From positions 62,001 through 126,000 of the forward strand of contig JAFDXL010000010.1 in assembly GCA_018267955.1 (NCBI GenBank): a stretch of 64,000 bases of DNA, written 5' to 3'. The stretch is from Bacteroidota bacterium. Its GTDB lineage: Bacteria; Bacteroidota; Bacteroidia; Chitinophagales; Chitinophagaceae. The stretch's first letter is position 1. Each line of letters starts with the position of its first letter. The position numbers and the translations under genes are program-made. The notes below the pieces were generated by a model that was not told where the DNA came from, made no database searches, and saw only the letters and a list, made by a program, of their open reading frames with translations. This document shows, piece after piece, positions 1-64,000 of this stretch.

Positions 1-2382
1 GAAATTTTAAAGCCAGACAAATTCATTCAGAAATTAAATCAGGATATTACCGTAGAAAACTGGGCGACATTCACATCACTTATAAAAGCTTATATATGGC
101 TTGGTGTCAAACAATATATCGGGACTAATCGTAATGTAATTGATGATTGCAAAGATATTTGCGGTGAAGGATGGATATTTTTTATTGATTTTATGTTTTC
201 AAGTAATTATGATAGAAATGGAATGTTTGACCTATTAAAAATTGATGATGAACGTAGAGAAAAAATAAATGAGATTAATGAAAAGATGTCAGCTAAAGAA
301 ACTGTTTTCAATCTGGCGACTTCTCTATTAAATAAACTGGACTTCCCTGATAAAATTCCTTCGACAATATTTGAATGGAAATCTTTTGGAGAGTCTTTGT
401 TTTGGCTGAAAAATATTCCCAATGACAAACCAAGTATGGAAGTCTATGAAGAAGTAAAGTTTGAAGAGGCTTTTCAAATGATGGATAGTAAAAGTTTGTC
501 CAAATTGATGCTGGGGATGTACTCTTATTCGCCGGAATTAGAGACTATTAGAAAGAAAAATATCAAACATTTTGTACGGAAGATTAAAGAAGAATTTGCG
601 ATTGTACATTTCGATTTTGAGGGAGAAGAAATAGCTATTCATTTCATTATCGATATTATAAAGGGTGCTGAATCAAGGTCAACTAACGACTTTGTAGTTA
701 ATATCTTAGACATCATCAGGACAGCTCTACCAGATAAGCAAAAATTCAGTTCCCAAGGGTATGGTCATCGTTTACAAACTTTATCACTTAACCTTGATTC
801 GACTCATAAAACCATTTCTATTGAGAATATCCCATTGGAAGAGTGGGTAAATATTAATGCTTGTATAACTAAGCTTTATGAATATGATAATAGGCCTGCA
901 GATTGGAAAGAATATTTAGTTCAACTGAACCAATGGGAATATTTAATTAAAGAAAAAGTAAACGAGTTCAATAATTCATTTGCAAAACTTTTTGCCGGTA
1001 GTAAAACATATACACCAGTAATTCCTATTATGCAGAATGCCCTTCTGAAAATGCCTGGGACCGTAAAAGAGCCGAAATCGATAATAGATCCTTTAGGTAT
1101 ATACGGAGGGAAAAAGAAAGGTTTGACAACAAACAATCCACGAGAACAACTAAACATAAACCTTCAATCCAAATACGAACGCTTTTTTAAAAGCCTTTCA
1201 GATTTCAAAGCGAGCATTGAGAATTTCATTCTTCAATCCGCCGAAACTCTTTATTCAAAGATTAAGAGTAAAACCCAGGAAGGACATATTCACGACGAAA
1301 ATATCGAGCGATTGTCTCAGACCAACCTTTATGAAGCAATACACAAACTCGCTGTATATAATATTCAATATAAAGATGTTTTAGGAAATATAGACCCTAA
1401 CCATACATCAAAATTGGAAGTAAATTCATTACTTACTACAGCTGCTACTTGGAAAGATTTTTTGAATGATAATAATAAAGGAGACCGCTCATTCAACAGA
1501 ATAGTAAAGTTAAAGACTGATTTTGAAAATAGAATAGCAAAAGAGTTCAAAAAGGCCTCTAAGTCTGGTTCCTTTACACTAAAATATGTCAATGATAAAA
1601 CTACAGCTGATAAGCCAATATTGATAATTAACGGTCAAAGTCCATTTTGGTCACTAATGGGATTTAAAGAAGCTTATGACATTTTGCGTCACGCCATTGA
1701 TAATACGGAATATACAAGTCTAAAGTATTTGATGTTACAAATATGGTTTTCAAATTTCTATTTTATTCAAACAGTTCAAAATAAAACGCTGAACAATCAT
1801 TGGAATGAAGTAAAACTTTATACGCTAAAAGGTAACCCATATGAAGACCTATCTATTGCTAATGCAATTACACAACCTATCGAAGAAGAGATTCTTACAA
1901 AACTCAAACTGGAGAGTTGGGCAAAGCTGTATCCCGAGTTTGACGAAATTAGTAAGGCAAGTGGGGCATATGGGAAATTACTTTTCTTGGTCGACCATTT
2001 CTATGACTTGAGATTGCTTGATGAAATTGAGCTTTCAGAATCTGATAAAAATAATTTGCAACAGCATATTGACAAGGTTGGTTTAGAGCTACAGCAATCT
2101 TTTCAAACGGTATTAGATTCTTTATTCGATTGGATAAATATGTTTCCATTCGATAATGACACTTACATAAATAGCGAAGACGAACAGGAGTATTTTAATG
2201 CATTGTTTATTATCAAAGATTACCTCTTCCCAGTACGAAAGGGTGATGAAACACAATATCAATTAGCAATTAATATGGAAATAGTTTCAGGATGGGTAGA
2301 AAGATTAAAAATTTGCTCACAAAGTTGGGGGACATTTATACTTTTTCTATGTGGCAAATACATCAATAGGTATAAAACGTAA
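1..2382 (+). CDS. Large soluble protein of unknown function, 5' end cut by the window
   Basis: The reading frame is open from the first base of the window, so the ATG at 193 is probably internal and at least 793 residues are present, ending at a TAA at 2380-2382. I do not recognise the family. The product is rich in Lys, Glu and Asn, looks mostly helical and shows no signal peptide, membrane segment or P-loop in the visible part. A Gly/Lys-rich loop (GGKKKG) lies mid-protein and the C-terminus is aromatic-rich. It converges with a nuclease/HEPN gene pair, so a role in a defence or stress locus is possible, but that rests on location only. The missing N-terminus could carry the defining domain (for instance an NTPase). 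Confidence 0.6.
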   Translation, partial: EILKPDKFIQKLNQDITVENWATFTSLIKAYIWLGVKQYIGTNRNVIDDCKDICGEGWIFFIDFMFSSNYDRNGMFDLLKIDDERREKINEINEKMSAKETVFNLATSLLNKLDFPDKIPSTIFEWKSFGESLFWLKNIPNDKPSMEVYEEVKFEEAFQMMDSKSLSKLMLGMYSYSPELETIRKKNIKHFVRKIKEEFAIVHFDFEGEEIAIHFIIDIIKGAESRSTNDFVVNILDIIRTALPDKQKFSSQGYGHRLQTLSLNLDSTHKTISIENIPLEEWVNINACITKLYEYDNRPADWKEYLVQLNQWEYLIKEKVNEFNNSFAKLFAGSKTYTPVIPIMQNALLKMPGTVKEPKSIIDPLGIYGGKKKGLTTNNPREQLNINLQSKYERFFKSLSDFKASIENFILQSAETLYSKIKSKTQEGHIHDENIERLSQTNLYEAIHKLAVYNIQYKDVLGNIDPNHTSKLEVNSLLTTAATWKDFLNDNNKGDRSFNRIVKLKTDFENRIAKEFKKASKSGSFTLKYVNDKTTADKPILIINGQSPFWSLMGFKEAYDILRHAIDNTEYTSLKYLMLQIWFSNFYFIQTVQNKTLNNHWNEVKLYTLKGNPYEDLSIANAITQPIEEEILTKLKLESWAKLYPEFDEISKASGAYGKLLFLVDHFYDLRLLDEIELSESDKNNLQQHIDKVGLELQQSFQTVLDSLFDWINMFPFDNDTYINSEDEQEYFNALFIIKDYLFPVRKGDETQYQLAINMEIVSGWVERLKICSQSWGTFILFLCGKYINRYKT

Positions 2383-2792
2383 AATTGTATCAAGACATTG
2401 TAAGTAAGCTATGTGGTATTTAGCTATGGTAATTTTCCTTGGGAAATTTTTCCCACTTAGCAGCTATATAGTTACGCAATTGGTTACTTTGTATAGTTTT
2501 GGAGCAACCCTTCTATTTGTCTTTCAATTAAAGCCCAGATTGAATTCCGTGTAACCGTTAAAGCGAATGTTTTAGCTCAAATAAGGGGAAGAAAAGTAAC
2601 CGTTAGATTTTACCGTTCGACTGAACTATGGCGACTATTATCATCAAATATACTGTACGACGAATAGACTGAAAGAAAAGGACTTGAAGAAGTGAAGGCA
2701 AAATGGTTTTCATGCTGACAGGGTTTACAGGGTGCTGCCTTTTCTTGGGCAGCCTCTATAGACCAATAGTCTATGGTGAAGCAACAAACAGC
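2383..2792. other. Intergenic region without a convincing gene
   Basis: The sequence between the two convergent genes holds no long reading frame. A short plus-strand frame begins with ATG at about 2626 and stops after 14 codons. An 11-base string GTAACCGTTAA/G occurs twice (near 2550 and 2597). A 6-bp stem with 8-nt loop (GCTGCC...GGCAGC, 2734-2753) lies near the right end. It may be a decayed gene or a mobile-element scar, but I cannot support a specific origin. Confidence 0.35.
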
Positions 2793-2816
2793 AAATCCCG
2801 ACTTAGGTCGGGATTT
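2793..2816. terminator. Bidirectional hairpin terminator
   Basis: A perfect 10-bp stem (AAATCCCGAC, 2793-2802, with GTCGGGATTT, 2807-2816) closes a TTAG loop and is flanked by A and T tracts on both sides. It sits between two convergent genes, immediately after the stop of the minus-strand HEPN-like gene, and can serve both directions. This stem type is common as a factor-independent terminator in Bacteroidota. Confidence 0.8.
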
Positions 2817-2838
2817 TGCATGTCAAATGACTTAGTTT

Positions 2839-3630
2839 TTAGAAAGTGATTTCTTTTACATTATATTCTGTAATCCAGCCACTATATCGGTATGAAACTT
2901 GTAGAGAAAATTCACTTGGCTGGTTAAACCTCTTCAAAAGTTCTGATACTTCACGTTCCATTTTAGGAAAGTCATACATGAAAGAATTGAAAAATTGACC
3001 AATTTGTAGTTTAATAACGTTAGTATACATATCAGTGCCTTTGTAAATGGTATAGTTTACTTCTTCATTTTTGGTAAAACCGAAATTGGGCTTAATGCTA
3101 TAGCCTCTGTGAACTAATTTATTTCTCATGTCTGTCAGTAATACAATCCAGTTGTAAGTCCAATATTTATCAATTAAATCAGCCAGGTGCTGTAGATTTT
3201 GCTTTTTAAGAAACCGTCTAATTTGGTTAAAGTCAGTCATTGTATGTTCAGCATCAACAGCCTTTGTGACTGATATTTCAATTAGAGAAGCAAATAAATC
3301 CAAAAATGTTTTCATGCTTATGATTAGCAGATAGGCATAGTCTCTAAACTCCTTTTCTTTTTCGATAGAATGCAGGTCGTATTCCGAAATTATGGCACCT
3401 ACTTTTGCTTTATCCTGTGTTCCGTTTAACTCGTGTAACAAATCATAAATTTTCTCGTAAGTCCTGATTACAAAATGCCATTGATTAAAGTATGATTGAG
3501 TAAGTTCATTAATTCTACCTGCTAATGGTGTTTGGTGTGGATAGTCCAAAGCGCATACAATACCACAAATCTCTGATTCGTAAACAGTCCAATCATCTTG
3601 TATAATGCCATAAGTCTTTAATGCTTTCAT
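2839..3630 (-). CDS. HEPN-like domain protein
   Basis: The 263-residue product is helical and contains RNKLVH at residues 169-174, which fits the R-x4-6-H signature of HEPN nucleases, followed by RG and an aromatic residue. HEPN proteins with an intact motif are usually metal-independent RNases and frequent toxins or effectors of antiviral and toxin-antitoxin systems; others are inactive or nucleotidyltransferase partners. Its ATG lies one base after the stop codon of the upstream nuclease-like gene, so the two are almost certainly co-transcribed. No signal peptide or membrane segment is visible. Function is inferred from the motif and pairing; the short motif alone could occur by chance in a helical protein. 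Confidence 0.6.
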   Translation of the reverse strand: MKALKTYGIIQDDWTVYESEICGIVCALDYPHQTPLAGRINELTQSYFNQWHFVIRTYEKIYDLLHELNGTQDKAKVGAIISEYDLHSIEKEKEFRDYAYLLIISMKTFLDLFASLIEISVTKAVDAEHTMTDFNQIRRFLKKQNLQHLADLIDKYWTYNWIVLLTDMRNKLVHRGYSIKPNFGFTKNEEVNYTIYKGTDMYTNVIKLQIGQFFNSFMYDFPKMEREVSELLKRFNQPSEFSLQVSYRYSGWITEYNVKEITF

Positions 3631-3631
3631 G

Positions 3632-5539
3632 TTATGCTTTTTTTCTTCTTTCGGGTTTATCTTTTGTTTTGCCTATAAGTTCTTTCGAAGTGTAGTATGA
3701 ATCTATTTCCCCACTAAAACCGACAATTGTATTCATCTGATCCTTTTTCTCTTCCCCCAAAGGAAAATTCCCGTCAAAGAAAAATCCCAAAATATCAACC
3801 TCGTCATAAAATTTTATGTCTTCACGTTCATAAAGCCCAATTCTGTATTGTAAGTATTCTTTGAAATCATCTTCAGATGTGATTAAATCTGCAAAAACCA
3901 TCAAATCATATAGAGAAACAATCCATGCCCATTTATAGACTGGACTTAGCACACCTGAATTTATTAAGTATCTTAGGTTAGCAGATATAGAAGAGAAATG
4001 CTCGAATGTGACCGATATTTTTTGATAAGTTTTAATATTGGACTTATCAAGAACTAACGTTTTTCTTGCTGCACCTTCTACGTATGTAAATGTTGGTGTA
4101 GCATTATCTTCAATGTATTTTACAGCTCTATAACATTGATAAGACCCTTCGTTAATAGTTTCTTCTAATCTGTCTTTCAGTCCTTTCAAAGCCCCCCTTC
4201 TATGCTTGAGATTTAGTTCCCCAGCTTTAACTTCGATAACATAAGCTGTATCGCTTGAAATGCCTAAAATATCGAGTTCTGTAGCTTTAGTTAACCCATC
4301 TTCTACGACTGTGTAGTTCAAAGAGTGATAAAATGTAGCTTTTGGAAGTAATTTTTGGAATAAGGCAACAGTTTTAAGTTCAATATAATTGTCTTTACAG
4401 CTTTGGTGACTGTTACCCTGATACAGGTTTTCAAAATAAGCAGCGTCAGCAGTTTTGATAAGATTTTCAGTAATCTTGAAAATGTTACGATAGGCGAGAG
4501 TTAATGAAAAGCAGTAGTATTTTCCATTCTCAATAATCAATGGTTTGAACCGTAGATTACTGTCACTCAGTAGGAATGCCTTAAATTTTGGCGGCATAAA
4601 GAATGCAGTATTATTGCCAAATTCCTGCGAAAGTTGTTTAAATATTAGTTTCTCTTTGTCGGTTTCAGGAATTACCCAAAACAGTCTGTTATAGCCAGCA
4701 ATATCGTCTAAGTGGATTGAGCTAACACCTGGTTTCGGATTTGAAGGATCAAGTAAGTCAGGGTTTTCATTTGTAAAGGCTGTCATGAAATGAATGCCTT
4801 TCTCTGCCTGTTCTTCGATGTGCTTATCACCAACCTTTTCTGCCCATTGTTTAAAACGATCATGTGCAATCATAGAACCTTGCGTATTTCCCACTTTAGA
4901 AAAAACAAGACTATCGAGTTTTAATATAGTATCAAGCAAATCGTTAGCATCGAAGCCATATATCTTTTCTAAAAATCCATTGTGTGGTTCAAAAACCTCT
5001 TTATATACTTCGCGTAAATGCTGTGAATATCTGCTACCTCTAACATTGATTGAATCGAGCATTATACTTGTTCTCAACCATTGGTCAAAATCATTGCCAT
5101 CTTTTGGTGGTTCAGCAGATAATTCCCAAAAGTTCATATTTGTTTTGATAACCTGCAATTGGTTGTAAATAGCATTTAACTGCTCTTGGGTTGGTATTAC
5201 TCCTGCATTTGTATTTTTAGAAGCCGTAGCGATATTCATAGCATATTCTAACAATACCTCAATATCATCATCAATGTGTAGCTTATCTTCTTCAGCTTCT
5301 GGCGGTAAAGCACCAGTGTAGTTTGCTAAAAACTGATTGTATGCAGTTGGTGTAGCTTTTAAGAATCTTACACCCAAACTTCCTAAAACAAATATCATGT
5401 CATAGGAAGTAATCATTATAATTATCTTATCTATTTCATCTTGAATCCATTTTAAATAACGATCTCTGTCTTCCCTTGCCTTGTTAATTGCATAGCTATA
5501 TTTTTCCTTTATTTCATCTGGTAGGATTTGATGATACAT
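3632..5539 (-). CDS. PD-(D/E)XK nuclease-like protein
   Basis: I start the protein (635 residues) at the ATG at 5539. The frame is open to 5671, but that extension covers the terminator hairpin at 5623-5642 and reads like noncoding sequence. The N-terminal two thirds are helical and unfamiliar. Residues about 395-440 fit a PD-(D/E)XK core: a Glu in a helix (YIELK), then LDILG with Asp423, then VIEVKAG with Glu436 and Lys438. This suggests a DNA-cleaving or DNA-binding restriction-like fold. The C-terminus is Lys-rich. The gene is first in a two-gene operon with the HEPN-like gene, one base apart. A nuclease plus a HEPN protein suggests a small defence system, but I cannot match the pair to a named one. 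Confidence 0.65.
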   Translation of the reverse strand: MYHQILPDEIKEKYSYAINKAREDRDRYLKWIQDEIDKIIIMITSYDMIFVLGSLGVRFLKATPTAYNQFLANYTGALPPEAEEDKLHIDDDIEVLLEYAMNIATASKNTNAGVIPTQEQLNAIYNQLQVIKTNMNFWELSAEPPKDGNDFDQWLRTSIMLDSINVRGSRYSQHLREVYKEVFEPHNGFLEKIYGFDANDLLDTILKLDSLVFSKVGNTQGSMIAHDRFKQWAEKVGDKHIEEQAEKGIHFMTAFTNENPDLLDPSNPKPGVSSIHLDDIAGYNRLFWVIPETDKEKLIFKQLSQEFGNNTAFFMPPKFKAFLLSDSNLRFKPLIIENGKYYCFSLTLAYRNIFKITENLIKTADAAYFENLYQGNSHQSCKDNYIELKTVALFQKLLPKATFYHSLNYTVVEDGLTKATELDILGISSDTAYVIEVKAGELNLKHRRGALKGLKDRLEETINEGSYQCYRAVKYIEDNATPTFTYVEGAARKTLVLDKSNIKTYQKISVTFEHFSSISANLRYLINSGVLSPVYKWAWIVSLYDLMVFADLITSEDDFKEYLQYRIGLYEREDIKFYDEVDILGFFFDGNFPLGEEKKDQMNTIVGFSGEIDSYYTSKELIGKTKDKPERRKKA

Positions 5540-5622
5540 AGTTGTAGGCTTTGTTAGTAAATCAATGTATTTATTGTAAGTTAATAAGTTGTAATTACAT
5601 CTAATTATTTTTAAAGAAAAAA

Positions 5623-5642
5623 GCCCCCTGAAAACAGGAGGC
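5623..5642 (-). terminator. Terminator, distal hairpin downstream of the giant T9SS gene
   Basis: Read on the minus strand, an 8-bp stem with one mismatch (GCCTCCTG/CAGGGGGC) closes a TTTT loop and is followed by a run of T residues (A-run at 5613-5622 on the plus strand). It lies about 180 bp after the stop of the 5819-11059 gene and just ahead of the start region of the nuclease-like gene. Confidence 0.65.
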
Positions 5643-5708
5643 ACATACACAATCGCGGACACAAAAATCACAGGACGACAGAGTTTAAAATATTTACTGC
5701 AATAAAAA

Positions 5709-5730
5709 GCTGACCTGAGAACAGGCCAGC
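5709..5730 (-). terminator. Terminator, proximal hairpin downstream of the giant T9SS gene
   Basis: On the minus strand a 9-bp stem with one mismatch (GCTGGCCTG, loop, CAGGTCAGC) is followed by TTTTTATT. Together with the hairpin at 5623-5642 it forms a tandem terminator after the T9SS gene pair. The remaining sequence between 5540 and 5818 shows no gene. Confidence 0.7.
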
Positions 5731-5818
5731 CCCTATAAACCCTATCACTATGAAAACTATGCTGAACTTAACAATAACTCAGCAATAATTTTGCTGCCCT
5801 TATGCATCAAATCTTTTA

Positions 5819-8800
5819 TCACTTAGTGATCACAACTTTTCCAACATTTAAAACACTATGACCATTCATCAGCTTGTAAGTATACACCCCTGATGTAACA
5901 GATCGTGTGTCCCATTCTGTCTTACCTACTGATTCTGGAATGTCTTTTTCATATATCTTCTGCCCTACAATATTAGTAACAGTCAATGTTAGATTGCCAT
6001 CCAGATTGTCAAAGCTATATTCGAAAGTCACATGGTCCTTTGCCGGATTGGGATATACTCTCAGCTTGCCGTTAGTCAGTTTGTTATCGTTGTGGGAACT
6101 ATTATCGTTATCTGTAATACCGGACTTGCCAACAAACGCATCACATGCGACAATCACAGGATTGGGATTTTTCCACATCACAATAATATTCGGGATATAA
6201 ATGGACCGGAAGTTGGCAGATCCGCTTGCCACCCATGCCGTAATTGAATCTTCCTCATTTGTAGTCAACTCAGCAAGAGAGCGACCATTTGCATAAGCAT
6301 CATTTATTACCTGATAGATTTTTGTAAAAATGCTATGTTCAGTTGTCTGAGCAGTTGTCAAAGAAAATTTAGTGGGAATATTACTCAGAATTGCATCACC
6401 TGTTGCGAAGTTATGCACTCCATATAAGTAGCATACTTTAGCATATTCAGCAGAGATAGTATTCATATGATCATACCAAGCTAAAACGCTATCTTGATTT
6501 GCCCCTGTACTATCTAGCAATAGATCTAACACTCCCATATCTTGCGTCATTTGCTCTTCGCCTGCCAGGTAAGAAATTTCCGCTAGCCTGTCTCCCATAT
6601 CTGTAACATGCGTTGCTGCATAAGACTTAAAGTTAACAATGTCAGTCGACGTAAATATATCTGGTGACAAATTATTGTCCAGAAAATCAAGAAAATCTTC
6701 ATCTAATAATGCTTCGGAATTCTCCTTTAATAACATCGTCAATCTGCCTGGACTCAATAAATTATTTGTTGCTATAACCTTAAGAGCATCTTGAGAAACA
6801 TAGGGAGAATAATCATGAACAGTTGCATAAACTGCAGCTGAGTCCATAATTGACTTCCCACCTAAATACCCAAGCAAAGCTCCAGTATTACCACCATCTA
6901 TCAAGGTGTTTAGATCATTGATCGCCCCAACCCTAATATTATCGAATGCAGGCCACCTGGCAGGACCAGGATTATGACCGGGCAAAGGAGTATTATTACC
7001 ACTTTCCGTGTAGTGCGTAGTGCAATTTCGTGTGTGAGCCGAAGGGGTCCCTACTACCAAAAAACTTGGACTTGCATTGGTTGGGAACTCATAAGGTGAG
7101 CCAGTTCCCCAATAGTAATAGTATCCTGCTGTACCGTTATCATATAGATTGGTGTTAGTACTTGTATTAAATAGATTGCCTGCTGCTGTATCTTTATAAC
7201 CTTGATACCTGTTTATACCGTTCCTTCCCCCAATTATACCTATATCCGAGGAAGTGACAATATCGTTTGTGTTACCAGAAAAACTATTACAATAAAACAA
7301 TAAACCATTTCTTGCAATTGGTGCAGGTGGAGCAGCCTGATTTTGTCCCCACCCTTTTGCCGCAATACTCAAGTTATTAAAAGCATTTAAAAATACTTGC
7401 TTTGTTGCGCCATTGTAATCACTACTGCAATTTTCATATAGCGCACCAATGCTCTTAAAATCTGGGCTATTTGCTGACGAAGTGTAACCATTGAAAGTAT
7501 TATTCTCAAGAATTGTACCGTCGTAACTTGCCACAGCATAAAAACCAACATTCCTATGGCAGTCAACCCTTCCTAAGTTTACTTCTTTTCCTCGCCCAAC
7601 ATTAAAAGTGTTAAATGTAGCAAGTACTGGACAGCCTGATTGTATATTTATACCAAATGTACAGGAGTCAAAAGTACTATTCGATATCCTGTTAGTTTCG
7701 CCCCAAACGTTATCAATTTCTATTCCGGACCTAAATCCGATGAAAAGGTTATTGGTGGGGCTTGTACATGACAATGGATTCGAGCAAAACCGATAAGCAT
7801 TAACGCCTGCATTCCGCACTTTTATCCCTTGCCCAGTACCCCATCTAGCATCAGAATTTGGATTAAACCTATTGTAAAATGAACATCCAAGTATATTAGG
7901 CTGATCAACGTCATATAGTTCAATATGACATGTGAATGGATGTGCAGAACCCCCTTTGAAATTAGGGTCCACCTGGAAAGTACACTGTTTGAATAAACCA
8001 TTGAATTTGGGACCCGGTGATTTAGTATAGTCATGCAAATACGCACTGCTACTGTTGTCATAAAAAAAAGTGTTAGTTGCCCATACTGCACCACCATTAC
8101 CTGCATCGATTGCGGTAATTGCATGTTCAATTTGTGCATCATTGATCACGGCATTACCCTGATAATGGAACGGCATATTTTGTCCGTGTGAAGGATCACC
8201 TTTCAATACAATACCTTGCCATTGACAATCTTCACAACTGTTCGTTAGTGTAGCATGGCTTATATTTATTTGTCCACCGGTTTCTACAGTGATCGTAGCA
8301 TTCTTAGGCATATGGATAACAGGATGAGAAGAACTACCGCTGTTATCAATCGTCAAAGTCCCTCCTGAAACAATGTGAATACTTCCAGTTAAATATTTAT
8401 TTTCATTCCAAGTCTCACTACTGGAAATGGTTATAGTATTTGGCGGATTTTGATCATATCCATAAAGATCTGAAGACCATAAACTTCGACCATATGTTGA
8501 TGCATATATCTTTTGTTCGCAATAACTAATCTTAAGTTCAGTGATATAGGTATTCGGAAACTTAAGACCATTTGCACCATCACTAAAACAATTCCAATAT
8601 CTTGAAATGCAAAAAAGTTTGCCACCTGAAATCGTAATATCGTCTTCAGTATTAGGGATTGGACTGGCATCTATATGGTATATCCCTACATCTGTTCCAG
8701 CATATAATTGTTGTCTGCTTTCGTCATATATCAATTGGCTTACCGCCACATGCGTAGGCAATCCCAATGAGAGATCTATCCATGTTGCACCACCATCAGA

Positions 8801-11059
8801 AGAATAATATACTCTATTTATAGTAGATGTGCCTGCAGTTTCCCAATTAACTCCACCCATACCAATCCACACCCTATTCACGTCAAAAGGGTCAGTTACA
8901 ACAGTAACCATCTTATACTCTGTTCCATACAAAGTTGTTGGGACAGTTGTTATTTGTTGGTAACTTGACGATACAGAAGGATTCCTTTTATACAAAACAT
9001 TATTATTATATAGTATGTATCCTGTAAAATCTGTATTATAGGGATTTATCGCGATCGTGTGGACTGTTGGTGAATTTGTTATTGAAGACAACAAGCTAGT
9101 CCATGAAGATGTTGGCGATGTCTGCGTAAAAAAACTTTGTAAACCTGCATAATGTTGATTAGTCATATCTGCTACCATTGGTGGATCCAATTGGCGATTT
9201 TCACTATGCGTGTCCGACGGAAAATTTGAAGCAGCAAGGGAACCAAGTTTTCTAGTACCTGAAACAGAAGTTTTACGTCTACCTGCATTAGGATAGCCTC
9301 CATATATATAGCCGACAGTTCTATCATCCGCATCAAACATAGTCTTCATATCATCCCAAACCTCAATATTTTCCCATTGTGGTGTTTGATCTGGCTCATA
9401 CGTTACTATTCCATCATGCATAGCAGCGCCAATAATATAACCTCCATCTTCACTGGTTGACATACTTACAAATTGTCCGCAAGTAAGGCCTATTGCATTT
9501 ATATCAATTGTTGAATTTGATCCAAATAAACTAACATCCCTACCAGTTGGTTTCATCCCTACACCTCCATCTGTAGCTATATATAATCTATCATTCTTCC
9601 CATGTAAGGAGTTTGTGGCGGCTTGTAGGCACAGTCCTCGAATGTCGGCATGCAAGGGAGTACCATAGCCACTTATAGGAATAAAATTTTGGCCGTTATC
9701 ATAAGACTGATATGGAACATCACCACCATAATAGATATTCTTTTGATTATAATTTGATGAATTGGCGGAATTTGACACCGCTAGATTAAATGTCCAAAAA
9801 CTAGGGTTATTGTCATATGGAAGACCGCTGTTTATACATGTAAACGAATGACTAGAACCGCCTAAATTGTACTTATACAATCCAGCCCAAATGTTTTGTC
9901 CCCAACTATTTGTGTATTTCGAACAAGCAATTAGGAAAAGGCTGTCAGCATCGGGAATAGAAATATCGAAATTCACCCAATCAGTTGAGTCAACCGCTTG
10001 GCTAGTAGAACTGGCTGAATATAATGTTCCAGATAAATTGGCACTTGTTGTTATTTTATTCCAGTCTGTTGTTGTATTTGGTACTGCGACATTTGACTCC
10101 CATACACCGGGCGCATAATTTGCGGGATTACCATTGTCCTTTATTCTATTTGAAATAAAAAAGTGATTTTGGTACCCCGGAACAAACTCTAAATCATATA
10201 AAATAGAATAAGGCGACATGTGTTCCGGCGTTATCTCTTGCCAAGAGCCAATAGGACTGCCATTCGTTCTCGTAAATATTCGATTACCGCTAAAAGCGTA
10301 TAACCGAGTACTATCCGGAGTAAAAAATATTTTTTGAACCATTGTGATTGAATCGGCAAAACTATAAGGATGGGCCGGGTCGCCCGGAATTACCTCTTGC
10401 TGCCAGGTTTGGCCACCATCAAATGACTTAATTATACCGGCACCACCTTCTCCCCAGGCTTGATTAAACAAAAGAAGACCTGTTAAGCCAAGAATTGACC
10501 CAGTACCTAAATAAATTGTATTTTTATTTAAAGGATTTACGGCAATCCATTCTATATAGGTGATTCCACCGATAACAGGTGCATTGTCAGTAATGCATTT
10601 CCAAGGCTGACCATTTTTCTTTTCAAAAAGACCACCCGAAGTACCAGCTAATACATGTGCGCTATCATCCGGATCTGCCCAAACGCAATTAACATATCCC
10701 ATTGCAGGTTTCGGCAGTGAATTTGGGCCTATGCAAACCCAATTACCGTGAAATCCCGTACCGCAACTTTGAGCTTGACGCGCTGAATAGTCCAATCGTA
10801 ATCCTTGAAGATACCCCTCAAACATGTTTGGTTTCCCTGATAAGTTTTCAACAGCTCTGTCAGACCACATCCTGTCTACAACCTGAACACGATCGAATTC
10901 ATCACCTTCTACAGTGCCACTAGGTGCGTTAGAATACATCAAATTGGAAATATCGCTAAAAGAAAGTCCAACGGAATCAGCAATAAGTGAAGAAGCATTT
11001 TGCCCAAATCCTTGCAAGGGCAAAAAAAGGACTAATAAAACAACAGTTTTCAGTTTCAT
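5819..11059 (-). CDS. Giant secreted T9SS cargo protein: BNR/sortilin-like propeller plus beta-helix
   Basis: The 1746-residue product starts with a signal peptide (hydrophobic residues 4-19, then FGQ). Residues about 90-870 carry BNR/Asp-box-like turns (FDGGQTW, SDGGATW) and LYAGTD-type strands, as in the VPS10/sialidase-like propellers of exo-acting surface proteins. Residues about 890-1350 are rich in N, G and T with regularly spaced short strands, consistent with a right-handed parallel beta-helix. A helical stretch follows, and the last 80 residues (from LRVYPNPAKD) are a typical type A T9SS sorting domain ending in VVITK. It should be exported by the type IX system and surface-anchored or released. 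Ligand or substrate is unknown. It lies 17 bp after a second T9SS gene, suggesting one operon. Confidence 0.85.
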   Translation of the reverse strand: MKLKTVVLLVLFLPLQGFGQNASSLIADSVGLSFSDISNLMYSNAPSGTVEGDEFDRVQVVDRMWSDRAVENLSGKPNMFEGYLQGLRLDYSARQAQSCGTGFHGNWVCIGPNSLPKPAMGYVNCVWADPDDSAHVLAGTSGGLFEKKNGQPWKCITDNAPVIGGITYIEWIAVNPLNKNTIYLGTGSILGLTGLLLFNQAWGEGGAGIIKSFDGGQTWQQEVIPGDPAHPYSFADSITMVQKIFFTPDSTRLYAFSGNRIFTRTNGSPIGSWQEITPEHMSPYSILYDLEFVPGYQNHFFISNRIKDNGNPANYAPGVWESNVAVPNTTTDWNKITTSANLSGTLYSASSTSQAVDSTDWVNFDISIPDADSLFLIACSKYTNSWGQNIWAGLYKYNLGGSSHSFTCINSGLPYDNNPSFWTFNLAVSNSANSSNYNQKNIYYGGDVPYQSYDNGQNFIPISGYGTPLHADIRGLCLQAATNSLHGKNDRLYIATDGGVGMKPTGRDVSLFGSNSTIDINAIGLTCGQFVSMSTSEDGGYIIGAAMHDGIVTYEPDQTPQWENIEVWDDMKTMFDADDRTVGYIYGGYPNAGRRKTSVSGTRKLGSLAASNFPSDTHSENRQLDPPMVADMTNQHYAGLQSFFTQTSPTSSWTSLLSSITNSPTVHTIAINPYNTDFTGYILYNNNVLYKRNPSVSSSYQQITTVPTTLYGTEYKMVTVVTDPFDVNRVWIGMGGVNWETAGTSTINRVYYSSDGGATWIDLSLGLPTHVAVSQLIYDESRQQLYAGTDVGIYHIDASPIPNTEDDITISGGKLFCISRYWNCFSDGANGLKFPNTYITELKISYCEQKIYASTYGRSLWSSDLYGYDQNPPNTITISSSETWNENKYLTGSIHIVSGGTLTIDNSGSSSHPVIHMPKNATITVETGGQINISHATLTNSCEDCQWQGIVLKGDPSHGQNMPFHYQGNAVINDAQIEHAITAIDAGNGGAVWATNTFFYDNSSSAYLHDYTKSPGPKFNGLFKQCTFQVDPNFKGGSAHPFTCHIELYDVDQPNILGCSFYNRFNPNSDARWGTGQGIKVRNAGVNAYRFCSNPLSCTSPTNNLFIGFRSGIEIDNVWGETNRISNSTFDSCTFGINIQSGCPVLATFNTFNVGRGKEVNLGRVDCHRNVGFYAVASYDGTILENNTFNGYTSSANSPDFKSIGALYENCSSDYNGATKQVFLNAFNNLSIAAKGWGQNQAAPPAPIARNGLLFYCNSFSGNTNDIVTSSDIGIIGGRNGINRYQGYKDTAAGNLFNTSTNTNLYDNGTAGYYYYWGTGSPYEFPTNASPSFLVVGTPSAHTRNCTTHYTESGNNTPLPGHNPGPARWPAFDNIRVGAINDLNTLIDGGNTGALLGYLGGKSIMDSAAVYATVHDYSPYVSQDALKVIATNNLLSPGRLTMLLKENSEALLDEDFLDFLDNNLSPDIFTSTDIVNFKSYAATHVTDMGDRLAEISYLAGEEQMTQDMGVLDLLLDSTGANQDSVLAWYDHMNTISAEYAKVCYLYGVHNFATGDAILSNIPTKFSLTTAQTTEHSIFTKIYQVINDAYANGRSLAELTTNEEDSITAWVASGSANFRSIYIPNIIVMWKNPNPVIVACDAFVGKSGITDNDNSSHNDNKLTNGKLRVYPNPAKDHVTFEYSFDNLDGNLTLTVTNIVGQKIYEKDIPESVGKTEWDTRSVTSGVYTYKLMNGHSVLNVGKVVITK

Positions 11060-11076
11060 ATATATTAAGATTTAGG

Positions 11077-12681
11077 TTACTTACAAGATATAGAGCCATG
11101 GTATGTCTTACTATCAGATTTCCAGACAACGTAGTACGAACCGGGTATCCAACAAGTTGTTTCGATTTTGATTTGAGATAGATTCGCCGAAATAGTTCGA
11201 TTGTATACTTTTTGGCCACTTGAGGAATACACTTCTAAGACGCCAACTTTGTTATTGTTAGGTATAGAAACAATAAAACTATTCATTGCTGGATTGGGAT
11301 ATATCGAAAGTATATCTCTAGTGCCGTAAATTGGAACAATGGTCGTAGGGAAATAATATAACCAAGTAAGAAATCCATTATCTGCAATTCCTTTCTTCCC
11401 ATTAGAAGTTCCTTCAACAAATTGATATGAATTGCTTGTACCAAGAACAAATAACTGGTTATTACTTGGTAATACCGCCGCTTGTTGATCTATTCCAGTA
11501 CCGCCTATGACTTTGTCTGAAATAGAACTACCGCTGCTGTCAATTAGAAAAAGCCAGGTGTCTGACCCGCTAACTCCCAATTTTGGTGAATAGCTGTTTG
11601 TGTATGCCCAATAGCCATCTTTAGAATTACCAGTAAGACATTGTTCCGTTTCATCTTCCACTCCTCCGAAACACCTTCCCCAATCTAGACTGCCGTTTGT
11701 ATCAGCTTTTACTAAAAGCATGTCTGCCTTTCCATGATTACCTATAACCATAAAATCATTAGAGGTTGAATTACCAACCATTACTATTGACTGATCAGTA
11801 CTGTCATAAATAGCGCATTTTAATGCATCTGATTTAGAACCACCATAACTTCTACTCCAAATAAACTCACCTGTATCGTTCAATTTAATGAGAAAAAAGT
11901 CAAGGGAATTGTTATTATGCCACGATGTATCAAAGCAATCATAATCGTTCGATGAACTGCTTGCCGCGATGTAGTATTTTCGATTAAAATAAAGCAGACT
12001 GCCAGATGTTTGTTCATCTCCAGTTCCTCCATATACTTTCAACCATTTTTTACCGCCGCTTTGATCCACTGTCAATAAAAACCAATCAAATAAAAAAGGG
12101 GAAGATGAATATGAGAAGGGGATATCATTACCCGCTACAGTAAAAGCGCCTAATATAGAAATTGATCCATCAGGTAACTCGATCATGGATAACGATTCGT
12201 TATCACCATCACCTCCGTAACTTTTCTCCCATAATTTATTACCTGAAGAATCCAATTTCATCAAAAAAACATCTCTAATTCCATTTGTTGTATGGCTTGA
12301 TTGGAAGTCTCCATCATTAGATTCCGTGGTCCCTAACAATGCATAACATCTGTCCTTTAATTTTATTATTTTATAACCCATGTCATTATTCGTCCCACCA
12401 AATATTTTCATCCAAATCAACTTGCCAGTTGAATCGCAGGAACCAACCATAACGTTCATTTTCCCATATGTAGTTATGGGAATGTCACCATTGTCACAAT
12501 CAGAATACCCAATGAAGACTATATTTCCACTAGTTTCTCGAATTGCGTCTTTAATTTCAGTATTACAACCCACACCACCGAAAAAGGTTGTCTCACGACA
12601 AATGAGCTCTTGAGAAAATGAACTCAATGATTTTGATAAAAAAAGAACTAGTAGAATACTATATAGAGCAGAGCACCTCAT
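11077..12681 (-). CDS. Secreted T9SS cargo protein with beta-propeller-like repeats
   Basis: The 534-residue product begins with a signal peptide ending near FSQ. The body consists of repeats with the pattern D-S-x-G-x-x-x-W-x-x-x-x-GG (for example GNKLWEKSYGGDGD and GSLDWGRCFGG), as found in secreted multi-bladed propellers of Bacteroidota. The C-terminus (from LSIYPNPAMN, then a strand-rich segment and YHGSISCK) is a type A T9SS sorting signal. No catalytic site is visible. It is the promoter-proximal gene of a pair with the giant protein downstream, so both may be co-exported. Function beyond secretion is unknown. Confidence 0.8.
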   Translation of the reverse strand: MRCSALYSILLVLFLSKSLSSFSQELICRETTFFGGVGCNTEIKDAIRETSGNIVFIGYSDCDNGDIPITTYGKMNVMVGSCDSTGKLIWMKIFGGTNNDMGYKIIKLKDRCYALLGTTESNDGDFQSSHTTNGIRDVFLMKLDSSGNKLWEKSYGGDGDNESLSMIELPDGSISILGAFTVAGNDIPFSYSSSPFLFDWFLLTVDQSGGKKWLKVYGGTGDEQTSGSLLYFNRKYYIAASSSSNDYDCFDTSWHNNNSLDFFLIKLNDTGEFIWSRSYGGSKSDALKCAIYDSTDQSIVMVGNSTSNDFMVIGNHGKADMLLVKADTNGSLDWGRCFGGVEDETEQCLTGNSKDGYWAYTNSYSPKLGVSGSDTWLFLIDSSGSSISDKVIGGTGIDQQAAVLPSNNQLFVLGTSNSYQFVEGTSNGKKGIADNGFLTWLYYFPTTIVPIYGTRDILSIYPNPAMNSFIVSIPNNNKVGVLEVYSSSGQKVYNRTISANLSQIKIETTCWIPGSYYVVWKSDSKTYHGSISCK

Positions 12682-12736
12682 AAGACGATATAATTAGATA
12701 TTTATAAAAGTTTTCATTGTTTTCCGATTTCCCCTG

Positions 12737-12784
12737 AAAAACACTAATCTATAAATCATAATACATTTAAGGACTAGTGTTTTT
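12737..12784 (-). terminator. Inverted repeat, probable terminator after the TonB/lipoprotein operon
   Basis: A perfect 10-bp inverted repeat (AAAAACACTA at 12737-12746, TAGTGTTTTT at 12775-12784) encloses a 28-nt AT-rich loop. On the minus strand it follows the lipoprotein gene and ends in T residues, so it can act as terminator. It also lies upstream of the T9SS gene at 12681, so a regulatory role for that gene is the alternative. The long loop lowers certainty. Confidence 0.5.
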
Positions 12785-12827
12785 CTCAACGTGGTCAAAA
12801 CAGAAGGAGAAAGTTCCATCTTCTAAT

Positions 12828-13238
12828 TTATTCAACATTTAAGGTTAAGCTTACTTTATTGATCAGCCCGTCCTTATTGACAACAGAAAATGTGTATTTC
12901 TCCGACTGTGCAGTTGTTGTAGAGGTACTCAGATCATACGAATAATTATCACCCTTACTGCCCGCTAGATCTTCTGTATACATGGTTGAATCTGCACCAC
13001 CATTAACAGAACGCACAATCGTAAACTTTGTCAACAGATCGTTGTCTTCAGCCTTGGATGCTACGATACCTATTTTCACAGCGGTATTTTTAGCTACGGT
13101 AGCATCACCAGAGGTATAACCAGCGTCCGTTTTAAACGAGATGTTTGGCAGTTTGCCTTCATCTTCTTCTTTCTTACAAGAGCTAAAGCACAAACAGGCA
13201 ACAAGCAATAGTGAACAGGCATTTATGATATTTTTCAT
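12828..13238 (-). CDS. Small exported lipoprotein
   Basis: The 136-residue product has a lipoprotein signal peptide with lipobox CFSSC (Cys20) followed by KKEEDEG. Acidic residues just after the cysteine are frequent in surface-exposed Bacteroidota lipoproteins. The mature part is a beta-rich domain of alternating S/T/V strands, Ig-like in character, with no recognisable catalytic motif. It is the last gene of an operon behind a TonB-dependent receptor and a small membrane protein, so it may capture the ligand for the receptor at the cell surface. That role is inferred from context. Confidence 0.7.
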   Translation of the reverse strand: MKNIINACSLLLVACLCFSSCKKEEDEGKLPNISFKTDAGYTSGDATVAKNTAVKIGIVASKAEDNDLLTKFTIVRSVNGGADSTMYTEDLAGSKGDNYSYDLSTSTTTAQSEKYTFSVVNKDGLINKVSLTLNVE

Positions 13239-13286
13239 TTTCTAAAGTTGATAAGTGATTAAGAAAGGTTTCATCCGGATATTCGT

Positions 13287-13796
13287 TTACATATCCGGCG
13301 GCTCTTTAGGTACATGATGAAAACCACTCAAAATTTCGGCTGACTGACGTATAGGGAACGTCTTGAAGACTGATAGAAAAACTCTTGCGGTTTGAATGAT
13401 ATTACTCTCTGTAAATGACACCCACCAAAATCCGATTGTACTATGTTTCAGTAATAACTTACTTGAAAGTTTGTCTCTTACATTTTTTAATACCGACTCC
13501 GGTTCATCCTGGATCACTTTACATTTAACTACATTTAAGCCCGGACATACCTCTACAACATCATACATTCTATCTCCAATAGACAGTTCTCTATTTACAG
13601 GATCATAATGGCTTTTAAATTCATTCGGCGTGAAATATAAAAACTCTGACATCTCAGCACTAATCCTATTCGCCTTTACGGATTTTAACTGCATCAGTCC
13701 TGCGATAAAAAATATTGGATAACAGGCAATAGTTAACCAGGCTAAAAGGAAACCGTAGCAAATACCCCGAACTATATGTAAGTGCAGATATTTCAT
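13287..13796 (-). CDS. Small membrane-anchored protein of a TonB receptor operon
   Basis: The 169-residue product has one long hydrophobic segment (about residues 9-35) and then a soluble domain I do not recognise. Its ATG overlaps the TGA of the TonB receptor gene (ATGA), which indicates translational coupling, and a lipoprotein gene follows 48 bp downstream. It may be a membrane accessory of the uptake system. No cofactor-binding motif is evident. Confidence 0.6.
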   Translation of the reverse strand: MKYLHLHIVRGICYGFLLAWLTIACYPIFFIAGLMQLKSVKANRISAEMSEFLYFTPNEFKSHYDPVNRELSIGDRMYDVVEVCPGLNVVKCKVIQDEPESVLKNVRDKLSSKLLLKHSTIGFWWVSFTESNIIQTARVFLSVFKTFPIRQSAEILSGFHHVPKEPPDM

Positions 13797-15802
13797 CCCC
13801 GGCCAAGTTGAATATGTACACTGAGAACAATATTGATACCAGGATTATTAATGCCATAATACTTCAGCCTCGACAAATGGTCTACATAAGCTTTATCCAA
13901 TAGGTTGCGGCAGGAAATACTGTAATGTATCTCGCTGTTATTTTTTGCTGAGGTTATTCCGGCAGTAACGTTTACAAGTCCGTAGTCTGCTGTACTTGTC
14001 TCAAATTGTGCAGGGTGATCTTGCCGGAATGTATATTCAAAAGAGGGTTCAAAATATAGACCACTCCATTGATCATTGATATCTGTATCGAACTTAATTG
14101 AGGTTGTTGTTTTCGCTGCCGGGATAAATGGCAGGTCATCTCCGCTCTGCAGTACCCCTCGTGTGACTGTATATGTCTCTTTCAGCTGCAGATGCCTGTT
14201 GAATTTAGCAATGCCAACCAGTTCACCTCCGTATAGTGTCGCATTCTGCTGTGTATACATATAACGTTCAAAGCCATACCAATCAGGTTTGCCGGACCGG
14301 GTCAAATAAATATAATTTGCGAAGTAGTTATAAAACGCCGATCCTGACAAGAATACTTTTTTACTGTTTACTTCTGCCGTCAGCCCGCTATTGACATTCT
14401 GTTCCATTTTCAGGTTAGGGTCACCGATCTCGCATCTGTAAACACCTTCATGCAGTCCATTGGATGATAATTCTGCAAGATTTGCCGACCGGTTCCCGCT
14501 CGAAATATTCAGCTTAATATTCAGCCATCGAATAGGGTTATAGGATGCTCCCAGTAATGCATTAAAAGCGTTGCGGTCTCTTGTAAAAGCATGCATTGAA
14601 GTATCGGGGGTGTTCATACTCCCTATATTGAGGATACCCGTATTAAATGTCCTAATGTACTTATTGTTCAATCCTACACCGGCTTCTAGGATCATTTTAC
14701 GGGAATGATATTGCAGGAAACAAGAGAGGTTATTCTCTAACATATTGGCATCCGGTATCAGGATACGCTTGCCGTAATTAGTGTTCTTTTCAAATGTGGA
14801 CTGCTGATTAACGACAAAATTAAGCTTAGCTGAAAACGACTTTTCCCATTTAAAGTTTTCCAATATCGATAACAGATGCATATCAAGGCTTATCTCACCT
14901 CCTCCTTCATCTTCTTTCCTACGATTACTCTGCGCTCCTATATTGAATTTGATATCAGATGTGGACAGCCTTATCGTGTTTTGAGAACTAAATACATTCA
15001 ACATCACATTATGATGCGGCCCTGCCATACTCCTGGAATACCTGTCACCAGGCTCTTGTAAGACCGAATTACCATCCAGGATAAAACCGTATTGGTTGTA
15101 GGAGAAGTTATAGGAATTGTTCTGTGTCCATCTACGTTTATTAAAACCTACCCCCGTCTTAAAATAATATCCTTTATTCCTTGAATCTAATACCCGTTCG
15201 CCGTTGCCGTCTTTATAATCGGCATTCGTTTCGACGCCTCCTCTTACTCTCCACCAATGCTGACCGGATCGTTTACTATACCCAACATCGGTCAATGTAC
15301 CCAAGGTATTGCTGTACAATCTGACCGTAGCATCTGTATGCTCACCTTGCCTGAATGGGGCTTCTTCTATAATATTGATAATACCGCCTACTGCATCCGT
15401 ACCGTATAAAATGGAAGCAGGCCCTTTTATCAATTCTACACGATCAATTCCGATCTGCGATAAGCCTAATCCATGTTCATCTTGAAACTGTTGATTATCA
15501 AAACGTAACCCGGATAGTAAAATGAGTATCCTGTTGCCGTATAACCCACGTATTACCGGTTTACTGATAGCATTTCCGGTATTAAGTTGGCTAACACCTG
15601 GTATATTGGTCAATGCGTCAGATAAATTGTAAGGGATCTTATTTTCTAATTGCTGAAGCGAGTAGGATTCAATATTTAAAGAGGTCTGTTTTGAATTTTG
15701 TTCCTGTATCCCGGAAACTACGACTTCATTCAAAACTGTAGTGTCCTTCGTTTGAGCAAAGGAAATAAATGGAAATAGTAATAAGGGTAAAAAGTATTTC
15801 AT
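13793..15802 (-). CDS. TonB-dependent outer membrane receptor
   Basis: The 669-residue product has a signal peptide (cleavage after SFAQ), a TonB-box-like segment (NEVVVSG), a plug domain (about residues 40-150, with RGLYGNRIL, GIDRVELIKGPAS and GTDAVGGIINI) and a strand-rich barrel up to the C-terminus. It lacks the extra N-terminal CarboxypepD-like domain of SusC-type receptors, so it resembles siderophore, haem or metal receptors more than glycan importers. It heads an operon with a membrane protein and a lipoprotein. The ligand cannot be read from the sequence. Confidence 0.88.
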   Translation of the reverse strand: MKYFLPLLLFPFISFAQTKDTTVLNEVVVSGIQEQNSKQTSLNIESYSLQQLENKIPYNLSDALTNIPGVSQLNTGNAISKPVIRGLYGNRILILLSGLRFDNQQFQDEHGLGLSQIGIDRVELIKGPASILYGTDAVGGIINIIEEAPFRQGEHTDATVRLYSNTLGTLTDVGYSKRSGQHWWRVRGGVETNADYKDGNGERVLDSRNKGYYFKTGVGFNKRRWTQNNSYNFSYNQYGFILDGNSVLQEPGDRYSRSMAGPHHNVMLNVFSSQNTIRLSTSDIKFNIGAQSNRRKEDEGGGEISLDMHLLSILENFKWEKSFSAKLNFVVNQQSTFEKNTNYGKRILIPDANMLENNLSCFLQYHSRKMILEAGVGLNNKYIRTFNTGILNIGSMNTPDTSMHAFTRDRNAFNALLGASYNPIRWLNIKLNISSGNRSANLAELSSNGLHEGVYRCEIGDPNLKMEQNVNSGLTAEVNSKKVFLSGSAFYNYFANYIYLTRSGKPDWYGFERYMYTQQNATLYGGELVGIAKFNRHLQLKETYTVTRGVLQSGDDLPFIPAAKTTTSIKFDTDINDQWSGLYFEPSFEYTFRQDHPAQFETSTADYGLVNVTAGITSAKNNSEIHYSISCRNLLDKAYVDHLSRLKYYGINNPGINIVLSVHIQLGRG

Positions 15803-15881
15803 AGATAGTTAGGATATAGTAAACATACGAATATTTTATAAATTATACAATAGCGTAATGTAGGTTTATGCTGTTAATTAT

Positions 15882-16205
15882 CTATATCACTTCCAAAGCA
15901 GTTTTTATAGCTTTCTGTATTATTCCTACAGCCGCATTTGCCGCCTGCTGTGCCGCCGCTACTGATATAACCCTTATTGCTGCCATTTCTGATTGCAAAA
16001 GAATCTTTTCTTCACTTAGCCTCTCTTCAACGAATTCGTCATCTATCTCGCCTTCTATTCGAGCATCTGCTATTAGCTTAAGTCTTTTCTTTTGACCTTC
16101 TAAAAAAGTCTCGATCGCTTCTTGTGAAGCAGCCCAGCGATCTAATAGTACGCCCTTAATTGCAACGAGCATATCCTGACCTACTGTATCAACGTCAAAT
16201 GCCAT
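15882..16205 (-). CDS. Small helical protein of unknown function
   Basis: The 107-residue product is almost entirely helical: an amphipathic acidic middle (E/K/R-rich, residues 30-70) and an Ala-rich C-terminus. No signal peptide is present. It lies 8 bp after the lipoprotein gene at 16214-16675 and is probably co-transcribed with it. I do not recognise it. A plus-strand frame overlaps it, but the minus-strand frame has the better neighbour spacing and composition. Confidence 0.5.
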   Translation of the reverse strand: MAFDVDTVGQDMLVAIKGVLLDRWAASQEAIETFLEGQKKRLKLIADARIEGEIDDEFVEERLSEEKILLQSEMAAIRVISVAAAQQAANAAVGIIQKAIKTALEVI

Positions 16206-16213
16206 ATCTATTG

Positions 16214-16675
16214 CTATTTACTTTTAAGATTCTTTTCTGCTATATAAAGCGGCTTCCAGGCATCCTTCATATACTGCTCGTAGATCTTTATCTCTCCGTC
16301 GCTTAAGGGCTTAATCGCTTTCTTATGCTCACCCATGTACTTTTCAAACAGTGTCTGCACATTGTGTATCATTATAAGTAAGTCCTTATTATTCTTTTGC
16401 CCTTCAATAACGAGCTCTATGGAATTGATCTCGGATTGTACATCTATGTATTTATTCGAGAAAAGAAAATAACCTCTTGCGTCTTTATCGGCGTTAAGCA
16501 GTTCTAAGTAGATCCTGTCATTCGCCTTTGCTGTTTCTTGTATTTGTTTATCTAACGTCTCGTTGTATTCAGGTGCCCATCCGGTGATCTTACAGCCTGT
16601 AAGAAAGACAATCAACGGTAGTATTAAGACAAAGCCTATAAACCGAAACTTCCGAAACATTAAGCTGGGATACAT
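16214..16675 (-). CDS. Small helical lipoprotein
   Basis: The 153-residue product carries a signal sequence (hydrophobic residues about 12-27) with lipobox LTGC, so the mature protein should be lipid-anchored. An ATG at codon 6 (position 16660) is an alternative start. The mature part is helical and charged without a known motif. It precedes the small helical gene at 15882-16205 by 8 bp. Role unknown. Confidence 0.55.
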   Translation of the reverse strand: MYPSLMFRKFRFIGFVLILPLIVFLTGCKITGWAPEYNETLDKQIQETAKANDRIYLELLNADKDARGYFLFSNKYIDVQSEINSIELVIEGQKNNKDLLIMIHNVQTLFEKYMGEHKKAIKPLSDGEIKIYEQYMKDAWKPLYIAEKNLKSK

Positions 16676-16922
16676 AATGACGACGTTCTTTATACGTCGA
16701 AATTATAAATAGCGTAACTGCCTGTCAAGGGTGAAAACACCCTTTTATGCGACTTTGGCAGCTTCTGATAAATTTCATTACAGTTTATTTTATGCCAAAA
16801 AGCATTCATAAACAAACGAATGCGCACTGGTTACATATCACTGGTTTTGCGAAAATTTAGCGAGGTAGGCTGGCCTATGGATCGCGGTTTCTTACGAATT
16901 AACGTAAGCCTTTGTAAATCAG
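16676..16922. other. Intergenic region with small hairpins
   Basis: No gene is visible. It contains a short palindrome CGACG/CGTCG at about 16681-16699 right upstream of the lipoprotein gene, a 7-bp hairpin AAGGGTG-AAAA-CACCCTT at 16727-16744, and a 6-bp stem CTTACG/CGTAAG near 16893-16910 just 3' of the tRNA remnant. The first may be an operator and the second a weak terminator. Confidence 0.4.
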
Positions 16923-16980
16923 TGGTTCCCTTCAGGACTTGAACCTAGGCCCCCTGATTATGAGTCAGGTGCTCTACTCT
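16923..16980 (-). pseudogene. tRNA 3' fragment with CAU anticodon loop
   Basis: Read on the minus strand, this is the 3' three quarters of a tRNA: the end of a D arm (AGAGCA), an anticodon stem-loop CTGAC-TCATAA-type with anticodon CAT, a variable region, a T arm around GGTTCAAGTCC, and a 3' acceptor strand GGGAACC. The matching 5' acceptor and most of the D arm are absent; the sequence upstream is instead the 3' end of a protein gene. CAT plus AGAGCACCTGA suggests an Ile2 or Met type. A tRNA truncated like this is what remains at one edge of an integrative element that inserted into a tRNA gene. Confidence 0.65.
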
Positions 16981-17524
16981 ATTGTGTAAATCTAATCAAA
17001 AGCTCATGAGTAGATGCGCTATATATTAGACCATTAAATTCCAGGTTCCTTTTATGTCCACGATTAATTAGTCGCCCTATTCTTCCAAAGTCAATCTGAT
17101 CTGTATGAGAAAATTTATCGGCCACCTCATAATTATTTATAGGCTCGCACTGGATGAAAATCAGAATTCCATCATGTTTTTTTACCCTTGTGATTGAATT
17201 GTCGCGAGATTTGTCTTTAAATACAATTGCAATATCTCGTTTAGTTGTGTGTTGAACAATGATAGCATCAAACGGTCGCCCTTGGTTAGCAGATTCATTT
17301 CCGGCGTTCGCCATGCTTTTCTGCATAATTTTTTCTTGGGTTAGAGCATTTTCTTTGCCAATGTCATCTTGAAAAGTAAACGAGACCTCGTAAGGCTCAA
17401 TAGGTTCATTTTCATAAAAAATCAGCTTGCCATTTATTTTGTTGGCTCTTGCCAATGAATAATCTTTTTGTCCAAAGGCAAGCGAAGACATTAACGTCAT
17501 TAAAATTAGTAGTGTAAATCTCAT
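16979..17524 (-). CDS. Secreted protein with an internal duplicated domain
   Basis: The 181-residue product has a signal peptide (cleavage after AFGQ). The mature part contains two similar segments: KINGKLIFYENEPIEPYEV and KHDGILIFIQCEPINNYEV, each followed by a phenylalanine-rich strand, so the gene arose by internal duplication. No catalytic motif is visible. Its stop codon (TAG at 16979-16981) lies at the edge of the tRNA fragment, so the natural C-terminus may have been altered by recombination. The 5' leader contains a hairpin (17540-17570) and a larger structured element (17607-17717). Confidence 0.6.
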   Translation of the reverse strand: MRFTLLILMTLMSSLAFGQKDYSLARANKINGKLIFYENEPIEPYEVSFTFQDDIGKENALTQEKIMQKSMANAGNESANQGRPFDAIIVQHTTKRDIAIVFKDKSRDNSITRVKKHDGILIFIQCEPINNYEVADKFSHTDQIDFGRIGRLINRGHKRNLEFNGLIYSASTHELLIRFTQ

Positions 17525-17539
17525 AAAGAAATTCTCCGG

Positions 17540-17570
17540 TTAGTCTGCCAGAGGTCCAATGGCAGGCTAA
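17540..17570 (-). promoter_or_regulatory. Leader hairpin upstream of the duplicated-domain gene
   Basis: An 11-bp stem with one mismatch (TTAGCCTGCCA and TGGCAGACTAA on the minus strand) closes a 9-nt loop and ends about 15 bases before the start codon of the gene at 17524. It could occlude or shape the translation start, or be part of a longer structured leader with the element at 17607-17717. Confidence 0.4.
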
Positions 17571-17606
17571 AAATAAACTGGGGCGTGAACCTCAGAGCTA
17601 TCATTC

Positions 17607-17717
17607 GTCCTGAGGGACCGCGAAGCCCGACTTCCAAATAATAGATGAAGCCACACCCCTTATCGGGTGTAGTATTCATCTTTCGGGAAGTCATTCAAAT
17701 TCGCGGTTTTTCAGGAC
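17607..17717. ncRNA. Long rod-like hairpin, candidate structured RNA
   Basis: Five perfect helices nest around a 6-nt loop: GTCCTGA/TCAGGAC, ACCGCGAA/TTCGCGGT, GACTTCC/GGAAGTC, GATGAA/TTCATC and ACACCC/GGGTGT, in total 34 bp separated by small asymmetric internal loops. An extra TATC/GATA pair lies outside (17599-17602 with 17724-17727). Such interrupted helices are typical of selected RNA structure rather than of a palindromic transposon end. The strand is not decided; on the minus strand it would lie in the leader of the gene at 17524. No reverse transcriptase is nearby, so a retron is unlikely. A 6S-like RNA or a cis-regulatory leader are options. The flanks of the 17525-17891 gap show no gene. 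Confidence 0.5.
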
Positions 17718-17891
17718 CAGAAAGATAATTCTACGCTATGTCGATTGTTATTCTGTTATATTTCTTGGTGTTTTTAGACAATACAAATATAGAAACTAGA
17801 AATTTAAAAACTGTCTATCGCCAATTTCTTTATAAAATATGTATTACAATACATTCCTAACACTCATTAATATGTATTATAAACAAAACTT

Positions 17892-18185
17892 TCAGTATCG
17901 TTTAATTGCATTTGCTTTAAAAGTCTCCCTGGCATTCTCGTTCAAATAATTGTAAATTGAATCAAGATCATACAGAATTATCTTTTTAGCCGGTTGAGAA
18001 TATCTAATCTTTCCTTCGTCTCTCAGCTTCTGCAATGTCGTTTTACTGGTGATACGTAGCTTTTGCATGGCCTCTTCCGGAGAAATCCATTTATCTTCTT
18101 TTTTTGCTAATTCTTTTTTAAAACGGTCAAATAACTGATCAAGAATAGCATTGAAGGCTTGATCTTCTAAGCATATTACCTGCAT
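17892..18185 (-). CDS. Excisionase-like helix-turn-helix protein
   Basis: I start at the ATG at 18185 (97 residues), which follows a strong GGAGGGG at good distance and overlaps the 3' end of the upstream gene; the frame is open 16 codons further. The central part (WISPEEAMQKLRIT, then TTLQKLRDEGKIRY) is the MerR-type winged helix found in excisionase-like DNA-binding proteins (HTH_17). Such proteins are common next to integrases and in Bacteroidota integrative elements, where they act in excision or transcription. No integrase gene is present here, so this may be an element remnant or a stand-alone regulator. Confidence 0.7.
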   Translation of the reverse strand: MQVICLEDQAFNAILDQLFDRFKKELAKKEDKWISPEEAMQKLRITSKTTLQKLRDEGKIRYSQPAKKIILYDLDSIYNYLNENARETFKANAIKRY

Positions 18186-18571
18186 GTCCCCTCCTTCTTT
18201 TGTATGACGTCCTCTTGTTCCGTTGTTTGACATATAAATACAGTATCGCCAATAGGATAAATAAAAAAATAATCAAACACATATCCCATTACGCATTCTC
18301 CGTATTGCCGAAACCTGTTTACTACTGAAAAATCATATCCCAGGTCCTCAAGAGTTTCAACGCGAATCTCCAGTTTTTGTAATTCTTCAACGAAGTAATA
18401 GAGAATATTATAATTTATTTTAATGGGGTCTAAATATTGATTATACAATTCCTCCCGGATCTTGCGTTGCAGGTTGTTATGCTTAATCTTACAATCGCTA
18501 TGATATAGCTTGTCTCTCCTGCCTTTTAGTGGCAATTGACAATATCGACAAATATTCTGCTCCATTCGCAT
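18176..18571 (-). CDS. Zinc-ribbon protein of a mobile-element module
   Basis: The 131-residue product begins with CRYC, then HSDC, a C-x2-C...H-x3-C cluster (residues 8-27) resembling the small zinc ribbons of many element-borne Bacteroidota genes. The rest is helical and then strand-rich (YVFDYFFIYPIGDTVFIC) without known motif. Its stop codon overlaps the start of the excisionase-like gene by 10 bp, so the two are translationally coupled. DNA or protein binding is the likely activity; the specific role is unknown. Confidence 0.55.
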   Translation of the reverse strand: MRMEQNICRYCQLPLKGRRDKLYHSDCKIKHNNLQRKIREELYNQYLDPIKINYNILYYFVEELQKLEIRVETLEDLGYDFSVVNRFRQYGECVMGYVFDYFFIYPIGDTVFICQTTEQEDVIQKKEGTCR

Positions 18572-18654
18572 ATACTGAAAGCCGATTGAGTTAAATCAGC
18601 AATGCATATTACAAGCGTATAGTGCTGTCGGGTAGGTTGTACGGGTAGGTTATG

Positions 18655-19713
18655 TTAGACTTTTATTTCTTTAGCAATCTCTTCAGCTATATTAGTTAAG
18701 TGCAGTTTTTCAAAAAAATCGCGCACAATTTGAAGGTTTTTTGTATTCCGATGGTTGTCACCGACTAAACGTTTACGTAAAAACTTATAAGTATTTGTAT
18801 CCTTTATGGGTTTGTCCGAACTTTTACCGGTCATAAAGATTATAAACCGGGCAATATCCATTTTGCTAGGCCGATCACAATCTAAATTTTTAAAGAGTTC
18901 CTCTAAAAGAAAATACATGGCAATCACCTGTTGCCTATGATTATTATTTGCGTCCGTATTGAGCTCATCTTCATTTAAATCATTTTCTTCATCCAGATTA
19001 TGGCTGCCTGCATCCGGATCAGAAGTGTCTGCATTTGCAGTCATATCGAGGTACTTTTGCAAAAGGGGTAATCTATCATCCAAAATTTCTTTGTAATCAA
19101 TTGACATTGCTTGTAGTCTGTCAACAAACTCTTCTACATCCCTGTCAAAATATGTTGCAAACTGATAGGTTAGAATTGACTTAAGTTTCTCACTAGGACT
19201 AAGTCTTAGCTTTAAAGCCAAATAGAACAGATAATAAATGTTATCCGGCGTTATTATAAATTCGCTTCTCGAATCTGCTACCCGAATAGTATTATCTTTA
19301 TTGCACGGCAACACATAAAAATCAGGGATTGGCCCGTGTGCAGCGTCAGCCACCAAGTCCTTCTGATTAGGGATTCTGACATTTAAATAATTGTCAAAGT
19401 AATCCGGACTGTCTGATCTGGATATCTCATCTCCAATCTTCGCCGCAATTAACGCCAGTTCAATTCTCTGGCTAAATTTTAGAAGAGCCGGATATTCAAA
19501 TAAATTTTTGGATTTTACTAGTTCTTCTACAATATCGGCATTGTTCAATTCCAATTCATTAATCATAGCTAGTTGATTACTTTCATCAATTTTATCCGAA
19601 AGCGTCAATTCATCAAGGCCCAATGAATTATCAAACTTTATAGCATTCGCATCGATTCGTTTAGATTCATTTTTATCCGCATCAATTCGCTTAGATTTAT
19701 GTTGATTTGGCAT
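18655..19713 (-). CDS. Unknown protein, probably of mobile-element origin
   Basis: The 352-residue product is acidic and soluble. Its N-terminus contains a tandem SKRIDA motif separated by 6 residues. An Asp/Asn-rich linker (residues about 230-260) separates a helical N-terminal part from a C-terminal domain (YFLLEELF, then MDIARFIIFMTG) of a kind I associate with conserved proteins of Bacteroidota integrative elements. No enzymatic motif is visible. It lies 83 bp ahead of the zinc-ribbon/excisionase pair on the same strand and may form one module with them. Confidence 0.5.
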   Translation of the reverse strand: MPNQHKSKRIDADKNESKRIDANAIKFDNSLGLDELTLSDKIDESNQLAMINELELNNADIVEELVKSKNLFEYPALLKFSQRIELALIAAKIGDEISRSDSPDYFDNYLNVRIPNQKDLVADAAHGPIPDFYVLPCNKDNTIRVADSRSEFIITPDNIYYLFYLALKLRLSPSEKLKSILTYQFATYFDRDVEEFVDRLQAMSIDYKEILDDRLPLLQKYLDMTANADTSDPDAGSHNLDEENDLNEDELNTDANNNHRQQVIAMYFLLEELFKNLDCDRPSKMDIARFIIFMTGKSSDKPIKDTNTYKFLRKRLVGDNHRNTKNLQIVRDFFEKLHLTNIAEEIAKEIKV

Positions 19714-19874
19714 AGAAGTTTCATTTAAATTTCACGCAATCAAATCTATCTAATTTCAACATCAAATACTCCAATAGGAAGAAGACAAAAAAATATTAGA
19801 AAATCGCAATCAAAACAAACTATGCTATGATGCCCAGAACGTGAGTTAGCAAACTTTCTTGGCGTGCCATTCAT

Positions 19875-20920
19875 TTATAACACCTTACTCAATGTAAAAT
19901 ACCAAACTGGTTTCTTATTGAATGTTCCCCGCCAAGCAACATCTAACCTTAATGGATAACCTGCAAGACTTGAACGTAACGATGCACCGTAGGACCAAAG
20001 CCAGTTATTATTGTTGGGATTAGTGGATTTGTTTGTCCAGATCTCCCCTGCTTTACCAAGATCTGCAAATAGACCAGGCTGTAATTGATTTATAAATAAA
20101 AGTGGGGTTTCGATGGGCATTAATGACTGGAATAGAGGAAAATAAACATCGCTGTTCCATACTCCGTAATAGTTTCCGTAAACATCATTCTGCAGGTACC
20201 CTCTGAATGGAGTTACTAAGGTTTGGAATGCATAAGGTGCATTTTGAGCAGCATGTGCATTACTATCAACCTTTACGGTGACATTATTATCCAGTCCTGC
20301 CAGGTTGTACTGAATATGGCTGTGGCCAAAGCTTCTTCCTGCCTGCAGTTGCGTAACCCAAGTAATATATTTGTAGAGGGGAAGGTCATATCTCAGTTGC
20401 ATGGTACTTCCTAACATTGGTCCTCCTGATTCATCTAATGGCTGGAAAACATCCAACAGAAGCTTGACTCTATAGCCTTTATGCAAATTAAAAAGAGTAG
20501 TAAGCAATTTGTTATAGTTCATGAACAATGTCGTGATTGACCAAAAGCTATCCAGATCCTCAAATTGGAGGCTGTATTTATCAGTAGCGAGGAAGATAGT
20601 ACGGTCATATCCTATGGCTTCTGTGACATCTGCCGACAGTAATAGGTCATCGGATGATGCAAGTTTATCTCTCCGTGATGAGTTTTTACTTTAGCTACAT
20701 TAGGGTAAGGTTTTCCGGATTCGTCGGTCCAGTTCCTTAGTGGGTCAGGATTCAGGCTTTCTACATTTCGATAATAAGATATACTCCAGTCTGTTTTTCC
20801 CGCAGTATTTTCGTATCGCATGAAAAACATATCGGCTATTACTAAAGTCACCAAAACCTTTTTGACCTTTTCTACCAATTTCTGAACTAACAGTAGAACA
20901 GGAATACAGTTCGTTAGTGA
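19875..20920 (-). pseudogene. Decayed Omp85/surface-antigen barrel gene
   Basis: The last 217 codons (from 20528) read as the C-terminal half of a BamA/TamA-type barrel: GYRVKLLLDVFQPL, a GNYYGVW turn and the terminal strand WYFTLSKVL. Coding similarity continues upstream but in other frames: SSDDLLLSADVTEAIGYDRT (frame of the C-terminal part), then NTAGKTDWSISYYRN in a second frame, then RKGQKGFGDFSNSRYVF in a third, so at least two frameshifts are present near 20670 and 20825. The N-terminal POTRA part is missing, and the divergent defence operon starts right next to it. This looks like a gene cut by arrival of the island. Confidence 0.7.
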
Positions 20921-20933
20921 GATGTCTGAATAA

Positions 20934-20948
20934 TGAGAAAATTTCTCA
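20934..20948. promoter_or_regulatory. Palindromic operator candidate 1
   Basis: TGAGAAAATTTCTCA is a near-perfect 15-bp palindrome located 47 bp upstream of the start codon of the RloA-like gene. A second copy differing by one base lies 39 bp further on. A pair of such sites around a promoter suggests binding of a dimeric repressor or activator controlling the defence operon. Confidence 0.6.
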
Positions 20949-20966
20949 AAATTTATGTATAATTTG

Positions 20967-20974
20967 TATTTTTG
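20967..20974 (+). promoter_or_regulatory. Candidate -7 promoter element of the defence operon
   Basis: TATTTTTG matches the Bacteroidota -7 consensus TAnnTTTG and lies 20 bp before the ATG at 20995. No clear -33 TTTG is seen at the expected distance. The element overlaps the second palindrome by two bases, so a protein bound there would block initiation. Confidence 0.5.
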
Positions 20975-20987
20975 AGAAAATATCTCA
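20973..20987. promoter_or_regulatory. Palindromic operator candidate 2
   Basis: TGAGAAAATATCTCA repeats the palindrome at 20934-20948 with one base changed; with its flanks it extends to TTGAGA/TCTCAA. It overlaps the candidate -7 element and ends 7 bp before the start codon, an ideal position for transcriptional repression. Confidence 0.6.
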
Positions 20988-20994
20988 AATAAGC

Positions 20995-22287
20995 ATGTTG
21001 GTTGAATTTTCAGTAGGTAATTTTCTCTCGTTTAAAACAAAAACAACGCTCAGTCTCGCTGCGACTTCTATAAAGGAGCATGTGGATACTAATATTTTCT
21101 CAACAGAACGCAATGATTTATTGAAAGGCGCGGTTATTTATGGAGCGAATGCAAGCGGTAAAAGCAATTTTATCCGTGCTATGTCCACCATGAGACGGTT
21201 AGTCGTGCAATCTTTTGAGCAATCTTCCAGAGAAGAGTTAGACATCACCGCCTTCTTGCTCAATACGGAAACCGAATATTTACCTTCTTTCTTCGAAGCA
21301 ATTTTTATCATTGATAGCACACGCTATAGATACGGCTTTGAAGCAGATGATAAAAAGTTCCGAGCTGAGTGGTTGTTTGAAGCTCAAAAAAATGTTGAAA
21401 AGCCATTGTTCTTACGGGAAGAAGATGGCATTGAAGTAATGAAAACCTTTTCAGAAGGAAAGGATCTGGAAGAGCGGACAAGAGATAATGCACTCTTTCT
21501 GGCGGTGGTAGATCAATTCAATGGTAAGATCGCCAAGAAGATCATGCGATGGTTTAACAACTTCATTACTATTTCCGGATTGAGCCATGAGGGATATAAG
21601 GGAGTAACATTTGATATGCTTGAGAATAAGCAAACCAGTACTGCTTTACTTGATTTCTACAAGAAATTGGATTTAGGTTTTGATGACATATCGATCAGCA
21701 AAAAACCTTTTGATGGAAAAGAGTTACCAAAAGACATGCCTGAAAGTTTAGTGAAACAACTGGTAACAGATTTAGAAGGGGCACTTAAAATTGACATCAA
21801 GACAATTCATAAGAAATATGATGCTAAAGGCAAAGCTATTGGACTGGTCGAGTTTGATATGAGAAGCCAGGAGTCTTCAGGCACCAATAAGCTTTTCAAT
21901 ATTTCCGGACCCGTGTTTGATGTTTTGAATGACGGTGGTGTATTGGTTGTGGACGAATTAGATGCCAGCCTGCATCCTTTATTAACACTTGCCGTAACAA
22001 AGCTGTTTAATTCAAAAGACTTCAACCGGAATAATGCTCAACTGATTTTTGCCACACACGATACGAACCTTTTGTACTATGGTAACTATCGAAGAGACCA
22101 GATTTACTTTGTTGAGAAGGATCAATATGGCGTGTCTGATATGTACTCGCTGGTAGAATATAAAGAACAAGGAAAGACAATCCGTAAGGATCGTTCATTT
22201 GAGAAAGATTATATCGAAGGGCGTTATGGAGCCATTCCGTTTATTGGGAACCTGTCAAATGTTGTAACGAAATGGCAAGGAAAATAA
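20995..22287 (+). CDS. RloA-like AAA/ABC-type ATPase (AbiL-like pair, ATPase subunit)
   Basis: I start at the ATG at 20995, because the open frame upstream (to 20917) runs through the two palindromes and the promoter. The 430-residue product has Walker A GANASGKS (residues 50-57), a helical insertion, Walker B VLVVDELDASLHP (Asp320) and a downstream His switch (FATHDTNLL), the order of AAA_21/OLD-type ATPases. The start of the next gene overlaps its end by 16 bp, and that product is an RloB-type protein, so this is the ATPase half of an RloA/RloB pair, the same architecture as the lactococcal AbiLi/AbiLii abortive infection pair. It probably senses phage and controls the RloB partner. First gene of a 12-gene operon. 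Confidence 0.8.
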   Translation: MLVEFSVGNFLSFKTKTTLSLAATSIKEHVDTNIFSTERNDLLKGAVIYGANASGKSNFIRAMSTMRRLVVQSFEQSSREELDITAFLLNTETEYLPSFFEAIFIIDSTRYRYGFEADDKKFRAEWLFEAQKNVEKPLFLREEDGIEVMKTFSEGKDLEERTRDNALFLAVVDQFNGKIAKKIMRWFNNFITISGLSHEGYKGVTFDMLENKQTSTALLDFYKKLDLGFDDISISKKPFDGKELPKDMPESLVKQLVTDLEGALKIDIKTIHKKYDAKGKAIGLVEFDMRSQESSGTNKLFNISGPVFDVLNDGGVLVVDELDASLHPLLTLAVTKLFNSKDFNRNNAQLIFATHDTNLLYYGNYRRDQIYFVEKDQYGVSDMYSLVEYKEQGKTIRKDRSFEKDYIEGRYGAIPFIGNLSNVVTKWQGK

Positions 22288-22967
22288 AGATCCCCAATGA
22301 ACAACGGAAACGATTTGCGAGAGAAGAACAGAAGCGGAAAAAGGATGTGCGCAATAAACGTGTATACTATCTTATAGTATGTGAAGGTGCGGCAACAGAG
22401 CCAAATTATTTTGAAGGGCTAAAGCAGGATTTACCTAAAGGCGTTTTGACGGCTTATCAGATAGATATCGAGGGAACTGGCCGTAACACGCAGTCTCTAA
22501 TAGATGAGGCTTTACGACTAAAAGCAGCTTATGAGAAAAATACGACAAGACCTGTTGATAAGCTTTGGGTAGTATTTGACCGTGATAGTTTTGCTGCAAA
22601 CTACTTTAACGACGCTATTGTACGATGTGCTCAAAACATTCCTGTTGTTGGTTGTGCCTGGAGCAATGAGTCATTTGAATTATGGTATCTACTTCATTTC
22701 CATTATTACCAAAATGCAATGAACCGTCAACAATATCAAGGCTTGATCGAAGACAACCTTAGACCATTTGCAGGAGAGGCATACCGATATGAGAAGAATA
22801 GCAAGGAAATGTATGCATTGCTAAAAGAGCATGGCAGCATTGAGAAAGCCATTCATAATGCACAACGGCTTGCGGAAACTTACGGAGAAAGACAGGATTA
22901 TGCTAATCATAATCCGTGTACGATGGTATGGAGCTTAGTGGATGAACTACTAAAACTGAAAGTGTAA
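22272..22967 (+). CDS. RloB-like Toprim-fold protein (AbiL-like pair, effector)
   Basis: The 231-residue product has a basic N-terminus, then VYYLIVCEGAATEPNYF with Glu38 and WVVFDRDSF with Asp103 and Asp105, an E...DxD pattern as in Toprim-like nucleases, and a conserved SNESFELWYLLHF segment. This is the RloB family, found beside RloA ATPases in restriction and abortive infection loci. It is expected to be the nuclease effector held in check by the ATPase; activity here is inferred. Its ATG lies inside the end of the RloA-like gene and its TAA overlaps the sbcD start (TAATG), so expression is coupled in both directions. Confidence 0.8.
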   Translation: MARKIKIPNEQRKRFAREEQKRKKDVRNKRVYYLIVCEGAATEPNYFEGLKQDLPKGVLTAYQIDIEGTGRNTQSLIDEALRLKAAYEKNTTRPVDKLWVVFDRDSFAANYFNDAIVRCAQNIPVVGCAWSNESFELWYLLHFHYYQNAMNRQQYQGLIEDNLRPFAGEAYRYEKNSKEMYALLKEHGSIEKAIHNAQRLAETYGERQDYANHNPCTMVWSLVDELLKLKV

Positions 22968-24217
22968 TGAAAATTCTACATACAGCTGACTGGCACCTTG
23001 GCCAGTTCTTCCATGAGTACGACCGATCTTACGAGCACCAGCAGTTTTTAAATTGGCTGCTGACCATTTTGTCAGGCGCAGGTATCGATGTTTTACTAAT
23101 TAGTGGAGATGTTTTTGATCTATCCAACCCTTCGGCGGCGTCCGTTAAAATGTTCTATTCCTTTTTGAATAATGCAGTAAAAGCAAATCCTGATTTACAA
23201 ATTATCATTACCGCAGGAAATCATGATTCCGCCGCACGATTGGAATCACCTAAGCCGTTATTAGAATCATCCAACATATATATCATTGGTCTTGTAGAAA
23301 AAAAGGAGGATGGCACCATTGATTATGAAAAACTTATTATTCCGTTGAAAGATAAAAATGGTGCAACTGAAGCCTGGTGCCTGGCCGTACCGTTTCTGAG
23401 AATGGGCGACTATCCCATTATTGCAGAATCTGAAAATCCTTATGCCGCAGGTGTTGCCGCATTTTATACCGAGGCTTACAACTGCGTATGTACTAAAAAG
23501 CACGCCAACGAACCTGTCATTTGTATGGGTCACCTACATGCACAGCAAACCGATATGACCGACGTAGATAAATCGGTGGAACGGGCCATTATGGGCGGTG
23601 TAGAGTGTATTGGTGTTGCGGCTTTTCACAACGATATCCGATATGTGGCCTTAGGGCATATTCACAAAGCTCAACGTATCGGGGGTAAAGAACATATCAG
23701 GTACTGTGGTAGTCCTATTCCTATGTCGTTTTCAGAACTGAATTATAAACACCAAGTCATTGTTTTTGACCTGGAAGAGCAAGGCATCAGCAACCGGGAA
23801 TCTATCGAAGTGCCCGTGTCTGTAGCATTAAAGAGAGTGCCCTCAGTGCATAGTACACTTGCCGAGGTGATGAATGCCTTGCAGCAATTGCCAGCAACAA
23901 GCACCGATCCCCGGTTAGCGCCTTATCTCGAAGTGCGCGTGTTGCTTGATGGACCTGAGCCAGGTCTGCGTTACAAGATAGAAATGGTTCTGAGCGGCAA
24001 AGCTGTTCGCCTGGCAAAAATTGATGTAAGATACCCTGCCGCCAATACTACGGGCAATAGCACCGTGGCTGTTTCGGCAGACAACCTTGGCGAACTTCAG
24101 CCCCAAGCTATTTTTGAGCAGGTCTATCAAACCCGGTACAGCAATCCTGTTCCGGCTGAACTGATCCGATTATTTAACCAGGTTACCCACGAGGTGGCTC
24201 AATCTGAAACGATATGA
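22967..24217 (+). CDS. sbcD: DNA double-strand break repair nuclease SbcD
   Basis: The 416-residue product carries the Mre11/SbcD phosphoesterase motifs: HTADWHLGQ (Asp8, His10), LISGDVFD (Asp48), ITAGNHDSAAR, MGHLHAQ and GHIHKAQ, followed by a capping and C-terminal domain of usual length. SbcD is the Mn-dependent nuclease that, with SbcC, cleaves hairpins and protein-blocked DNA ends. It overlaps sbcC by 4 bp (ATGA) and RloB by 1 bp. Being inside a defence operon, this copy may serve phage DNA processing rather than housekeeping repair. Confidence 0.93.
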   Translation: MKILHTADWHLGQFFHEYDRSYEHQQFLNWLLTILSGAGIDVLLISGDVFDLSNPSAASVKMFYSFLNNAVKANPDLQIIITAGNHDSAARLESPKPLLESSNIYIIGLVEKKEDGTIDYEKLIIPLKDKNGATEAWCLAVPFLRMGDYPIIAESENPYAAGVAAFYTEAYNCVCTKKHANEPVICMGHLHAQQTDMTDVDKSVERAIMGGVECIGVAAFHNDIRYVALGHIHKAQRIGGKEHIRYCGSPIPMSFSELNYKHQVIVFDLEEQGISNRESIEVPVSVALKRVPSVHSTLAEVMNALQQLPATSTDPRLAPYLEVRVLLDGPEPGLRYKIEMVLSGKAVRLAKIDVRYPAANTTGNSTVAVSADNLGELQPQAIFEQVYQTRYSNPVPAELIRLFNQVTHEVAQSETI

Positions 24218-27200
24218 AGATCCTATGCATCCGCATAAAGAACTTGGCCTCGCTAGAGGGAATAACTGAAATTGATTTCACACAGGAACCCTTATACTCC
24301 GCAGGTATCTTTGCCATTACCGGCCCTACCGGTGCAGGAAAGTCAACCATACTGGATGCACTCTGCCTGGCTTTATATGGGAAAACACCCCGGTATCTAC
24401 AGGCCAAAGAGTCCGGGATCGAAATAATGGACGTTCAGGGAAGTTCCATAAGCCAGGGGGATGTGCGTGGTATATTAAGAGATGGTACCGGCGAAGGGTT
24501 TGCCGAAGTGGATTTTGCAGGTGTTGACGAACAAAGATACAGGGCTACCTGGCGGGTACGAAGAGCGAGAGATAAAGCCGAAGGAAGTTTACAACAATAT
24601 AATCTTACTTTAAAAAATATTGATACCAACACCGATATTCCCGGGAGGAAGCAGGAAATACTGGATGAGACAGAACGCCTGATAGGATTGAATTTTGAAC
24701 AGTTCACCCGTTCCGTATTGCTGGCCCAAGGTGATTTTACGGCTTTTCTCAAGGCAGCCAAGGACGAAAAATCGGCCTTACTGGAAAAGCTTACAGGCAC
24801 GCACATCTACACTGAAATATCCAGACAGGTATTTGCCCATTACAGTAAGGAAAAGCGGGAATTAGAAGACTTGAACCTGCAGCGGGAAGGCATTACCACA
24901 TTGACACCAGAAGAACTGGAAGCCCTGGATTTGCAAAAAGCCACACTGGATCAAAATATAGCCCTACAAGAAAAAGAAGCAGAAACATTAAACAAAGAAA
25001 TTGATTGGCATACCCGCATTGCAGTATTACAAAATAACGTCACTACCGCACAGGTAACGCAAGCTCAGGCCATAGAAGCCAAACAAAATGCAGTAAGTCG
25101 TGAACAACTATTAAAGCTGGTAGAACAAGTGCAATCGATCCGAACTTGGGTGGATGGACAACAGGTGGCTGAAAAGCAACTGGCCGAAAAAACAACATTG
25201 CTGCAAGATTTACAGGCAACGCTTTATAGCCTGCAACAGCAGCAGGAAGTATTGGATAAGCAATTGCAAACCGCAAAAGATGAAGCGACGGCTGCTATAC
25301 AACAACAAGAAGCCGCGGTACCACACTTGGAAGAAGCAAGGACCTTGGATGTACAGATCAAAGAAAAAGAAGAACAGGTAAATCAGGCAGCAACAGAAGT
25401 AAAAACCTCAGAGGTTAATTATCAGCAATTGCAGCAGCAGCTACAGGCACAGCAGCAGCAATCCCAACATTTACTTGCGTCTATTTCGCAATTACAGCAA
25501 TGGAAACAAGAAAATAGCGCACGGCAACCCATTGCCGAAAATCACAGCCTCATCAGCGCAAAGCTTGGGGATGCAGGGACGCTGCTTGATACTTTACAAG
25601 AACTATTGCCGCAACTGGAAAACATACAAATTTCTATAGCCGAAGCGAAACAGGCAAAAACCGGTCTGCAAACAACATTGGCAGCTATTGGTCAACAATT
25701 ACAGACGGAAAAGGGAAAACATACTGAAGTTTCGGAGGCTTTAGTGGCTATACCCATTGCATCTTTAGAAAAAGAAAAGGGAGATATTGATTCCGGCATA
25801 GAAGATATAATTGCAGCGGAAGCGCACTGGAAAATAGTATTCCACGCCGAGACAGACCTGGATACCCTAAAGCAGAAACGCGCTAATAACAAAAGCGAAT
25901 TAAATGATAAATCCCAATCACTCGCACAGGCAGCAGCACAGTTGGTAATTGCAACCGCTGAGCGGGATGCATCGCTCCGTATGTTGAATAAGGCACGCCT
26001 CGCCGCTGCAGAAAATGTGGAATCCCTTCGATTACAATTAATCCCTGAGGAGCCCTGTCCCGTTTGTGGCAGCCTGGAGCATCCCTACGTTGCAGAACAG
26101 CCCCAATTGAATCATGTGTTAGCAGAACTGGAAGTGGCCCACCAGCAAAATGATAAAGCTTATACAAGCTGTCTGCAAACAGAAAGCAGTCTGAAAGAAA
26201 CGGTTAACCGTTTAAAAGAAACAATCGCCCTGCAAGAACAGGAAACAGGCACCAAAACAACAGCACTTGCTGCCCATCAAAAAACATGGGAAGGCTTTGC
26301 CATATATACCCATGCTGCTGAAATACCCAACCAACAAAAAGCAACGTGGCTGGCACAGCAATTACAGAATGCACGGGCGCAACAAAAACACTTGCAACAA
26401 CAGATACTGTTGTATGCTACAAAAAAGCAGGAGCTGGATGCATTGCAAAACACTATAAACGAATTGGAACGCCGGCAGAACGAAACCAGCAATAGCCTGA
26501 AAGATACCGAACGGCGTCTGCAATCATTGGAGGAACAAGAAGCACAATACCAGAAAGAACAACAAAAAAACAACCAGGCACTGGCCACAATAGAACAAAG
26601 CTTGTCTGTTTATTTGACCGCACCCGATTGGTTTACGCATTGGCAAAAGGATGCTGCTTTATTCCTGCAACGCATCGGTCAGTTTGCCGAGCAATGGAAA
26701 ACCACTACCCAAAAGCTGGAAGGAGATTCCCGGCAGCAAGGTATATTAGCGGCAACACTCGAAGCAACAGAAGGACAGCTACACCATGCTTCAGTGGATG
26801 TACAAAAAAAGCAAGACGCACTTACCGCTGTAAAGCAACAACAAGATGACCTTAACCAAAAGCGTCAAGCCATCTTTAACGGCGAGGCTGCCGCAACCGT
26901 AGAACAAGGTTTAAAGCAGGCAGTAACAGCAGCACAGCAGGCATTGGAAAGAATTAAGACGGAACGTGAACTGTTACAAACAAATCTCACCCGTACCGGC
27001 ACACAAAAAGAACAGACCGAAAAAGATATATTGTTATTGCAAGAACAGACCTCATCCTTTGCTCAAAAGATCCAGGAATGGCTTACCGCATTCAAGAGCA
27101 GCAATACAACGGCAATAGACGAAGAGCGATTACTTGAATTGTTAGCGTATGATGCCGGCTGGGTAGAAACAGAACGTACCGGACTGAGAGCAATAGATAA

Positions 27201-27948
27201 TGCCCTTACCCAGGCACAGTCCGTATTGCAGGAACGCACAGCACAACTGCAGCAACATGAACAGCAACGGCTTTCTGAACGAAGTGAGGAAGTATTGACC
27301 GAATTACTGAATACTGTCAAAACAGGCCTGCAACAGCAAGTACAGCAAAAGAATGAGATCGGTTTCTTGTTACAACAGGATCTTACTAATAAGCAAAAAA
27401 TTGGTGACCTGCTGGGCGTCATTGAGGCCAAAGGGATCAGTACAGAGAACTGGGCTAAGCTTAACGACATCATTGGCTCCGCAGATGGCAAAAAGTTTCG
27501 GCTCATAGCACAGGAATATACCCTCGACGTATTGCTCAGCTATGCCAATGTACACCTGGGCATGCTCAGCAATCGCTACCGGTTGCAGCGCATACCGAAC
27601 ACACTGGGCCTGCAGGTGATAGATCAGGATATGGGCGATGAAGTGCGTACAGTGTTTTCCCTATCAGGTGGCGAATCGTTCCTGGCTTCGCTGGCATTGG
27701 CATTGGGGCTGGCATCTTTATCCAGCAGCCGCATGCAGGTGGAGTCTTTGTTTATTGATGAAGGCTTTGGCTCGCTTGACCCTATTACCTTAAATATTGC
27801 TATGGATGCATTGGAACGACTGCATCACCAGGGACGTAAGGTTGGCGTGATATCGCATGTGCAGGAAATGACGGAGCGGATACCGGTGCAGATTAAAGTG
27901 AGTAAGCAACAAAGTGGGAGGAGTAAGGTGGAGGTTATTGGATTTTAA
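24214..27948 (+). CDS. sbcC: Exonuclease complex ATPase SbcC
   Basis: The 1244-residue product has Walker A GPTGAGKST (residues 37-45), a Q-loop region, two long Gln/Glu-rich coiled coils with the zinc hook CPVCG in the middle (Cys615, Cys618), then signature SLSGGESF and Walker B SLFIDEGFGSLD followed by a D-loop. This is the full Rad50/SbcC layout. It gates DNA access to SbcD and uses ATP hydrolysis to process ends. Length is in the usual range of 1000-1250. Coiled-coil parts are unusually rich in Gln (CAA/CAG tracts). The next gene begins 20 bp downstream. Confidence 0.93.
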   Translation: MKILCIRIKNLASLEGITEIDFTQEPLYSAGIFAITGPTGAGKSTILDALCLALYGKTPRYLQAKESGIEIMDVQGSSISQGDVRGILRDGTGEGFAEVDFAGVDEQRYRATWRVRRARDKAEGSLQQYNLTLKNIDTNTDIPGRKQEILDETERLIGLNFEQFTRSVLLAQGDFTAFLKAAKDEKSALLEKLTGTHIYTEISRQVFAHYSKEKRELEDLNLQREGITTLTPEELEALDLQKATLDQNIALQEKEAETLNKEIDWHTRIAVLQNNVTTAQVTQAQAIEAKQNAVSREQLLKLVEQVQSIRTWVDGQQVAEKQLAEKTTLLQDLQATLYSLQQQQEVLDKQLQTAKDEATAAIQQQEAAVPHLEEARTLDVQIKEKEEQVNQAATEVKTSEVNYQQLQQQLQAQQQQSQHLLASISQLQQWKQENSARQPIAENHSLISAKLGDAGTLLDTLQELLPQLENIQISIAEAKQAKTGLQTTLAAIGQQLQTEKGKHTEVSEALVAIPIASLEKEKGDIDSGIEDIIAAEAHWKIVFHAETDLDTLKQKRANNKSELNDKSQSLAQAAAQLVIATAERDASLRMLNKARLAAAENVESLRLQLIPEEPCPVCGSLEHPYVAEQPQLNHVLAELEVAHQQNDKAYTSCLQTESSLKETVNRLKETIALQEQETGTKTTALAAHQKTWEGFAIYTHAAEIPNQQKATWLAQQLQNARAQQKHLQQQILLYATKKQELDALQNTINELERRQNETSNSLKDTERRLQSLEEQEAQYQKEQQKNNQALATIEQSLSVYLTAPDWFTHWQKDAALFLQRIGQFAEQWKTTTQKLEGDSRQQGILAATLEATEGQLHHASVDVQKKQDALTAVKQQQDDLNQKRQAIFNGEAAATVEQGLKQAVTAAQQALERIKTERELLQTNLTRTGTQKEQTEKDILLLQEQTSSFAQKIQEWLTAFKSSNTTAIDEERLLELLAYDAGWVETERTGLRAIDNALTQAQSVLQERTAQLQQHEQQRLSERSEEVLTELLNTVKTGLQQQVQQKNEIGFLLQQDLTNKQKIGDLLGVIEAKGISTENWAKLNDIIGSADGKKFRLIAQEYTLDVLLSYANVHLGMLSNRYRLQRIPNTLGLQVIDQDMGDEVRTVFSLSGGESFLASLALALGLASLSSSRMQVESLFIDEGFGSLDPITLNIAMDALERLHHQGRKVGVISHVQEMTERIPVQIKVSKQQSGRSKVEVIGF

Positions 27949-27968
27949 AACTAAAACAAATTGTATTT

Positions 27969-29021
27969 ATGAAAATAAAATTTTTAAAAGCTTTTAACGG
28001 CGACTCTATTTTGATTTCATTTCTCGAGAATGATATACCTAGGAATATTCTTATTGATGGAGGTACTGGTGACGCTTACAAAAGTACATCTAATGTAAAG
28101 GGTGAATTATTTACAGTAATTGAAAAGATTCAAAAAGATGAGCAAGCCATAGATCTGCTTGTTTTAACCCATTTTGATGACGATCATATCGGCGGAATTT
28201 TAAGATGGTTAAACAAAGACAAAGAAGCTGCTAGTCTTATTAAAAAGGTTTGGTTCAATTCAGGAAAGGAAATAGCTAAGAAATTTAAAAATGCCGAAAA
28301 CCAAGATTTGGATATTGAAGTAGTCGACGGAGCTGATGATTTTTACACGAGCCCTAAGCAAGGTATCAAATTCGAAAAATATCTTACAGATAATAATTTA
28401 TGGGAAGGGAAAATTATTGAGCAAGGTGTGGCATGCGATTTATTTGGTCTGAAATTTAAAATTTTGTCGCCAAATGATGATAAACTTGATAAGCTTTTAA
28501 ATCTGTATGAAAAGCAAAAGGACTATTTTACAAGCGGAGGCGAATATGATTTCAAAACTTCTCTGAAAGAGTTTATTGATGAAGAAAGTCAGCCTGGGTT
28601 TAAATTTCTGGAAGATGCCAGTGTTGCTAATGGTAGTTCTATAGCATTTATAATGGAATATGAGAACAGGAGTTTCCTTTTCCTGGCGGATGCTCACCCA
28701 TCCGTGGTAATTGAGGGTCTGAACAAATTCGGTTACAATAAGGACAATCCATTAAATGCAGAATTACTGAAAGTATCACATCATGGAAGTATGTACAATA
28801 CCAGCAAAGACCTCTTGGAAATCGTAAAAACAAACAAGTATCTTATAAGTTCAAATGCAACTAAACACGGGCTACCCAATAAAAGAACAATAGCCCGAAT
28901 GATACAGAATAATCCAAATGCCCATATTTATTTCAACTATGATTTGAAAGACACCATTTTTTTAGCGCAGGACTGGAATGACTGTCCAAATTTCAGATCT
29001 AAAATGCAAAACGAGTTTTGA
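27969..29021 (+). CDS. ComEC-type metallo-beta-lactamase fold hydrolase of an ABC-3C system
   Basis: The 350-residue product has the MBL metal site THFDDDHIGG (His68, Asp70, Asp72, His73, the H-x-D-x-D-H form typical of ComEC-like members), LFLADAH and KVSHHGS (about residues 267-272). No membrane segments exist, so it is the soluble hydrolase, not a DNA uptake channel. MBL proteins of this type act as nuclease-like effectors in conflict systems. It is translationally coupled (TGATG) to a protease gene and followed by a middle component and a Rad50-like ATPase, which identifies it as an effector of an ABC three-component system. The substrate (nucleic acid or nucleotide) is not known. Confidence 0.8.
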   Translation: MKIKFLKAFNGDSILISFLENDIPRNILIDGGTGDAYKSTSNVKGELFTVIEKIQKDEQAIDLLVLTHFDDDHIGGILRWLNKDKEAASLIKKVWFNSGKEIAKKFKNAENQDLDIEVVDGADDFYTSPKQGIKFEKYLTDNNLWEGKIIEQGVACDLFGLKFKILSPNDDKLDKLLNLYEKQKDYFTSGGEYDFKTSLKEFIDEESQPGFKFLEDASVANGSSIAFIMEYENRSFLFLADAHPSVVIEGLNKFGYNKDNPLNAELLKVSHHGSMYNTSKDLLEIVKTNKYLISSNATKHGLPNKRTIARMIQNNPNAHIYFNYDLKDTIFLAQDWNDCPNFRSKMQNEF

Positions 29022-30322
29022 TGAATGAAAATGATTTAAAAAGATATACAGTCATTTTAGATGGCGGTAGTGGCGTTTTGTTCCAACCTTTGGACGAAAC
29101 AAAGACCTATATCCTTTCGGCCAAACATGTCTTTTATAATGACGTAAAACGTAATAACGGCCCGGATACAAAAGAGCGAAAAGATAGAATTCGTTATAGC
29201 TTATCAACTGATCAGGAAACTCCTATTGAAGTTGAAGTAAACAAAGGAGTGAACTATTATGAGCATAACGAGGCGGATGCTGCAATACTGGTTCTGGATA
29301 AAAATCTAGGTTTTGATCAAATATTTATTGATGAAAGAACAAGTGGTTTTGATGGTTTTAACTTGACAGGCTATCCTAATAGTAAACGCAAGACTGATGA
29401 TAAATACGATAAACAAACAATAAGAGACTTAATTACTCATGACAGTAGCTTAATAACATTAAGACTAGTCGTTAATCATTTAGATCACGGGCAAATTTCT
29501 GGATTTTCCGGTGGAGGAATTATTAAAACAAATGGTGACAGTCTATTATTAGCTGGGATTCAAAGTCAAACACCAACAGAAGACTGTAATGGAGAAATAC
29601 AAGTTGTACCAATAAAAAGATTTGAAGAAATAATCCAACAAAATAATTTACCTCAATTATTACCAAATTTCTTTGCTAAAATAGATTTGCTTCTGGGTTC
29701 AATTATTGAATTTAATCAAACAAAACCTGATCTAAAACCTAAGTTACAGGGAGCTCTTCGCCTTCAAGCAAAGCAAATTAAATGCGATTTGAAAGATATC
29801 TATAATCGAAAAATACTAGACAAATCAGCAATTAAAGCAAATAGTTTAAGTAGTAAACAGTTTTGGGCGTCATTTCTGGAATATGCCTTAATAATAAGTT
29901 TAATAGAAGATCATGAATTTAATGAAGAGCTACTAAGCAAAATGAGTAAAAAAAGAAAATTTATATTTTCTGATTCTGCTAAAAATATTTATGATGTGTA
30001 TAGCGATATTTTGTTGTTTGCTGCTGATAACATTGATGATCAATGTCAGGTTTTAGTTGGTACAACTATTCCCCCAACAACAAATAAAACCAGAAGAATG
30101 TCTACAGCCAGAGTTCCTCAAAATATCTCCAGCATAGACGACGATGAAACTATCGACAGGATAACACTTAGAAATAAGATAAAAGAGATTATACATATCA
30201 AAGCAATAGAATTAGATTGTATTAATGAAAATGATGCCCTGTTAGACCAATTTTCAATAGGTCAATTTGGCGATATATTAACTGAAATAAAAAGATTAGT
30301 AAATGAATTTTTCAATAATTGA
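29021..30322 (+). CDS. Trypsin-like serine protease with C-terminal ABC-3C adaptor region
   Basis: I use the ATG at 29021, which overlaps the TGA of the MBL gene; a TTG one codon before is less likely. The 433-residue product has a trypsin-like fold with His36 (LSAKHVF), Asp86 (EADAAILV) and Ser163 in GFSGGG, so the triad is complete. It has no signal peptide and should act in the cytoplasm. From about residue 215 a helical region follows, which I take as the C-terminal domain that docks effectors onto the middle component in ABC-3C systems. It could cleave host proteins or the partner MBL enzyme on phage sensing; that is inference. The next gene overlaps its end by 20 bp. Confidence 0.75.
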   Translation: MNENDLKRYTVILDGGSGVLFQPLDETKTYILSAKHVFYNDVKRNNGPDTKERKDRIRYSLSTDQETPIEVEVNKGVNYYEHNEADAAILVLDKNLGFDQIFIDERTSGFDGFNLTGYPNSKRKTDDKYDKQTIRDLITHDSSLITLRLVVNHLDHGQISGFSGGGIIKTNGDSLLLAGIQSQTPTEDCNGEIQVVPIKRFEEIIQQNNLPQLLPNFFAKIDLLLGSIIEFNQTKPDLKPKLQGALRLQAKQIKCDLKDIYNRKILDKSAIKANSLSSKQFWASFLEYALIISLIEDHEFNEELLSKMSKKRKFIFSDSAKNIYDVYSDILLFAADNIDDQCQVLVGTTIPPTTNKTRRMSTARVPQNISSIDDDETIDRITLRNKIKEIIHIKAIELDCINENDALLDQFSIGQFGDILTEIKRLVNEFFNN

Positions 30323-30839
30323 AATTACCAGTACAGACTTTCAAATTGAAAATTGTAAAGTCTGCCACTACAGAAATGAAGATGCCTTCAGAGTAAATAT
30401 TTTTTTTCTTGAAGCAGATAGCGATACCATAGAAAAAATTTGGAAACGATTTTCAAATATGGTAGCTGCAAATTATCAAAACCATGAATATATGGGAGAA
30501 AGCAAGTTTGAAAAATGGAACTTTTATATCATTTACGTATCAAAAGCTATCGTTTCGAAAGAACTCAAAAACAAAATAGAAAATGACAAATTCTCCAGTA
30601 GGAAGATTGTTGAAGATGATTATAATAAAGAGTTTAATCATGAAGAAGCCAACCGCTTAATTGTACAACACATTACCAACGCCGATTTAAAAGAAACAGT
30701 AGAGAGAACTAAAGAAACCTCAATTTCAGCATATGCTCCTGAGAATAAAAAACTTTGGGAACTTCTGGCGAAAGAAGAAAAAGTCAGTGGTGACAGGAAA
30801 GCTCAGGAAGAATTCATTAAACAAATAAATGCGTTATGA
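30303..30839 (+). CDS. ABC-3C middle component
   Basis: The 178-residue product starts inside the protease gene and ends overlapping the ATPase start (ATGA). Its N-terminal half alternates strands and helices with aromatic residues (FRVNIFFLEADSD, WNFYIIYVSKAIV), and the C-terminal half is a charged helix that may bind the coiled-coil ATPase. Size, location between effector and ATPase, and sequence character fit the middle component of ABC three-component systems, which links effector to ATPase. No catalytic motif is seen. Confidence 0.7.
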   Translation: MNFSIIEITSTDFQIENCKVCHYRNEDAFRVNIFFLEADSDTIEKIWKRFSNMVAANYQNHEYMGESKFEKWNFYIIYVSKAIVSKELKNKIENDKFSSRKIVEDDYNKEFNHEEANRLIVQHITNADLKETVERTKETSISAYAPENKKLWELLAKEEKVSGDRKAQEEFIKQINAL

Positions 30840-33800
30840 AAATCAAGAGTGTAAAAATTACAGGCTTCAGAGCATTTGAAAAAGAAGAGAATTCAACTTT
30901 CGATTTTACGAAAGATGGCGAAATAATGAATTTTGCTTCAATATATGCGCCAAATGGGTTTGGTAAGACATCATTTTATGATGCTGTTGAATGGGGGATT
31001 ACTCACAAAATTCAACGTTTTGATAGAATGGTCGATTTTGAAAAAATTAGAAAAGATAATGACGCTCCGTTGTTATTAAATAAGTCTTCGTCGTCTGGAA
31101 AAGTAATAGTTGAAACTAGTTCACAAAATTTTGAGAATGTTATAAATAAGAAGAAAGTTTATAAATATAATGAAAAACCTGCGAACGAGTATTTTCAAAA
31201 TCAAGTATTAACCCAAGATTTAATCGACGCCTTTTTAAAAGAAGAGAAAGCAGAAGATAGATATACGAAGTTTCTGGAAATAGACTATAATTTAAAAAAG
31301 TATGATGCTGCATATAAGAAGATTAATACTCTTTTAGGATATATTAATGATGAGAGAAAAGAATTAATTAAAAATAAAGGTAAAGAAGAAGCCAAAATTC
31401 AAGTCGAAATTGACTTTGAGCAAGAGTTTAAAAAGTTTGATGAGCTTAATGAAGTAATTGGGTCTCTTAACAAAGAGAATGAAAATTTAAACCCCATTGA
31501 GCAACGCACATTTAATCAGACCACTTATGATAATTTGTCTAGAAATATTGATGTTCGATTATTATCATTGGAGGAACAACTAATCAAGGTTAAGTTACGT
31601 GCAGACACTTTAATATTAGCCAGAGATGGAGAAAAATCTGAAGAAGGAAAATTAGAGGGCGGGTTATTATCCTATCTCGACAATAAAAGCAAAATTTCAC
31701 AACTGGATGAGCGACTCAAAGAATTAAACCACATAGTTAAATGGTTTGAAGAGCAGGAAAAGGCTGACAATGAGCTCAGGGCTAACGATAAGGATTTGGA
31801 AAACCAGCAAAAGAGATTGGCGCAAGCTCTCAATTTTGATAAGCGGTTTGAAACATTTCTCAGCATTCAAAAAGAAATAGATCGTTTACAGAAGGACATT
31901 GCAGATTTTAAAGACAAAATCCTTAGTGCCGAGCGTGAAAAATTTGATGCTGAAAAAGAGAAAAAGGATCAGCTTACAACGCTTAACAGATTGAAGAACA
32001 CGCTTGAGAGTACTCAGGCTAAATTAAATAATATACCGGCACAACAAACACAGCTAGAATTCATTGCTAAGGCTATTGTTGATTTACAAAAGACTATTGA
32101 GGACTTATCAAAATCAATAGATACAGAAGAGAAGAAACAGGCTGATTTAAAAGTAACTCTGGATGAATTTGCGTATTATGAAAATAAGATTAATGAGGAG
32201 CCTCAACTTTTGCTAGAATTTAAATTATTTGACGATTATAAAAAAATAGTTATCGACTTCGTAGCTGAAGAAAAAAAGCTGGAGAAGTTCGAAAAAGACG
32301 TTCAGGAAATTCAATCTAAAATTGACGATCAAACTAAATTCAACAAAGAACTTAGCGATTTCGTCAATTCCGGGCTGGAATTGGCAAGCAAGTCGCAAAG
32401 TTCAAACTGCCCGCTCTGCAACCAGGACTATGGCACATTTGAAAAGCTATCTGAAAGTATTTTATCTAATGAGCTATTGGATAGTCAATTAAAAAGATAT
32501 TTAGAAGAAAAAACTGAGACTGAAGCGAAAATAAACAAACTGCAATTACAGTTATCTGCTGATAAAGAAGCGATTAAAAACGCACTTTCTACAATCAAAG
32601 CGCCCTTTTTATCGGATTATAGAAACATCCAAAATGTAACCGATAAATTAACTTCTGAGCGAAAGTCCAATCTAGAGAAATTAAACGGTAGCCAATCGAT
32701 CTTAAACGAGATCAATTTATCATTGGGCGATACCAAGACATTTGAAGAATTATCGGCCAAAGTACAAGGGGAACTATCAAAAATAAATACCCAAATAGCA
32801 GAGTGCTCTGATCAGATCAAAAAAAATGAAGACACACTATCAGAGAAAGAAACACTCATTCAATCTACTAAAGAAAAATTAAGCATTTCAGAACCTAATC
32901 TTTTAAAACATCAGTCTTCGAAAGATTATAATGAAGTACGGGATTATTTCATTAGGGAACTGAGTGCTACTATTGAAAAATCCATATTATCAGAACACAT
33001 ATCGAACATTCAGCTCACTATTTCCGATTTAACAGAGAAAAAAGAAGGGCTAAATAAGGCCCTAGACGATATAAAGATAACGCTATCCAGTTATCCTTTA
33101 GCTAAGGATGAGTACATCCAAAAATGCCAGCAAGTAAACAATACAAAAAATTTGGCATTGAGGGTCTATGAAAGCTATGAAAATTATATTCGGTCGGAGT
33201 TTGGTATAGAGATAAGCGATAAAGATAAACTTCAAATTGAAAAAGCGTTTATAGATCTTGTAGCCAGGCAGAAACAACTGGAAAAACAAACTGAATCGAA
33301 AATTGAACAATATAAAATTGTTAGAATCTTAAATGATGCTTGCATAAAAGCTACAGAATCTAAAATAATACAAGACAAAATTGAAGAAATCAATGACAAT
33401 CTAAAGAAGCTGGGTAGTGCCGAGAAAGAGTTAAACAACGAAAAAGAAAGTCTGAAAACGTACCTCAAAGGTAATATTGAAGCCTATTTTTATACCCCTT
33501 TAATCAATGCCATTTATAAAAAAATTGACCCTCATCCCGATTACAAAGAGATTGAGTTCGAGTGTGATTTTGCTGAAAACAAACCCAGATTACAGATTTA
33601 TACAACCTCTCTTGATGAGAGCGGGAACTTATTAAAATCCGTCCCTTCATTATATTTTAGTACTGCTCAGGTAAACATTTTAAGTTTAAGTATTTTTTTA
33701 GCTCGTGCTTTAAAAACTAAAGATGATAATGGGCAACCGGTGGATTGTATTTTTATTGACGATCCAATTCAATCAATGGATAGCATTAATATTCTTTCGT

Positions 33801-33967
33801 TTATAGATTTGTTTAGAGGGTTGACATTATCCTTGGACAAGCAACTAATTGTTTCGACCCACGAAGAGAATTTTCATTTATTGCTACAAAAGAAGATTCC
33901 TTCCGGACTGTTTAAATCTACTTTTATAGAGTTTGAGACTTTCGGCAAGTTGAAATTAGTGAATTAA
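30836..33967 (+). CDS. Rad50/SMC-like ATPase of the ABC-3C system
   Basis: The 1043-residue product has Walker A APNGFGKTS (Lys44, Thr45; the first Gly of the motif is Ala), extended coiled coils, a zinc hook CPLCNQD (Cys525, Cys528), and C-terminal Walker B CIFIDDPIQSMD (Asp975, Asp976) with a switch STHEENF. It is the sensor/motor of the ABC-3C system and may recognise foreign DNA or replication structures. Compared with SbcC upstream and JetC downstream it is markedly AT-rich and Lys/Asn-rich, which suggests separate ancestry. The Jet genes begin 26 bp after its stop. Confidence 0.82.
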   Translation: MKIKSVKITGFRAFEKEENSTFDFTKDGEIMNFASIYAPNGFGKTSFYDAVEWGITHKIQRFDRMVDFEKIRKDNDAPLLLNKSSSSGKVIVETSSQNFENVINKKKVYKYNEKPANEYFQNQVLTQDLIDAFLKEEKAEDRYTKFLEIDYNLKKYDAAYKKINTLLGYINDERKELIKNKGKEEAKIQVEIDFEQEFKKFDELNEVIGSLNKENENLNPIEQRTFNQTTYDNLSRNIDVRLLSLEEQLIKVKLRADTLILARDGEKSEEGKLEGGLLSYLDNKSKISQLDERLKELNHIVKWFEEQEKADNELRANDKDLENQQKRLAQALNFDKRFETFLSIQKEIDRLQKDIADFKDKILSAEREKFDAEKEKKDQLTTLNRLKNTLESTQAKLNNIPAQQTQLEFIAKAIVDLQKTIEDLSKSIDTEEKKQADLKVTLDEFAYYENKINEEPQLLLEFKLFDDYKKIVIDFVAEEKKLEKFEKDVQEIQSKIDDQTKFNKELSDFVNSGLELASKSQSSNCPLCNQDYGTFEKLSESILSNELLDSQLKRYLEEKTETEAKINKLQLQLSADKEAIKNALSTIKAPFLSDYRNIQNVTDKLTSERKSNLEKLNGSQSILNEINLSLGDTKTFEELSAKVQGELSKINTQIAECSDQIKKNEDTLSEKETLIQSTKEKLSISEPNLLKHQSSKDYNEVRDYFIRELSATIEKSILSEHISNIQLTISDLTEKKEGLNKALDDIKITLSSYPLAKDEYIQKCQQVNNTKNLALRVYESYENYIRSEFGIEISDKDKLQIEKAFIDLVARQKQLEKQTESKIEQYKIVRILNDACIKATESKIIQDKIEEINDNLKKLGSAEKELNNEKESLKTYLKGNIEAYFYTPLINAIYKKIDPHPDYKEIEFECDFAENKPRLQIYTTSLDESGNLLKSVPSLYFSTAQVNILSLSIFLARALKTKDDNGQPVDCIFIDDPIQSMDSINILSFIDLFRGLTLSLDKQLIVSTHEENFHLLLQKKIPSGLFKSTFIEFETFGKLKLVN

Positions 33968-33993
33968 TTTTTGTAGGACCATTACCTTATGCC

Positions 33994-35325
33994 ATGAAAG
34001 AAATTGATCTTTATTCCGAAGCAAAACCACGCTACTACCAACTCATCCCCAATAAGGAAGATGGGTTGATCATTCTTGCGCTGTATCAAAAATACGGACA
34101 GAACGAGTTTACGGAAGACCAGATTATCCAGGTGATCAATAAGGTGCTGAGCGATCTGGGTAGTTCGGGATTGCGGGAAGAGAGCAACCGCAACAACAAC
34201 ATTATCCTGCGTTTGCAAGAATTTTTTCTCTGGCGAGATCGGAAGCGGAAGCTATATGGATTTAAAAACTATGGAATAGAGTTTTGTGAGAAAATATCCA
34301 AACGTCTTTCCGAAAGCTACCATCCGGCCAAGATAGAGCGCCTGTTTAAACACCTGCTGGAAACCCTGAAAGTAAGCCTTGAAAAAGGGCCAGCCGAAGA
34401 ACTATTTATATGGAAGGAAGATCATTTCCAACAGCGTAGCGTTGAGCTAGCCAAGCAGATAGAAATATTGGATCAACAAGTAAGCCAGTCGGTAGCAGAT
34501 TTTCGTTTCCAGATCAAACAGCCACAGGAAAACATCGTGCAGGTGATCGATAACATTAGCGCGGGTCTGGATGCTATCAAACAGCATGTAGATGAACTCA
34601 AAGCCGGTTTTCAGATCACTTATGATATAGATGATGTCTTGGAGCCGATGCTGAAAGATCCTGCATGTTTTGAGTTGCTGGATAGCATAGCTGAGGTAAT
34701 GCAGTATAACGAACACGTTCGCAACCACCTTGACCAGGTGAGTGTGCGTATTGATAAAATTAAGCCCGGTATACGGGAGTTTATTTTTGAGTTTAACCAA
34801 AGGGAACTGGACCGTAAAACGGATCAATTTATTCATTACCTGCTCGATCATACCTCGTACACACGTCAGGAAGGCCAAACCAAAAAACTTATTTTGCCGG
34901 AGAAAGTGATGCCGCTCGTCATCAAAATACCGGAAGCGGCCCCCAAGTTTTGTGTACTTACCGAAAAGGATCTCAGCAGAAAAGCGCCGCTGCCCGCTAC
35001 GGCCCGATCTGTAGATACGGAGCAGACAATGGTGGCTATGGTTAAGAACCGTGAGAAGCTGGCACAAAGGAAGCGCATTCAGGACTGGACCCAACAGGCG
35101 CTGCGGCACATACAACAAAATGGCCAACTGGACTTTTCTCCTTTCTTCTTCCACATACTGGCTGCCGAACAGAACGACCTGAACATTCCTGTAAGGGTTG
35201 CGCAAAGGTTGGTGAAACAGTGCAATGGTCGGCAATATACGGTAAGTGTAGCCCAGCAAGAATATCATAATCCCGACTATCAAAATCTTTCATTATGGAA
35301 CATGACGATACAGAAAAGGATTTGA
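33994..35325 (+). CDS. jetA: Wadjet subunit JetA (MksF/MukF-like kleisin)
   Basis: The 443-residue product has a winged-helix-like N-terminus (LIILALYQKYGQNEFTEDQ), a helical middle with several long amphipathic helices, and a C-terminal region that would bridge the SMC heads, the layout of MukF/MksF kleisins. Direct sequence recognition of kleisins is weak; the assignment rests mainly on gene order with an MksE-like, an SMC-like and a Toprim gene. It is the first of four overlapping genes of a Wadjet system, which extrudes and cuts small circular DNA. The following gene overlaps its end by 31 bp. Confidence 0.8.
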   Translation: MKEIDLYSEAKPRYYQLIPNKEDGLIILALYQKYGQNEFTEDQIIQVINKVLSDLGSSGLREESNRNNNIILRLQEFFLWRDRKRKLYGFKNYGIEFCEKISKRLSESYHPAKIERLFKHLLETLKVSLEKGPAEELFIWKEDHFQQRSVELAKQIEILDQQVSQSVADFRFQIKQPQENIVQVIDNISAGLDAIKQHVDELKAGFQITYDIDDVLEPMLKDPACFELLDSIAEVMQYNEHVRNHLDQVSVRIDKIKPGIREFIFEFNQRELDRKTDQFIHYLLDHTSYTRQEGQTKKLILPEKVMPLVIKIPEAAPKFCVLTEKDLSRKAPLPATARSVDTEQTMVAMVKNREKLAQRKRIQDWTQQALRHIQQNGQLDFSPFFFHILAAEQNDLNIPVRVAQRLVKQCNGRQYTVSVAQQEYHNPDYQNLSLWNMTIQKRI

Positions 35326-35975
35326 ACCTACGTTATGCATTTATGACGGACAGGGCGGCCAAAGGCACCTTTGCCAAACTGGACTACCAGCTCAGGTCGG
35401 GCACGCACATACAGCGCAATTTCCCTAAACCGGCTGCGCTCTATGCCTTCCTGGACAAATACCATGACAGTCTGCAGGCTTATTATGAAGACTTTTTTGA
35501 CATGCTGCTCAAAAAGGAGGGCGAAGGGTGGAATGCCTATTTTTATCTTGATTTTCATGAACATTCACGGGGAAAAATACCTTCCGATCCTTCCTTTAAG
35601 GCGTATCTCAAAACCGAATATGTCCTGATAGGGCTGCTCTTTTTCAAAGTATTCAGACTCGATGGCAACATTGAATTGTCTAAAATATCGGATTTCATTA
35701 ACCTGTTGTACCAGGAATACGACGATCTGCTCAATAAGTTGCAACGCGTAGTGTCGTCTATCGAAAGCGACGCCGGTTCAGATATGAACGAAGGAAAACT
35801 AAATAGTCTGGTTCATAAAGCCTTTTCCGAATTTCATCAGTTGGGCTGGATAGAAAAGGATGCAAACGACAGCGATTATTTTACTTGTCAGCCCTCGTTT
35901 GAAAGGTTAAGAAGGATTTACTATCCACAGATTGAAACGATTGACGAAATTATAAAGCGCAAGGAGCATGGCTAA
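35295..35975 (+). CDS. jetB: Wadjet subunit JetB (MksE/MukE-like)
   Basis: The 226-residue product is a mixed helical protein with two winged-helix-like halves, of MukE/MksE size. I keep the ATG at 35295, which overlaps jetA by 31 bp; an in-frame ATG at 35343 would remove the overlap. The C-terminus overlaps the jetC start by 8 bp. JetB binds the kleisin JetA and DNA in the Wadjet condensin complex. Confidence 0.78.
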   Translation: MEHDDTEKDLNLRYAFMTDRAAKGTFAKLDYQLRSGTHIQRNFPKPAALYAFLDKYHDSLQAYYEDFFDMLLKKEGEGWNAYFYLDFHEHSRGKIPSDPSFKAYLKTEYVLIGLLFFKVFRLDGNIELSKISDFINLLYQEYDDLLNKLQRVVSSIESDAGSDMNEGKLNSLVHKAFSEFHQLGWIEKDANDSDYFTCQPSFERLRRIYYPQIETIDEIIKRKEHG

Positions 35976-38900
35976 GTTTCAACCCAAAATATATAGCCTG
36001 TCTACACTCAACATAAGGCAGCATTTCAATTGCGATTATCGTTTTCATGATTTTCGTACTGATTTTAGCGGCGAAAGCGGAAGTGGCAAAAGTCTGATCG
36101 CCGATTTTATACAATTGCTTTTGGTAGGTTCCGGTGTTTTTAAGTCAGGGACAGAAGGCGTAAAAAACAGAGATACCAGTGGGCTGGCATTGAAAAGTGC
36201 GGGAGGCGGCTACGGACGCGGCTATATCCTGATCAATGTGGAGGTGCAACCACGCCAATACATTGCGCTCGGCGGCTACCTGGAGTCATCGAGCACGCAG
36301 ATGCTGTTTTTTATTGTGCAGGCAGGATACGATTTTGAGGAAATACTTGCACCAATGAACGCGCCTGTTTTTTACAAAGATCTGTTGGTAGATGGCCAGA
36401 TAGACACTTTGGAAAACCTGGAAAAAAGCCCGTTGGAAAAGGGCTATCTGAAAAAGATAAGTAATAAGAAGTACCACCATTTGCTTTTTAATAACGGCAT
36501 ACTGGCTGTAGATCTTAGTCAAAACGAGCAAAGCCTGAAAAGCTATGCGGCCATTATCCGTTCTTTTTCCAGGGGCAAAGGTTTTTTTACCCATTCAGAT
36601 GCTTTAAAAACGTTTCTGTTTGGCGACGCAGACCAAAAGCGACTCCTGGCAAAGTACAACGAAGAACTACAAAACATTCATACAGACCACCAGCAACATC
36701 AGCGCTTGCAGGAGGAGATTGCACTAATCAAGGATAAGGAACAAAAGATAGAGCGTGTAATGCATGATTTTAACGCTTACCATCTTTTGAGAAAGCAGTT
36801 CAGTCAGGAGAGTACAAGCTTTTGGTTCCGGGAAAATGCCAGTGTTACCCAAGAATTGGAACAAGCAGAGCAAGCCTATCAAGTAAGTAGCGCACGAAAA
36901 TTTTTGGTTGCGAAAAGGTTAGCCACCAAGAAAAAAACAGACATAACGAACAGGTATGATGCTATAAGGGAATTAAGAAACAAACGCCAACATGCGGAGC
37001 AGGATAATGCAATGCTTGAAACACAAAAAGACAGTGCAAAAAAGCTGCTGGACGAAAGTACAAGGTATAAGGACCTGATTGACACAGTAAGCCGTTGGTT
37101 GACCGGCGACCGGCAAGATCTGACTGCCATCAGGCAATGGCACGCGGAAGAACGCAGCAAGCTGACGGACGCGGACACGTTTAGGGCGTTTGAAGCTTAT
37201 CTGCAGACGCACCGCTTACAAGGTGAGTTCAAGCAATCGGACTGGTATCGGAAGGACTTTGCAACAGCGTGGGAAAGGACTTTGCAAAAGCTGAAGAAGC
37301 TGGAGGAAACTATCATAAAGCAGGAGGTTCAGGTACTGTTTTCAGACCTCGACAATCCGGCATCGCTGGCTCATTGGGCTATTGCACAGCTAGCGCTGCC
37401 ACTGAATATAGAGCAGGAAAGTTTGTTATTCCATTTTCAACCTCTGTCGAGAACAGCCCCCATTCCGCCGGAGAAGCGATATCTGCCCTTTCCGGAAAGG
37501 TTGTTTAAAAATCCGGTCGTAGTCAACGCAGATGATAAGGGATTCTGGCTGGAACTAAATGGCCTCTATGAATATATTGCGTATGTACCAGAACAGCATC
37601 TCAACGTGCCGCACGATCAAATCAAACTGGATCGTGTGCCATTAAAGGCGCTGAAGCAACAGCTTGATACTTTAGAACAGGAATATAAGCAGCTAAAAAA
37701 CCTAAAAGAAAAACTGGAAGCCTATCCGGCATTAGAAAAGGCGATTGCCTTATACAAAGCCAACCAAAGTGAGTTATTTGTACCAATAGACGATATAGCA
37801 CATTTAACGCCGCCGGAATTGGAGCGGCATCTCTCTGCCTTTCAAAATTCGAAACAGCACCTGTCAGACTATCAGAGAGATGAGGAGGCTTATGGTATTG
37901 CGCTTGGTAATTATACGCTGATGAAACGTGCTGGCGAGGATGCTAAAGATAAGATCGATGAAGCGGTGTGTTATATGAACGAACACTATGGTGGTACTGA
38001 TTTCGAATTGTTGTTACAAGCAGTAGAAAGCGATCTGCTGCTTGCTGAAAATGCGCTGGATGACCTTATAATAAACCAAACTATTTCGCTGCGGAAAATG
38101 CAAGGACTGGAAGCGGAGCTTTTCGGTACTAATCCTGCCATGCACAAACTGCACGAGATGAATACTAAGGCAGAGGCTGACTATAGCGGAGCAAAAAGCC
38201 TCCGGGAACAGAAAAAGGAGCGGTGCATATCAAGCCTGGATAAGCTTAATGAAGCAAAAATGAAATTTATGGCCGAGCATCAGCGCGACTTTGTGGCCGA
38301 TCAGGATATGGTCAAAATAGATCGCGAGCCGGACGAAAAACAAAGTGAAACTGCCCATAACAGGTTTATAAATACCTATGAATTTGCCAGTGAAGAGATA
38401 GAAGACAAAACGATCTTGAAAGATTATTCGGTGGGCGTGCTGGCGCATAAGTTATTGCCTACGGTTTTTCCTACACAGCAACTCCAGGAAGAACTTATCG
38501 GTGAACAGATTGAGAAAAGGCTTACGGAACTGGCCAATGATCTGCAAAGTATCGGGTCAAGAAAGATAGAGATCCTCCACAATGTATTTAGTGAAGTACA
38601 TAAAGCCTATAATGAATACCTGACCAAAGTACAGCGCATAGGCCGGTATTTATCCAATCATGAAATTACAGGTGGTAATTATGCCAACTTGCAACATAAG
38701 CCTGCGCCGGGCTACCCTGAAGACTGGATGAAGGTTTTCAGAAAACGCCTGAACCATGAAATGCAGGAAGTGGGCCTGTTTGCGTCTGCCCATAAGCAGG
38801 ATATTAGCGATATCATGCTCAGTGTTTTTCGAGATGCCAATGGCGATAGGAATGCTAAAGTAGAAGACCTCCTGAATCCACGCTCTTATTTTGACCTGCT

Positions 38901-39282
38901 TTTTGAAATCAAGCTGGAAGACGGTCAGAGCAATTCGGGGAGTAATGGACAAACCTACACCGCCAATGCCTTACTTTGTTTGGCAAGATTGTCCCTGATC
39001 GAAGATGAAGATCGTTCAGGTATACGTGTGATGCCGATTGACGAAGCGGAGGGTTTGGGTGGCAATTATGAAATGTTGCATGCCCTGGCAAAGAAAGAGG
39101 GCTACCAGCTCATAACCATGTCTATCGATACTGCCGGTGATATCAACAACGATGGGCAATATATCTATATCATGCACGACAACAAGGATGCTACCGGGCT
39201 AACCTATGTGCCACCGCTGGGCATTTTCCATGATGGTCAATTAACGGAAAACATAAATGAAATCTTTGAAGAAACTACCTAA
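35968..39282 (+). CDS. jetC: Wadjet subunit JetC (MksB/SMC-like ATPase)
   Basis: The 1104-residue product has Walker A SGESGSGKS (Lys41, Ser42), long coiled coils with a hinge-like middle, a signature-like stretch (SNSGSNGQT) and Walker B VMPIDEAEGLG near the C-terminus, as in MukB/MksB/JetC. It powers loop extrusion by the Jet complex. It has no zinc hook, which separates it from the SbcC and ABC-3C ATPases upstream. Composition is closer to SbcC than to the intervening AT-rich block. The jetD start overlaps its end by 26 bp. Confidence 0.88.
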   Translation: MAKFQPKIYSLSTLNIRQHFNCDYRFHDFRTDFSGESGSGKSLIADFIQLLLVGSGVFKSGTEGVKNRDTSGLALKSAGGGYGRGYILINVEVQPRQYIALGGYLESSSTQMLFFIVQAGYDFEEILAPMNAPVFYKDLLVDGQIDTLENLEKSPLEKGYLKKISNKKYHHLLFNNGILAVDLSQNEQSLKSYAAIIRSFSRGKGFFTHSDALKTFLFGDADQKRLLAKYNEELQNIHTDHQQHQRLQEEIALIKDKEQKIERVMHDFNAYHLLRKQFSQESTSFWFRENASVTQELEQAEQAYQVSSARKFLVAKRLATKKKTDITNRYDAIRELRNKRQHAEQDNAMLETQKDSAKKLLDESTRYKDLIDTVSRWLTGDRQDLTAIRQWHAEERSKLTDADTFRAFEAYLQTHRLQGEFKQSDWYRKDFATAWERTLQKLKKLEETIIKQEVQVLFSDLDNPASLAHWAIAQLALPLNIEQESLLFHFQPLSRTAPIPPEKRYLPFPERLFKNPVVVNADDKGFWLELNGLYEYIAYVPEQHLNVPHDQIKLDRVPLKALKQQLDTLEQEYKQLKNLKEKLEAYPALEKAIALYKANQSELFVPIDDIAHLTPPELERHLSAFQNSKQHLSDYQRDEEAYGIALGNYTLMKRAGEDAKDKIDEAVCYMNEHYGGTDFELLLQAVESDLLLAENALDDLIINQTISLRKMQGLEAELFGTNPAMHKLHEMNTKAEADYSGAKSLREQKKERCISSLDKLNEAKMKFMAEHQRDFVADQDMVKIDREPDEKQSETAHNRFINTYEFASEEIEDKTILKDYSVGVLAHKLLPTVFPTQQLQEELIGEQIEKRLTELANDLQSIGSRKIEILHNVFSEVHKAYNEYLTKVQRIGRYLSNHEITGGNYANLQHKPAPGYPEDWMKVFRKRLNHEMQEVGLFASAHKQDISDIMLSVFRDANGDRNAKVEDLLNPRSYFDLLFEIKLEDGQSNSGSNGQTYTANALLCLARLSLIEDEDRSGIRVMPIDEAEGLGGNYEMLHALAKKEGYQLITMSIDTAGDINNDGQYIYIMHDNKDATGLTYVPPLGIFHDGQLTENINEIFEETT

Positions 39283-40252
39283 CAATACGGATTTTACATG
39301 GCCGCTACTGAAAGCCTTGCATGACTTGTACGAGAAAAAGAAGACCGTTGCTAAAATTCAGGACTTGGATTTTATAAGATACTTGATGTCGCAGACAGAT
39401 CTTATTGCGCAAAAGAAGGGAAACAATAAGATCCTGGTGGCACAAGATGGTTATGAGGCATATTACGAAGCATATTTTCAATCCGCGTATCAATACTATT
39501 ACGACTTTCTTACCCAGGTAGACATCCGTCCGGATGGTGGTAAGAATTTCACCGAGGAGGATATCCGTACTTTGATGGTTATTTATGAAAGCAAAGATGA
39601 ATTGAAGGGTAACTTGTTAAATATTGAAGATTTTTCCGGTAAAATATTCGACTATGCAGGTTCGAAATATTTGAAATTTAAGGATAGCGTACGTAATGCG
39701 GTATTGAAAATTTTAGAAATAGATGAATTTCCACAAAACTCAAAAGACTTGCAGTATAGGCTGGTAGTAGATTATCCTAAACCTAAAGCCATTATCCTCT
39801 GTGAGAACAAATCCTTTCTGAAACAGCCTTGGAACGCTAAAGAGCTTGAAGTTAAACTATGGCATGTTGGCGGTAACAATATTGCTATTGTGAAAGACAT
39901 CGATGAAATGGAGTTATCTTATCCAATCTATTATAGTTGTGACTGGGATTTTGATGGGTTACGGATATTTCAACGTATCAAGGCCAGATTGGAAAGTCGT
40001 GGAGCAACCATTAAAATCTTAGTACCGCCGCCGCATCATCATTATCTGCCCAGTGACTCCTTTATGCACAAAAGTAGATGGAACTATAAACAAGACTTTT
40101 CAGGACTGGACCGAAACGCATTTTCCGCAAATGAGCAGGATCTGATAGACAAACTGATAAAAGAGGATTTGTGGATTGAGGAAGAAAGAATTGTTTTGAA
40201 GGAGATGTATTATTACAACATCTCAAATAATACAACATTTCATAAAAGTTAG
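39257..40252 (+). CDS. jetD: Wadjet nuclease subunit JetD (Toprim/DUF2220-like)
   Basis: The 331-residue product has a helical N-terminal arm and a C-terminal Toprim domain: Glu183 in AIILCENKSFL and Asp229/Asp231/Asp233 in CDWDFDG. This matches MksG/JetD, the topoisomerase VI-like nuclease that cuts plasmid DNA after the SMC complex has extruded it. It is somewhat shorter than many JetD proteins, mainly in the N-terminal part. I cannot assign Wadjet type I, II or III with confidence. It is the last gene of the operon and converges with the transposase-fusion gene 54 bp away; no strong terminator is visible between them. Confidence 0.85.
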   Translation: MKSLKKLPNNTDFTWPLLKALHDLYEKKKTVAKIQDLDFIRYLMSQTDLIAQKKGNNKILVAQDGYEAYYEAYFQSAYQYYYDFLTQVDIRPDGGKNFTEEDIRTLMVIYESKDELKGNLLNIEDFSGKIFDYAGSKYLKFKDSVRNAVLKILEIDEFPQNSKDLQYRLVVDYPKPKAIILCENKSFLKQPWNAKELEVKLWHVGGNNIAIVKDIDEMELSYPIYYSCDWDFDGLRIFQRIKARLESRGATIKILVPPPHHHYLPSDSFMHKSRWNYKQDFSGLDRNAFSANEQDLIDKLIKEDLWIEEERIVLKEMYYYNISNNTTFHKS

Positions 40253-40306
40253 ATATAATTTACAGAATTTGAAGAAGTGTACTCTGAAAGAATTTAAGCG
40301 GACTAT

Positions 40307-43300
40307 CTACAATTTTCCTAAGAAATCCTCATACCCTTTCCAGCTCTCCATCCGGGTATAATGAACTTTGGGATCTCTTGGGATTTCGGGTGGGATAGTG
40401 CCATTCTTACATAGGGTAACAAATACGTTCTTAGACCGGATATGTAGTGGTGCTAAAAAGGGTTTAGCCTCCTCATAACTCCAGAAAATCTTATATTGAT
40501 TGGCGACACGAGCTGTGCCGAGGAATTTCCCCCATCCTTCAAATTCATGATAAGCTTTATCTGGTGCTGCAGGAATGGTAGCGGGACGTTCTCCTGTTTT
40601 ACTCCATATCATATATGCTTCGCATGTTTGAATGCCGATGGCCTGCACATACGCTTTTGCCTGCTCGTAGGGCATTTTTTTCTTCCTTTGATTCTGAATG
40701 TTTCCAGTCCCCAACCAATCACCCAAGCCGTTCCATCCAGCATACTTATAGACCTTTTCAGGCTCATGAGGTATTGTCTTGGGGCGCTTTTTGCTTTTTA
40801 ACCATATACGGTACTCCTCTCGATTTTTCAATCCTAATCGCCGCATATATGTCCTGGCTCTTTCAAACGGCCAGAAGCTGCACCCTGCCCAATCTTCCCA
40901 GCTGATCCAACCGTTGTCCTTATATACTTTTTCCGGATAGAGCGGGATAAAATGCGGACGTTTCCCGGATCGATCCCATGCTACCCATTCGGAGCGTTTC
41001 TCCAGTTTCAGCTTTCGTACATATTGTCTTGCCTGGCTAAAAGGCAAATAACCGGGCAAAATATCAGGATGTACGTTTTCCCAGATGCCAGATTTACGCC
41101 TTAAAAAATTTAGGAAGCGTATATTACGGTATCGACAAGTTTGGGCAAGGCTGAGCATTTTCAAGTAATCTCTCAATCCATTTTCGCCGATCATTCCTTT
41201 TACACCACGTCTATATTGTGCAAATGCTTTTACTGCCGCTTCCGCATTGTTGTTGTTCCAGGGAACGCCGTCATGTTGCAGAAACGTCCACAATTGTTGC
41301 CAATGTTTCTGAAAGCGTTTAGCACATTTAACTGCCAATTCACTTTTATGTAGGATTTCTACGTGACGCTGCAAGAAATACTGCGTGTCCTTTATGTGCT
41401 TTTGTAAATGCAGCCGCTTTAAACCATATCGGTCAATAGTTGCAATAATCTTCCGGAGCAGTGTATTAAAACCTGTAACAATAGTCTTGTATTCTTCATC
41501 AAAGGGATTTTTAAAAAGATCATCATTCAAATCGCGAATCAGATGTATCAGGCATTTTTGCCTGATGACTGGCAGCGATTCATACGAAGGAAAAAAGTCC
41601 GTAATAATAATGCCTTTATAGTTTTTTAGCCATTCATGGAGAAAAGCTCCGTCTCTCGTATCTGTATAATGGTAGAGTACAGTGTGTGCAGTGGCAAATA
41701 CCCAGACATAGCCACTCTTATTTTCCAGGTATATAGATGTTTCATCAATATGGATGACCGGGCTGCGTAGAATAATCTCCTTGATACAACTTACTTCCGG
41801 CTCCCACTGTTTCCACCATTTCTGTTTACGCATCACCAGGTACATTGGACTGATCCAGATCCCGAATTGCTCCTGCATGATACTGCTGATAAGATAGTTG
41901 CTGATATTGTAGTTGATGTACAGATAGGTGACATAGGCAAAAAGGTTGTCGCCATATTGTGTACGCCGGAGGATGTGATCATTATAATGTTGCCAGCATT
42001 TTCCGCATCTTGACCTAGTTCCGATGTATTCTGTCACGTGTTGCTTAATACTGGTATTAGCGAATTTAAGATCGGTCTGTACTACACGTCTTTTTTGATG
42101 ATAGTGATATACTTTGGCAGACCCACACTTAGGGCATTCCGTTAAAGGAGTTAAGGTGATCGTTTCATGTATTTTGTGCGGCTCCCACACAGGTACTCCC
42201 TTTTTGTGTTCGGTCGGTTTTGCTAAAGCAATGGCAGATATCGACAAAGCCTCTTTATTTCTCCAATAGATCTTTGATCGCTGATAATCGAAGTAAGCTG
42301 CTTTACTGATAAATTGGAAGTCATCTCCCAATTCAGGATTATTCTGAAACTTGAACAAGCTTTGTTTTTTCATTTCAGATACCTCCTGTATACCGTCCTG
42401 TGCGCTCCCTTGCGCCAAATGTGTAAACCATTCCCTGACGACACATAGGGCTTTGCAATCGTCCAGGTTGTATTGTATAAGTGATTCTTTAATGCTACTG
42501 TACTTATTCCCTTCCCATTTTTTTCGCCATTGAATACTTTGCTTGCCATCATCAAGTGTTTGATTCCATTTAAAGCCTAGGAAATGCCCCAATTCTTTTA
42601 ATCCGTTACTGTAAATAGGTGGATAAACATGTGTCCGTAAAAGCGCCAGAAGGTTAAACATCCTTGGCAATACAGTTACAATTTCGCTTTTAAGTGCTGG
42701 GAATTTCTTCTGTACATACTGAAGACTTTTGGTTTCATAGCTGCCATAATGATAAATCGTAGCTTCGGGATATTGCTTCAATAATCCAAACAGACGGACA
42801 AAGATTTCCTTTTCCTCATTTGGAGTGTCAGCCCAAAATGAATAATGGTTGTTAATTCCATCCTCCGTTACGATTATTGCACCTACTAAGTATATAAAAC
42901 GCTCATCCGGTAGGCCTTCAAAATCCAGATAAATGGAAACAGGTGTTTCTTTTACATCTGGCGGGTAAAGGACAAATGTTTTTCGCTCCGTTACAGCAAG
43001 CGCCTTTAATTCCCATAAATAGTTGCCAGATGGTTGCGGATGTTTTCGCCGTCGTCTTGGACGAAACAAGTGTGAAAGTTGCTGAATAGAGTAAATACCC
43101 CTTTTATGAAATTTCAATATCACTTTGGGTGGTATGCCTGTCATCAAACTGATGCAATTCTTTTCGACCAGCTTTGAAAGACATGCATTCTGAAAAGGAC
43201 ATTCAGGACAATGTGGATTCCTGTAAAAAGTGGGAGGAGTATTATTGTCAATGATCTGTAAAGTATCGGTTAGTAATTTCCGGGCTTTGACAGAAGTCAA

Positions 43301-43555
43301 TTTTAATTTCAGTGTGGATGTTTGTTGGTTCTTATAAATGATATGTACCGGCAGAATAGTTGTAGTACTTGAGGATGCAATACCTAATGCTGTCAAGACA
43401 AGTTTATCTTCTGGTGTAACAGAATCAGTGGAAAGTAAAAGAGGCTTTTTTAGATCTGCCGGGATTGCTACCTGATGTGGATCATTCTTGGCAAGCTGCC
43501 ATGCTTTATAATGGCAGTGAAGCATGGCTTGCAATATATCCCGATTCGGTTGCAC
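40307..43555 (-). CDS. Fusion protein: TM0106-type RecB-like/DEDD nuclease plus IS66-type transposase plus integrase repeats
   Basis: One 1082-residue frame joins four parts. Residues 1-165: a Cas4/RecB-like start (DILQAMLHCHYKAW) and a C-x2-C-x5-C cluster (Cys116, 119, 125), shorter than expected, with no visible D...ExK. Residues 190-380: an RNase H-like DEDD domain with YLDFEG (Asp211, Glu213), YSFWAD, IYSNGLKELG and YNLDDC (Asp365/366), as in the TM0106 family. Residues 470-820: an IS66-type transposase with zinc finger (Cys474, 477, 517, 520) and DDE residues Asp604 (HIDETS), Asp653 (ITDFFPSY) and Glu772 (NNNAEAA). Residues 837-1080: four repeats of about 60 residues like phage-integrase repeat units. 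GTG at 43555 is used; a stop lies three codons upstream. No TnpA/TnpB partners or terminal repeats are seen. Confidence 0.85.
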   Translation of the reverse strand: MQPNRDILQAMLHCHYKAWQLAKNDPHQVAIPADLKKPLLLSTDSVTPEDKLVLTALGIASSSTTTILPVHIIYKNQQTSTLKLKLTSVKARKLLTDTLQIIDNNTPPTFYRNPHCPECPFQNACLSKLVEKNCISLMTGIPPKVILKFHKRGIYSIQQLSHLFRPRRRRKHPQPSGNYLWELKALAVTERKTFVLYPPDVKETPVSIYLDFEGLPDERFIYLVGAIIVTEDGINNHYSFWADTPNEEKEIFVRLFGLLKQYPEATIYHYGSYETKSLQYVQKKFPALKSEIVTVLPRMFNLLALLRTHVYPPIYSNGLKELGHFLGFKWNQTLDDGKQSIQWRKKWEGNKYSSIKESLIQYNLDDCKALCVVREWFTHLAQGSAQDGIQEVSEMKKQSLFKFQNNPELGDDFQFISKAAYFDYQRSKIYWRNKEALSISAIALAKPTEHKKGVPVWEPHKIHETITLTPLTECPKCGSAKVYHYHQKRRVVQTDLKFANTSIKQHVTEYIGTRSRCGKCWQHYNDHILRRTQYGDNLFAYVTYLYINYNISNYLISSIMQEQFGIWISPMYLVMRKQKWWKQWEPEVSCIKEIILRSPVIHIDETSIYLENKSGYVWVFATAHTVLYHYTDTRDGAFLHEWLKNYKGIIITDFFPSYESLPVIRQKCLIHLIRDLNDDLFKNPFDEEYKTIVTGFNTLLRKIIATIDRYGLKRLHLQKHIKDTQYFLQRHVEILHKSELAVKCAKRFQKHWQQLWTFLQHDGVPWNNNNAEAAVKAFAQYRRGVKGMIGENGLRDYLKMLSLAQTCRYRNIRFLNFLRRKSGIWENVHPDILPGYLPFSQARQYVRKLKLEKRSEWVAWDRSGKRPHFIPLYPEKVYKDNGWISWEDWAGCSFWPFERARTYMRRLGLKNREEYRIWLKSKKRPKTIPHEPEKVYKYAGWNGLGDWLGTGNIQNQRKKKMPYEQAKAYVQAIGIQTCEAYMIWSKTGERPATIPAAPDKAYHEFEGWGKFLGTARVANQYKIFWSYEEAKPFLAPLHIRSKNVFVTLCKNGTIPPEIPRDPKVHYTRMESWKGYEDFLGKL

Positions 43556-43763
43556 AAACTTTCATTTTACGCACTATATAAAGTTATGTCAACCGATAGA
43601 AAAAGACATCAAACAGGTAACTTATCGATAGCTGCAATTGCTTCGTTTGTTGTGTAGGCAGGTAGCTGCAGTACCTTTCGCAAGGTTTAAAAAGTGTATT
43701 GCGGGCAAACATTTAAAATGCGATTTGTAATATTTTGAAATTGATTCAGTTATAAATCTGCCT

Positions 43764-43791
43764 CCAGACTTATTTTTGATAATTAGTCTGG
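43764..43791. repeat. Inverted repeat upstream of the transposase fusion
   Basis: CCAGACT and AGTCTGG (7 bp, perfect) enclose 14 AT-rich bases. The string AGTCTGGTTT recurs at about 43848-43857, and CCAGATTTTGAGTCT inside the tRNA fragment (43962-43976) is similar. These copies may be integrase-binding or recombination leftovers. The rest of 43556-43869 shows no gene. Confidence 0.4.
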
Positions 43792-43869
43792 TTTGAGCCG
43801 ATAAGAGTAGAATAACTATTTGATAATCTGTAAGTAATGGAAGATTTTTAGTCTGGTTTTGTAGGTCAA

Positions 43870-43899
43870 AAATAAGGTCGCAAAATTGTGACCTTATTT
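43870..43899 (-). terminator. Strong hairpin terminator downstream of the truncated tRNA
   Basis: A perfect 10-bp stem (AAATAAGGTC/GACCTTATTT) with a 10-nt loop is followed on the minus strand by TTT. It lies 20 bp after the 3' end of the tRNA-Leu remnant and was probably the terminator of the original tRNA gene. Confidence 0.7.
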
Positions 43900-43917
43900 C
43901 ATAACTGATTGATAATC

Positions 43918-43982
43918 AGTGCTCCCAGAACAGGAATCGAACCTGCACTCCATTGCTGAAACCAGATTTTGAGTCTAGCGTA
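43918..43982 (-). pseudogene. tRNA-Leu-like 3' fragment (anticodon CAA)
   Basis: On the minus strand the sequence gives an anticodon arm CTAGA-CTCAAAA-TCTGG with anticodon CAA, a long variable arm (TTTCAGCAATGGAGT), a T arm around GGTTCGATTCC and a 3' acceptor strand (CTGGGAG). The 5' acceptor and D arm are missing; upstream is unrelated AT-rich DNA. The long variable arm supports a Leu type. This is the second truncated tRNA in the window and marks a likely integration scar at the right end of the accessory region. Confidence 0.65.
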
Positions 43983-44227
43983 ACTAAAACGGATAATATT
44001 AAAAAGTTCACGACTTGAAATTGAACCCATATTAATGTAAAAAAACCATTGGTAATAACTTTCACCATCCCTCTTTAGGTTTCAATAGAGAACAGTCGGA
44101 ATTAACAATCCACCAAAGCTTTGCAAGATAAATGTTTGACCTATGTTTGACCCAGTATACTAAAGTTCAAATTACATAATTATTTAATAAATATAACAAA
44201 GCCGCACTGTGTGCAGCTTTGTTCATG
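43983..44227. other. Noncoding stretch at the island/core border
   Basis: No gene is visible between the tRNA fragment and the intact tRNA-Met. A tandem string (TTTGACCTATGTTTGACCC, about 44133-44151) and scattered AT-rich sequence suggest leftovers of an integrase upstream region, but no recognisable protein is encoded. Confidence 0.35.
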
Positions 44228-44301
44228 TAGCGAAGACGGGAGTTGAACCCGTGACCTCAGGGTTATGAATCCTGCGCTCTAACCATCTGAGCTACCTCGC
44301 C
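44228..44301 (-). tRNA. tRNA-Met (CAU), elongator type
   Basis: The 74-nt minus-strand sequence folds into a complete cloverleaf: acceptor GGCGAGG with CTTCGCT, D arm TAGCTCAGATGGTTAGAGC, anticodon arm with TTCATAA, variable region, and T arm ACGGG-TTCAACT-CCCGT, discriminator A. The lowest anticodon-stem pair is A-C. The D arm and acceptor type suggest elongator Met rather than initiator. CCA is not encoded. It stands at the start of the core genome segment. Confidence 0.88.
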
Positions 44302-44333
44302 ATTTTGGGATGGCAAAGGTAATAGAATTTCTT

Positions 44334-44777
44334 TTAAAAAACACCACCTTTCAGCAGAGTTTTTAATTCCTCGTTCATCAATGCTATTTTCCGGGTGCTA
44401 TAGTCAAAGCATAGCATTCCGGTTTTGGCATGCGCTATATCCTTTACCTGCCCGTTTTGTTCCGCAGACATATGGTACAACAGGTCAAATGACCTGTCCG
44501 TAATATCGTCAGCGTATATGCCCACATTCAATTTATCTCCATAAAATGCTTCTCCACGATAAGAGATCATCACATCCGCCATTATAAGGCTATTATTTTT
44601 AATATCAAGCTCGTTACCACCCCATGATTTCAATAATTGCATCCGGGCTTCGTGGATGATAGACAGCACAGAATCATTGCCTAAATGATTACCATAATTA
44701 ATATCTCCTATACGCACACTAATACTGCATGAAAACAAGGGTTTTTCATCAGGAAATTTTATTTTTACACGGCTCAT
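44334..44777 (-). CDS. Hotdog-fold thioesterase
   Basis: The 147-residue product has the 4HBT signature VRIGDINYGNHLGND and a hotdog strand pattern, as in YbgC/FcbC-like acyl-CoA thioesterases. The usual catalytic Asp position is occupied (GDINYGNH). Substrate is unknown. It is divergent from the FAH-family gene, with only 11 bp between start codons, so their promoters must overlap the coding regions. Confidence 0.8.
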   Translation of the reverse strand: MSRVKIKFPDEKPLFSCSISVRIGDINYGNHLGNDSVLSIIHEARMQLLKSWGGNELDIKNNSLIMADVMISYRGEAFYGDKLNVGIYADDITDRSFDLLYHMSAEQNGQVKDIAHAKTGMLCFDYSTRKIALMNEELKTLLKGGVF

Positions 44778-44788
44778 AAAATCAAGGT

Positions 44789-45400
44789 ATGAAAATCATT
44801 TGTATCGGACGAAATTACGCGGAACACGCAAAAGAATTGAACAATGATGTTCCTACAGAGCCTGTAATATTCATCAAGCCCCGCACCGCGCTGCTCTTTC
44901 CCGAAAAGCCGCTTTATTACCCCGAATTCACAGACGATCTTCAGTACGAATGTGAGCTGGTTTATAAGATCTGTAAGAACGGGAAATACATAAAAGAAAA
45001 GTTCGCGCACAAATACTACAATGCTGTAACGGTAGGTATAGATTTCACGGCAAGAGACCTGCAGCAAAAACTAAAATCAAAAGGCCTGCCCTGGGAACTT
45101 GCAAAAGCTTTTGACGGATCCGCTGCTGTTGGCGAGTTTATGCCCGTTTCTGCCGATATGGATCTTGACAATATCAATTTCTCATTAAACCGAAACGGCG
45201 AAACAGTACAGCGCGGAAACAGTCATGACATGATCTTCACCATCGATCAGATCATTGAATATGTATCCATGTATTTTACGCTAAACATCGGCGACCTTAT
45301 CTTTACCGGCACTCCCGCAGGTGTAGGGCCCGTAAATGTATATGACGAACTGGAAGGCTATATCGGTGATCAAAAGTTGCTATTTGTAGACATTCAATAA
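44789..45400 (+). CDS. Fumarylacetoacetate hydrolase family protein
   Basis: The 203-residue product matches the compact YcgM-type FAH family: CIGRNYAEHAKEL, metal ligands in YECELVY (E-x-E) and a GIDFTARDLQ motif, then FTGTPAGVGP. Members are acylpyruvate hydrolases or oxaloacetate decarboxylases that use Mg. The exact substrate cannot be read here. A GTG-started bestrophin gene follows 7 bp downstream. Confidence 0.85.
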   Translation: MKIICIGRNYAEHAKELNNDVPTEPVIFIKPRTALLFPEKPLYYPEFTDDLQYECELVYKICKNGKYIKEKFAHKYYNAVTVGIDFTARDLQQKLKSKGLPWELAKAFDGSAAVGEFMPVSADMDLDNINFSLNRNGETVQRGNSHDMIFTIDQIIEYVSMYFTLNIGDLIFTGTPAGVGPVNVYDELEGYIGDQKLLFVDIQ

Positions 45401-45407
45401 GTAGCAG

Positions 45408-46286
45408 GTGCGCATATACGATCCCAAAAACTGGTTCGGAATACTATTCCAGTTTCATAAGTCTGATACACTCAGAAAACTAAGCGTCCTGATACTCATC
45501 ATTAGTATCTATTCGGCAGGCATAGCATTTATCGAGCTCGATTATTTCAGCGCTAATACCGAAACCCATTTAAAAAACTTATCTCTTTTACATGGCCTGC
45601 TAGGCTTCGCTTTATCGCTATTGCTGGTCTTCAGGACAAATACTGCTTACGATCGCTGGTGGGAAGGCCGTAAGCTTTGGGGTGCGCTGGTAAACAATAG
45701 CCGCAACCTTGCATTAAAGCTAAATGCATTATTACCACATGGCGATGAGGATGCCCGTAATTTTTTCCGTAAAGCAATACCGCTATATGCTACCACGCTC
45801 AAAAGCCATCTGCAGGCAGAGGTAACCCGTTATATGCTCGATGAAATAGATCATCCGGAATTGAAAAAGGTGGATATCGATAAACACGCCCCCAACCAGG
45901 TAGCCGGCATTATGATGACCCGGATATTTATGATGCATAAGCGGGGCGTAATTACCGGGGAGGAGCTGCTTACGCTGAATGCAGATATTACCGCCTTTAC
46001 AGATATTTGTGGTGCCTGTGAACGCATCAAAAACACGCCTATCCCCTACTCTTACAGCGCATTCATTAAGAAATTCCTTTTTGTATATGTAATGACGCTT
46101 CCTGTAGCATATACCTTTTCGCTTGGCTACTGGGTAGTACCTGTAGTTGCTATTGTGTTTTACGTACTGGGCAGCCTGGAGCTTATTGCCGAAGAAATTG
46201 AAGATCCTTTCGGTAAGGATAGTAACGACTTACCTATGGATAAAATATCTGATAACATCCGAAAACATATTGCAGAGATACTCTAA
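45408..46286 (+). CDS. Bestrophin-family ion channel
   Basis: The 292-residue product starts with GTG and has the bestrophin/UPF0187 layout: hydrophobic segments near residues 23-42 and 60-80, the TNTAYDRWWEGRKLWG motif, and two further membrane helices near residues 225-265, ending in an acidic tail (DLPMDKIS). Bacterial members form pentameric channels, often cation-permeable. It is likely co-transcribed with the FAH-family gene. Confidence 0.85.
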   Translation: MRIYDPKNWFGILFQFHKSDTLRKLSVLILIISIYSAGIAFIELDYFSANTETHLKNLSLLHGLLGFALSLLLVFRTNTAYDRWWEGRKLWGALVNNSRNLALKLNALLPHGDEDARNFFRKAIPLYATTLKSHLQAEVTRYMLDEIDHPELKKVDIDKHAPNQVAGIMMTRIFMMHKRGVITGEELLTLNADITAFTDICGACERIKNTPIPYSYSAFIKKFLFVYVMTLPVAYTFSLGYWVVPVVAIVFYVLGSLELIAEEIEDPFGKDSNDLPMDKISDNIRKHIAEIL

Positions 46287-46313
46287 GCTGCAATAATGGG
46301 CTAACTTTGCTCA

Positions 46314-46646
46314 ATGAAATATGTGTACTTATTAATAGCCATTGTCTCTGAGGTAATTGCAACCAGCAGCCTGAAGGCTTCAGAAGGCCTTACTAAGCTT
46401 TGGCCCAGCGTGCTGGTGATCGCGGGTTATGGTTCTGCCCTATATTTCCTGAGCATTACGGTAAAAGTAATGCCGGTAGGTATTTCTTACGCATTGTGGA
46501 GTGGCATTGGTATTGTGCTGGTTACTATAGCAGGTATATTTCTTTACAAGCAGGTTCCCGATACCCCGGCTATCATCGGTATGATACTGATCATGCTCGG
46601 CGTGCTGGTTATCAACATTTTTTCCAAAACCAAAGGCCTTGAATAA
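46314..46646 (+). CDS. Small multidrug resistance (SMR) family transporter
   Basis: The 110-residue product has four membrane helices and the SMR motif AIVSEVIATSSLKAS with the key Glu13 in helix 1, plus GISYALWSGIGIVLV in helix 3. This is the EmrE/QacE type, a proton-coupled exporter of quaternary cations or guanidinium. It lies 27 bp after the bestrophin gene. Confidence 0.9.
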   Translation: MKYVYLLIAIVSEVIATSSLKASEGLTKLWPSVLVIAGYGSALYFLSITVKVMPVGISYALWSGIGIVLVTIAGIFLYKQVPDTPAIIGMILIMLGVLVINIFSKTKGLE

Positions 46647-46706
46647 GTATTGATGTTAAACCTGCGCCATTTCATATTATCTTCGTTTATCTCAAAAAAT
46701 GTAGTC

Positions 46707-47252
46707 ATGCAACGTATCATCCGTTCATTTTGCCTGGTTGTTTTCTTATTGGGTTCTAAGTCTATATATGCACAACAACCGGCGCTCGGTTGCGACGATA
46801 AAGCAATGCGTATCCAGTCTCAGCAGTTAAAGCACGATTTCGCCTCCCAGGGCCTATCTGTATATAAAGATGCCATGATCAGCATGGAATCTCACCAACC
46901 CTTCCCTGTTGCAGTACAGTTAGATAAAGGCAAATTATACCAGCTGATATTCATTGGAAACAGAGATGCCAAAAAGATCAGCATGGAGCTTTTTGATGGC
47001 GCAGATAAAAAAATCGATGAACGCATCATTAAAAAGCCGAAGGAGCAAAACTTCATAGTGTATTCCTTCACCCCTGAAAAAACAGATATGTACCTCCTTG
47101 TATTTACACAGATCAAGGGGAGCAAAAGCATGTGTGGAAGTTTCAGCATTATGCAACCCGGCGGAGAGGATGCTCAGCAAACATCACCAGCTACACCTGC
47201 AAATAATAAGCCGGCTACTGCGAATCCAAGATATGTACCACGAAAAAAGTAA
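46707..47252 (+). CDS. Secreted protein of unknown function
   Basis: I start at the ATG at 46707 (181 residues) because it begins a good signal peptide (hydrophobic core, cleavage after IYAQ); the longer frame from 46650 has no such start. The mature domain alternates strands (YQLIFIGN, FIVYSFTPEKTDMYLLVFTQ), resembling a small beta-sandwich, and the C-terminus is Pro/Asn-rich and ends in RKK. Function unknown; probably periplasmic or outer-membrane associated. Confidence 0.65.
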   Translation: MQRIIRSFCLVVFLLGSKSIYAQQPALGCDDKAMRIQSQQLKHDFASQGLSVYKDAMISMESHQPFPVAVQLDKGKLYQLIFIGNRDAKKISMELFDGADKKIDERIIKKPKEQNFIVYSFTPEKTDMYLLVFTQIKGSKSMCGSFSIMQPGGEDAQQTSPATPANNKPATANPRYVPRKK

Positions 47253-47274
47253 CTAAAACACATCACCACGATAT

Positions 47275-47958
47275 ATGAACGTACAAATAGAGGATAGCTG
47301 GAAAGAACAACTTAAAAATGAATTCAGGCAGCCCTATTTTACAGAGATTGCAAATTTTCTGAAGGCAGAAAAAGCCGCAGGTAAAGTAATATATCCGCCC
47401 GGCAAATTTATATTCAACGCTTTTAACACCACACCTTTTAAAGACGTTAAGGTTGTGATCCTGGGGCAGGACCCTTACCACAATCCCGGGCAGGCGCACG
47501 GACTTAGTTTTTCCGTACCATTAGGTGTACCTCCGCCGCCGTCTTTGGTTAATATCTTTAAGGAACAGCACGAAGACCTTGGCATAGATATACCCAATCA
47601 CGGCAACCTCGAAAAATGGGCAAAACAAGGTGTGCTTCTGCTAAATGCGGCATTGACGGTAGAAGCCAACAAGCCTATGTCGCACAGCAAAATCGGCTGG
47701 CATCATTTCACAGACGATGTCATCAGGATCATTTCAGAAAAAAAGGACCATGTGGTGTTCATGCTTTGGGGTAGCTTTGCCAAGTCAAAACAAGATCTGA
47801 TAGATAAAAGCAAACACCTGGTGCTCACAGCTGCACACCCATCTCCGCTATCGGCCCACAATGGCTTTTTTGGTTGCCATCATTTCAGTAAGGCAAACAA
47901 ATGGCTGCAGGATAAAGGTATAAAACCTATAGACTGGGCTTTGAAATCAAACGAATAA
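47275..47958 (+). CDS. ung: Uracil-DNA glycosylase
   Basis: The 227-residue product has the family 1 UDG motifs: [17 protein letters not shown] (catalytic Asp in the water-activating loop), a Pro-rich loop [19 protein letters not shown] and HPSPLSA with the catalytic His. It removes uracil from DNA in base excision repair. Length is normal. The TAATGA at its end overlaps the start of plsC. Confidence 0.95.
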
Positions 47959-48713
47959 TGAAGCTTATTAAAAACATTCTGGGTACTGTTTACTTTTTTG
48001 CGGGTATGCTATTCTTTGTAGCTACCATGCTTATTGTTTTCATACCTATCTGGATCATTTCGTTTTTCAATGATCCGTTAAAATCCAAACTGCTCCATCC
48101 TGTTTTTAGGGCATGGATGGGCGTATTTATGCCGCTGGTGGGATGCCCTGTAATACGCAAAGGCAAGGAAAACTTTAAAAAAGGCGAGAATTATGTTGTT
48201 GTCATCAATCACAATTCCCTGGTAGATATTCCGGTATCATCTCCCTGGATACCCGGCCCAAATAAAACGCTGGCTAAGGTAGAAATGTCGCGCATACCCA
48301 TATTTGGAGTTATTTATAAAACAGGGTCTATACTGGTAGATCGTAAAAGTGAAGCCAGCCGCCGTGAAAGCTTCACGCGCATGCACGAGATGCTCAATAT
48401 GGGTTTACACCTCTGCCTCTACCCCGAAGGCACGCGTAACAAAACTGCAGAACCACTTCAAAAGTTTTACGACGGTGCTTTTATTACCGCTATAAAAGCT
48501 CAAAAGCCTATCATTCCCGGTGTTATCTTTAATACAGGTGTTATCCTGCCACACGATACCAAATTATGGGCAAGGCCTAAGCCTATACATTTTCATTTCC
48601 TTCCCGCAATACCTACTGCCGGATTGACGATTGATAATTTGCAGGAGCTTAAACAACAGGTAAAACAGGTAATGCAGGATTATTATATGGCTAATAAAGA
48701 ACGCTTATCATGA
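47958..48713 (+). CDS. plsC: 1-acyl-sn-glycerol-3-phosphate acyltransferase
   Basis: The 251-residue product has one or two N-terminal membrane helices and the acyltransferase motifs INHNSLVDIP (N-H-x4-D), LVDRKS and LYPEGTRN. PlsC converts lysophosphatidic acid to phosphatidic acid in the inner membrane. It overlaps ung by 1 bp and the next gene by 4 bp, so the three form an operon. Confidence 0.9.
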   Translation: MKLIKNILGTVYFFAGMLFFVATMLIVFIPIWIISFFNDPLKSKLLHPVFRAWMGVFMPLVGCPVIRKGKENFKKGENYVVVINHNSLVDIPVSSPWIPGPNKTLAKVEMSRIPIFGVIYKTGSILVDRKSEASRRESFTRMHEMLNMGLHLCLYPEGTRNKTAEPLQKFYDGAFITAIKAQKPIIPGVIFNTGVILPHDTKLWARPKPIHFHFLPAIPTAGLTIDNLQELKQQVKQVMQDYYMANKERLS

Positions 48714-49477
48714 GGTTTAGCATCATAGGCACGGGTAATACTGCGTGGTTCATGGCCACAAGGCTGGCTGCTGCCGGCTTCTCCTGTACGGGTATTTATG
48801 GCCGTAATGTAGAATCCGCCAAATCTCTCGCAGATCGTATTGGCTCCACTTCATACGATCTTTCAAACGGTGTTAAAGACGATGCCGATATCTGCATACT
48901 TGCCGTTTCAGATCATGCCATTGGCGAAGTTGTTACATCATTATCGTTCTCAAAAACTGTTCTCGTACATACCGCCGGGTCCGTTAATATGAATGCAGTA
49001 AAAGGTGCAGCTACGCATACAGGTGTAATATGGCCGGTGTACTCTATTGTAAAGGATAATCTGCCCGAAACAAAGGACATCCCCATAGTATGGGAAGCTT
49101 CGGATGATCTTGCAAAGAAGATCATAAGCGCCACAGCCAATGCTATCAGTAATATTAGCCATGAAGCTGATAGTGGCCAGAGAATATCTTTACATCTTAC
49201 AGCCGTCATCAGCAATAATTTCACCAATCATCTTTTTGCTATTGCAGAGCAGATATGTGCTGAGAAAAACTTACCGTTTACATTACTCTACCCTATTATC
49301 CAACAATCGGTTAACAGGCTTGCGTCGCTATCCCCTGCAACGCAGCAAACAGGCCCTGCCAAACGTCGCGATACGGCTACTATGCAGCGCCAGTTGGATA
49401 TGCTCGGGAAACATCCGCAATGGCAGCGCATTTATGAAGCCATCAGCGTTTCTATTATGGAAATGTATAAAGATTAG
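48710..49477 (+). CDS. Rossmann-fold DUF2520 protein
   Basis: The 255-residue product starts with IIGTGNTAWFMATRLAAAGF, a dinucleotide-binding GxGxxA/G turn, and has a helical C-terminal part typical of DUF2520 proteins related to pyrroline-carboxylate and ketopantoate reductases. The substrate is unknown. Its start overlaps the plsC stop (ATGA). Confidence 0.8.
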   Translation: MRFSIIGTGNTAWFMATRLAAAGFSCTGIYGRNVESAKSLADRIGSTSYDLSNGVKDDADICILAVSDHAIGEVVTSLSFSKTVLVHTAGSVNMNAVKGAATHTGVIWPVYSIVKDNLPETKDIPIVWEASDDLAKKIISATANAISNISHEADSGQRISLHLTAVISNNFTNHLFAIAEQICAEKNLPFTLLYPIIQQSVNRLASLSPATQQTGPAKRRDTATMQRQLDMLGKHPQWQRIYEAISVSIMEMYKD

Positions 49478-49480
49478 AGA

Positions 49481-49840
49481 TCAGACAGTTTCAAAATTCC
49501 CTGACAGTTTAAAAAGGTCTGAAGCATCGCTTTTAAAAGATGCATTCACCGTATAGCCCTTCCCCTCTTGCTGCCAGCTTATATTTACTACCGGTTGCAC
49601 ATCTGGTGTTATGAGTTGCAGAAACTTTACGATGCCTGCGTTACGCATCCACAAAGGCGTGTCCGTTTGCTGCTCCAGTAGTTCTTTTACCATCTCCATC
49701 ATACACACTCCGGGCACTACAGGCTGTCCGGGAAAGTGTCCCTTGAATATATCATGCTGTGTATTGAAGGCTACCTTACACGAAAAACTATTGGGCTCGC
49801 GCTGCATGTATTCGATCTTATAAAAATCATTCATCAACAT
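49481..49840 (-). CDS. FabZ-like 3-hydroxyacyl-ACP dehydratase
   Basis: The 119-residue product contains GHFPGQPVVPGVCMMEMV, the FabZ active-site segment with His and Glu. It is shorter than usual FabZ. The gene is the last of a minus-strand series with a lipoprotein, a LolA-like protein and a deacetylase. Such stand-alone dehydratases occur in aryl-polyene/flexirubin-type lipid clusters, but the ketosynthase genes are not here. Confidence 0.75.
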   Translation of the reverse strand: MLMNDFYKIEYMQREPNSFSCKVAFNTQHDIFKGHFPGQPVVPGVCMMEMVKELLEQQTDTPLWMRNAGIVKFLQLITPDVQPVVNISWQQEGKGYTVNASFKSDASDLFKLSGNFETV

Positions 49841-50486
49841 GGGACTCTATTTTATGTAGTGCTATCGTAAAATTTGCTCGGCGGTGGTCAAAGAATACGC
49901 TATCAGGCATAGCATCATCTTTTCCCTTACCCATCAGTTTTATTGTTATTACTTTCTTTTTCTCACCTGCATTTTCTATTTGCTCCAGTTTACCTGCTTC
50001 AGATATGTAGTAAGCATACCCTCTGCTTAATGTAAAACGGCTATACTGCCGTTTACCCCTACTGTCCGTGAAGGATTTTTCCGAACTTCTGTCCAATCCT
50101 TTCATGAGTAGCAGGTTCATGTCCTTTCGCAAGGTCTTTACCAATGCCGGCTTATCCAGTTCGGGTATTATCTGCCTGACCATGAACGAATCATCCTTAC
50201 TCCATTCAAAATCAAAAAAGGTAAAACCCATCTCATTCTGGAATATAGCACGTACCGTGCCATTTTCCATTTGCTTGAAAAACAATAAACCACTTAGATG
50301 GAATTTCTTAAAAACGATCCTTCCATTTACAGTACAACGGTATAATACCTTATCATATTGTGGCTTATATATTAGAGCCGACTTCCCTAAATTCTTGTCA
50401 GGAACTAATTTTTTGTATGGGGATGCGCAGGATGCCGCTAATAAAATGACAAGAAAAAGACTATTTGATCTTAAAAAGGCTCTCAT
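49827..50486 (-). CDS. Outer-membrane-type lipoprotein of unknown function
   Basis: The 219-residue product has a lipoprotein signal with lipobox LAASC (Cys20). The mature part is strand-rich and may form a LolB/LolA-like half barrel, consistent with its coupling to a LolA-like gene. It overlaps both neighbours (14 and 26 bp). Function inferred only from context: transfer of lipoproteins or lipid. Confidence 0.65.
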   Translation of the reverse strand: MRAFLRSNSLFLVILLAASCASPYKKLVPDKNLGKSALIYKPQYDKVLYRCTVNGRIVFKKFHLSGLLFFKQMENGTVRAIFQNEMGFTFFDFEWSKDDSFMVRQIIPELDKPALVKTLRKDMNLLLMKGLDRSSEKSFTDSRGKRQYSRFTLSRGYAYYISEAGKLEQIENAGEKKKVITIKLMGKGKDDAMPDSVFFDHRRANFTIALHKIESHVDE

Positions 50487-51102
50487 TTAATGCAGCATTA
50501 TGTACGGTATTCACGAAGTCCATATCGGTATAGTCTCCGCCTGTTTCTGTCATGGTGAGCCTGTTCACTTCCAGGCTTTTCCTGTTCATAAATACATCTA
50601 TCTGCTTAAACATTCTCTTCATTGCCTCATTTGCGGGAACGAGCGACAATAGATATGCACCATTGCTCTCATAAGCAGCGACCTTAAAATCCGGGTTTTG
50701 GAACACAGTGCCACGCATACAATCAATCATAATGCGATTGACGGACTGCATTGCTTTGCTATTCTTCGTATTGATTTTGCTCGTCTTCTGTTCATCCTTC
50801 ACCATTACCTGTCCGCCATTCATTACCAGCAGATAAGAAAATGGGCTGGTGTATTCTATACGCACTTTATCTTCCTTCTGAAAAAAGAATTTTCCTTTCG
50901 ATTTGATCTTGTCAGAAAGTAATGCCAGGCTCTTAGTCTGCACAAAATCACTGCTTATGGTTTTTATCGCGGCATTGTTTGCGGAAAGTGCTTGCTGAAA
51001 GGAAGATACATTTTTTACTGCTTCAAATCCTTTGGGTTGTGCTTGTACTTGTACTGCAAGACTGCAAATAATAATGAATACACTAAGTAACGATCTACGC
51101 AT
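50461..51102 (-). CDS. LolA-like outer membrane lipoprotein carrier
   Basis: Starting at the ATG at 51102 (213 residues) gives a clear signal peptide ending near VQAQ; five further codons upstream are open. The mature protein has the LolA pattern: SSDFVQTKSL, SKGKFFFQKEDKVRIEYTSPF and a half-barrel of strands. LolA carries lipoproteins across the periplasm. This one may be a cluster-specific paralogue because it sits with a lipoprotein and a dehydratase. Confidence 0.78.
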   Translation of the reverse strand: MRRSLLSVFIIICSLAVQVQAQPKGFEAVKNVSSFQQALSANNAAIKTISSDFVQTKSLALLSDKIKSKGKFFFQKEDKVRIEYTSPFSYLLVMNGGQVMVKDEQKTSKINTKNSKAMQSVNRIMIDCMRGTVFQNPDFKVAAYESNGAYLLSLVPANEAMKRMFKQIDVFMNRKSLEVNRLTMTETGGDYTDMDFVNTVHNAALNESLFKIK

Positions 51103-51862
51103 AGGCTTCAATTCCAAGTAGTTTATCTACGCGAACAAAGGTATAGCCCTTTTGCCGGGCCCGCACAATAAATTCCGTTAAAATTTCAGCCGTAATAGCC
51201 ATAGAATCATGCAGTAACACTATATCCCCGCCTTGCAGTTTGTCCAATATCCTGCTAAGCAGCTTCTTCGGATCCTTTATTTTGGTATCGAAAGACCGCA
51301 CATTCCAGCCAATGCTATACATACCTGTGCGTTCTACAGCACGTGCAAGGTTGGGATTAGTTACTCCATATGGCGGCCTGAATAATTTCGGAGTTACACC
51401 TGCTATCTCCATTATAGCATGATTAGTTTGTTCAATTTCTGCAGCCATCTTTTTGCTCGATTGCCAATCAAAATTAAATCCGTGATAATAGCTATGATTC
51501 CCAATAAGATGCCCCTCCCTATGCCACCTCTTTACAAGGTCAGGGTTTTGTACTGCGTTTTTACCTATAGAGAAAAATGCAGCTTCTACATTCACTTGCT
51601 TTAGAATATCAAGTATCAGGCTCGTCTGTTTAGCCGGACCATCGTCAAATGTAATGGCAATAAATCTCTCGTTTTTCCCTCTGTTGCTGGATTGGATAAA
51701 GAAATTCCATTGTATATATATAGCTCCAAATACAAGCGCATGGATATACAGTACCAGTAATATTGCCAGCCACCACCATTCTATAATACCGCCCAGGTAA
51801 GCGATATCCAGCAATATTAACAGGACTACGAAAACAATACTTGTAATTTTGTATGGACGCAC
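51095..51862 (-). CDS. Polysaccharide deacetylase (NodB domain)
   Basis: The 255-residue product has two N-terminal membrane helices (residues about 5-50) and a NodB domain facing the periplasm: ITFDDGPAK (metal and base Asp), NHSYYHGF (metal His pair), RPPYG and LLHDS. It should deacetylate peptidoglycan or another glycan. It overlaps the LolA-like gene by 8 bp. Confidence 0.88.
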   Translation of the reverse strand: MRPYKITSIVFVVLLILLDIAYLGGIIEWWWLAILLVLYIHALVFGAIYIQWNFFIQSSNRGKNERFIAITFDDGPAKQTSLILDILKQVNVEAAFFSIGKNAVQNPDLVKRWHREGHLIGNHSYYHGFNFDWQSSKKMAAEIEQTNHAIMEIAGVTPKLFRPPYGVTNPNLARAVERTGMYSIGWNVRSFDTKIKDPKKLLSRILDKLQGGDIVLLHDSMAITAEILTEFIVRARQKGYTFVRVDKLLGIEAYA

Positions 51863-51874
51863 GCTGTAAAGAGA

Positions 51875-52618
51875 TTATTCCCAGCCCATTTTTTCTATCA
51901 GTGCTTCCGCTTCGGCTATATCTGCTGCTGTGTTCACCTCCATTTGGTGCGATTGATCGATCATCATTTTAATATGCACTCCGTTTTCCACCAATCGTAA
52001 TGCCTCTATGTTTTCCACGTGTTCCAGCGGAGACATTGGCCATCCCAAAATTTTCAGCATCAGGTCTTTGCGGAAAGCGTAAATGCCAATATGTGCATAA
52101 CGGCTGATCTGGAACGTTTTGTCCTGGATGAAAGGTATCGGTGCACGTGAAAAATAAATAGCAAATAACCTGAGGTCTAAAATTGCTTTGATAACATAGG
52201 TATTGTCAATCTTGTCTTGCGCCTGCAACTTTTGCACCATCGATGCTGCTTCGATATTCTTGCCCATGTTGCCCTCAAATAGCTGAAGCAGTTTTTGTAC
52301 CGCCTGGCCTTCTATAAAAGGAATATTCCCTTGCACATACACTATAAAGTCTGCATCTGTTAGCGCTGCTACTTTGGCGATACCTTCTAAACCACTTTCT
52401 GATGTGTGTTTTGTAAGCACTGCCTTACCTTCTGCCTTATTTATCTCTTCTTCAATACGCTTGTCGTCAGTTACTACAATCACATCAGAAAACAGACCCG
52501 TACTTACAGCAGCTTTATAAGTTCTTGTTATCAGCGGCACTCCTTTTATAGCCGACAATAATTTTTCAGAAAACCCCGGTGACTGCAGACAAGCTGAGAT
52601 CATCGCTACTACCTTCAT
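51875..52618 (-). CDS. KdsB-like cytidylyltransferase homologue with altered active site
   Basis: The 247-residue product aligns along its length with CMP-KDO synthetase: VIVVTDDKRIEEEI, LFAIYFSRAPIPF, HIGIYAFRKDLM and SPLEHVE-x-IEALR are kept. The nucleotide motif PARxxSTRLPGKPL is replaced by SACLQSPGFSEKLL (two Arg lost, Lys kept), QGDEP by QGNIP and the late VDTPED by VNTAAD, so key triphosphate and Mg ligands are missing. It may be a non-catalytic paralogue or use another substrate. I give no symbol for that reason. Confidence 0.75.
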   Translation of the reverse strand: MKVVAMISACLQSPGFSEKLLSAIKGVPLITRTYKAAVSTGLFSDVIVVTDDKRIEEEINKAEGKAVLTKHTSESGLEGIAKVAALTDADFIVYVQGNIPFIEGQAVQKLLQLFEGNMGKNIEAASMVQKLQAQDKIDNTYVIKAILDLRLFAIYFSRAPIPFIQDKTFQISRYAHIGIYAFRKDLMLKILGWPMSPLEHVENIEALRLVENGVHIKMMIDQSHQMEVNTAADIAEAEALIEKMGWE

Positions 52619-52666
52619 TATCTTGAGTTTAGAGATTAAAATTAATAATTAACAATCTAACAGTCC

Positions 52667-53053
52667 TCATTTTCTACGAATACCCAATATCAACATGATC
52701 CAACCCAGTATAAAAAACGCGCCACCAATCGGGGTAAGGATACCAACAGCACCAAGGCCTTCACCTCCGTTAGCTTTAAGAAGTGCCAAAAGGTATAGTG
52801 AACCCGAAAACAAAATGATACCGATCATGAAAAAGGTACCCGCCCTTGTTACCCCTTTAGTTGGTGCATATAAGTGAATGATACCTACAGCCAGCAGCGC
52901 TAATGCGTGATAAAACTGGTAGCGAACTCCAGTCTCAAAAGTTTGCAGGAGGTCGGGGCCAAGTATCGGCTTTAAGGCATGAGCACCGAAGGCCCCTAAT
53001 ATTACAGCCAACCCGGCGAAAATAGCGCCTGCCATCAACGACTGCTTATGCAT
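52667..53053 (-). CDS. DUF423 membrane protein
   Basis: The 128-residue product has four hydrophobic helices and the family motif GAFGAHALKP followed by YQFYHALALL. DUF423 (YgdD-like) proteins are small inner-membrane proteins of unknown function. It overlaps the shikimate kinase gene by 19 bp. Confidence 0.85.
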   Translation of the reverse strand: MHKQSLMAGAIFAGLAVILGAFGAHALKPILGPDLLQTFETGVRYQFYHALALLAVGIIHLYAPTKGVTRAGTFFMIGIILFSGSLYLLALLKANGGEGLGAVGILTPIGGAFFILGWIMLILGIRRK

Positions 53054-53559
53054 AAGGAAAAGATTTTATCAAAATTAGTAATGGAAATTTGTTCTGAATG
53101 CAAAATGTAATGCGCTTGCTTGTATATATTTTTCCGCTTTTCAAACAACAACTGTAATTCGCCGTGTATATCCGAAACAGAAGCCAGCAATGGGCGTTCG
53201 TTAGTGTCTTCTTTTTGCTCAAAATGATCGACAAGTGTTGCTATACCGGCATCCAAAAACACAGTACACCCGGCATTGTTCATTAGCTGCATATTATCAT
53301 AAAATACAGGAGTACCACCACCGCATGACACAATCAGCGGACGTTGATAAGAATCAATAATTGTTGCTAATAATTGATGCTCCAATAGTCTAAAATTGGC
53401 TTCTCCATCCGTTTCAAATATTTCTGATACTGTTTTCCCCTGTGCCTTTTCTATCATGTCATCCATATCTACATAGGGTACACGATAATTTTCAGACAAC
53501 TTTTTTGCCCAATAAGTTTTACCCGCAAAGGGCATCCCTATCAGAAATATTATATTCAT
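53035..53559 (-). CDS. aroK: Shikimate kinase
   Basis: I start at the ATG at 53559 (174 residues), which overlaps the cinA stop (ATGA) and directly precedes the P-loop GMPFAGKT; eight codons upstream are open. The DMDDMIE and CGGGTP motifs and RPLL lid are present. AroK phosphorylates shikimate in the chorismate pathway. Confidence 0.88.
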   Translation of the reverse strand: MNIIFLIGMPFAGKTYWAKKLSENYRVPYVDMDDMIEKAQGKTVSEIFETDGEANFRLLEHQLLATIIDSYQRPLIVSCGGGTPVFYDNMQLMNNAGCTVFLDAGIATLVDHFEQKEDTNERPLLASVSDIHGELQLLFEKRKNIYKQAHYILHSEQISITNFDKIFSLCISSR

Positions 53560-54812
53560 GAGCGGCCTTTGATAAACTTCCACAACATGAACATCGCCAT
53601 GATGGCCGCACTTTCTTTATTCCTTATCCGGTCATGGTTAAAGCGAAACTCTTTTGCCTGGGTTTCAGTTGCAGATGCCACCGCTATCCACGCGGTCCTT
53701 GATGCAGCAGTTTCCCCTTCTACTTTATCAATATCCAATATCCCGGTTATACTAATGCTATAATCACTGTTTAATTTTTCCCTTACCCGCTCAGCCATTT
53801 CTCTTGCTACAGGTTCACTTACAGCTCCGTATGCCTCCAGTGTTTCTTTTTGTACCCCCAGTACATTTTCCTTTACTTCTACCAGGTAAGGCACAATACA
53901 GCCTTTCAGGTATTTACTCGCACCGGCAACCTGTGTTATCAGATGTGAAATATAGCCACCCGTGCAGCTTTCTGCTAGTGCAAGGGTGGAGCCTTTTTCA
54001 TTTAACAGTTTGCCCAGTATCTGTTCAAAAGATATATCTTCTGATGCTACCACAATATTAGCAAGACGTTCGTGCAGCTTATGTTGCCATGCTTCCACTT
54101 CGCCAATAAGCCCTTCTTCATTTTCTCTTCTGCCCGTAAGCCTTAGCTTCACCATGCCCAGGCTAGGCAAGTATGCAAGACGTATATAGGGTGGCAATGC
54201 ATTTTCTATATCTGCGATCCTTTCTGCAATAAAACTTTCACCTTCCCCCGCGGTAATAAGCGTGCGGTGCACCATTGCATCACTCTTAAAGCGGCTTTTA
54301 TAAAGTGGCAATACACCATCTTCCATAATGGCCATCATTTCAAAAGGTACTCCGGGCATAGAAATGATCAGCTTACCGTTCTTTTCAAACAACATACCGG
54401 GTGCCGTACCCATCCTGTTAAACAGCACAGTACAATTGTCGGGCACCTCCGCCTGCTTTAGGTTTCTTTCCAAAAACGGACGATTCCTGCGAACAAACAT
54501 TTCCTTTACATGTTCCAGCACACGCTCATCCACTTGCATCTTACCGCCAAAATATTCGCATAGCAAGGGCTTGGTAATATCATCAGCGGTAGGCCCCAGG
54601 CCGCCTGTTATCAAAACTGTATCAGAGGCAGCTATCTCTTCATCTAGTGCCTTGCGTATATCCGGTGCATTATCGCCTACAGCTATTCGCCTCACTACAT
54701 CAATGCCTAACGCGTTCAATTGCCGGGCTATCCATGCCGAATTAGTATCTATTGTTTGCCCTATCAGCAATTCATCCCCTATAGTAATAATGGATGCTTT
54801 TATATTAGCCAT
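53556..54812 (-). CDS. cinA: CinA family protein (nicotinamide nucleotide amidase)
   Basis: The 418-residue product has the N-terminal MoeA/MogA-like COG1058 domain (IGDELLIGQTIDTNSAW, TGGLGPTADD) and the C-terminal PncC domain (AESCTGGYISHLI, GAVSEPVAREMA, SITGI). The GDIV-type stretch near the end is altered (GILDIDKVEG). CinA deamidates NMN or cleans up pyridine nucleotides. It is 2 bp from the thioesterase gene. Confidence 0.9.
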   Translation of the reverse strand: MANIKASIITIGDELLIGQTIDTNSAWIARQLNALGIDVVRRIAVGDNAPDIRKALDEEIAASDTVLITGGLGPTADDITKPLLCEYFGGKMQVDERVLEHVKEMFVRRNRPFLERNLKQAEVPDNCTVLFNRMGTAPGMLFEKNGKLIISMPGVPFEMMAIMEDGVLPLYKSRFKSDAMVHRTLITAGEGESFIAERIADIENALPPYIRLAYLPSLGMVKLRLTGRRENEEGLIGEVEAWQHKLHERLANIVVASEDISFEQILGKLLNEKGSTLALAESCTGGYISHLITQVAGASKYLKGCIVPYLVEVKENVLGVQKETLEAYGAVSEPVAREMAERVREKLNSDYSISITGILDIDKVEGETAASRTAWIAVASATETQAKEFRFNHDRIRNKESAAIMAMFMLWKFIKGRS

Positions 54813-54814
54813 AA

Positions 54815-55228
54815 CTATTTACTAAAAAACGGTGCAAGCCGCTGGTATAATTCAGCAGGCATATTTATTTTCTTTTTTTCTTTCGGATCGAAGAACACTA
54901 ACGTAGTAACACCAACGTTCAGCAGTTGTTCCTGCTCATTATATAATTCTGAATGGAACTGGATTTTAGGCCCTTCGGGCAACTCTTTTAAAATAGTCTT
55001 TACCGTTATCAGGTTGTCATATAACGCGGGCCGCAAATATTTTGCATTTAGTTCTGCTACAGGCATTACAATGCCCATATCTTCCAGTTCTTTGTAGGTA
55101 AAGCCAAGCTGTCTTATAGCCTCTGCCCGGCCAACCTCATAATACAATGCATAATATCCGTAATACAGGTAACCCATCTGGTCCGTTTCACCATAGCGCA
55201 CACGTACCTGCGTTGTCGATTCGTACAT
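54815..55228 (-). CDS. YbgC-type acyl-CoA thioesterase
   Basis: The 137-residue product has VRYGETDQMGYLYYGYYALYYE, the 4HBT hotdog motif with catalytic Asp and following Tyr/His region, and normal length. Probably hydrolyses short or medium acyl-CoA. It lies 5 bp after the SDR gene. Confidence 0.87.
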   Translation of the reverse strand: MYESTTQVRVRYGETDQMGYLYYGYYALYYEVGRAEAIRQLGFTYKELEDMGIVMPVAELNAKYLRPALYDNLITVKTILKELPEGPKIQFHSELYNEQEQLLNVGVTTLVFFDPKEKKKINMPAELYQRLAPFFSK

Positions 55229-55233
55229 AGATC

Positions 55234-56013
55234 CTATTTGGTGCTGTTTACTTTTTCAGCGTCTTTTATTGAATAGATGCCATTTGCCTGGTTCACGCAG
55301 GTTATCGTAAGGTCGTTAATGCAAACATGCGCCGGCAATGTAGCACAGTAATACACGGTATTGGCGATGTCTTCTGCTTGTAATGGCATAAACCCCTTAT
55401 AAACATTGTCAGCCCTTTCCTGGTCTCCTTTAAAGCGTACCAACGAAAATTCGGTTTCCGCCATTCCGGGGTTCACTGCGGTAACTTTTATACCATAAGG
55501 CAGCAAGTCTATTCTCATCGATTGGCTCAGTGCTTCCACCGCAAACTTAGTTGCGCAATACACATTCCCATTTTTATAAACAAGCTTCCCCGCAGTAGAT
55601 CCAATATTAAAGATATGTCCCCCTCTTTCTTTCATCAATGGCAATACAGTTCTTGTTACATACAATAAGCCTTTTACATTAGTATCTACCATCAGGTCCC
55701 AATCATCTATCTCGCCCTCGTCTATGGTCGATAAACCGGATGCCAAGCCTGCATTGTTCACAAGAATGTCTACTCTCCCTACTTTGTTTTTCAATATGTT
55801 TATTGCATCCGTAACCTGACTCCTGTCTCTTACGTCAAATATCAATTCTGTTACATGCACACCATGCTTCGCTTCCAGCTCTTGTTTCAACTGATTTAAT
55901 CTGTCAGCGCGTCTTCCCGTTATACAAAGATCATATCCGTTTGCGGCAAACACTTTTGCGATAGCTTCACCAAAACCAGATGTCGCACCCGTAACCAATA
56001 CCAGTTTGTTCAT
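55234..56013 (-). CDS. Short-chain dehydrogenase (YdfG-like)
   Basis: The 259-residue product has TGATSGFGEAIA (NADP binding), NNAGLA, a catalytic Ser (IGSTAGKL) and YCATK (Tyr, Lys), and the PGMAETEFSLVRF loop of YdfG-like 3-hydroxy acid dehydrogenases. It may oxidise L-allo-threonine or 3-hydroxypropionate; this is family knowledge. Confidence 0.87.
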   Translation of the reverse strand: MNKLVLVTGATSGFGEAIAKVFAANGYDLCITGRRADRLNQLKQELEAKHGVHVTELIFDVRDRSQVTDAINILKNKVGRVDILVNNAGLASGLSTIDEGEIDDWDLMVDTNVKGLLYVTRTVLPLMKERGGHIFNIGSTAGKLVYKNGNVYCATKFAVEALSQSMRIDLLPYGIKVTAVNPGMAETEFSLVRFKGDQERADNVYKGFMPLQAEDIANTVYYCATLPAHVCINDLTITCVNQANGIYSIKDAEKVNSTK

Positions 56014-56088
56014 GCTTATGTCTCTTAATTTTCAATATTAAAGATACTACCACGTGCGCAATACAACACGTATAGTATTAAAATGAAA

Positions 56089-56111
56089 ATGTTCCGCAGT
56101 TTGCGGAACAT
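56089..56111 (-). terminator. Terminator after the T9SS type B gene
   Basis: A perfect 10-bp stem (ATGTTCCGCA/TGCGGAACAT) with a 3-nt loop follows the stop of the gene at 56123 and leads on the minus strand into ATTTTCATTTTAA, a T-rich tail. Confidence 0.8.
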
Positions 56112-56122
56112 TCATATAAATA

Positions 56123-58069
56123 TCATCGTAGTAGCGTGACGTCGCCTTTTTGCAGTTCATCTTTCCCAAATCTATCTGTGACGGATAAAACCCAGAAATA
56201 AGTACCGATATCGGCGTCCTTACCTTTGTAGGTGCCATCCCAGCCATCACCAATATGATCTGTCTGAAATACTAACTCACCAAAACGATTAAACACCCTG
56301 AAGAAATTAATTTTGGCATATCCTACACTTATCATACGCAGGTAATCGTTCAATCCATCGCGGTTAGGTGTAAATGCACTGGGCACAAATAACGATGACT
56401 GGTTTACTACCCATACCTTTATCGAATCGTCACCTTCGCAGCCGGCAGCGCTTTTAATGTGTACATTATAGTTATAATGCCCGGTATCAGGGTAAAATCC
56501 CTGTGGGTTGTTGATATTCGTTAAGTTAAGCCTGTCGCCTGGCGTCCATGTAAATTCTACGCCGCCAATTGCATAAAAGTTAATGGTCTCCCCTTTTACA
56601 ATCACTGTATCATTGCCGGCAAATGGATCAAACCAGCTCACATTTACATCTTTCGTTGCCGTGTCAAGGCACCCTTTAATACTCTTTACAATAAGTGAAA
56701 CCTTGTAATTTCCCCCTTGAGCAAAAGAATGCACCGGGTTGCGATCGTAAACATCATCTGTACCGTCACCAAAATTCCATTTCCACTCAATAAGCGGTTT
56801 ATAGGTAACGGTAGAAGTATCGGTGAATTGTATTGGCGTTTTCGGGCACATCAAACCGCTGTAGAGGTACTCTGCATCAATCGATGGATATATTTTTACC
56901 AGCCTTGATATGCTATCAGGGCAGGTACTTCCCTTATTTACAACCAGCTTTACTACGTAAGTACCGGTATCAGGATAATTGAATGTCGGCTCAAAATCGC
57001 TCGATTTAGCGCCTTCCACACCAAAATCCCAGTCATACGCAAAACCGCCGGTGCTTCTATTTAAAAAATGTACCGATGTGCCCTGGCAATCTACTATATA
57101 GGTATTAAACTCTTCGGATAGCTGCGGTATATCCGCCACCACCGCTTTGGAGCAGTTGGTTACAACAAACTGGAACTCACGATGTACCGTGTTGATACGG
57201 ATTCCGTTTCTCCATTCGTTACAGCAAACAGACACTACATACCTGCCCTGCAAATTAGGCGTACCGGTTATCAAACCCGTTTTAGGATCTATTTGTATGG
57301 TAGGGTTTCCAGCCATCGGCTTAGTTGGCGAAAAACCTGTTACATATCCATAACTCGGCGGATTATTGCTGGGCACAGTAATGGGCGCCGGCAATACGGG
57401 CGATGGAAAAGGCTTAGGGTTATTGAATACACCACCTGGATAAGCATCACAAAATTCGTAGCTCAAAGAATCTCCGTCAGCATCAGTAGCGGAGTGATCA
57501 TAAACCAACGGATTATTGATACAAATGATTTGCGGAGGATAGTTTTTAAATACCGCACTGTTATTGATACCAATATTCGATGATGGAATATCGCAATAAT
57601 AGGTAGCGCCAACCTGGCTAGGATTGTTGATATTTAATATTGAAGCATTACGGCAACACCTTACATAGATCACACGCATGGCTGTATTTTGCGGCAACGC
57701 ATATTGTTTCACAAATGTTACTCTTTTCAGGCAGGTGGGCGGCGGGTTGTTAACGCAACTGTTACTGAAGTTGGGCGGTACAGCTATATCTTCCTTTTTG
57801 TAAATAGAGTCAATTGGGACAATCGCATTACCCGCCTGGGTAAAGATGCCAATGTATGCCGGGTTATCCTGCATAATTGCATCCGGCAAGCCGTTAATGC
57901 AATCCTGGTATATCACTAATCTTATTTCATAGATCAATCTACCGTTGCCGTCACCGCTGATGAATTTATAGGATAATTCTCCACCAACAATATGCGTAGC
58001 CCATACCGGCGCAGAAATGACAGATAATATCGCCGTTAAGAGAATTAAAATTGCGCTACGCAACTTCAT
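56123..58069 (-). CDS. PKD-domain protein with T9SS type B (gliding-motility-like) C-terminus
   Basis: The 648-residue product has a signal peptide (cleavage near VWAT), an N-terminal beta domain with many Cys and Pro, two PKD domains (YDWDFG-like and WKWNFGDGTDD) and a C-terminal CHU_C domain: FVPSAFTPNRDGLNDYL, FNRFGELVFQT, GDGWDGTYKG, TYFWVLSV. This is a type IX cargo with type B signal, likely surface-associated and perhaps involved in adhesion or gliding. Confidence 0.88.
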   Translation of the reverse strand: MKLRSAILILLTAILSVISAPVWATHIVGGELSYKFISGDGNGRLIYEIRLVIYQDCINGLPDAIMQDNPAYIGIFTQAGNAIVPIDSIYKKEDIAVPPNFSNSCVNNPPPTCLKRVTFVKQYALPQNTAMRVIYVRCCRNASILNINNPSQVGATYYCDIPSSNIGINNSAVFKNYPPQIICINNPLVYDHSATDADGDSLSYEFCDAYPGGVFNNPKPFPSPVLPAPITVPSNNPPSYGYVTGFSPTKPMAGNPTIQIDPKTGLITGTPNLQGRYVVSVCCNEWRNGIRINTVHREFQFVVTNCSKAVVADIPQLSEEFNTYIVDCQGTSVHFLNRSTGGFAYDWDFGVEGAKSSDFEPTFNYPDTGTYVVKLVVNKGSTCPDSISRLVKIYPSIDAEYLYSGLMCPKTPIQFTDTSTVTYKPLIEWKWNFGDGTDDVYDRNPVHSFAQGGNYKVSLIVKSIKGCLDTATKDVNVSWFDPFAGNDTVIVKGETINFYAIGGVEFTWTPGDRLNLTNINNPQGFYPDTGHYNYNVHIKSAAGCEGDDSIKVWVVNQSSLFVPSAFTPNRDGLNDYLRMISVGYAKINFFRVFNRFGELVFQTDHIGDGWDGTYKGKDADIGTYFWVLSVTDRFGKDELQKGDVTLLR

Positions 58070-58074
58070 AGGTG

Positions 58075-58893
58075 TTACATTTTATAACAGTATTTAACAA
58101 AATACGTTAAATCTTTTACTAATTCAACGGGTTGCTCCAGCATGCTCATATGTGCACATGCGTCGTAAACATTTACAAAGTTAACGTTTGCGACTATTGA
58201 TTGGTTCATAACCTTTTCGGGAGAGGCGATGGAATCCTCCTTCCCTATTATCCATTGCACGGGAAAATGCCCGTCCTTCAACACTTTTCGTCTATCAGGT
58301 CTGTTTATCATGGCATTGTAAAAAGCTACAAGGTTATCACCAGGTACTTTGCATGCTTCCTGTATCTGGTATTCAATTACGTTCTTAGACTTCTCTTTAA
58401 AGCCCGCACAAAACAAGCCTGGTATCATCTGTTTAACAAAAGCCTCTTTACCCCCCTTATCTATTAAACTAATGGCTTTTCTCCTGTTCTCCTTTTTCTC
58501 TTCAGAATCGGCATCGCATACGGAGTGCACCATTGACAGTCCTTTAACAGCCCGGGGGTACAATTCTGCAAACGCAAGCGCTGTGTATCCTCCCATCGAA
58601 TGCCCGGCAAATACTGCGTTTGTGATATTTTCAGTATCAAGTACCAGCTTCACGCTATCCGCCATCTGTTCCATACTCATCTCTCTCGACAAAAAGGTAC
58701 TATCCCCGGCGCCGGGCAGGTCAGGAATTATAATCCTAAACTGATTTGAGAGTCCTTCCCACATCTGGCTCCAAAGGGCACCGGATTGAGGAAAACCATG
58801 CAGCAATACCAATGCATTCCCTTTTCCGCCAACCCTGTAATTCAGTTTAGGAAAATCTATAGATGAGGTATATTTAACTTCCACTTTTTGCAA
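58075..58893 (-). CDS. Alpha/beta hydrolase
   Basis: The 272-residue product has LLHGFPQSGALW (oxyanion region), nucleophile elbow GHSMGGY and a C-terminal His in DACAHMSMLEQP. Substrate unknown. No signal peptide. Overlaps the DUF4105 gene by 20 bp. Confidence 0.88.
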   Translation of the reverse strand: MQKVEVKYTSSIDFPKLNYRVGGKGNALVLLHGFPQSGALWSQMWEGLSNQFRIIIPDLPGAGDSTFLSREMSMEQMADSVKLVLDTENITNAVFAGHSMGGYTALAFAELYPRAVKGLSMVHSVCDADSEEKKENRRKAISLIDKGGKEAFVKQMIPGLFCAGFKEKSKNVIEYQIQEACKVPGDNLVAFYNAMINRPDRRKVLKDGHFPVQWIIGKEDSIASPEKVMNQSIVANVNFVNVYDACAHMSMLEQPVELVKDLTYFVKYCYKM

Positions 58894-60037
58894 TTTGTTT
58901 ATTGCTCCTATAAATCATGCCATACACTAAAACCAATGATAGCAAAAGCGGAGAAAGCTCTACAATTGGCAGCTGCTGAATTCTTAGCACGTGTAAGAAC
59001 AACGATACAAAAATCAAAATTATTGCCACGAGCGGGTATAATGTTTTGCCTCGCTTGCTCGCAAATGCAAATATCACATTCGTTGGCAATGCCCACAGTA
59101 AGTTAAAATTGTTCTGACAGGCCTGGTGATCGGTACCCAACCACATAACCATAATAAGGCACCCTAAAAGCCCTGTTATAGCCAATAGCAGGGTACTCAT
59201 AATCTTCCCTAAAACCTGCAGGGATGGGATAAATAGTCCTGCCATTGTAAGTAAACATATGCCTATCATTAAGAGCAAAGGCATATTTACACCCGCAGGT
59301 TTATATTCCGACCCCGGCTCTATCAATTGCATTGGCCCTGCAACAATTTTACCATTAACGGTTGCTCCTGCCATAGCATCTCTCAGGTAATCCGGCAAAA
59401 ACATGATATCATTATTGGTCATCGGAACATCTATCTTACTGCCCAGCAATATATTAACCCCTACGCGCTCCCAATGCACCCGATAGAAATACCTGTTTAT
59501 GATATCCCTGTAACTTAAATTTCCTCCCGGCAATACATCGCGATATTTGAATTTCTTTCCCAGTGCTTCGGGAAATACATCACGTATCCTTGTGGCGCAA
59601 TTATCAAAGAAGAAATCGTACTTGTAATACTTATACTCTTCTAACGCATTGTGTTTAAGAAAAGAATAGATAGATATTTTGGAGAGGCCATTAATATCCA
59701 GAACCTGTTCCTGCACACTTCGATGCGCTTCCAGGTATTCCTGCAAAAACGCCTGGTATGGATAATAGGAAACATAGTATAACAGTTTACCTCGCATAAA
59801 CTGCATTTCGAAATCATCTCCATAACCATTAAAAGTACCGTAATTATAAACGTTATCTGTACCATTAATGCTATCTGTAACCCTTATTGCTGTGTGCCCA
59901 AAGGTCTCCCATATCTCATCTCCTGTGCCGCAGGTCAGCAGGCTGATGCGCAAATGGCTGGTATCAACAAACTGCTCTTGTGCATGTGTATGAAGGGTTA
60001 CAAAACAAAAGAGCATTAAAAACAACTTCCTGATCAT
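58874..60037 (-). CDS. DUF4105/Lnb-like membrane protein
   Basis: The 387-residue product has a signal peptide (after HTHAQ), a periplasmic domain with FGHTAIRV (His) and FFDNCATRIRD (Cys) motifs, and about five membrane helices after residue 245. This is the DUF4105 layout now associated with the lipoprotein N-acyltransferase Lnb of Bacteroidetes (established knowledge for some members). A role in N-acylating lipoproteins is inferred. Confidence 0.75.
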   Translation of the reverse strand: MIRKLFLMLFCFVTLHTHAQEQFVDTSHLRISLLTCGTGDEIWETFGHTAIRVTDSINGTDNVYNYGTFNGYGDDFEMQFMRGKLLYYVSYYPYQAFLQEYLEAHRSVQEQVLDINGLSKISIYSFLKHNALEEYKYYKYDFFFDNCATRIRDVFPEALGKKFKYRDVLPGGNLSYRDIINRYFYRVHWERVGVNILLGSKIDVPMTNNDIMFLPDYLRDAMAGATVNGKIVAGPMQLIEPGSEYKPAGVNMPLLLMIGICLLTMAGLFIPSLQVLGKIMSTLLLAITGLLGCLIMVMWLGTDHQACQNNFNLLWALPTNVIFAFASKRGKTLYPLVAIILIFVSLFLHVLRIQQLPIVELSPLLLSLVLVYGMIYRSNKQIAKSGS

Positions 60038-60055
60038 GGGCGAAAAATAAGAAAA

Positions 60056-60076
60056 GGCTGCCTTTATCGGGCAGCC
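60056..60076 (-). terminator. Terminator after the sdh operon
   Basis: A perfect 7-bp stem (GGCTGCC/GGCAGCC) with a 7-nt loop lies 24 bp after sdhB and is followed on the minus strand by TTTTCTTATTTTT. Confidence 0.8.
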
Positions 60077-60099
60077 AATATGATGATTTTAAAATTTCA

Positions 60100-60876
60100 C
60101 TATATAGCGTTTTGAGATCCTCCGTCAAACATTGCACCCAGGTATTCCCTGTTCAGGCGTGCTATATTTTCAAGCGATATACCTTTAGGACATTCCGCCT
60201 CGCAGGCACCAATATTGGTACAGCTACCAAAGCCTTCTTTATCCATCTGGTGTATCATATTCATGGCACGTGTTTTACGCTCAGGATCACCTTGTGGCAA
60301 CAGTGACAGGTGAGATACTTTAGCTGATACAAACAGCATTGCAGACGCGTTAGGACATGCAGCCACGCAAGCACCACAACCTATACAGGCAGCAGAAGCA
60401 AACGATTCATCAGCATCATGCTTTTCAATGGGTATAGCGTTTGCATCCACGGCATTACCGGTGTTTACAGACACATAACCACCTGCTTGTATGATCCTGT
60501 CAAATGCCTGGCGGTCTACTACCAGGTCCTTGATTACAGGGAATGAATTGGCCCTCCATGGTTCTACAACAATGGTATCGCCATCTTTATATTCACGCAT
60601 GTGCAACTGGCAGGTAGTTGTATGATGCCATGGCCCGTGTGCACGGCCATTTATGTACATACTGCACATACCGCAGATACCTTCACGGCAATCGTGGTCA
60701 AAAGCGATAGGCTCTTTATTTTCTGCAACCAACTGCTCGTTCAGTACATCAAACATCTCAAGAAAAGACATTTCAGAAGAAATGTTTTTTACCTGGTAAG
60801 TCTCAAAACGTCCCTTTTCATTCTTGTTTTTCTGCTTCCACACCTTTAAGGTGAGATTCATATGATAATGCTCCAT
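60100..60876 (-). CDS. sdhB: Succinate dehydrogenase/fumarate reductase iron-sulfur subunit
   Basis: The 258-residue product has the 2Fe-2S ligands CREGICGMC, a later Cys in TTTCQL, and the 4Fe-4S/3Fe-4S set [12 protein letters not shown] and a C-x(5)-C-x3-CP near the end ([14 protein letters not shown]). It transfers electrons from the flavoprotein to the haem subunit. An ATG six codons in (60861) is an alternative start. Last gene of sdhCAB. Confidence 0.95.
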
Positions 60877-60905
60877 GACGGAATATTTTCTTTTTAAGTT
60901 TACTA

Positions 60906-62882
60906 TTATTTGTATGAACGTTGGGTTGGGTGAACTACATCGTAGATCAGCTCTTCTTTATGCAATTCAAAATTGCTGTCGCCTTTATATTCCCACGCAG
61001 ATACATACATATATTGATCATCCTGGCGTTGTGCTTCCCCTTCTTCCGTTTGATATTCTTCACGGAAGTGGCCGCCGCAGCTTTCATTACGGTTCAGTGC
61101 ATCCATACACATCAGCTCACCAAGCTCCAGGAAGTCTGCAACGCGGTTTGCTTTATCCAGTTCAGGGTTGAATTCATTTACATCGCCCGGTATGCGTACG
61201 TTGCTCCAGAATTCTTTACGCAATGCTTTGATCTCTTCAATAGCTTCTTTAAGGCCTTGTGCATTACGCGCCATACCGCATTTATCCCACATGATCTTAC
61301 CAAGGCGTTTGTGGAAGCTTTCTACGCTTTCCGTACCCTTGATGCTCATTAGTTTGTTGATGCGGTCACGTACATTATTTTCTGCTTCTACGAAAGCCGG
61401 GTGATCGGTAGGTATTGCTTTGGTACGGATATCGTCTGCCAGGTTATTACCCAATGTATAAGGTATTACAAAGTACCCGTCAGCAAGCCCTTGCATCAGC
61501 GCAGATGCACCCAACCTGTTGGCACCGTGATCGCTAAAGTTAGCTTCTCCTAATGCATACAAACCGGGAACTGTTGTTTGCAATTCATAGTCAACCCACA
61601 AACCACCCATTGTATAGTGCACCGCAGGATATATACGCATCGGTACTTCGTATGGATTTTCACCTGTTATCTTTTCATACATTTCAAACAGGTTGCCGTA
61701 TTTCTCTTTTACTACTTCTTTACCCAGTTTTGTTATGGTCGCAGCATCTGCATTTTCTATACCTTGTTTGCTTACTTCAATCTTTCCATAACGCTGTATT
61801 GCTGAGGCGTAATCAAGATAAACTGCTTGTTTAGATGCACCTACACCATAACCTGCATCACAACGCTCTTTTGCAGCACGGCTGGCAACGTCACGTGGCA
61901 CCAGGTTACCAAAGGCAGGGTACCTGCGTTCCAGGTAATAATCCCTTTCTTCTTCAGGTATATCGTTTGGTTTGCGGTTATCTCCTTGTTTTTTAGGCAC
62001 CCATATACGTCCGTCGTTACGCAGCGATTCAGACATCAATGTCAGTTTCGATTGGTGGTCACCACTTACAGGAATACATGTCGGGTGTATCTGGGTAAAG
62101 CAAGGATTACCGAAATAAGCTCCTTTTTTATGTGCTTTCCATGCTGCTGTTACGTTACTGCCCATGGCGTTTGTCGATAGGTAGAATACGTTACCATAAC
62201 CACCGCTGCAAAGCAACACAGCATGGCCAAAATGACGCTCCAGTTCGCCTGTTACCAGGTTGCGAACAATAACACCACGTGCTTTACCGTCTATCATAAC
62301 TACCTCCAGCATTTCATGGCGGCTATATTGGGTAACGTTACCCAATGCAACCTGCCTTTCCAATGCCTGGTAGGCGCCTATCAGCAACTGCTGGCCGGTT
62401 TGCCCCGCCGCATAGAATGTACGTTGTACCTGTGTACCACCGAATGAACGGTTACTCAACAGTCCGCCATATTCACGTGCAAAAGGAACACCCTGAGCAA
62501 CGCACTGGTCAATAATATTAGCACTCACGCTCGCAAGCCTGTACACATTAGCCTCACGAGAGCGGTAGTCGCCACCTTTCACCGTATCATAAAACAGGCG
62601 GAAAGTGCTGTCACCATCATTCTGATAGTTCTTGGCCGCGTTGATACCACCTTGCGCAGCAATAGAGTGTGCACGGCGCGGACTATCCTGGAAACAGAAT
62701 GTCTTTACTTTATAACCTAATTCACCAAGAGATGCAGCGGCTGATGCGCCTGCAAGCCCGGTACCTATTACTATTATTTCTAACTGGCGTTTGTTAGCCG
62801 GGTTTACCAGCTTACAGGTCGATTTATATTTCTCCCACTTTTCTTCAAGAGATCCTGCAGGTATTTTAGAATTAAGTGCCAT
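60906..62882 (-). CDS. sdhA: Succinate dehydrogenase/fumarate reductase flavoprotein subunit
   Basis: The 658-residue product has [10 protein letters not shown] (FAD), [15 protein letters not shown] (His for covalent FAD), a catalytic HPTC region and [10 protein letters not shown]. It oxidises succinate in the TCA cycle or reduces fumarate. Length fits the Bacteroidota/epsilon-type enzymes. It lies 43 bp after sdhC and 29 bp before sdhB. Confidence 0.96.
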
Positions 62883-62925
62883 ATCGGAAAGATTCGCGAT
62901 TATTTTAAAACAAGTTGAAGGAAAA

Positions 62926-63588
62926 TTAGTTTACCCAATGCATATAAAAAGAAATAGGCATCAGGGCAAAAATTACCGTTACGATAATGGAAAAAGCCAC
63001 ACCTACATTTTTGATCATTGTCTTATATCTATGGGTAGTAAGGCCCAGTGTTTGCATAGAACTGTAAACACCATGTACCAAGTGCCATGCCAGGGCAAAG
63101 CAACCTAAAAGATATATAACAACAATAACCACGTTCTGAAACTCTTCCTTCATCAGTTCATAAAGATTCAATTCGCCACTGCCAAAAGTCTGTGCAAAAC
63201 GGTTAGGTCCCCAAAATTTAGACAAGTGGATGATAAGGAACAACAAGATAAGAGTTCCCAACAATCCCATAGAGCGCCTGTACCATGGGCTCGTTTGGCT
63301 GCCCGCTTTTACTGCATAACGCGTATTGCGGCGTTTGCTGTTCTTAGCCCACAGGCTTAAACCCTGTACTATATGAAGTATCAGGAATGCAAACAATCCG
63401 ATCTCTATCGTACGGATAACAACATTCGTACCCATAAAATGTGCAGCAGTTAAGAACGCATCTTCACCAAACCATATTTGGGCGTTTATGTAACAGTGCA
63501 CTATCAGGAATAAGATCAGGAATATACCGGTTAGCGACATTTGAATTTTCTTGCCAACCGAGCTGCTAAAAGCTTGTTTCCAGGACAT
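62926..63588 (-). CDS. sdhC: Succinate dehydrogenase cytochrome b subunit
   Basis: I start at the ATG at 63588 (220 residues), because the promoter element at 63632 lies inside the longer open frame. The product has five membrane helices with haem-type His residues ([31 protein letters not shown]), the diheme type B arrangement with a single anchor subunit, so no sdhD is expected. First gene of the sdhCAB operon. Confidence 0.92.
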
Positions 63589-63631
63589 AATTAGTAGTCT
63601 GTATTTTGTAGAATGTAATTGTAAACGGCCA

Positions 63632-63639
63632 CAAAGATA
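63632..63639 (-). promoter_or_regulatory. -7 promoter element of the sdh operon
   Basis: TATCTTTG on the minus strand matches TAnnTTTG exactly and lies 43 bp before the sdhC start. A TTTAG at about the -33 position may be the upstream element. Confidence 0.6.
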
Positions 63640-63661
63640 ATATGCTATCTTCATAACCTAA

Positions 63662-63709
63662 AGTGCTAATCCTTTTTATCTGTAAAATAAGCAGTCAGGA
63701 ATTAGCACT
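63662..63709. repeat. Spaced inverted repeat upstream of sdhC
   Basis: AGTGCTAAT (63662-63670) and ATTAGCACT (63701-63709) form a perfect 9-bp inverted repeat with a 30-bp spacer. It could be the terminator of the preceding gene (63727 onwards) or a regulatory site of the sdh promoter just downstream. Confidence 0.5.
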
Positions 63710-63726
63710 AATTTAAATATGTTGCA

Positions 63727-64000
63727 TTATTCGCCGTAGAGGCGCAGCATTTGGTTATCTACCAGTTGAAAAAAATGCTGAGGCTGATAGGTGCGCCAGT
63801 TAGGGATATCCATCAATCGTATATAATTATCTACGTGCGAACGATGGAAGTCGTACTTAGTTTGTTCAGGCATATCTATCGAAACGATCCATCCCCCTTC
63901 CTCCTTGATGTCATCATGCCATTCCTCATAGTATTCAGTATCGCTGCTGTGAAAATTAAGGACGCTCTCTGTTATGAGTATGAATTTATAGATACCTGTT
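63727..64000 (-). CDS. C-terminal part of an uncharacterised protein, cut by the window edge
   Basis: A minus-strand frame is open from the window end to a TAA at 63727-63729 and gives 90 residues. They are acidic and aromatic (EYYEEWHDDIKEEGGWIV, then YDFHRSHVDNYIRLMD and a C-terminal LRLYGE). The composition and regular codons look coding. No family is recognised; the N-terminus is outside the window. Confidence 0.6.
   Translation of the reverse strand, partial: TGIYKFILITESVLNFHSSDTEYYEEWHDDIKEEGGWIVSIDMPEQTKYDFHRSHVDNYIRLMDIPNWRTYQPQHFFQLVDNQMLRLYGE

Follow-up and report, generated by a model that had tools for sequence, protein, structure and literature searches.

The window, i.e., the whole stretch of 64,000 nucleotides analysed here from a Bacteroidota bacterium of the family Chitinophagaceae, carries a gene whose product joins a TM0106-type N-terminus to an IS66-type DDE transposase (Table 1). 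The gene is one uninterrupted frame, and its GTG start aligns with the ATG of its relatives (VQPN.. vs MKPN..). A first-pass annotation had described such a fusion in a single frame, and domain searches indicate that it is genuine and self-contained. The Pfam models RNase_H_2 (residues 208-377, E 1.4e-22) and DDE_Tnp_IS66 (residues 532-785, E 4.4e-32) both match, as do the NCBIfam models of TM0106 (TIGR03491; residues 52-376, E 3.6e-55, profile positions 130-461 of 462) and of the IS66 transposase (residues 460-820, 187.5 bits, cut-off 180). The acidic triad, given residue by residue in that annotation, is present, and so are all the DEDDy residues and zinc-finger cysteines. Pfam searches found neither a further IS66 domain (up to E 1) nor a Cas1-type integrase domain in the protein.

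Table 1. Features of the fusion gene and its surroundings in the window
Feature	Position	Strand	Remarks
Fusion gene	40307..43555	-	1082 aa, GTG start; from ORF list, Pfam/NCBIfam and aligned relatives
Cas4/RecB-like remnant	43166..43555	-	residues 1-130; Cys 14/116/119/125 kept, nuclease core shortened
RNase_H_2, DEDDy-type 3'-5' exonuclease domain	42425..42934	-	residues 208-377; D211, E213, E274, Y362, D366
Cys4 zinc finger	41996..42136	-	residues 474-520; C474, C477, C517, C520
IS66-type DDE domain	41201..41962	-	residues 532-785; D604, D653, E772
Four repeats, ~60 aa each	40310..41053	-	residues 835-1082; homologues in phage proteins
tRNA 3' fragment	43921..43980	-	read by eye as tRNA-Leu, CAA; ~370 bp upstream of fusion gene
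25-bp repeat	44130..44154	.	copy at G000:C1:46240-46264, beside integrase at far island end
tRNA-Met	44227..44301	-	island end marker
JetABCD-like (Wadjet) operon	33994..40252	+	convergent with fusion gene
Lamassu-like operon	27969..33967	+	two LmuA-model matches, then small gene and AAA_13/AAA_23 ATPase
AbiL-like pair	20917..22967	+	model matches

The fusion gene comes last in a 60-kb tRNA-Met island, which encodes a tyrosine integrase of its own and is marked by 45 bp at the tRNA-Met 3' end (44226-44270) that recur at G000:C1:46094-46138. The copy in the window is not in a small closed unit. By inference, the 25-bp repeat is a recombinase arm-type site, and the tRNA-Leu fragment, whose 3' end faces the fusion gene, is the remnant of an attachment site. 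The gene is flanked by jetD and a tRNA, and the interval up to the tRNA contains no ORF of 80 aa. The adjacent operon, correctly taken for a defence operon at first pass, is of the Wadjet type, with matches to JetD (39257-40252) and MksE (35295-35975) and no model match for its other two genes. The fusion gene is not part of it, since it lies on the opposite strand and converges with jetD; near the relatives, no Jet model appears among the matches listed (the first 25 of 153, nearest neighbours). The genes tnpA and tnpB, reported as missing, were indeed not found beside the fusion gene in the window, nor among the first 25 of 110 neighbour families of its relatives. This absence had been offered as a distinguishing mark, but the lack of TnpA/TnpB alone does not set the fusion apart, since IS66 elements of the ISBst12 group carry just one ORF (PMC12898284).

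The N-terminal part had been read as a nuclease in which no D..ExK motif was visible. The second half of this claim holds. The PD-(D/E)xK motif is missing from the 79 fusion proteins compared, the lone match (L006) being chance-looking and without the Glu, and this absence rules out an active RecB/Cas4 nuclease. A D(T/S/A)K motif is found in the RecB-like domain of 12 of 16 standalone TM0106 proteins, and the four without it (L231-L234) are cyanobacterial proteins of 489-498 aa. The spacing between Cys 14 and Cys 116 is 102 aa in the window protein against a median of 176. What is left is a remnant that retains the four cysteines of the Cas4/RecB-like module despite the loss of the nuclease motif; because of this loss, the protein is predicted to have two active sites, DEDDy and DDE. 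The four C-terminal repeats are real, and homologues of them occur in phage proteins, but the name of phage-integrase repeat given to them was not upheld, as Pfam returned no such match up to E 10. They are present in 11 of the 79 proteins, and the same 11 have the shortened RecB core; the repeats are a lineage feature, the clade of the window having deleted the RecB core and gained the repeats.

A total of 132 relatives were confirmed by tblastn, and the loci of the best 79 of them, from 12 phyla including archaea (labels as on the sequence records, many of which are metagenome bins), were compared. The gene is a single frame in 79 of the 82 loci listed. Relatives 50-55% identical across nearly the whole length exclude an assembly chimera, one of the two objections raised at first pass; the other, homologues without either half, has no instance among the 79. 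Both active sites are almost invariant, and dN/dS lies between 0.04 and 0.33 in 43 of 45 computable domain values, which indicates that the domains are under purifying selection. The DDE parts are split from those of 16 ordinary IS66 transposases by one branch (support 99). As far as sequence comparison can show, the four-Cys module, the DEDDy exonuclease, the zinc finger and the DDE domain are conserved in one chain, spread patchily between phyla as a single gene. A description of this fusion was not found in the literature searched, which left subscription papers mostly outside its scope; relatives in two records carry unrelated names, TM0106 nuclease in one and IS66 transposase in the other. 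No relative was confirmed in the viral contigs scanned, and phage records gave six matches, to the repeats or the transposase part, none covering 80% of the fusion, so a phage gene was rejected.

The first-pass annotation had also suggested looking for terminal repeats in the flanks of homologues. IS66-type inverted ends were not found in 74 loci with 350-bp flanks, where only L082 exceeded the control maximum, with an end motif that is a dispersed repeat (in a search for repeat arrays beside the gene, its 14-mer was also the only one to occur at least three times within 3 kb). With 1-kb flanks, an inverted pair scoring at least 14 was seen in 7 of 69 loci vs 0 of 135 controls, none of them with GTAAG ends. 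Ordinary IS66 loci, used as a positive control with an 1800-bp upstream flank, gave inverted ends in 5 of 18, four with GTAAG (a sixth apparent hit, L223, is a run of N); with 350-bp flanks they did so in only 2 of 18. An IS66 element with inverted ends was rejected on these searches, and they fixed no ends from which an 8-bp target duplication of IS66 type would be read. Of the 74 loci, 17 have direct repeats spanning the fusion gene and 3 have inverted ones; no spanning direct repeat was found in the available sequence of the 57 loci outside the 17. The repeats of L061 have an attC-like look. Around standalone TM0106 genes, direct repeats were seen in 2 of 18 loci, and none of the 18 had a tRNA end within 1 kb (distances by hand; 7 of 79 for the fusion), differences that come from a small sample and are not convincing by themselves. 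The fusion is not an ordinary IS66 element, given the lack of IS66-type ends, its patchy spread, and the fact that 26 of 31 genomes or records have just one near-full copy.

In five of the 74 loci, direct repeats at the 3' end of a tRNA gene or of comM enclose a small unit of 3.1-5.4 kb. One of them (L078) has no other ORF of 60 aa; the passengers of the rest are Fic (L113), AbiEi and AbiEii (L088), a Schlafen-AlbA protein with a ParB-HTH-like ORF (L060) and, at comM, a Gp49/HTH toxin-antitoxin pair (L087). Another recombinase was not found among the eight other ORFs scanned in these units, nor in the AbiEi gene; an integrase profile built in-house from three seeds gave doubtful matches (e.g., L113:7070-7531, which has no Pfam match) and was not relied on. 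The closed units lack terminal inverted repeats, and among seven repeat-bounded units only L057 beats the control, via a repeated motif. The direct repeats vary in length (25-143 bp) and identity (82-100%) and look more like the attachment sites of tyrosine recombinases than like duplications that a DDE enzyme would leave. Of 21 loci with a hit to the tRNA-3' model (R1), 19 have the tRNA 3' end pointing towards the fusion gene, a count in which several of the 15 tRNA ends used to build the model come from the same loci and match by construction, tRNA direction played no part in the building, and a tRNA-Arg at L111 (ARAGORN), facing away and missed by the model, is left out. An empty site for L113 was sought in 74 genomes from the same family; there, the sequence of the nearest relative (G1182, 80%) agrees until the tRNA-Pro end and then differs. 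Family members that differ from each other adjoin at L170, and exact overlaps at contig ends join L182 to L117 and L171 to L172, a pattern expected where elements accumulate at a single site. Spread of the gene is horizontal, though not in the manner of an insertion sequence with inverted ends, and the term 'domesticated' used at first pass is too static for it.

We tentatively prefer, as somewhat less than an even bet, the reading of the fusion protein as a self-contained integrase which processes DNA ends and mobilises small elements. The Cys-cluster module would hold the DNA end, by analogy with Cas4 and its iron-sulphur DNA-binding fold, the DEDDy exonuclease would trim the 3' strand of the held end, and the DDE domain would attach the trimmed 3' end to the target. 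DNA binding would fall to the zinc finger and, in the clade of the window, to the four repeats as well. The substrate would be a small element with the fusion gene and passengers such as AbiE, Fic or toxin-antitoxin genes, the copy in the window being now the last gene of a larger island. This reading draws on the near-invariant active sites, the purifying selection and the separate DDE branch, on the five closed units in which no other recombinase was found, on the excess of direct over inverted repeats, on the tRNA 3' ends that face the gene, on the side-by-side members, and on the precedents of TnsAB (PMC8188705) and casposons (PMC6614799), as far as the consulted parts of both papers describe them. 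The absence of terminal inverted repeats in the closed units, the variable direct repeats and the 57 loci without a spanning one argue against it. Moreover, the window island has its own tyrosine integrase, and in other loci a tyrosine or serine recombinase lies near the fusion, which may therefore be cargo. A narrower proposal appears rather doubtful: a new DDE-based, casposon-like element in which this single protein, with a dead Cas4-like end-holding module, DEDDy trimming of 3' ends and DDE joining, would by itself insert elements of one to three genes where tRNA or protein genes end (3'), with neither inverted terminal repeats nor a tyrosine or serine recombinase.

The main rival, which is also possible, is a stand-alone defence gene carried as cargo, whose enzyme would attack invading or replicating DNA, the DDE domain nicking or joining and the exonuclease degrading from the nick, while islands, plasmids and integrase-less elements carry the gene for the benefit of the host. 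Its patchy cross-phylum distribution in mostly single copies, the lack of confirmed viral or near-complete phage relatives and the AbiL, Lamassu-like and Wadjet-like operons beside the window copy are consistent with it, as are the different vehicles (plasmids in L033 and L034, tRNA-bounded units, an island with a tyrosine integrase) and some neighbours elsewhere (AbiE, Fic, DpdF, McrBC, methylases and toxin-antitoxin genes). However, the 115 nearest neighbours scanned are mixed and no conserved operon partner was seen among them, divergent copies pile up at single sites, and almost all members retain the DDE-domain residues for strand transfer, which might be dispensable in a plain nuclease. 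A role in host-DNA maintenance (repair, or plasmid or replicon upkeep), with the exonuclease and the DDE domain processing stalled or broken ends, seems improbable. Processing of DNA ends is a typical role of Cas4/TM0106-like and DEDD modules, and two members are plasmid-borne, but the gene was not found in the 14 other genomes of the genus and is rare in the classes of G473 (9 of 291 genomes, E up to 1e-100) and G477 (2 of 258, E up to 1e-120), centre genomes included. Finally, an IS66-derived relict dragged along in islands without present function, which might explain the missing ends and the decayed copies (L198 in four pieces, L185 and L197 split, L200 and L191 partial), is very unlikely in view of the purifying selection and of active sites that hardly vary from one phylum to the next.

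The fusion keeps in one protein, in bacteria and archaea, two RNase H-fold active sites of opposite habit, the removal of 3' ends and their joining. It may represent a kind of DNA-inserting element not described before, or a mobile defence gene. If it moves small elements, it would be a compact, site-preferring integration enzyme; if it serves defence, it would be an unlisted defence protein. In CRISPR spacer acquisition, trimming by Cas4 or DnaQ-like enzymes can precede integration, and the same has been suggested for casposon ends in the part of the source consulted (PMC6614799); by analogy, the trimming parts would come ready fused to a DDE integrase in the fusion protein.

With the IS66 family, the fusion shares the DDE domain with its triad and the Cys4 zinc finger, and it passes the NCBIfam model; it differs in its TM0106-type N-terminus, the lack of IS66-type ends and the direct repeats found at part of its loci. 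Tn7-like elements have Tn7-type ends and partners, whereas the fusion has no such ends and no steady partner. TnsA-TnsB fusions likewise unite a nuclease and a DDE transposase in one chain, and TnsAB functions as one transposase, although its nuclease is a TnsA-type endonuclease instead of a DEDDy exonuclease, going by the part of the report available (PMC8188705). The TM0106 (COG2251) proteins share the TIGR03491 match, the four cysteines and the DEDDy site; most standalone members have the DTK-type motif that the fusion proteins lack, and COG2251 proteins often carry AAA domains, in the portion consulted of Majorek 2014 (PMC3985635). Casposons rely on a Cas1-type casposase and have terminal inverted repeats as well as a family B DNA polymerase, whereas the fusion has predicted DDE chemistry and no inverted repeats in its closed units, among whose scanned ORFs neither a Cas1-type integrase nor a polymerase was found. 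Nevertheless, tRNA genes or the 3' parts of protein genes serve casposons as insertion sites, and Cas4-like genes are found in some of them (PMC6614799); sites of this kind, at tRNA or protein-gene 3' ends and flanked by direct repeats, are shared by the five closed fusion loci, for which the fusion protein is a candidate for the responsible enzyme.

The fusion gene is old and conserved. A relative in a host of a different family of the same phylum (L006) is 50% identical across residues 6-1079, and fusions on Acaryochloris and Calothrix plasmids reach 34-35% identity, without the repeats. When genome contigs were scanned with an alignment of four sequences, tblastn gave 132 relatives, and the top 80 of these, or 79 distinct loci, were retained; the scan relied on two short patterns, near Q666-I673 and N113-F121, which makes these columns partly preselected. 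By record title, the 79 loci (best 80 of 132) belong to 12 phylum groups plus a KSB1 bin: Bacteroidota, Pseudomonadota, Cyanobacteriota, Verrucomicrobiota, Planctomycetota, Nitrospirota, Acidobacteriota, Nitrospinota, Myxococcota, Hydrogenedentota and the archaeal Methanobacteriota (Methanoperedens, ANME-1) and Thermoplasmatota, individual labels being possibly wrong because many records are metagenome bins. With L006, L033 and L034 (one record with L081) the list comprises 82 loci, and an unbroken frame of at least 680 codons is found in 79 of these, L047, L054 and L101 being split. The phylum labels are scattered across the fusion tree (10 changes for 11 rows in Pseudomonadota), which suggests horizontal transfer, the tree analysis in itself being no proof. 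A plasmid copy (L034) and a chromosomal one (L093) match at 87% identity across the gene, and no second match of 250 bp at 78% was found between them. Copy number is low. The source genome (4.18 Mb, 98% complete) contains a single copy, and a genome search of 14 others of the same genus found none; near-full copies (at least 680 profile positions, hand-counted) number one in 26 of 31 genomes or records and two or three in G467, G469, G473, G475 and G477. Another 38 genomes gave one match in 30 cases and two or three in eight (G473 is common to both sets).

Features of the fusion gene, its island and two related loci (window nucleotides unless a contig, locus or residue is named; G000:C1 is the window's contig)
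Feature	Position	Source	Remark
Fusion gene	40307-43555, minus strand		one uninterrupted frame, 1082 codons
TM0106-type RecB-like nuclease	residues 52-376	NCBIfam	covers only profile positions 130-461 of 462
Cas4 match	residues 66-128	PADLOC Cas4 models	
RNase_H_2	residues 208-377	Pfam	
IS66 transposase	residues 460-820	NCBIfam	
DDE_Tnp_IS66	residues 532-785	Pfam	
Four repeats	residues 835-1082		~60 residues each
Defence series	20917-40252, plus strand		
tRNA-Met 3' end	44226-44270		45 bp
Repeat of tRNA-Met 3' end	G000:C1:46094-46138		60 kb off
Tyrosine integrase	G000:C1:46276-47511	Phage_integrase	E 1.2e-15
Direct repeat, L074	L074:7540-7599, 10421-10480		60 bp, 88%
Direct repeats, L061	L061:110-188, 1874-1971, 6920-7020		with GTTAGGC/GCCTAAC

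Both the DEDDy and the DDE active sites are retained. Residues were counted in 79 aligned proteins (78 different), with the three split loci and L081 excluded. In the exonuclease site, D211, E213, Y362 and D366 are present in all 79 and E274 in 77 (D in two), while the DDE site keeps D604 in 78 (1 N), D653 in 79 and E772 in 77 (1 Q, 1 gap). The zinc finger has C474, C517 and C520 in 79 proteins each and C477 in 69 (9 H, 1 D). Per-domain dN/dS was computable in 45 of 53 cases from 12 pairs and lies at 0.04-0.33 in 43; the exceptions are 0.63 for the DEDD part of L045/L046, whose dS is just 0.019, and 0.61 for a 55-codon tail of L066/L068. The third, RecB/Cas4-like nuclease is, judged by its sequence, dead. 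A 'YEvvDTKL'-type motif is present in 12 of 16 standalone TM0106 proteins; among the 79 fusion proteins, a nuclease motif was sought and only L006 gave a chance-looking 'DTK', without the Glu. The one PDB sequence matched by a 62-member profile is a Cas4 (8d3l, E 5e-5). Cys 14 is kept in 71 of the 79 proteins (7 gaps, 1 Y) and Cys 116, 119 and 125 in 78. The span from Cys 14 to Cys 116 measures 53-102 residues in the window's clade, against a median of 176, and is also short in L065, L085, L097, L108 and L112 because their N-terminus is missing.

The C-terminal repeats, putative DNA-binding modules, are confined to the window's clade (11/79 proteins): one in L041, two in L036-L040, three and a piece in L035, and four in L006, L042, L043 and the window. 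Large phages encode proteins with homologous repeats (LR745208, E 3e-23; XacN1, CM1 and RAS14, E 2e-9). In the LR745208 protein (L127) an HNH-like stretch, seen by eye, precedes the repeats; a Pfam scan of this protein and that of XacN1 (L126) gave no match.

Closed units containing the fusion gene
Locus	Gene end	Repeat	Length	Content
L113	tRNA-Pro	50 bp, 98%	5.4 kb	fusion + Fic
L088	tRNA-Gly	30 bp, 100%	4.7 kb	fusion + AbiEi/AbiEii
L060	tRNA-Asn	25 bp, 100%	5.4 kb	fusion + Schlafen-AlbA protein + ParB-HTH-like ORF (straddles left repeat)
L078	tRNA-Glu end	77 bp, 88%	3.1 kb	fusion alone
L087	comM 3' end	143 bp, 82%	3.5 kb	fusion + Gp49/HTH pair

No recombinase was found by Pfam among the eight other ORFs (at least 60 aa, simple ORF caller) and the AbiEi frame of the five closed units. 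A tRNA-3'-end model matched 16 of 79 loci at E <0.05, the nearest end facing the gene in all 16, and a tRNA end lies within 1 kb of the gene in 7/79. In a second set, the end faces the gene in the window, L180 and L200 and faces away in L172 and L196, L171 being L078 again. Both sets together give 19 of 21 loci with the 3' end toward the gene, or 17/19 when L038/L040 and L035/L043, which are homologous pairs, count once each (one-sided chance 4e-4). T-arm motifs are 3.3 times denser at less than 1 kb from the gene (8 in 145 kb, two in the window) than further out (11 in 660 kb). Of 74 loci, 17 have direct repeats on either side of the gene and 3 have inverted ones; several of the direct pairs, away from tRNA or gene ends, may be unrelated. 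The L074 repeat, symmetric at ~70 bp beyond each end of the gene and away from any tRNA, delimits another kind of gene-only unit. The direct repeats around the L061 gene resemble integron attC sites, and this gene is a candidate integron cassette.

In L170, two divergent fusion copies and a weak 29-bit remnant adjoin on one strand, and copies are probably neighbours too in two genomes with exact contig-end overlaps (113 bp, L182/L117; 75 bp at tRNA-Glu, L171/L172). A tyrosine or serine recombinase accompanies other copies: 10 loci have one related tyrosine-recombinase gene in their flanks and 3 have a second such gene; Pfam-confirmed integrases lie upstream at 96 bp (L094), 194 bp (L105), 333 bp (L104) and 656 bp (L040), and resolvases in L035 and L043.

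In the window, the far repeat of the tRNA-Met end adjoins the tyrosine integrase, and a 25-bp sequence recurs near either end of the 60-kb island, which holds AbiL, Lamassu-like and Wadjet-like operons with the fusion as final gene before the tRNA. The dense defence series within it runs in the order AbiL-like pair, SbcCD pair (Pfam SbcD_C, SbcC_Walker_B), Lamassu-like and JetABCD-like operons. Of 14 sister genomes, 12 have conserved sequence starting at the tRNA or at most ~40 bp from it; the other two have short matches only. A separate tRNA 3' fragment (Leu by eye) lies between fusion and tRNA-Met, facing the fusion, and we infer that the gene arrived by a previous, smaller insertion, of which this fragment is the trace. 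In G010, a sister genome that lacks the fusion, a tRNA-Met fragment lies ~49 kb from the tRNA-Met.

The flanks of L069 and L100 (Nostoc) are 96-99% identical, yet enclose different family members, and L100 seems to contain a remnant of one more. Over ~520 bp, reaching from the Cys cluster halfway through the exonuclease domain, the genes of L059, L060, L063, L076, L077, L082, L083, L085, L088 and L098 have unusually similar DNA (up to ~92%); elsewhere they have diverged, a pattern resembling exchange by recombination. Two Microvirga fusion genes of one genome (L173, L175) are just ~66% alike and share 333 bp at 98.8% identity, made up of the gene's final 44 bp and downstream flank.

The anatomy of the protein suggests that the Cas4-like module would bind a DNA end, the 3'-5' exonuclease would trim it and the DDE domain would perform strand transfer; the genomic contexts point to the small unit carrying the fusion gene as the substrate joined. 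This integrase reading is plausible and is put forward tentatively. The main rival, a defence gene carried as cargo, is only somewhat less likely; the unequal length and identity of the direct repeats, the absence of inverted ends and the tyrosine integrase encoded by the window's own island speak for cargo.

An ordinary IS66 element was rejected, given that no IS66-type ends were found and copy number is low. In 350-bp flanks of 74 loci, no inverted pair exceeded the control maximum except in L082, where the motif is a dispersed repeat. In 1-kb flanks, an inverted pair scoring at least 14 occurred in 7/69 loci against 0/135 controls (a direct pair in 9), none of the seven with IS66-like GTAAG ends. 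The sensitivity of the method is moderate, since, of 18 ordinary IS66 loci, it recovered inverted ends in only five with a longer upstream flank, four of these showing GTAAG, and in two with 350-bp flanks.

A quick tree separates the DDE parts of 48 fusion members from 16 ordinary IS66 transposases by a branch with a support of 99, although long branches meet at this split. No description of a TM0106-IS66 fusion was found in the literature searched, which mostly leaves out subscription papers, and it may be noted elsewhere. The parts consulted of one survey do not name a fusion of a PF13482 exonuclease with IS66, and place the two in separate clades (Majorek 2014, PMC3985635).
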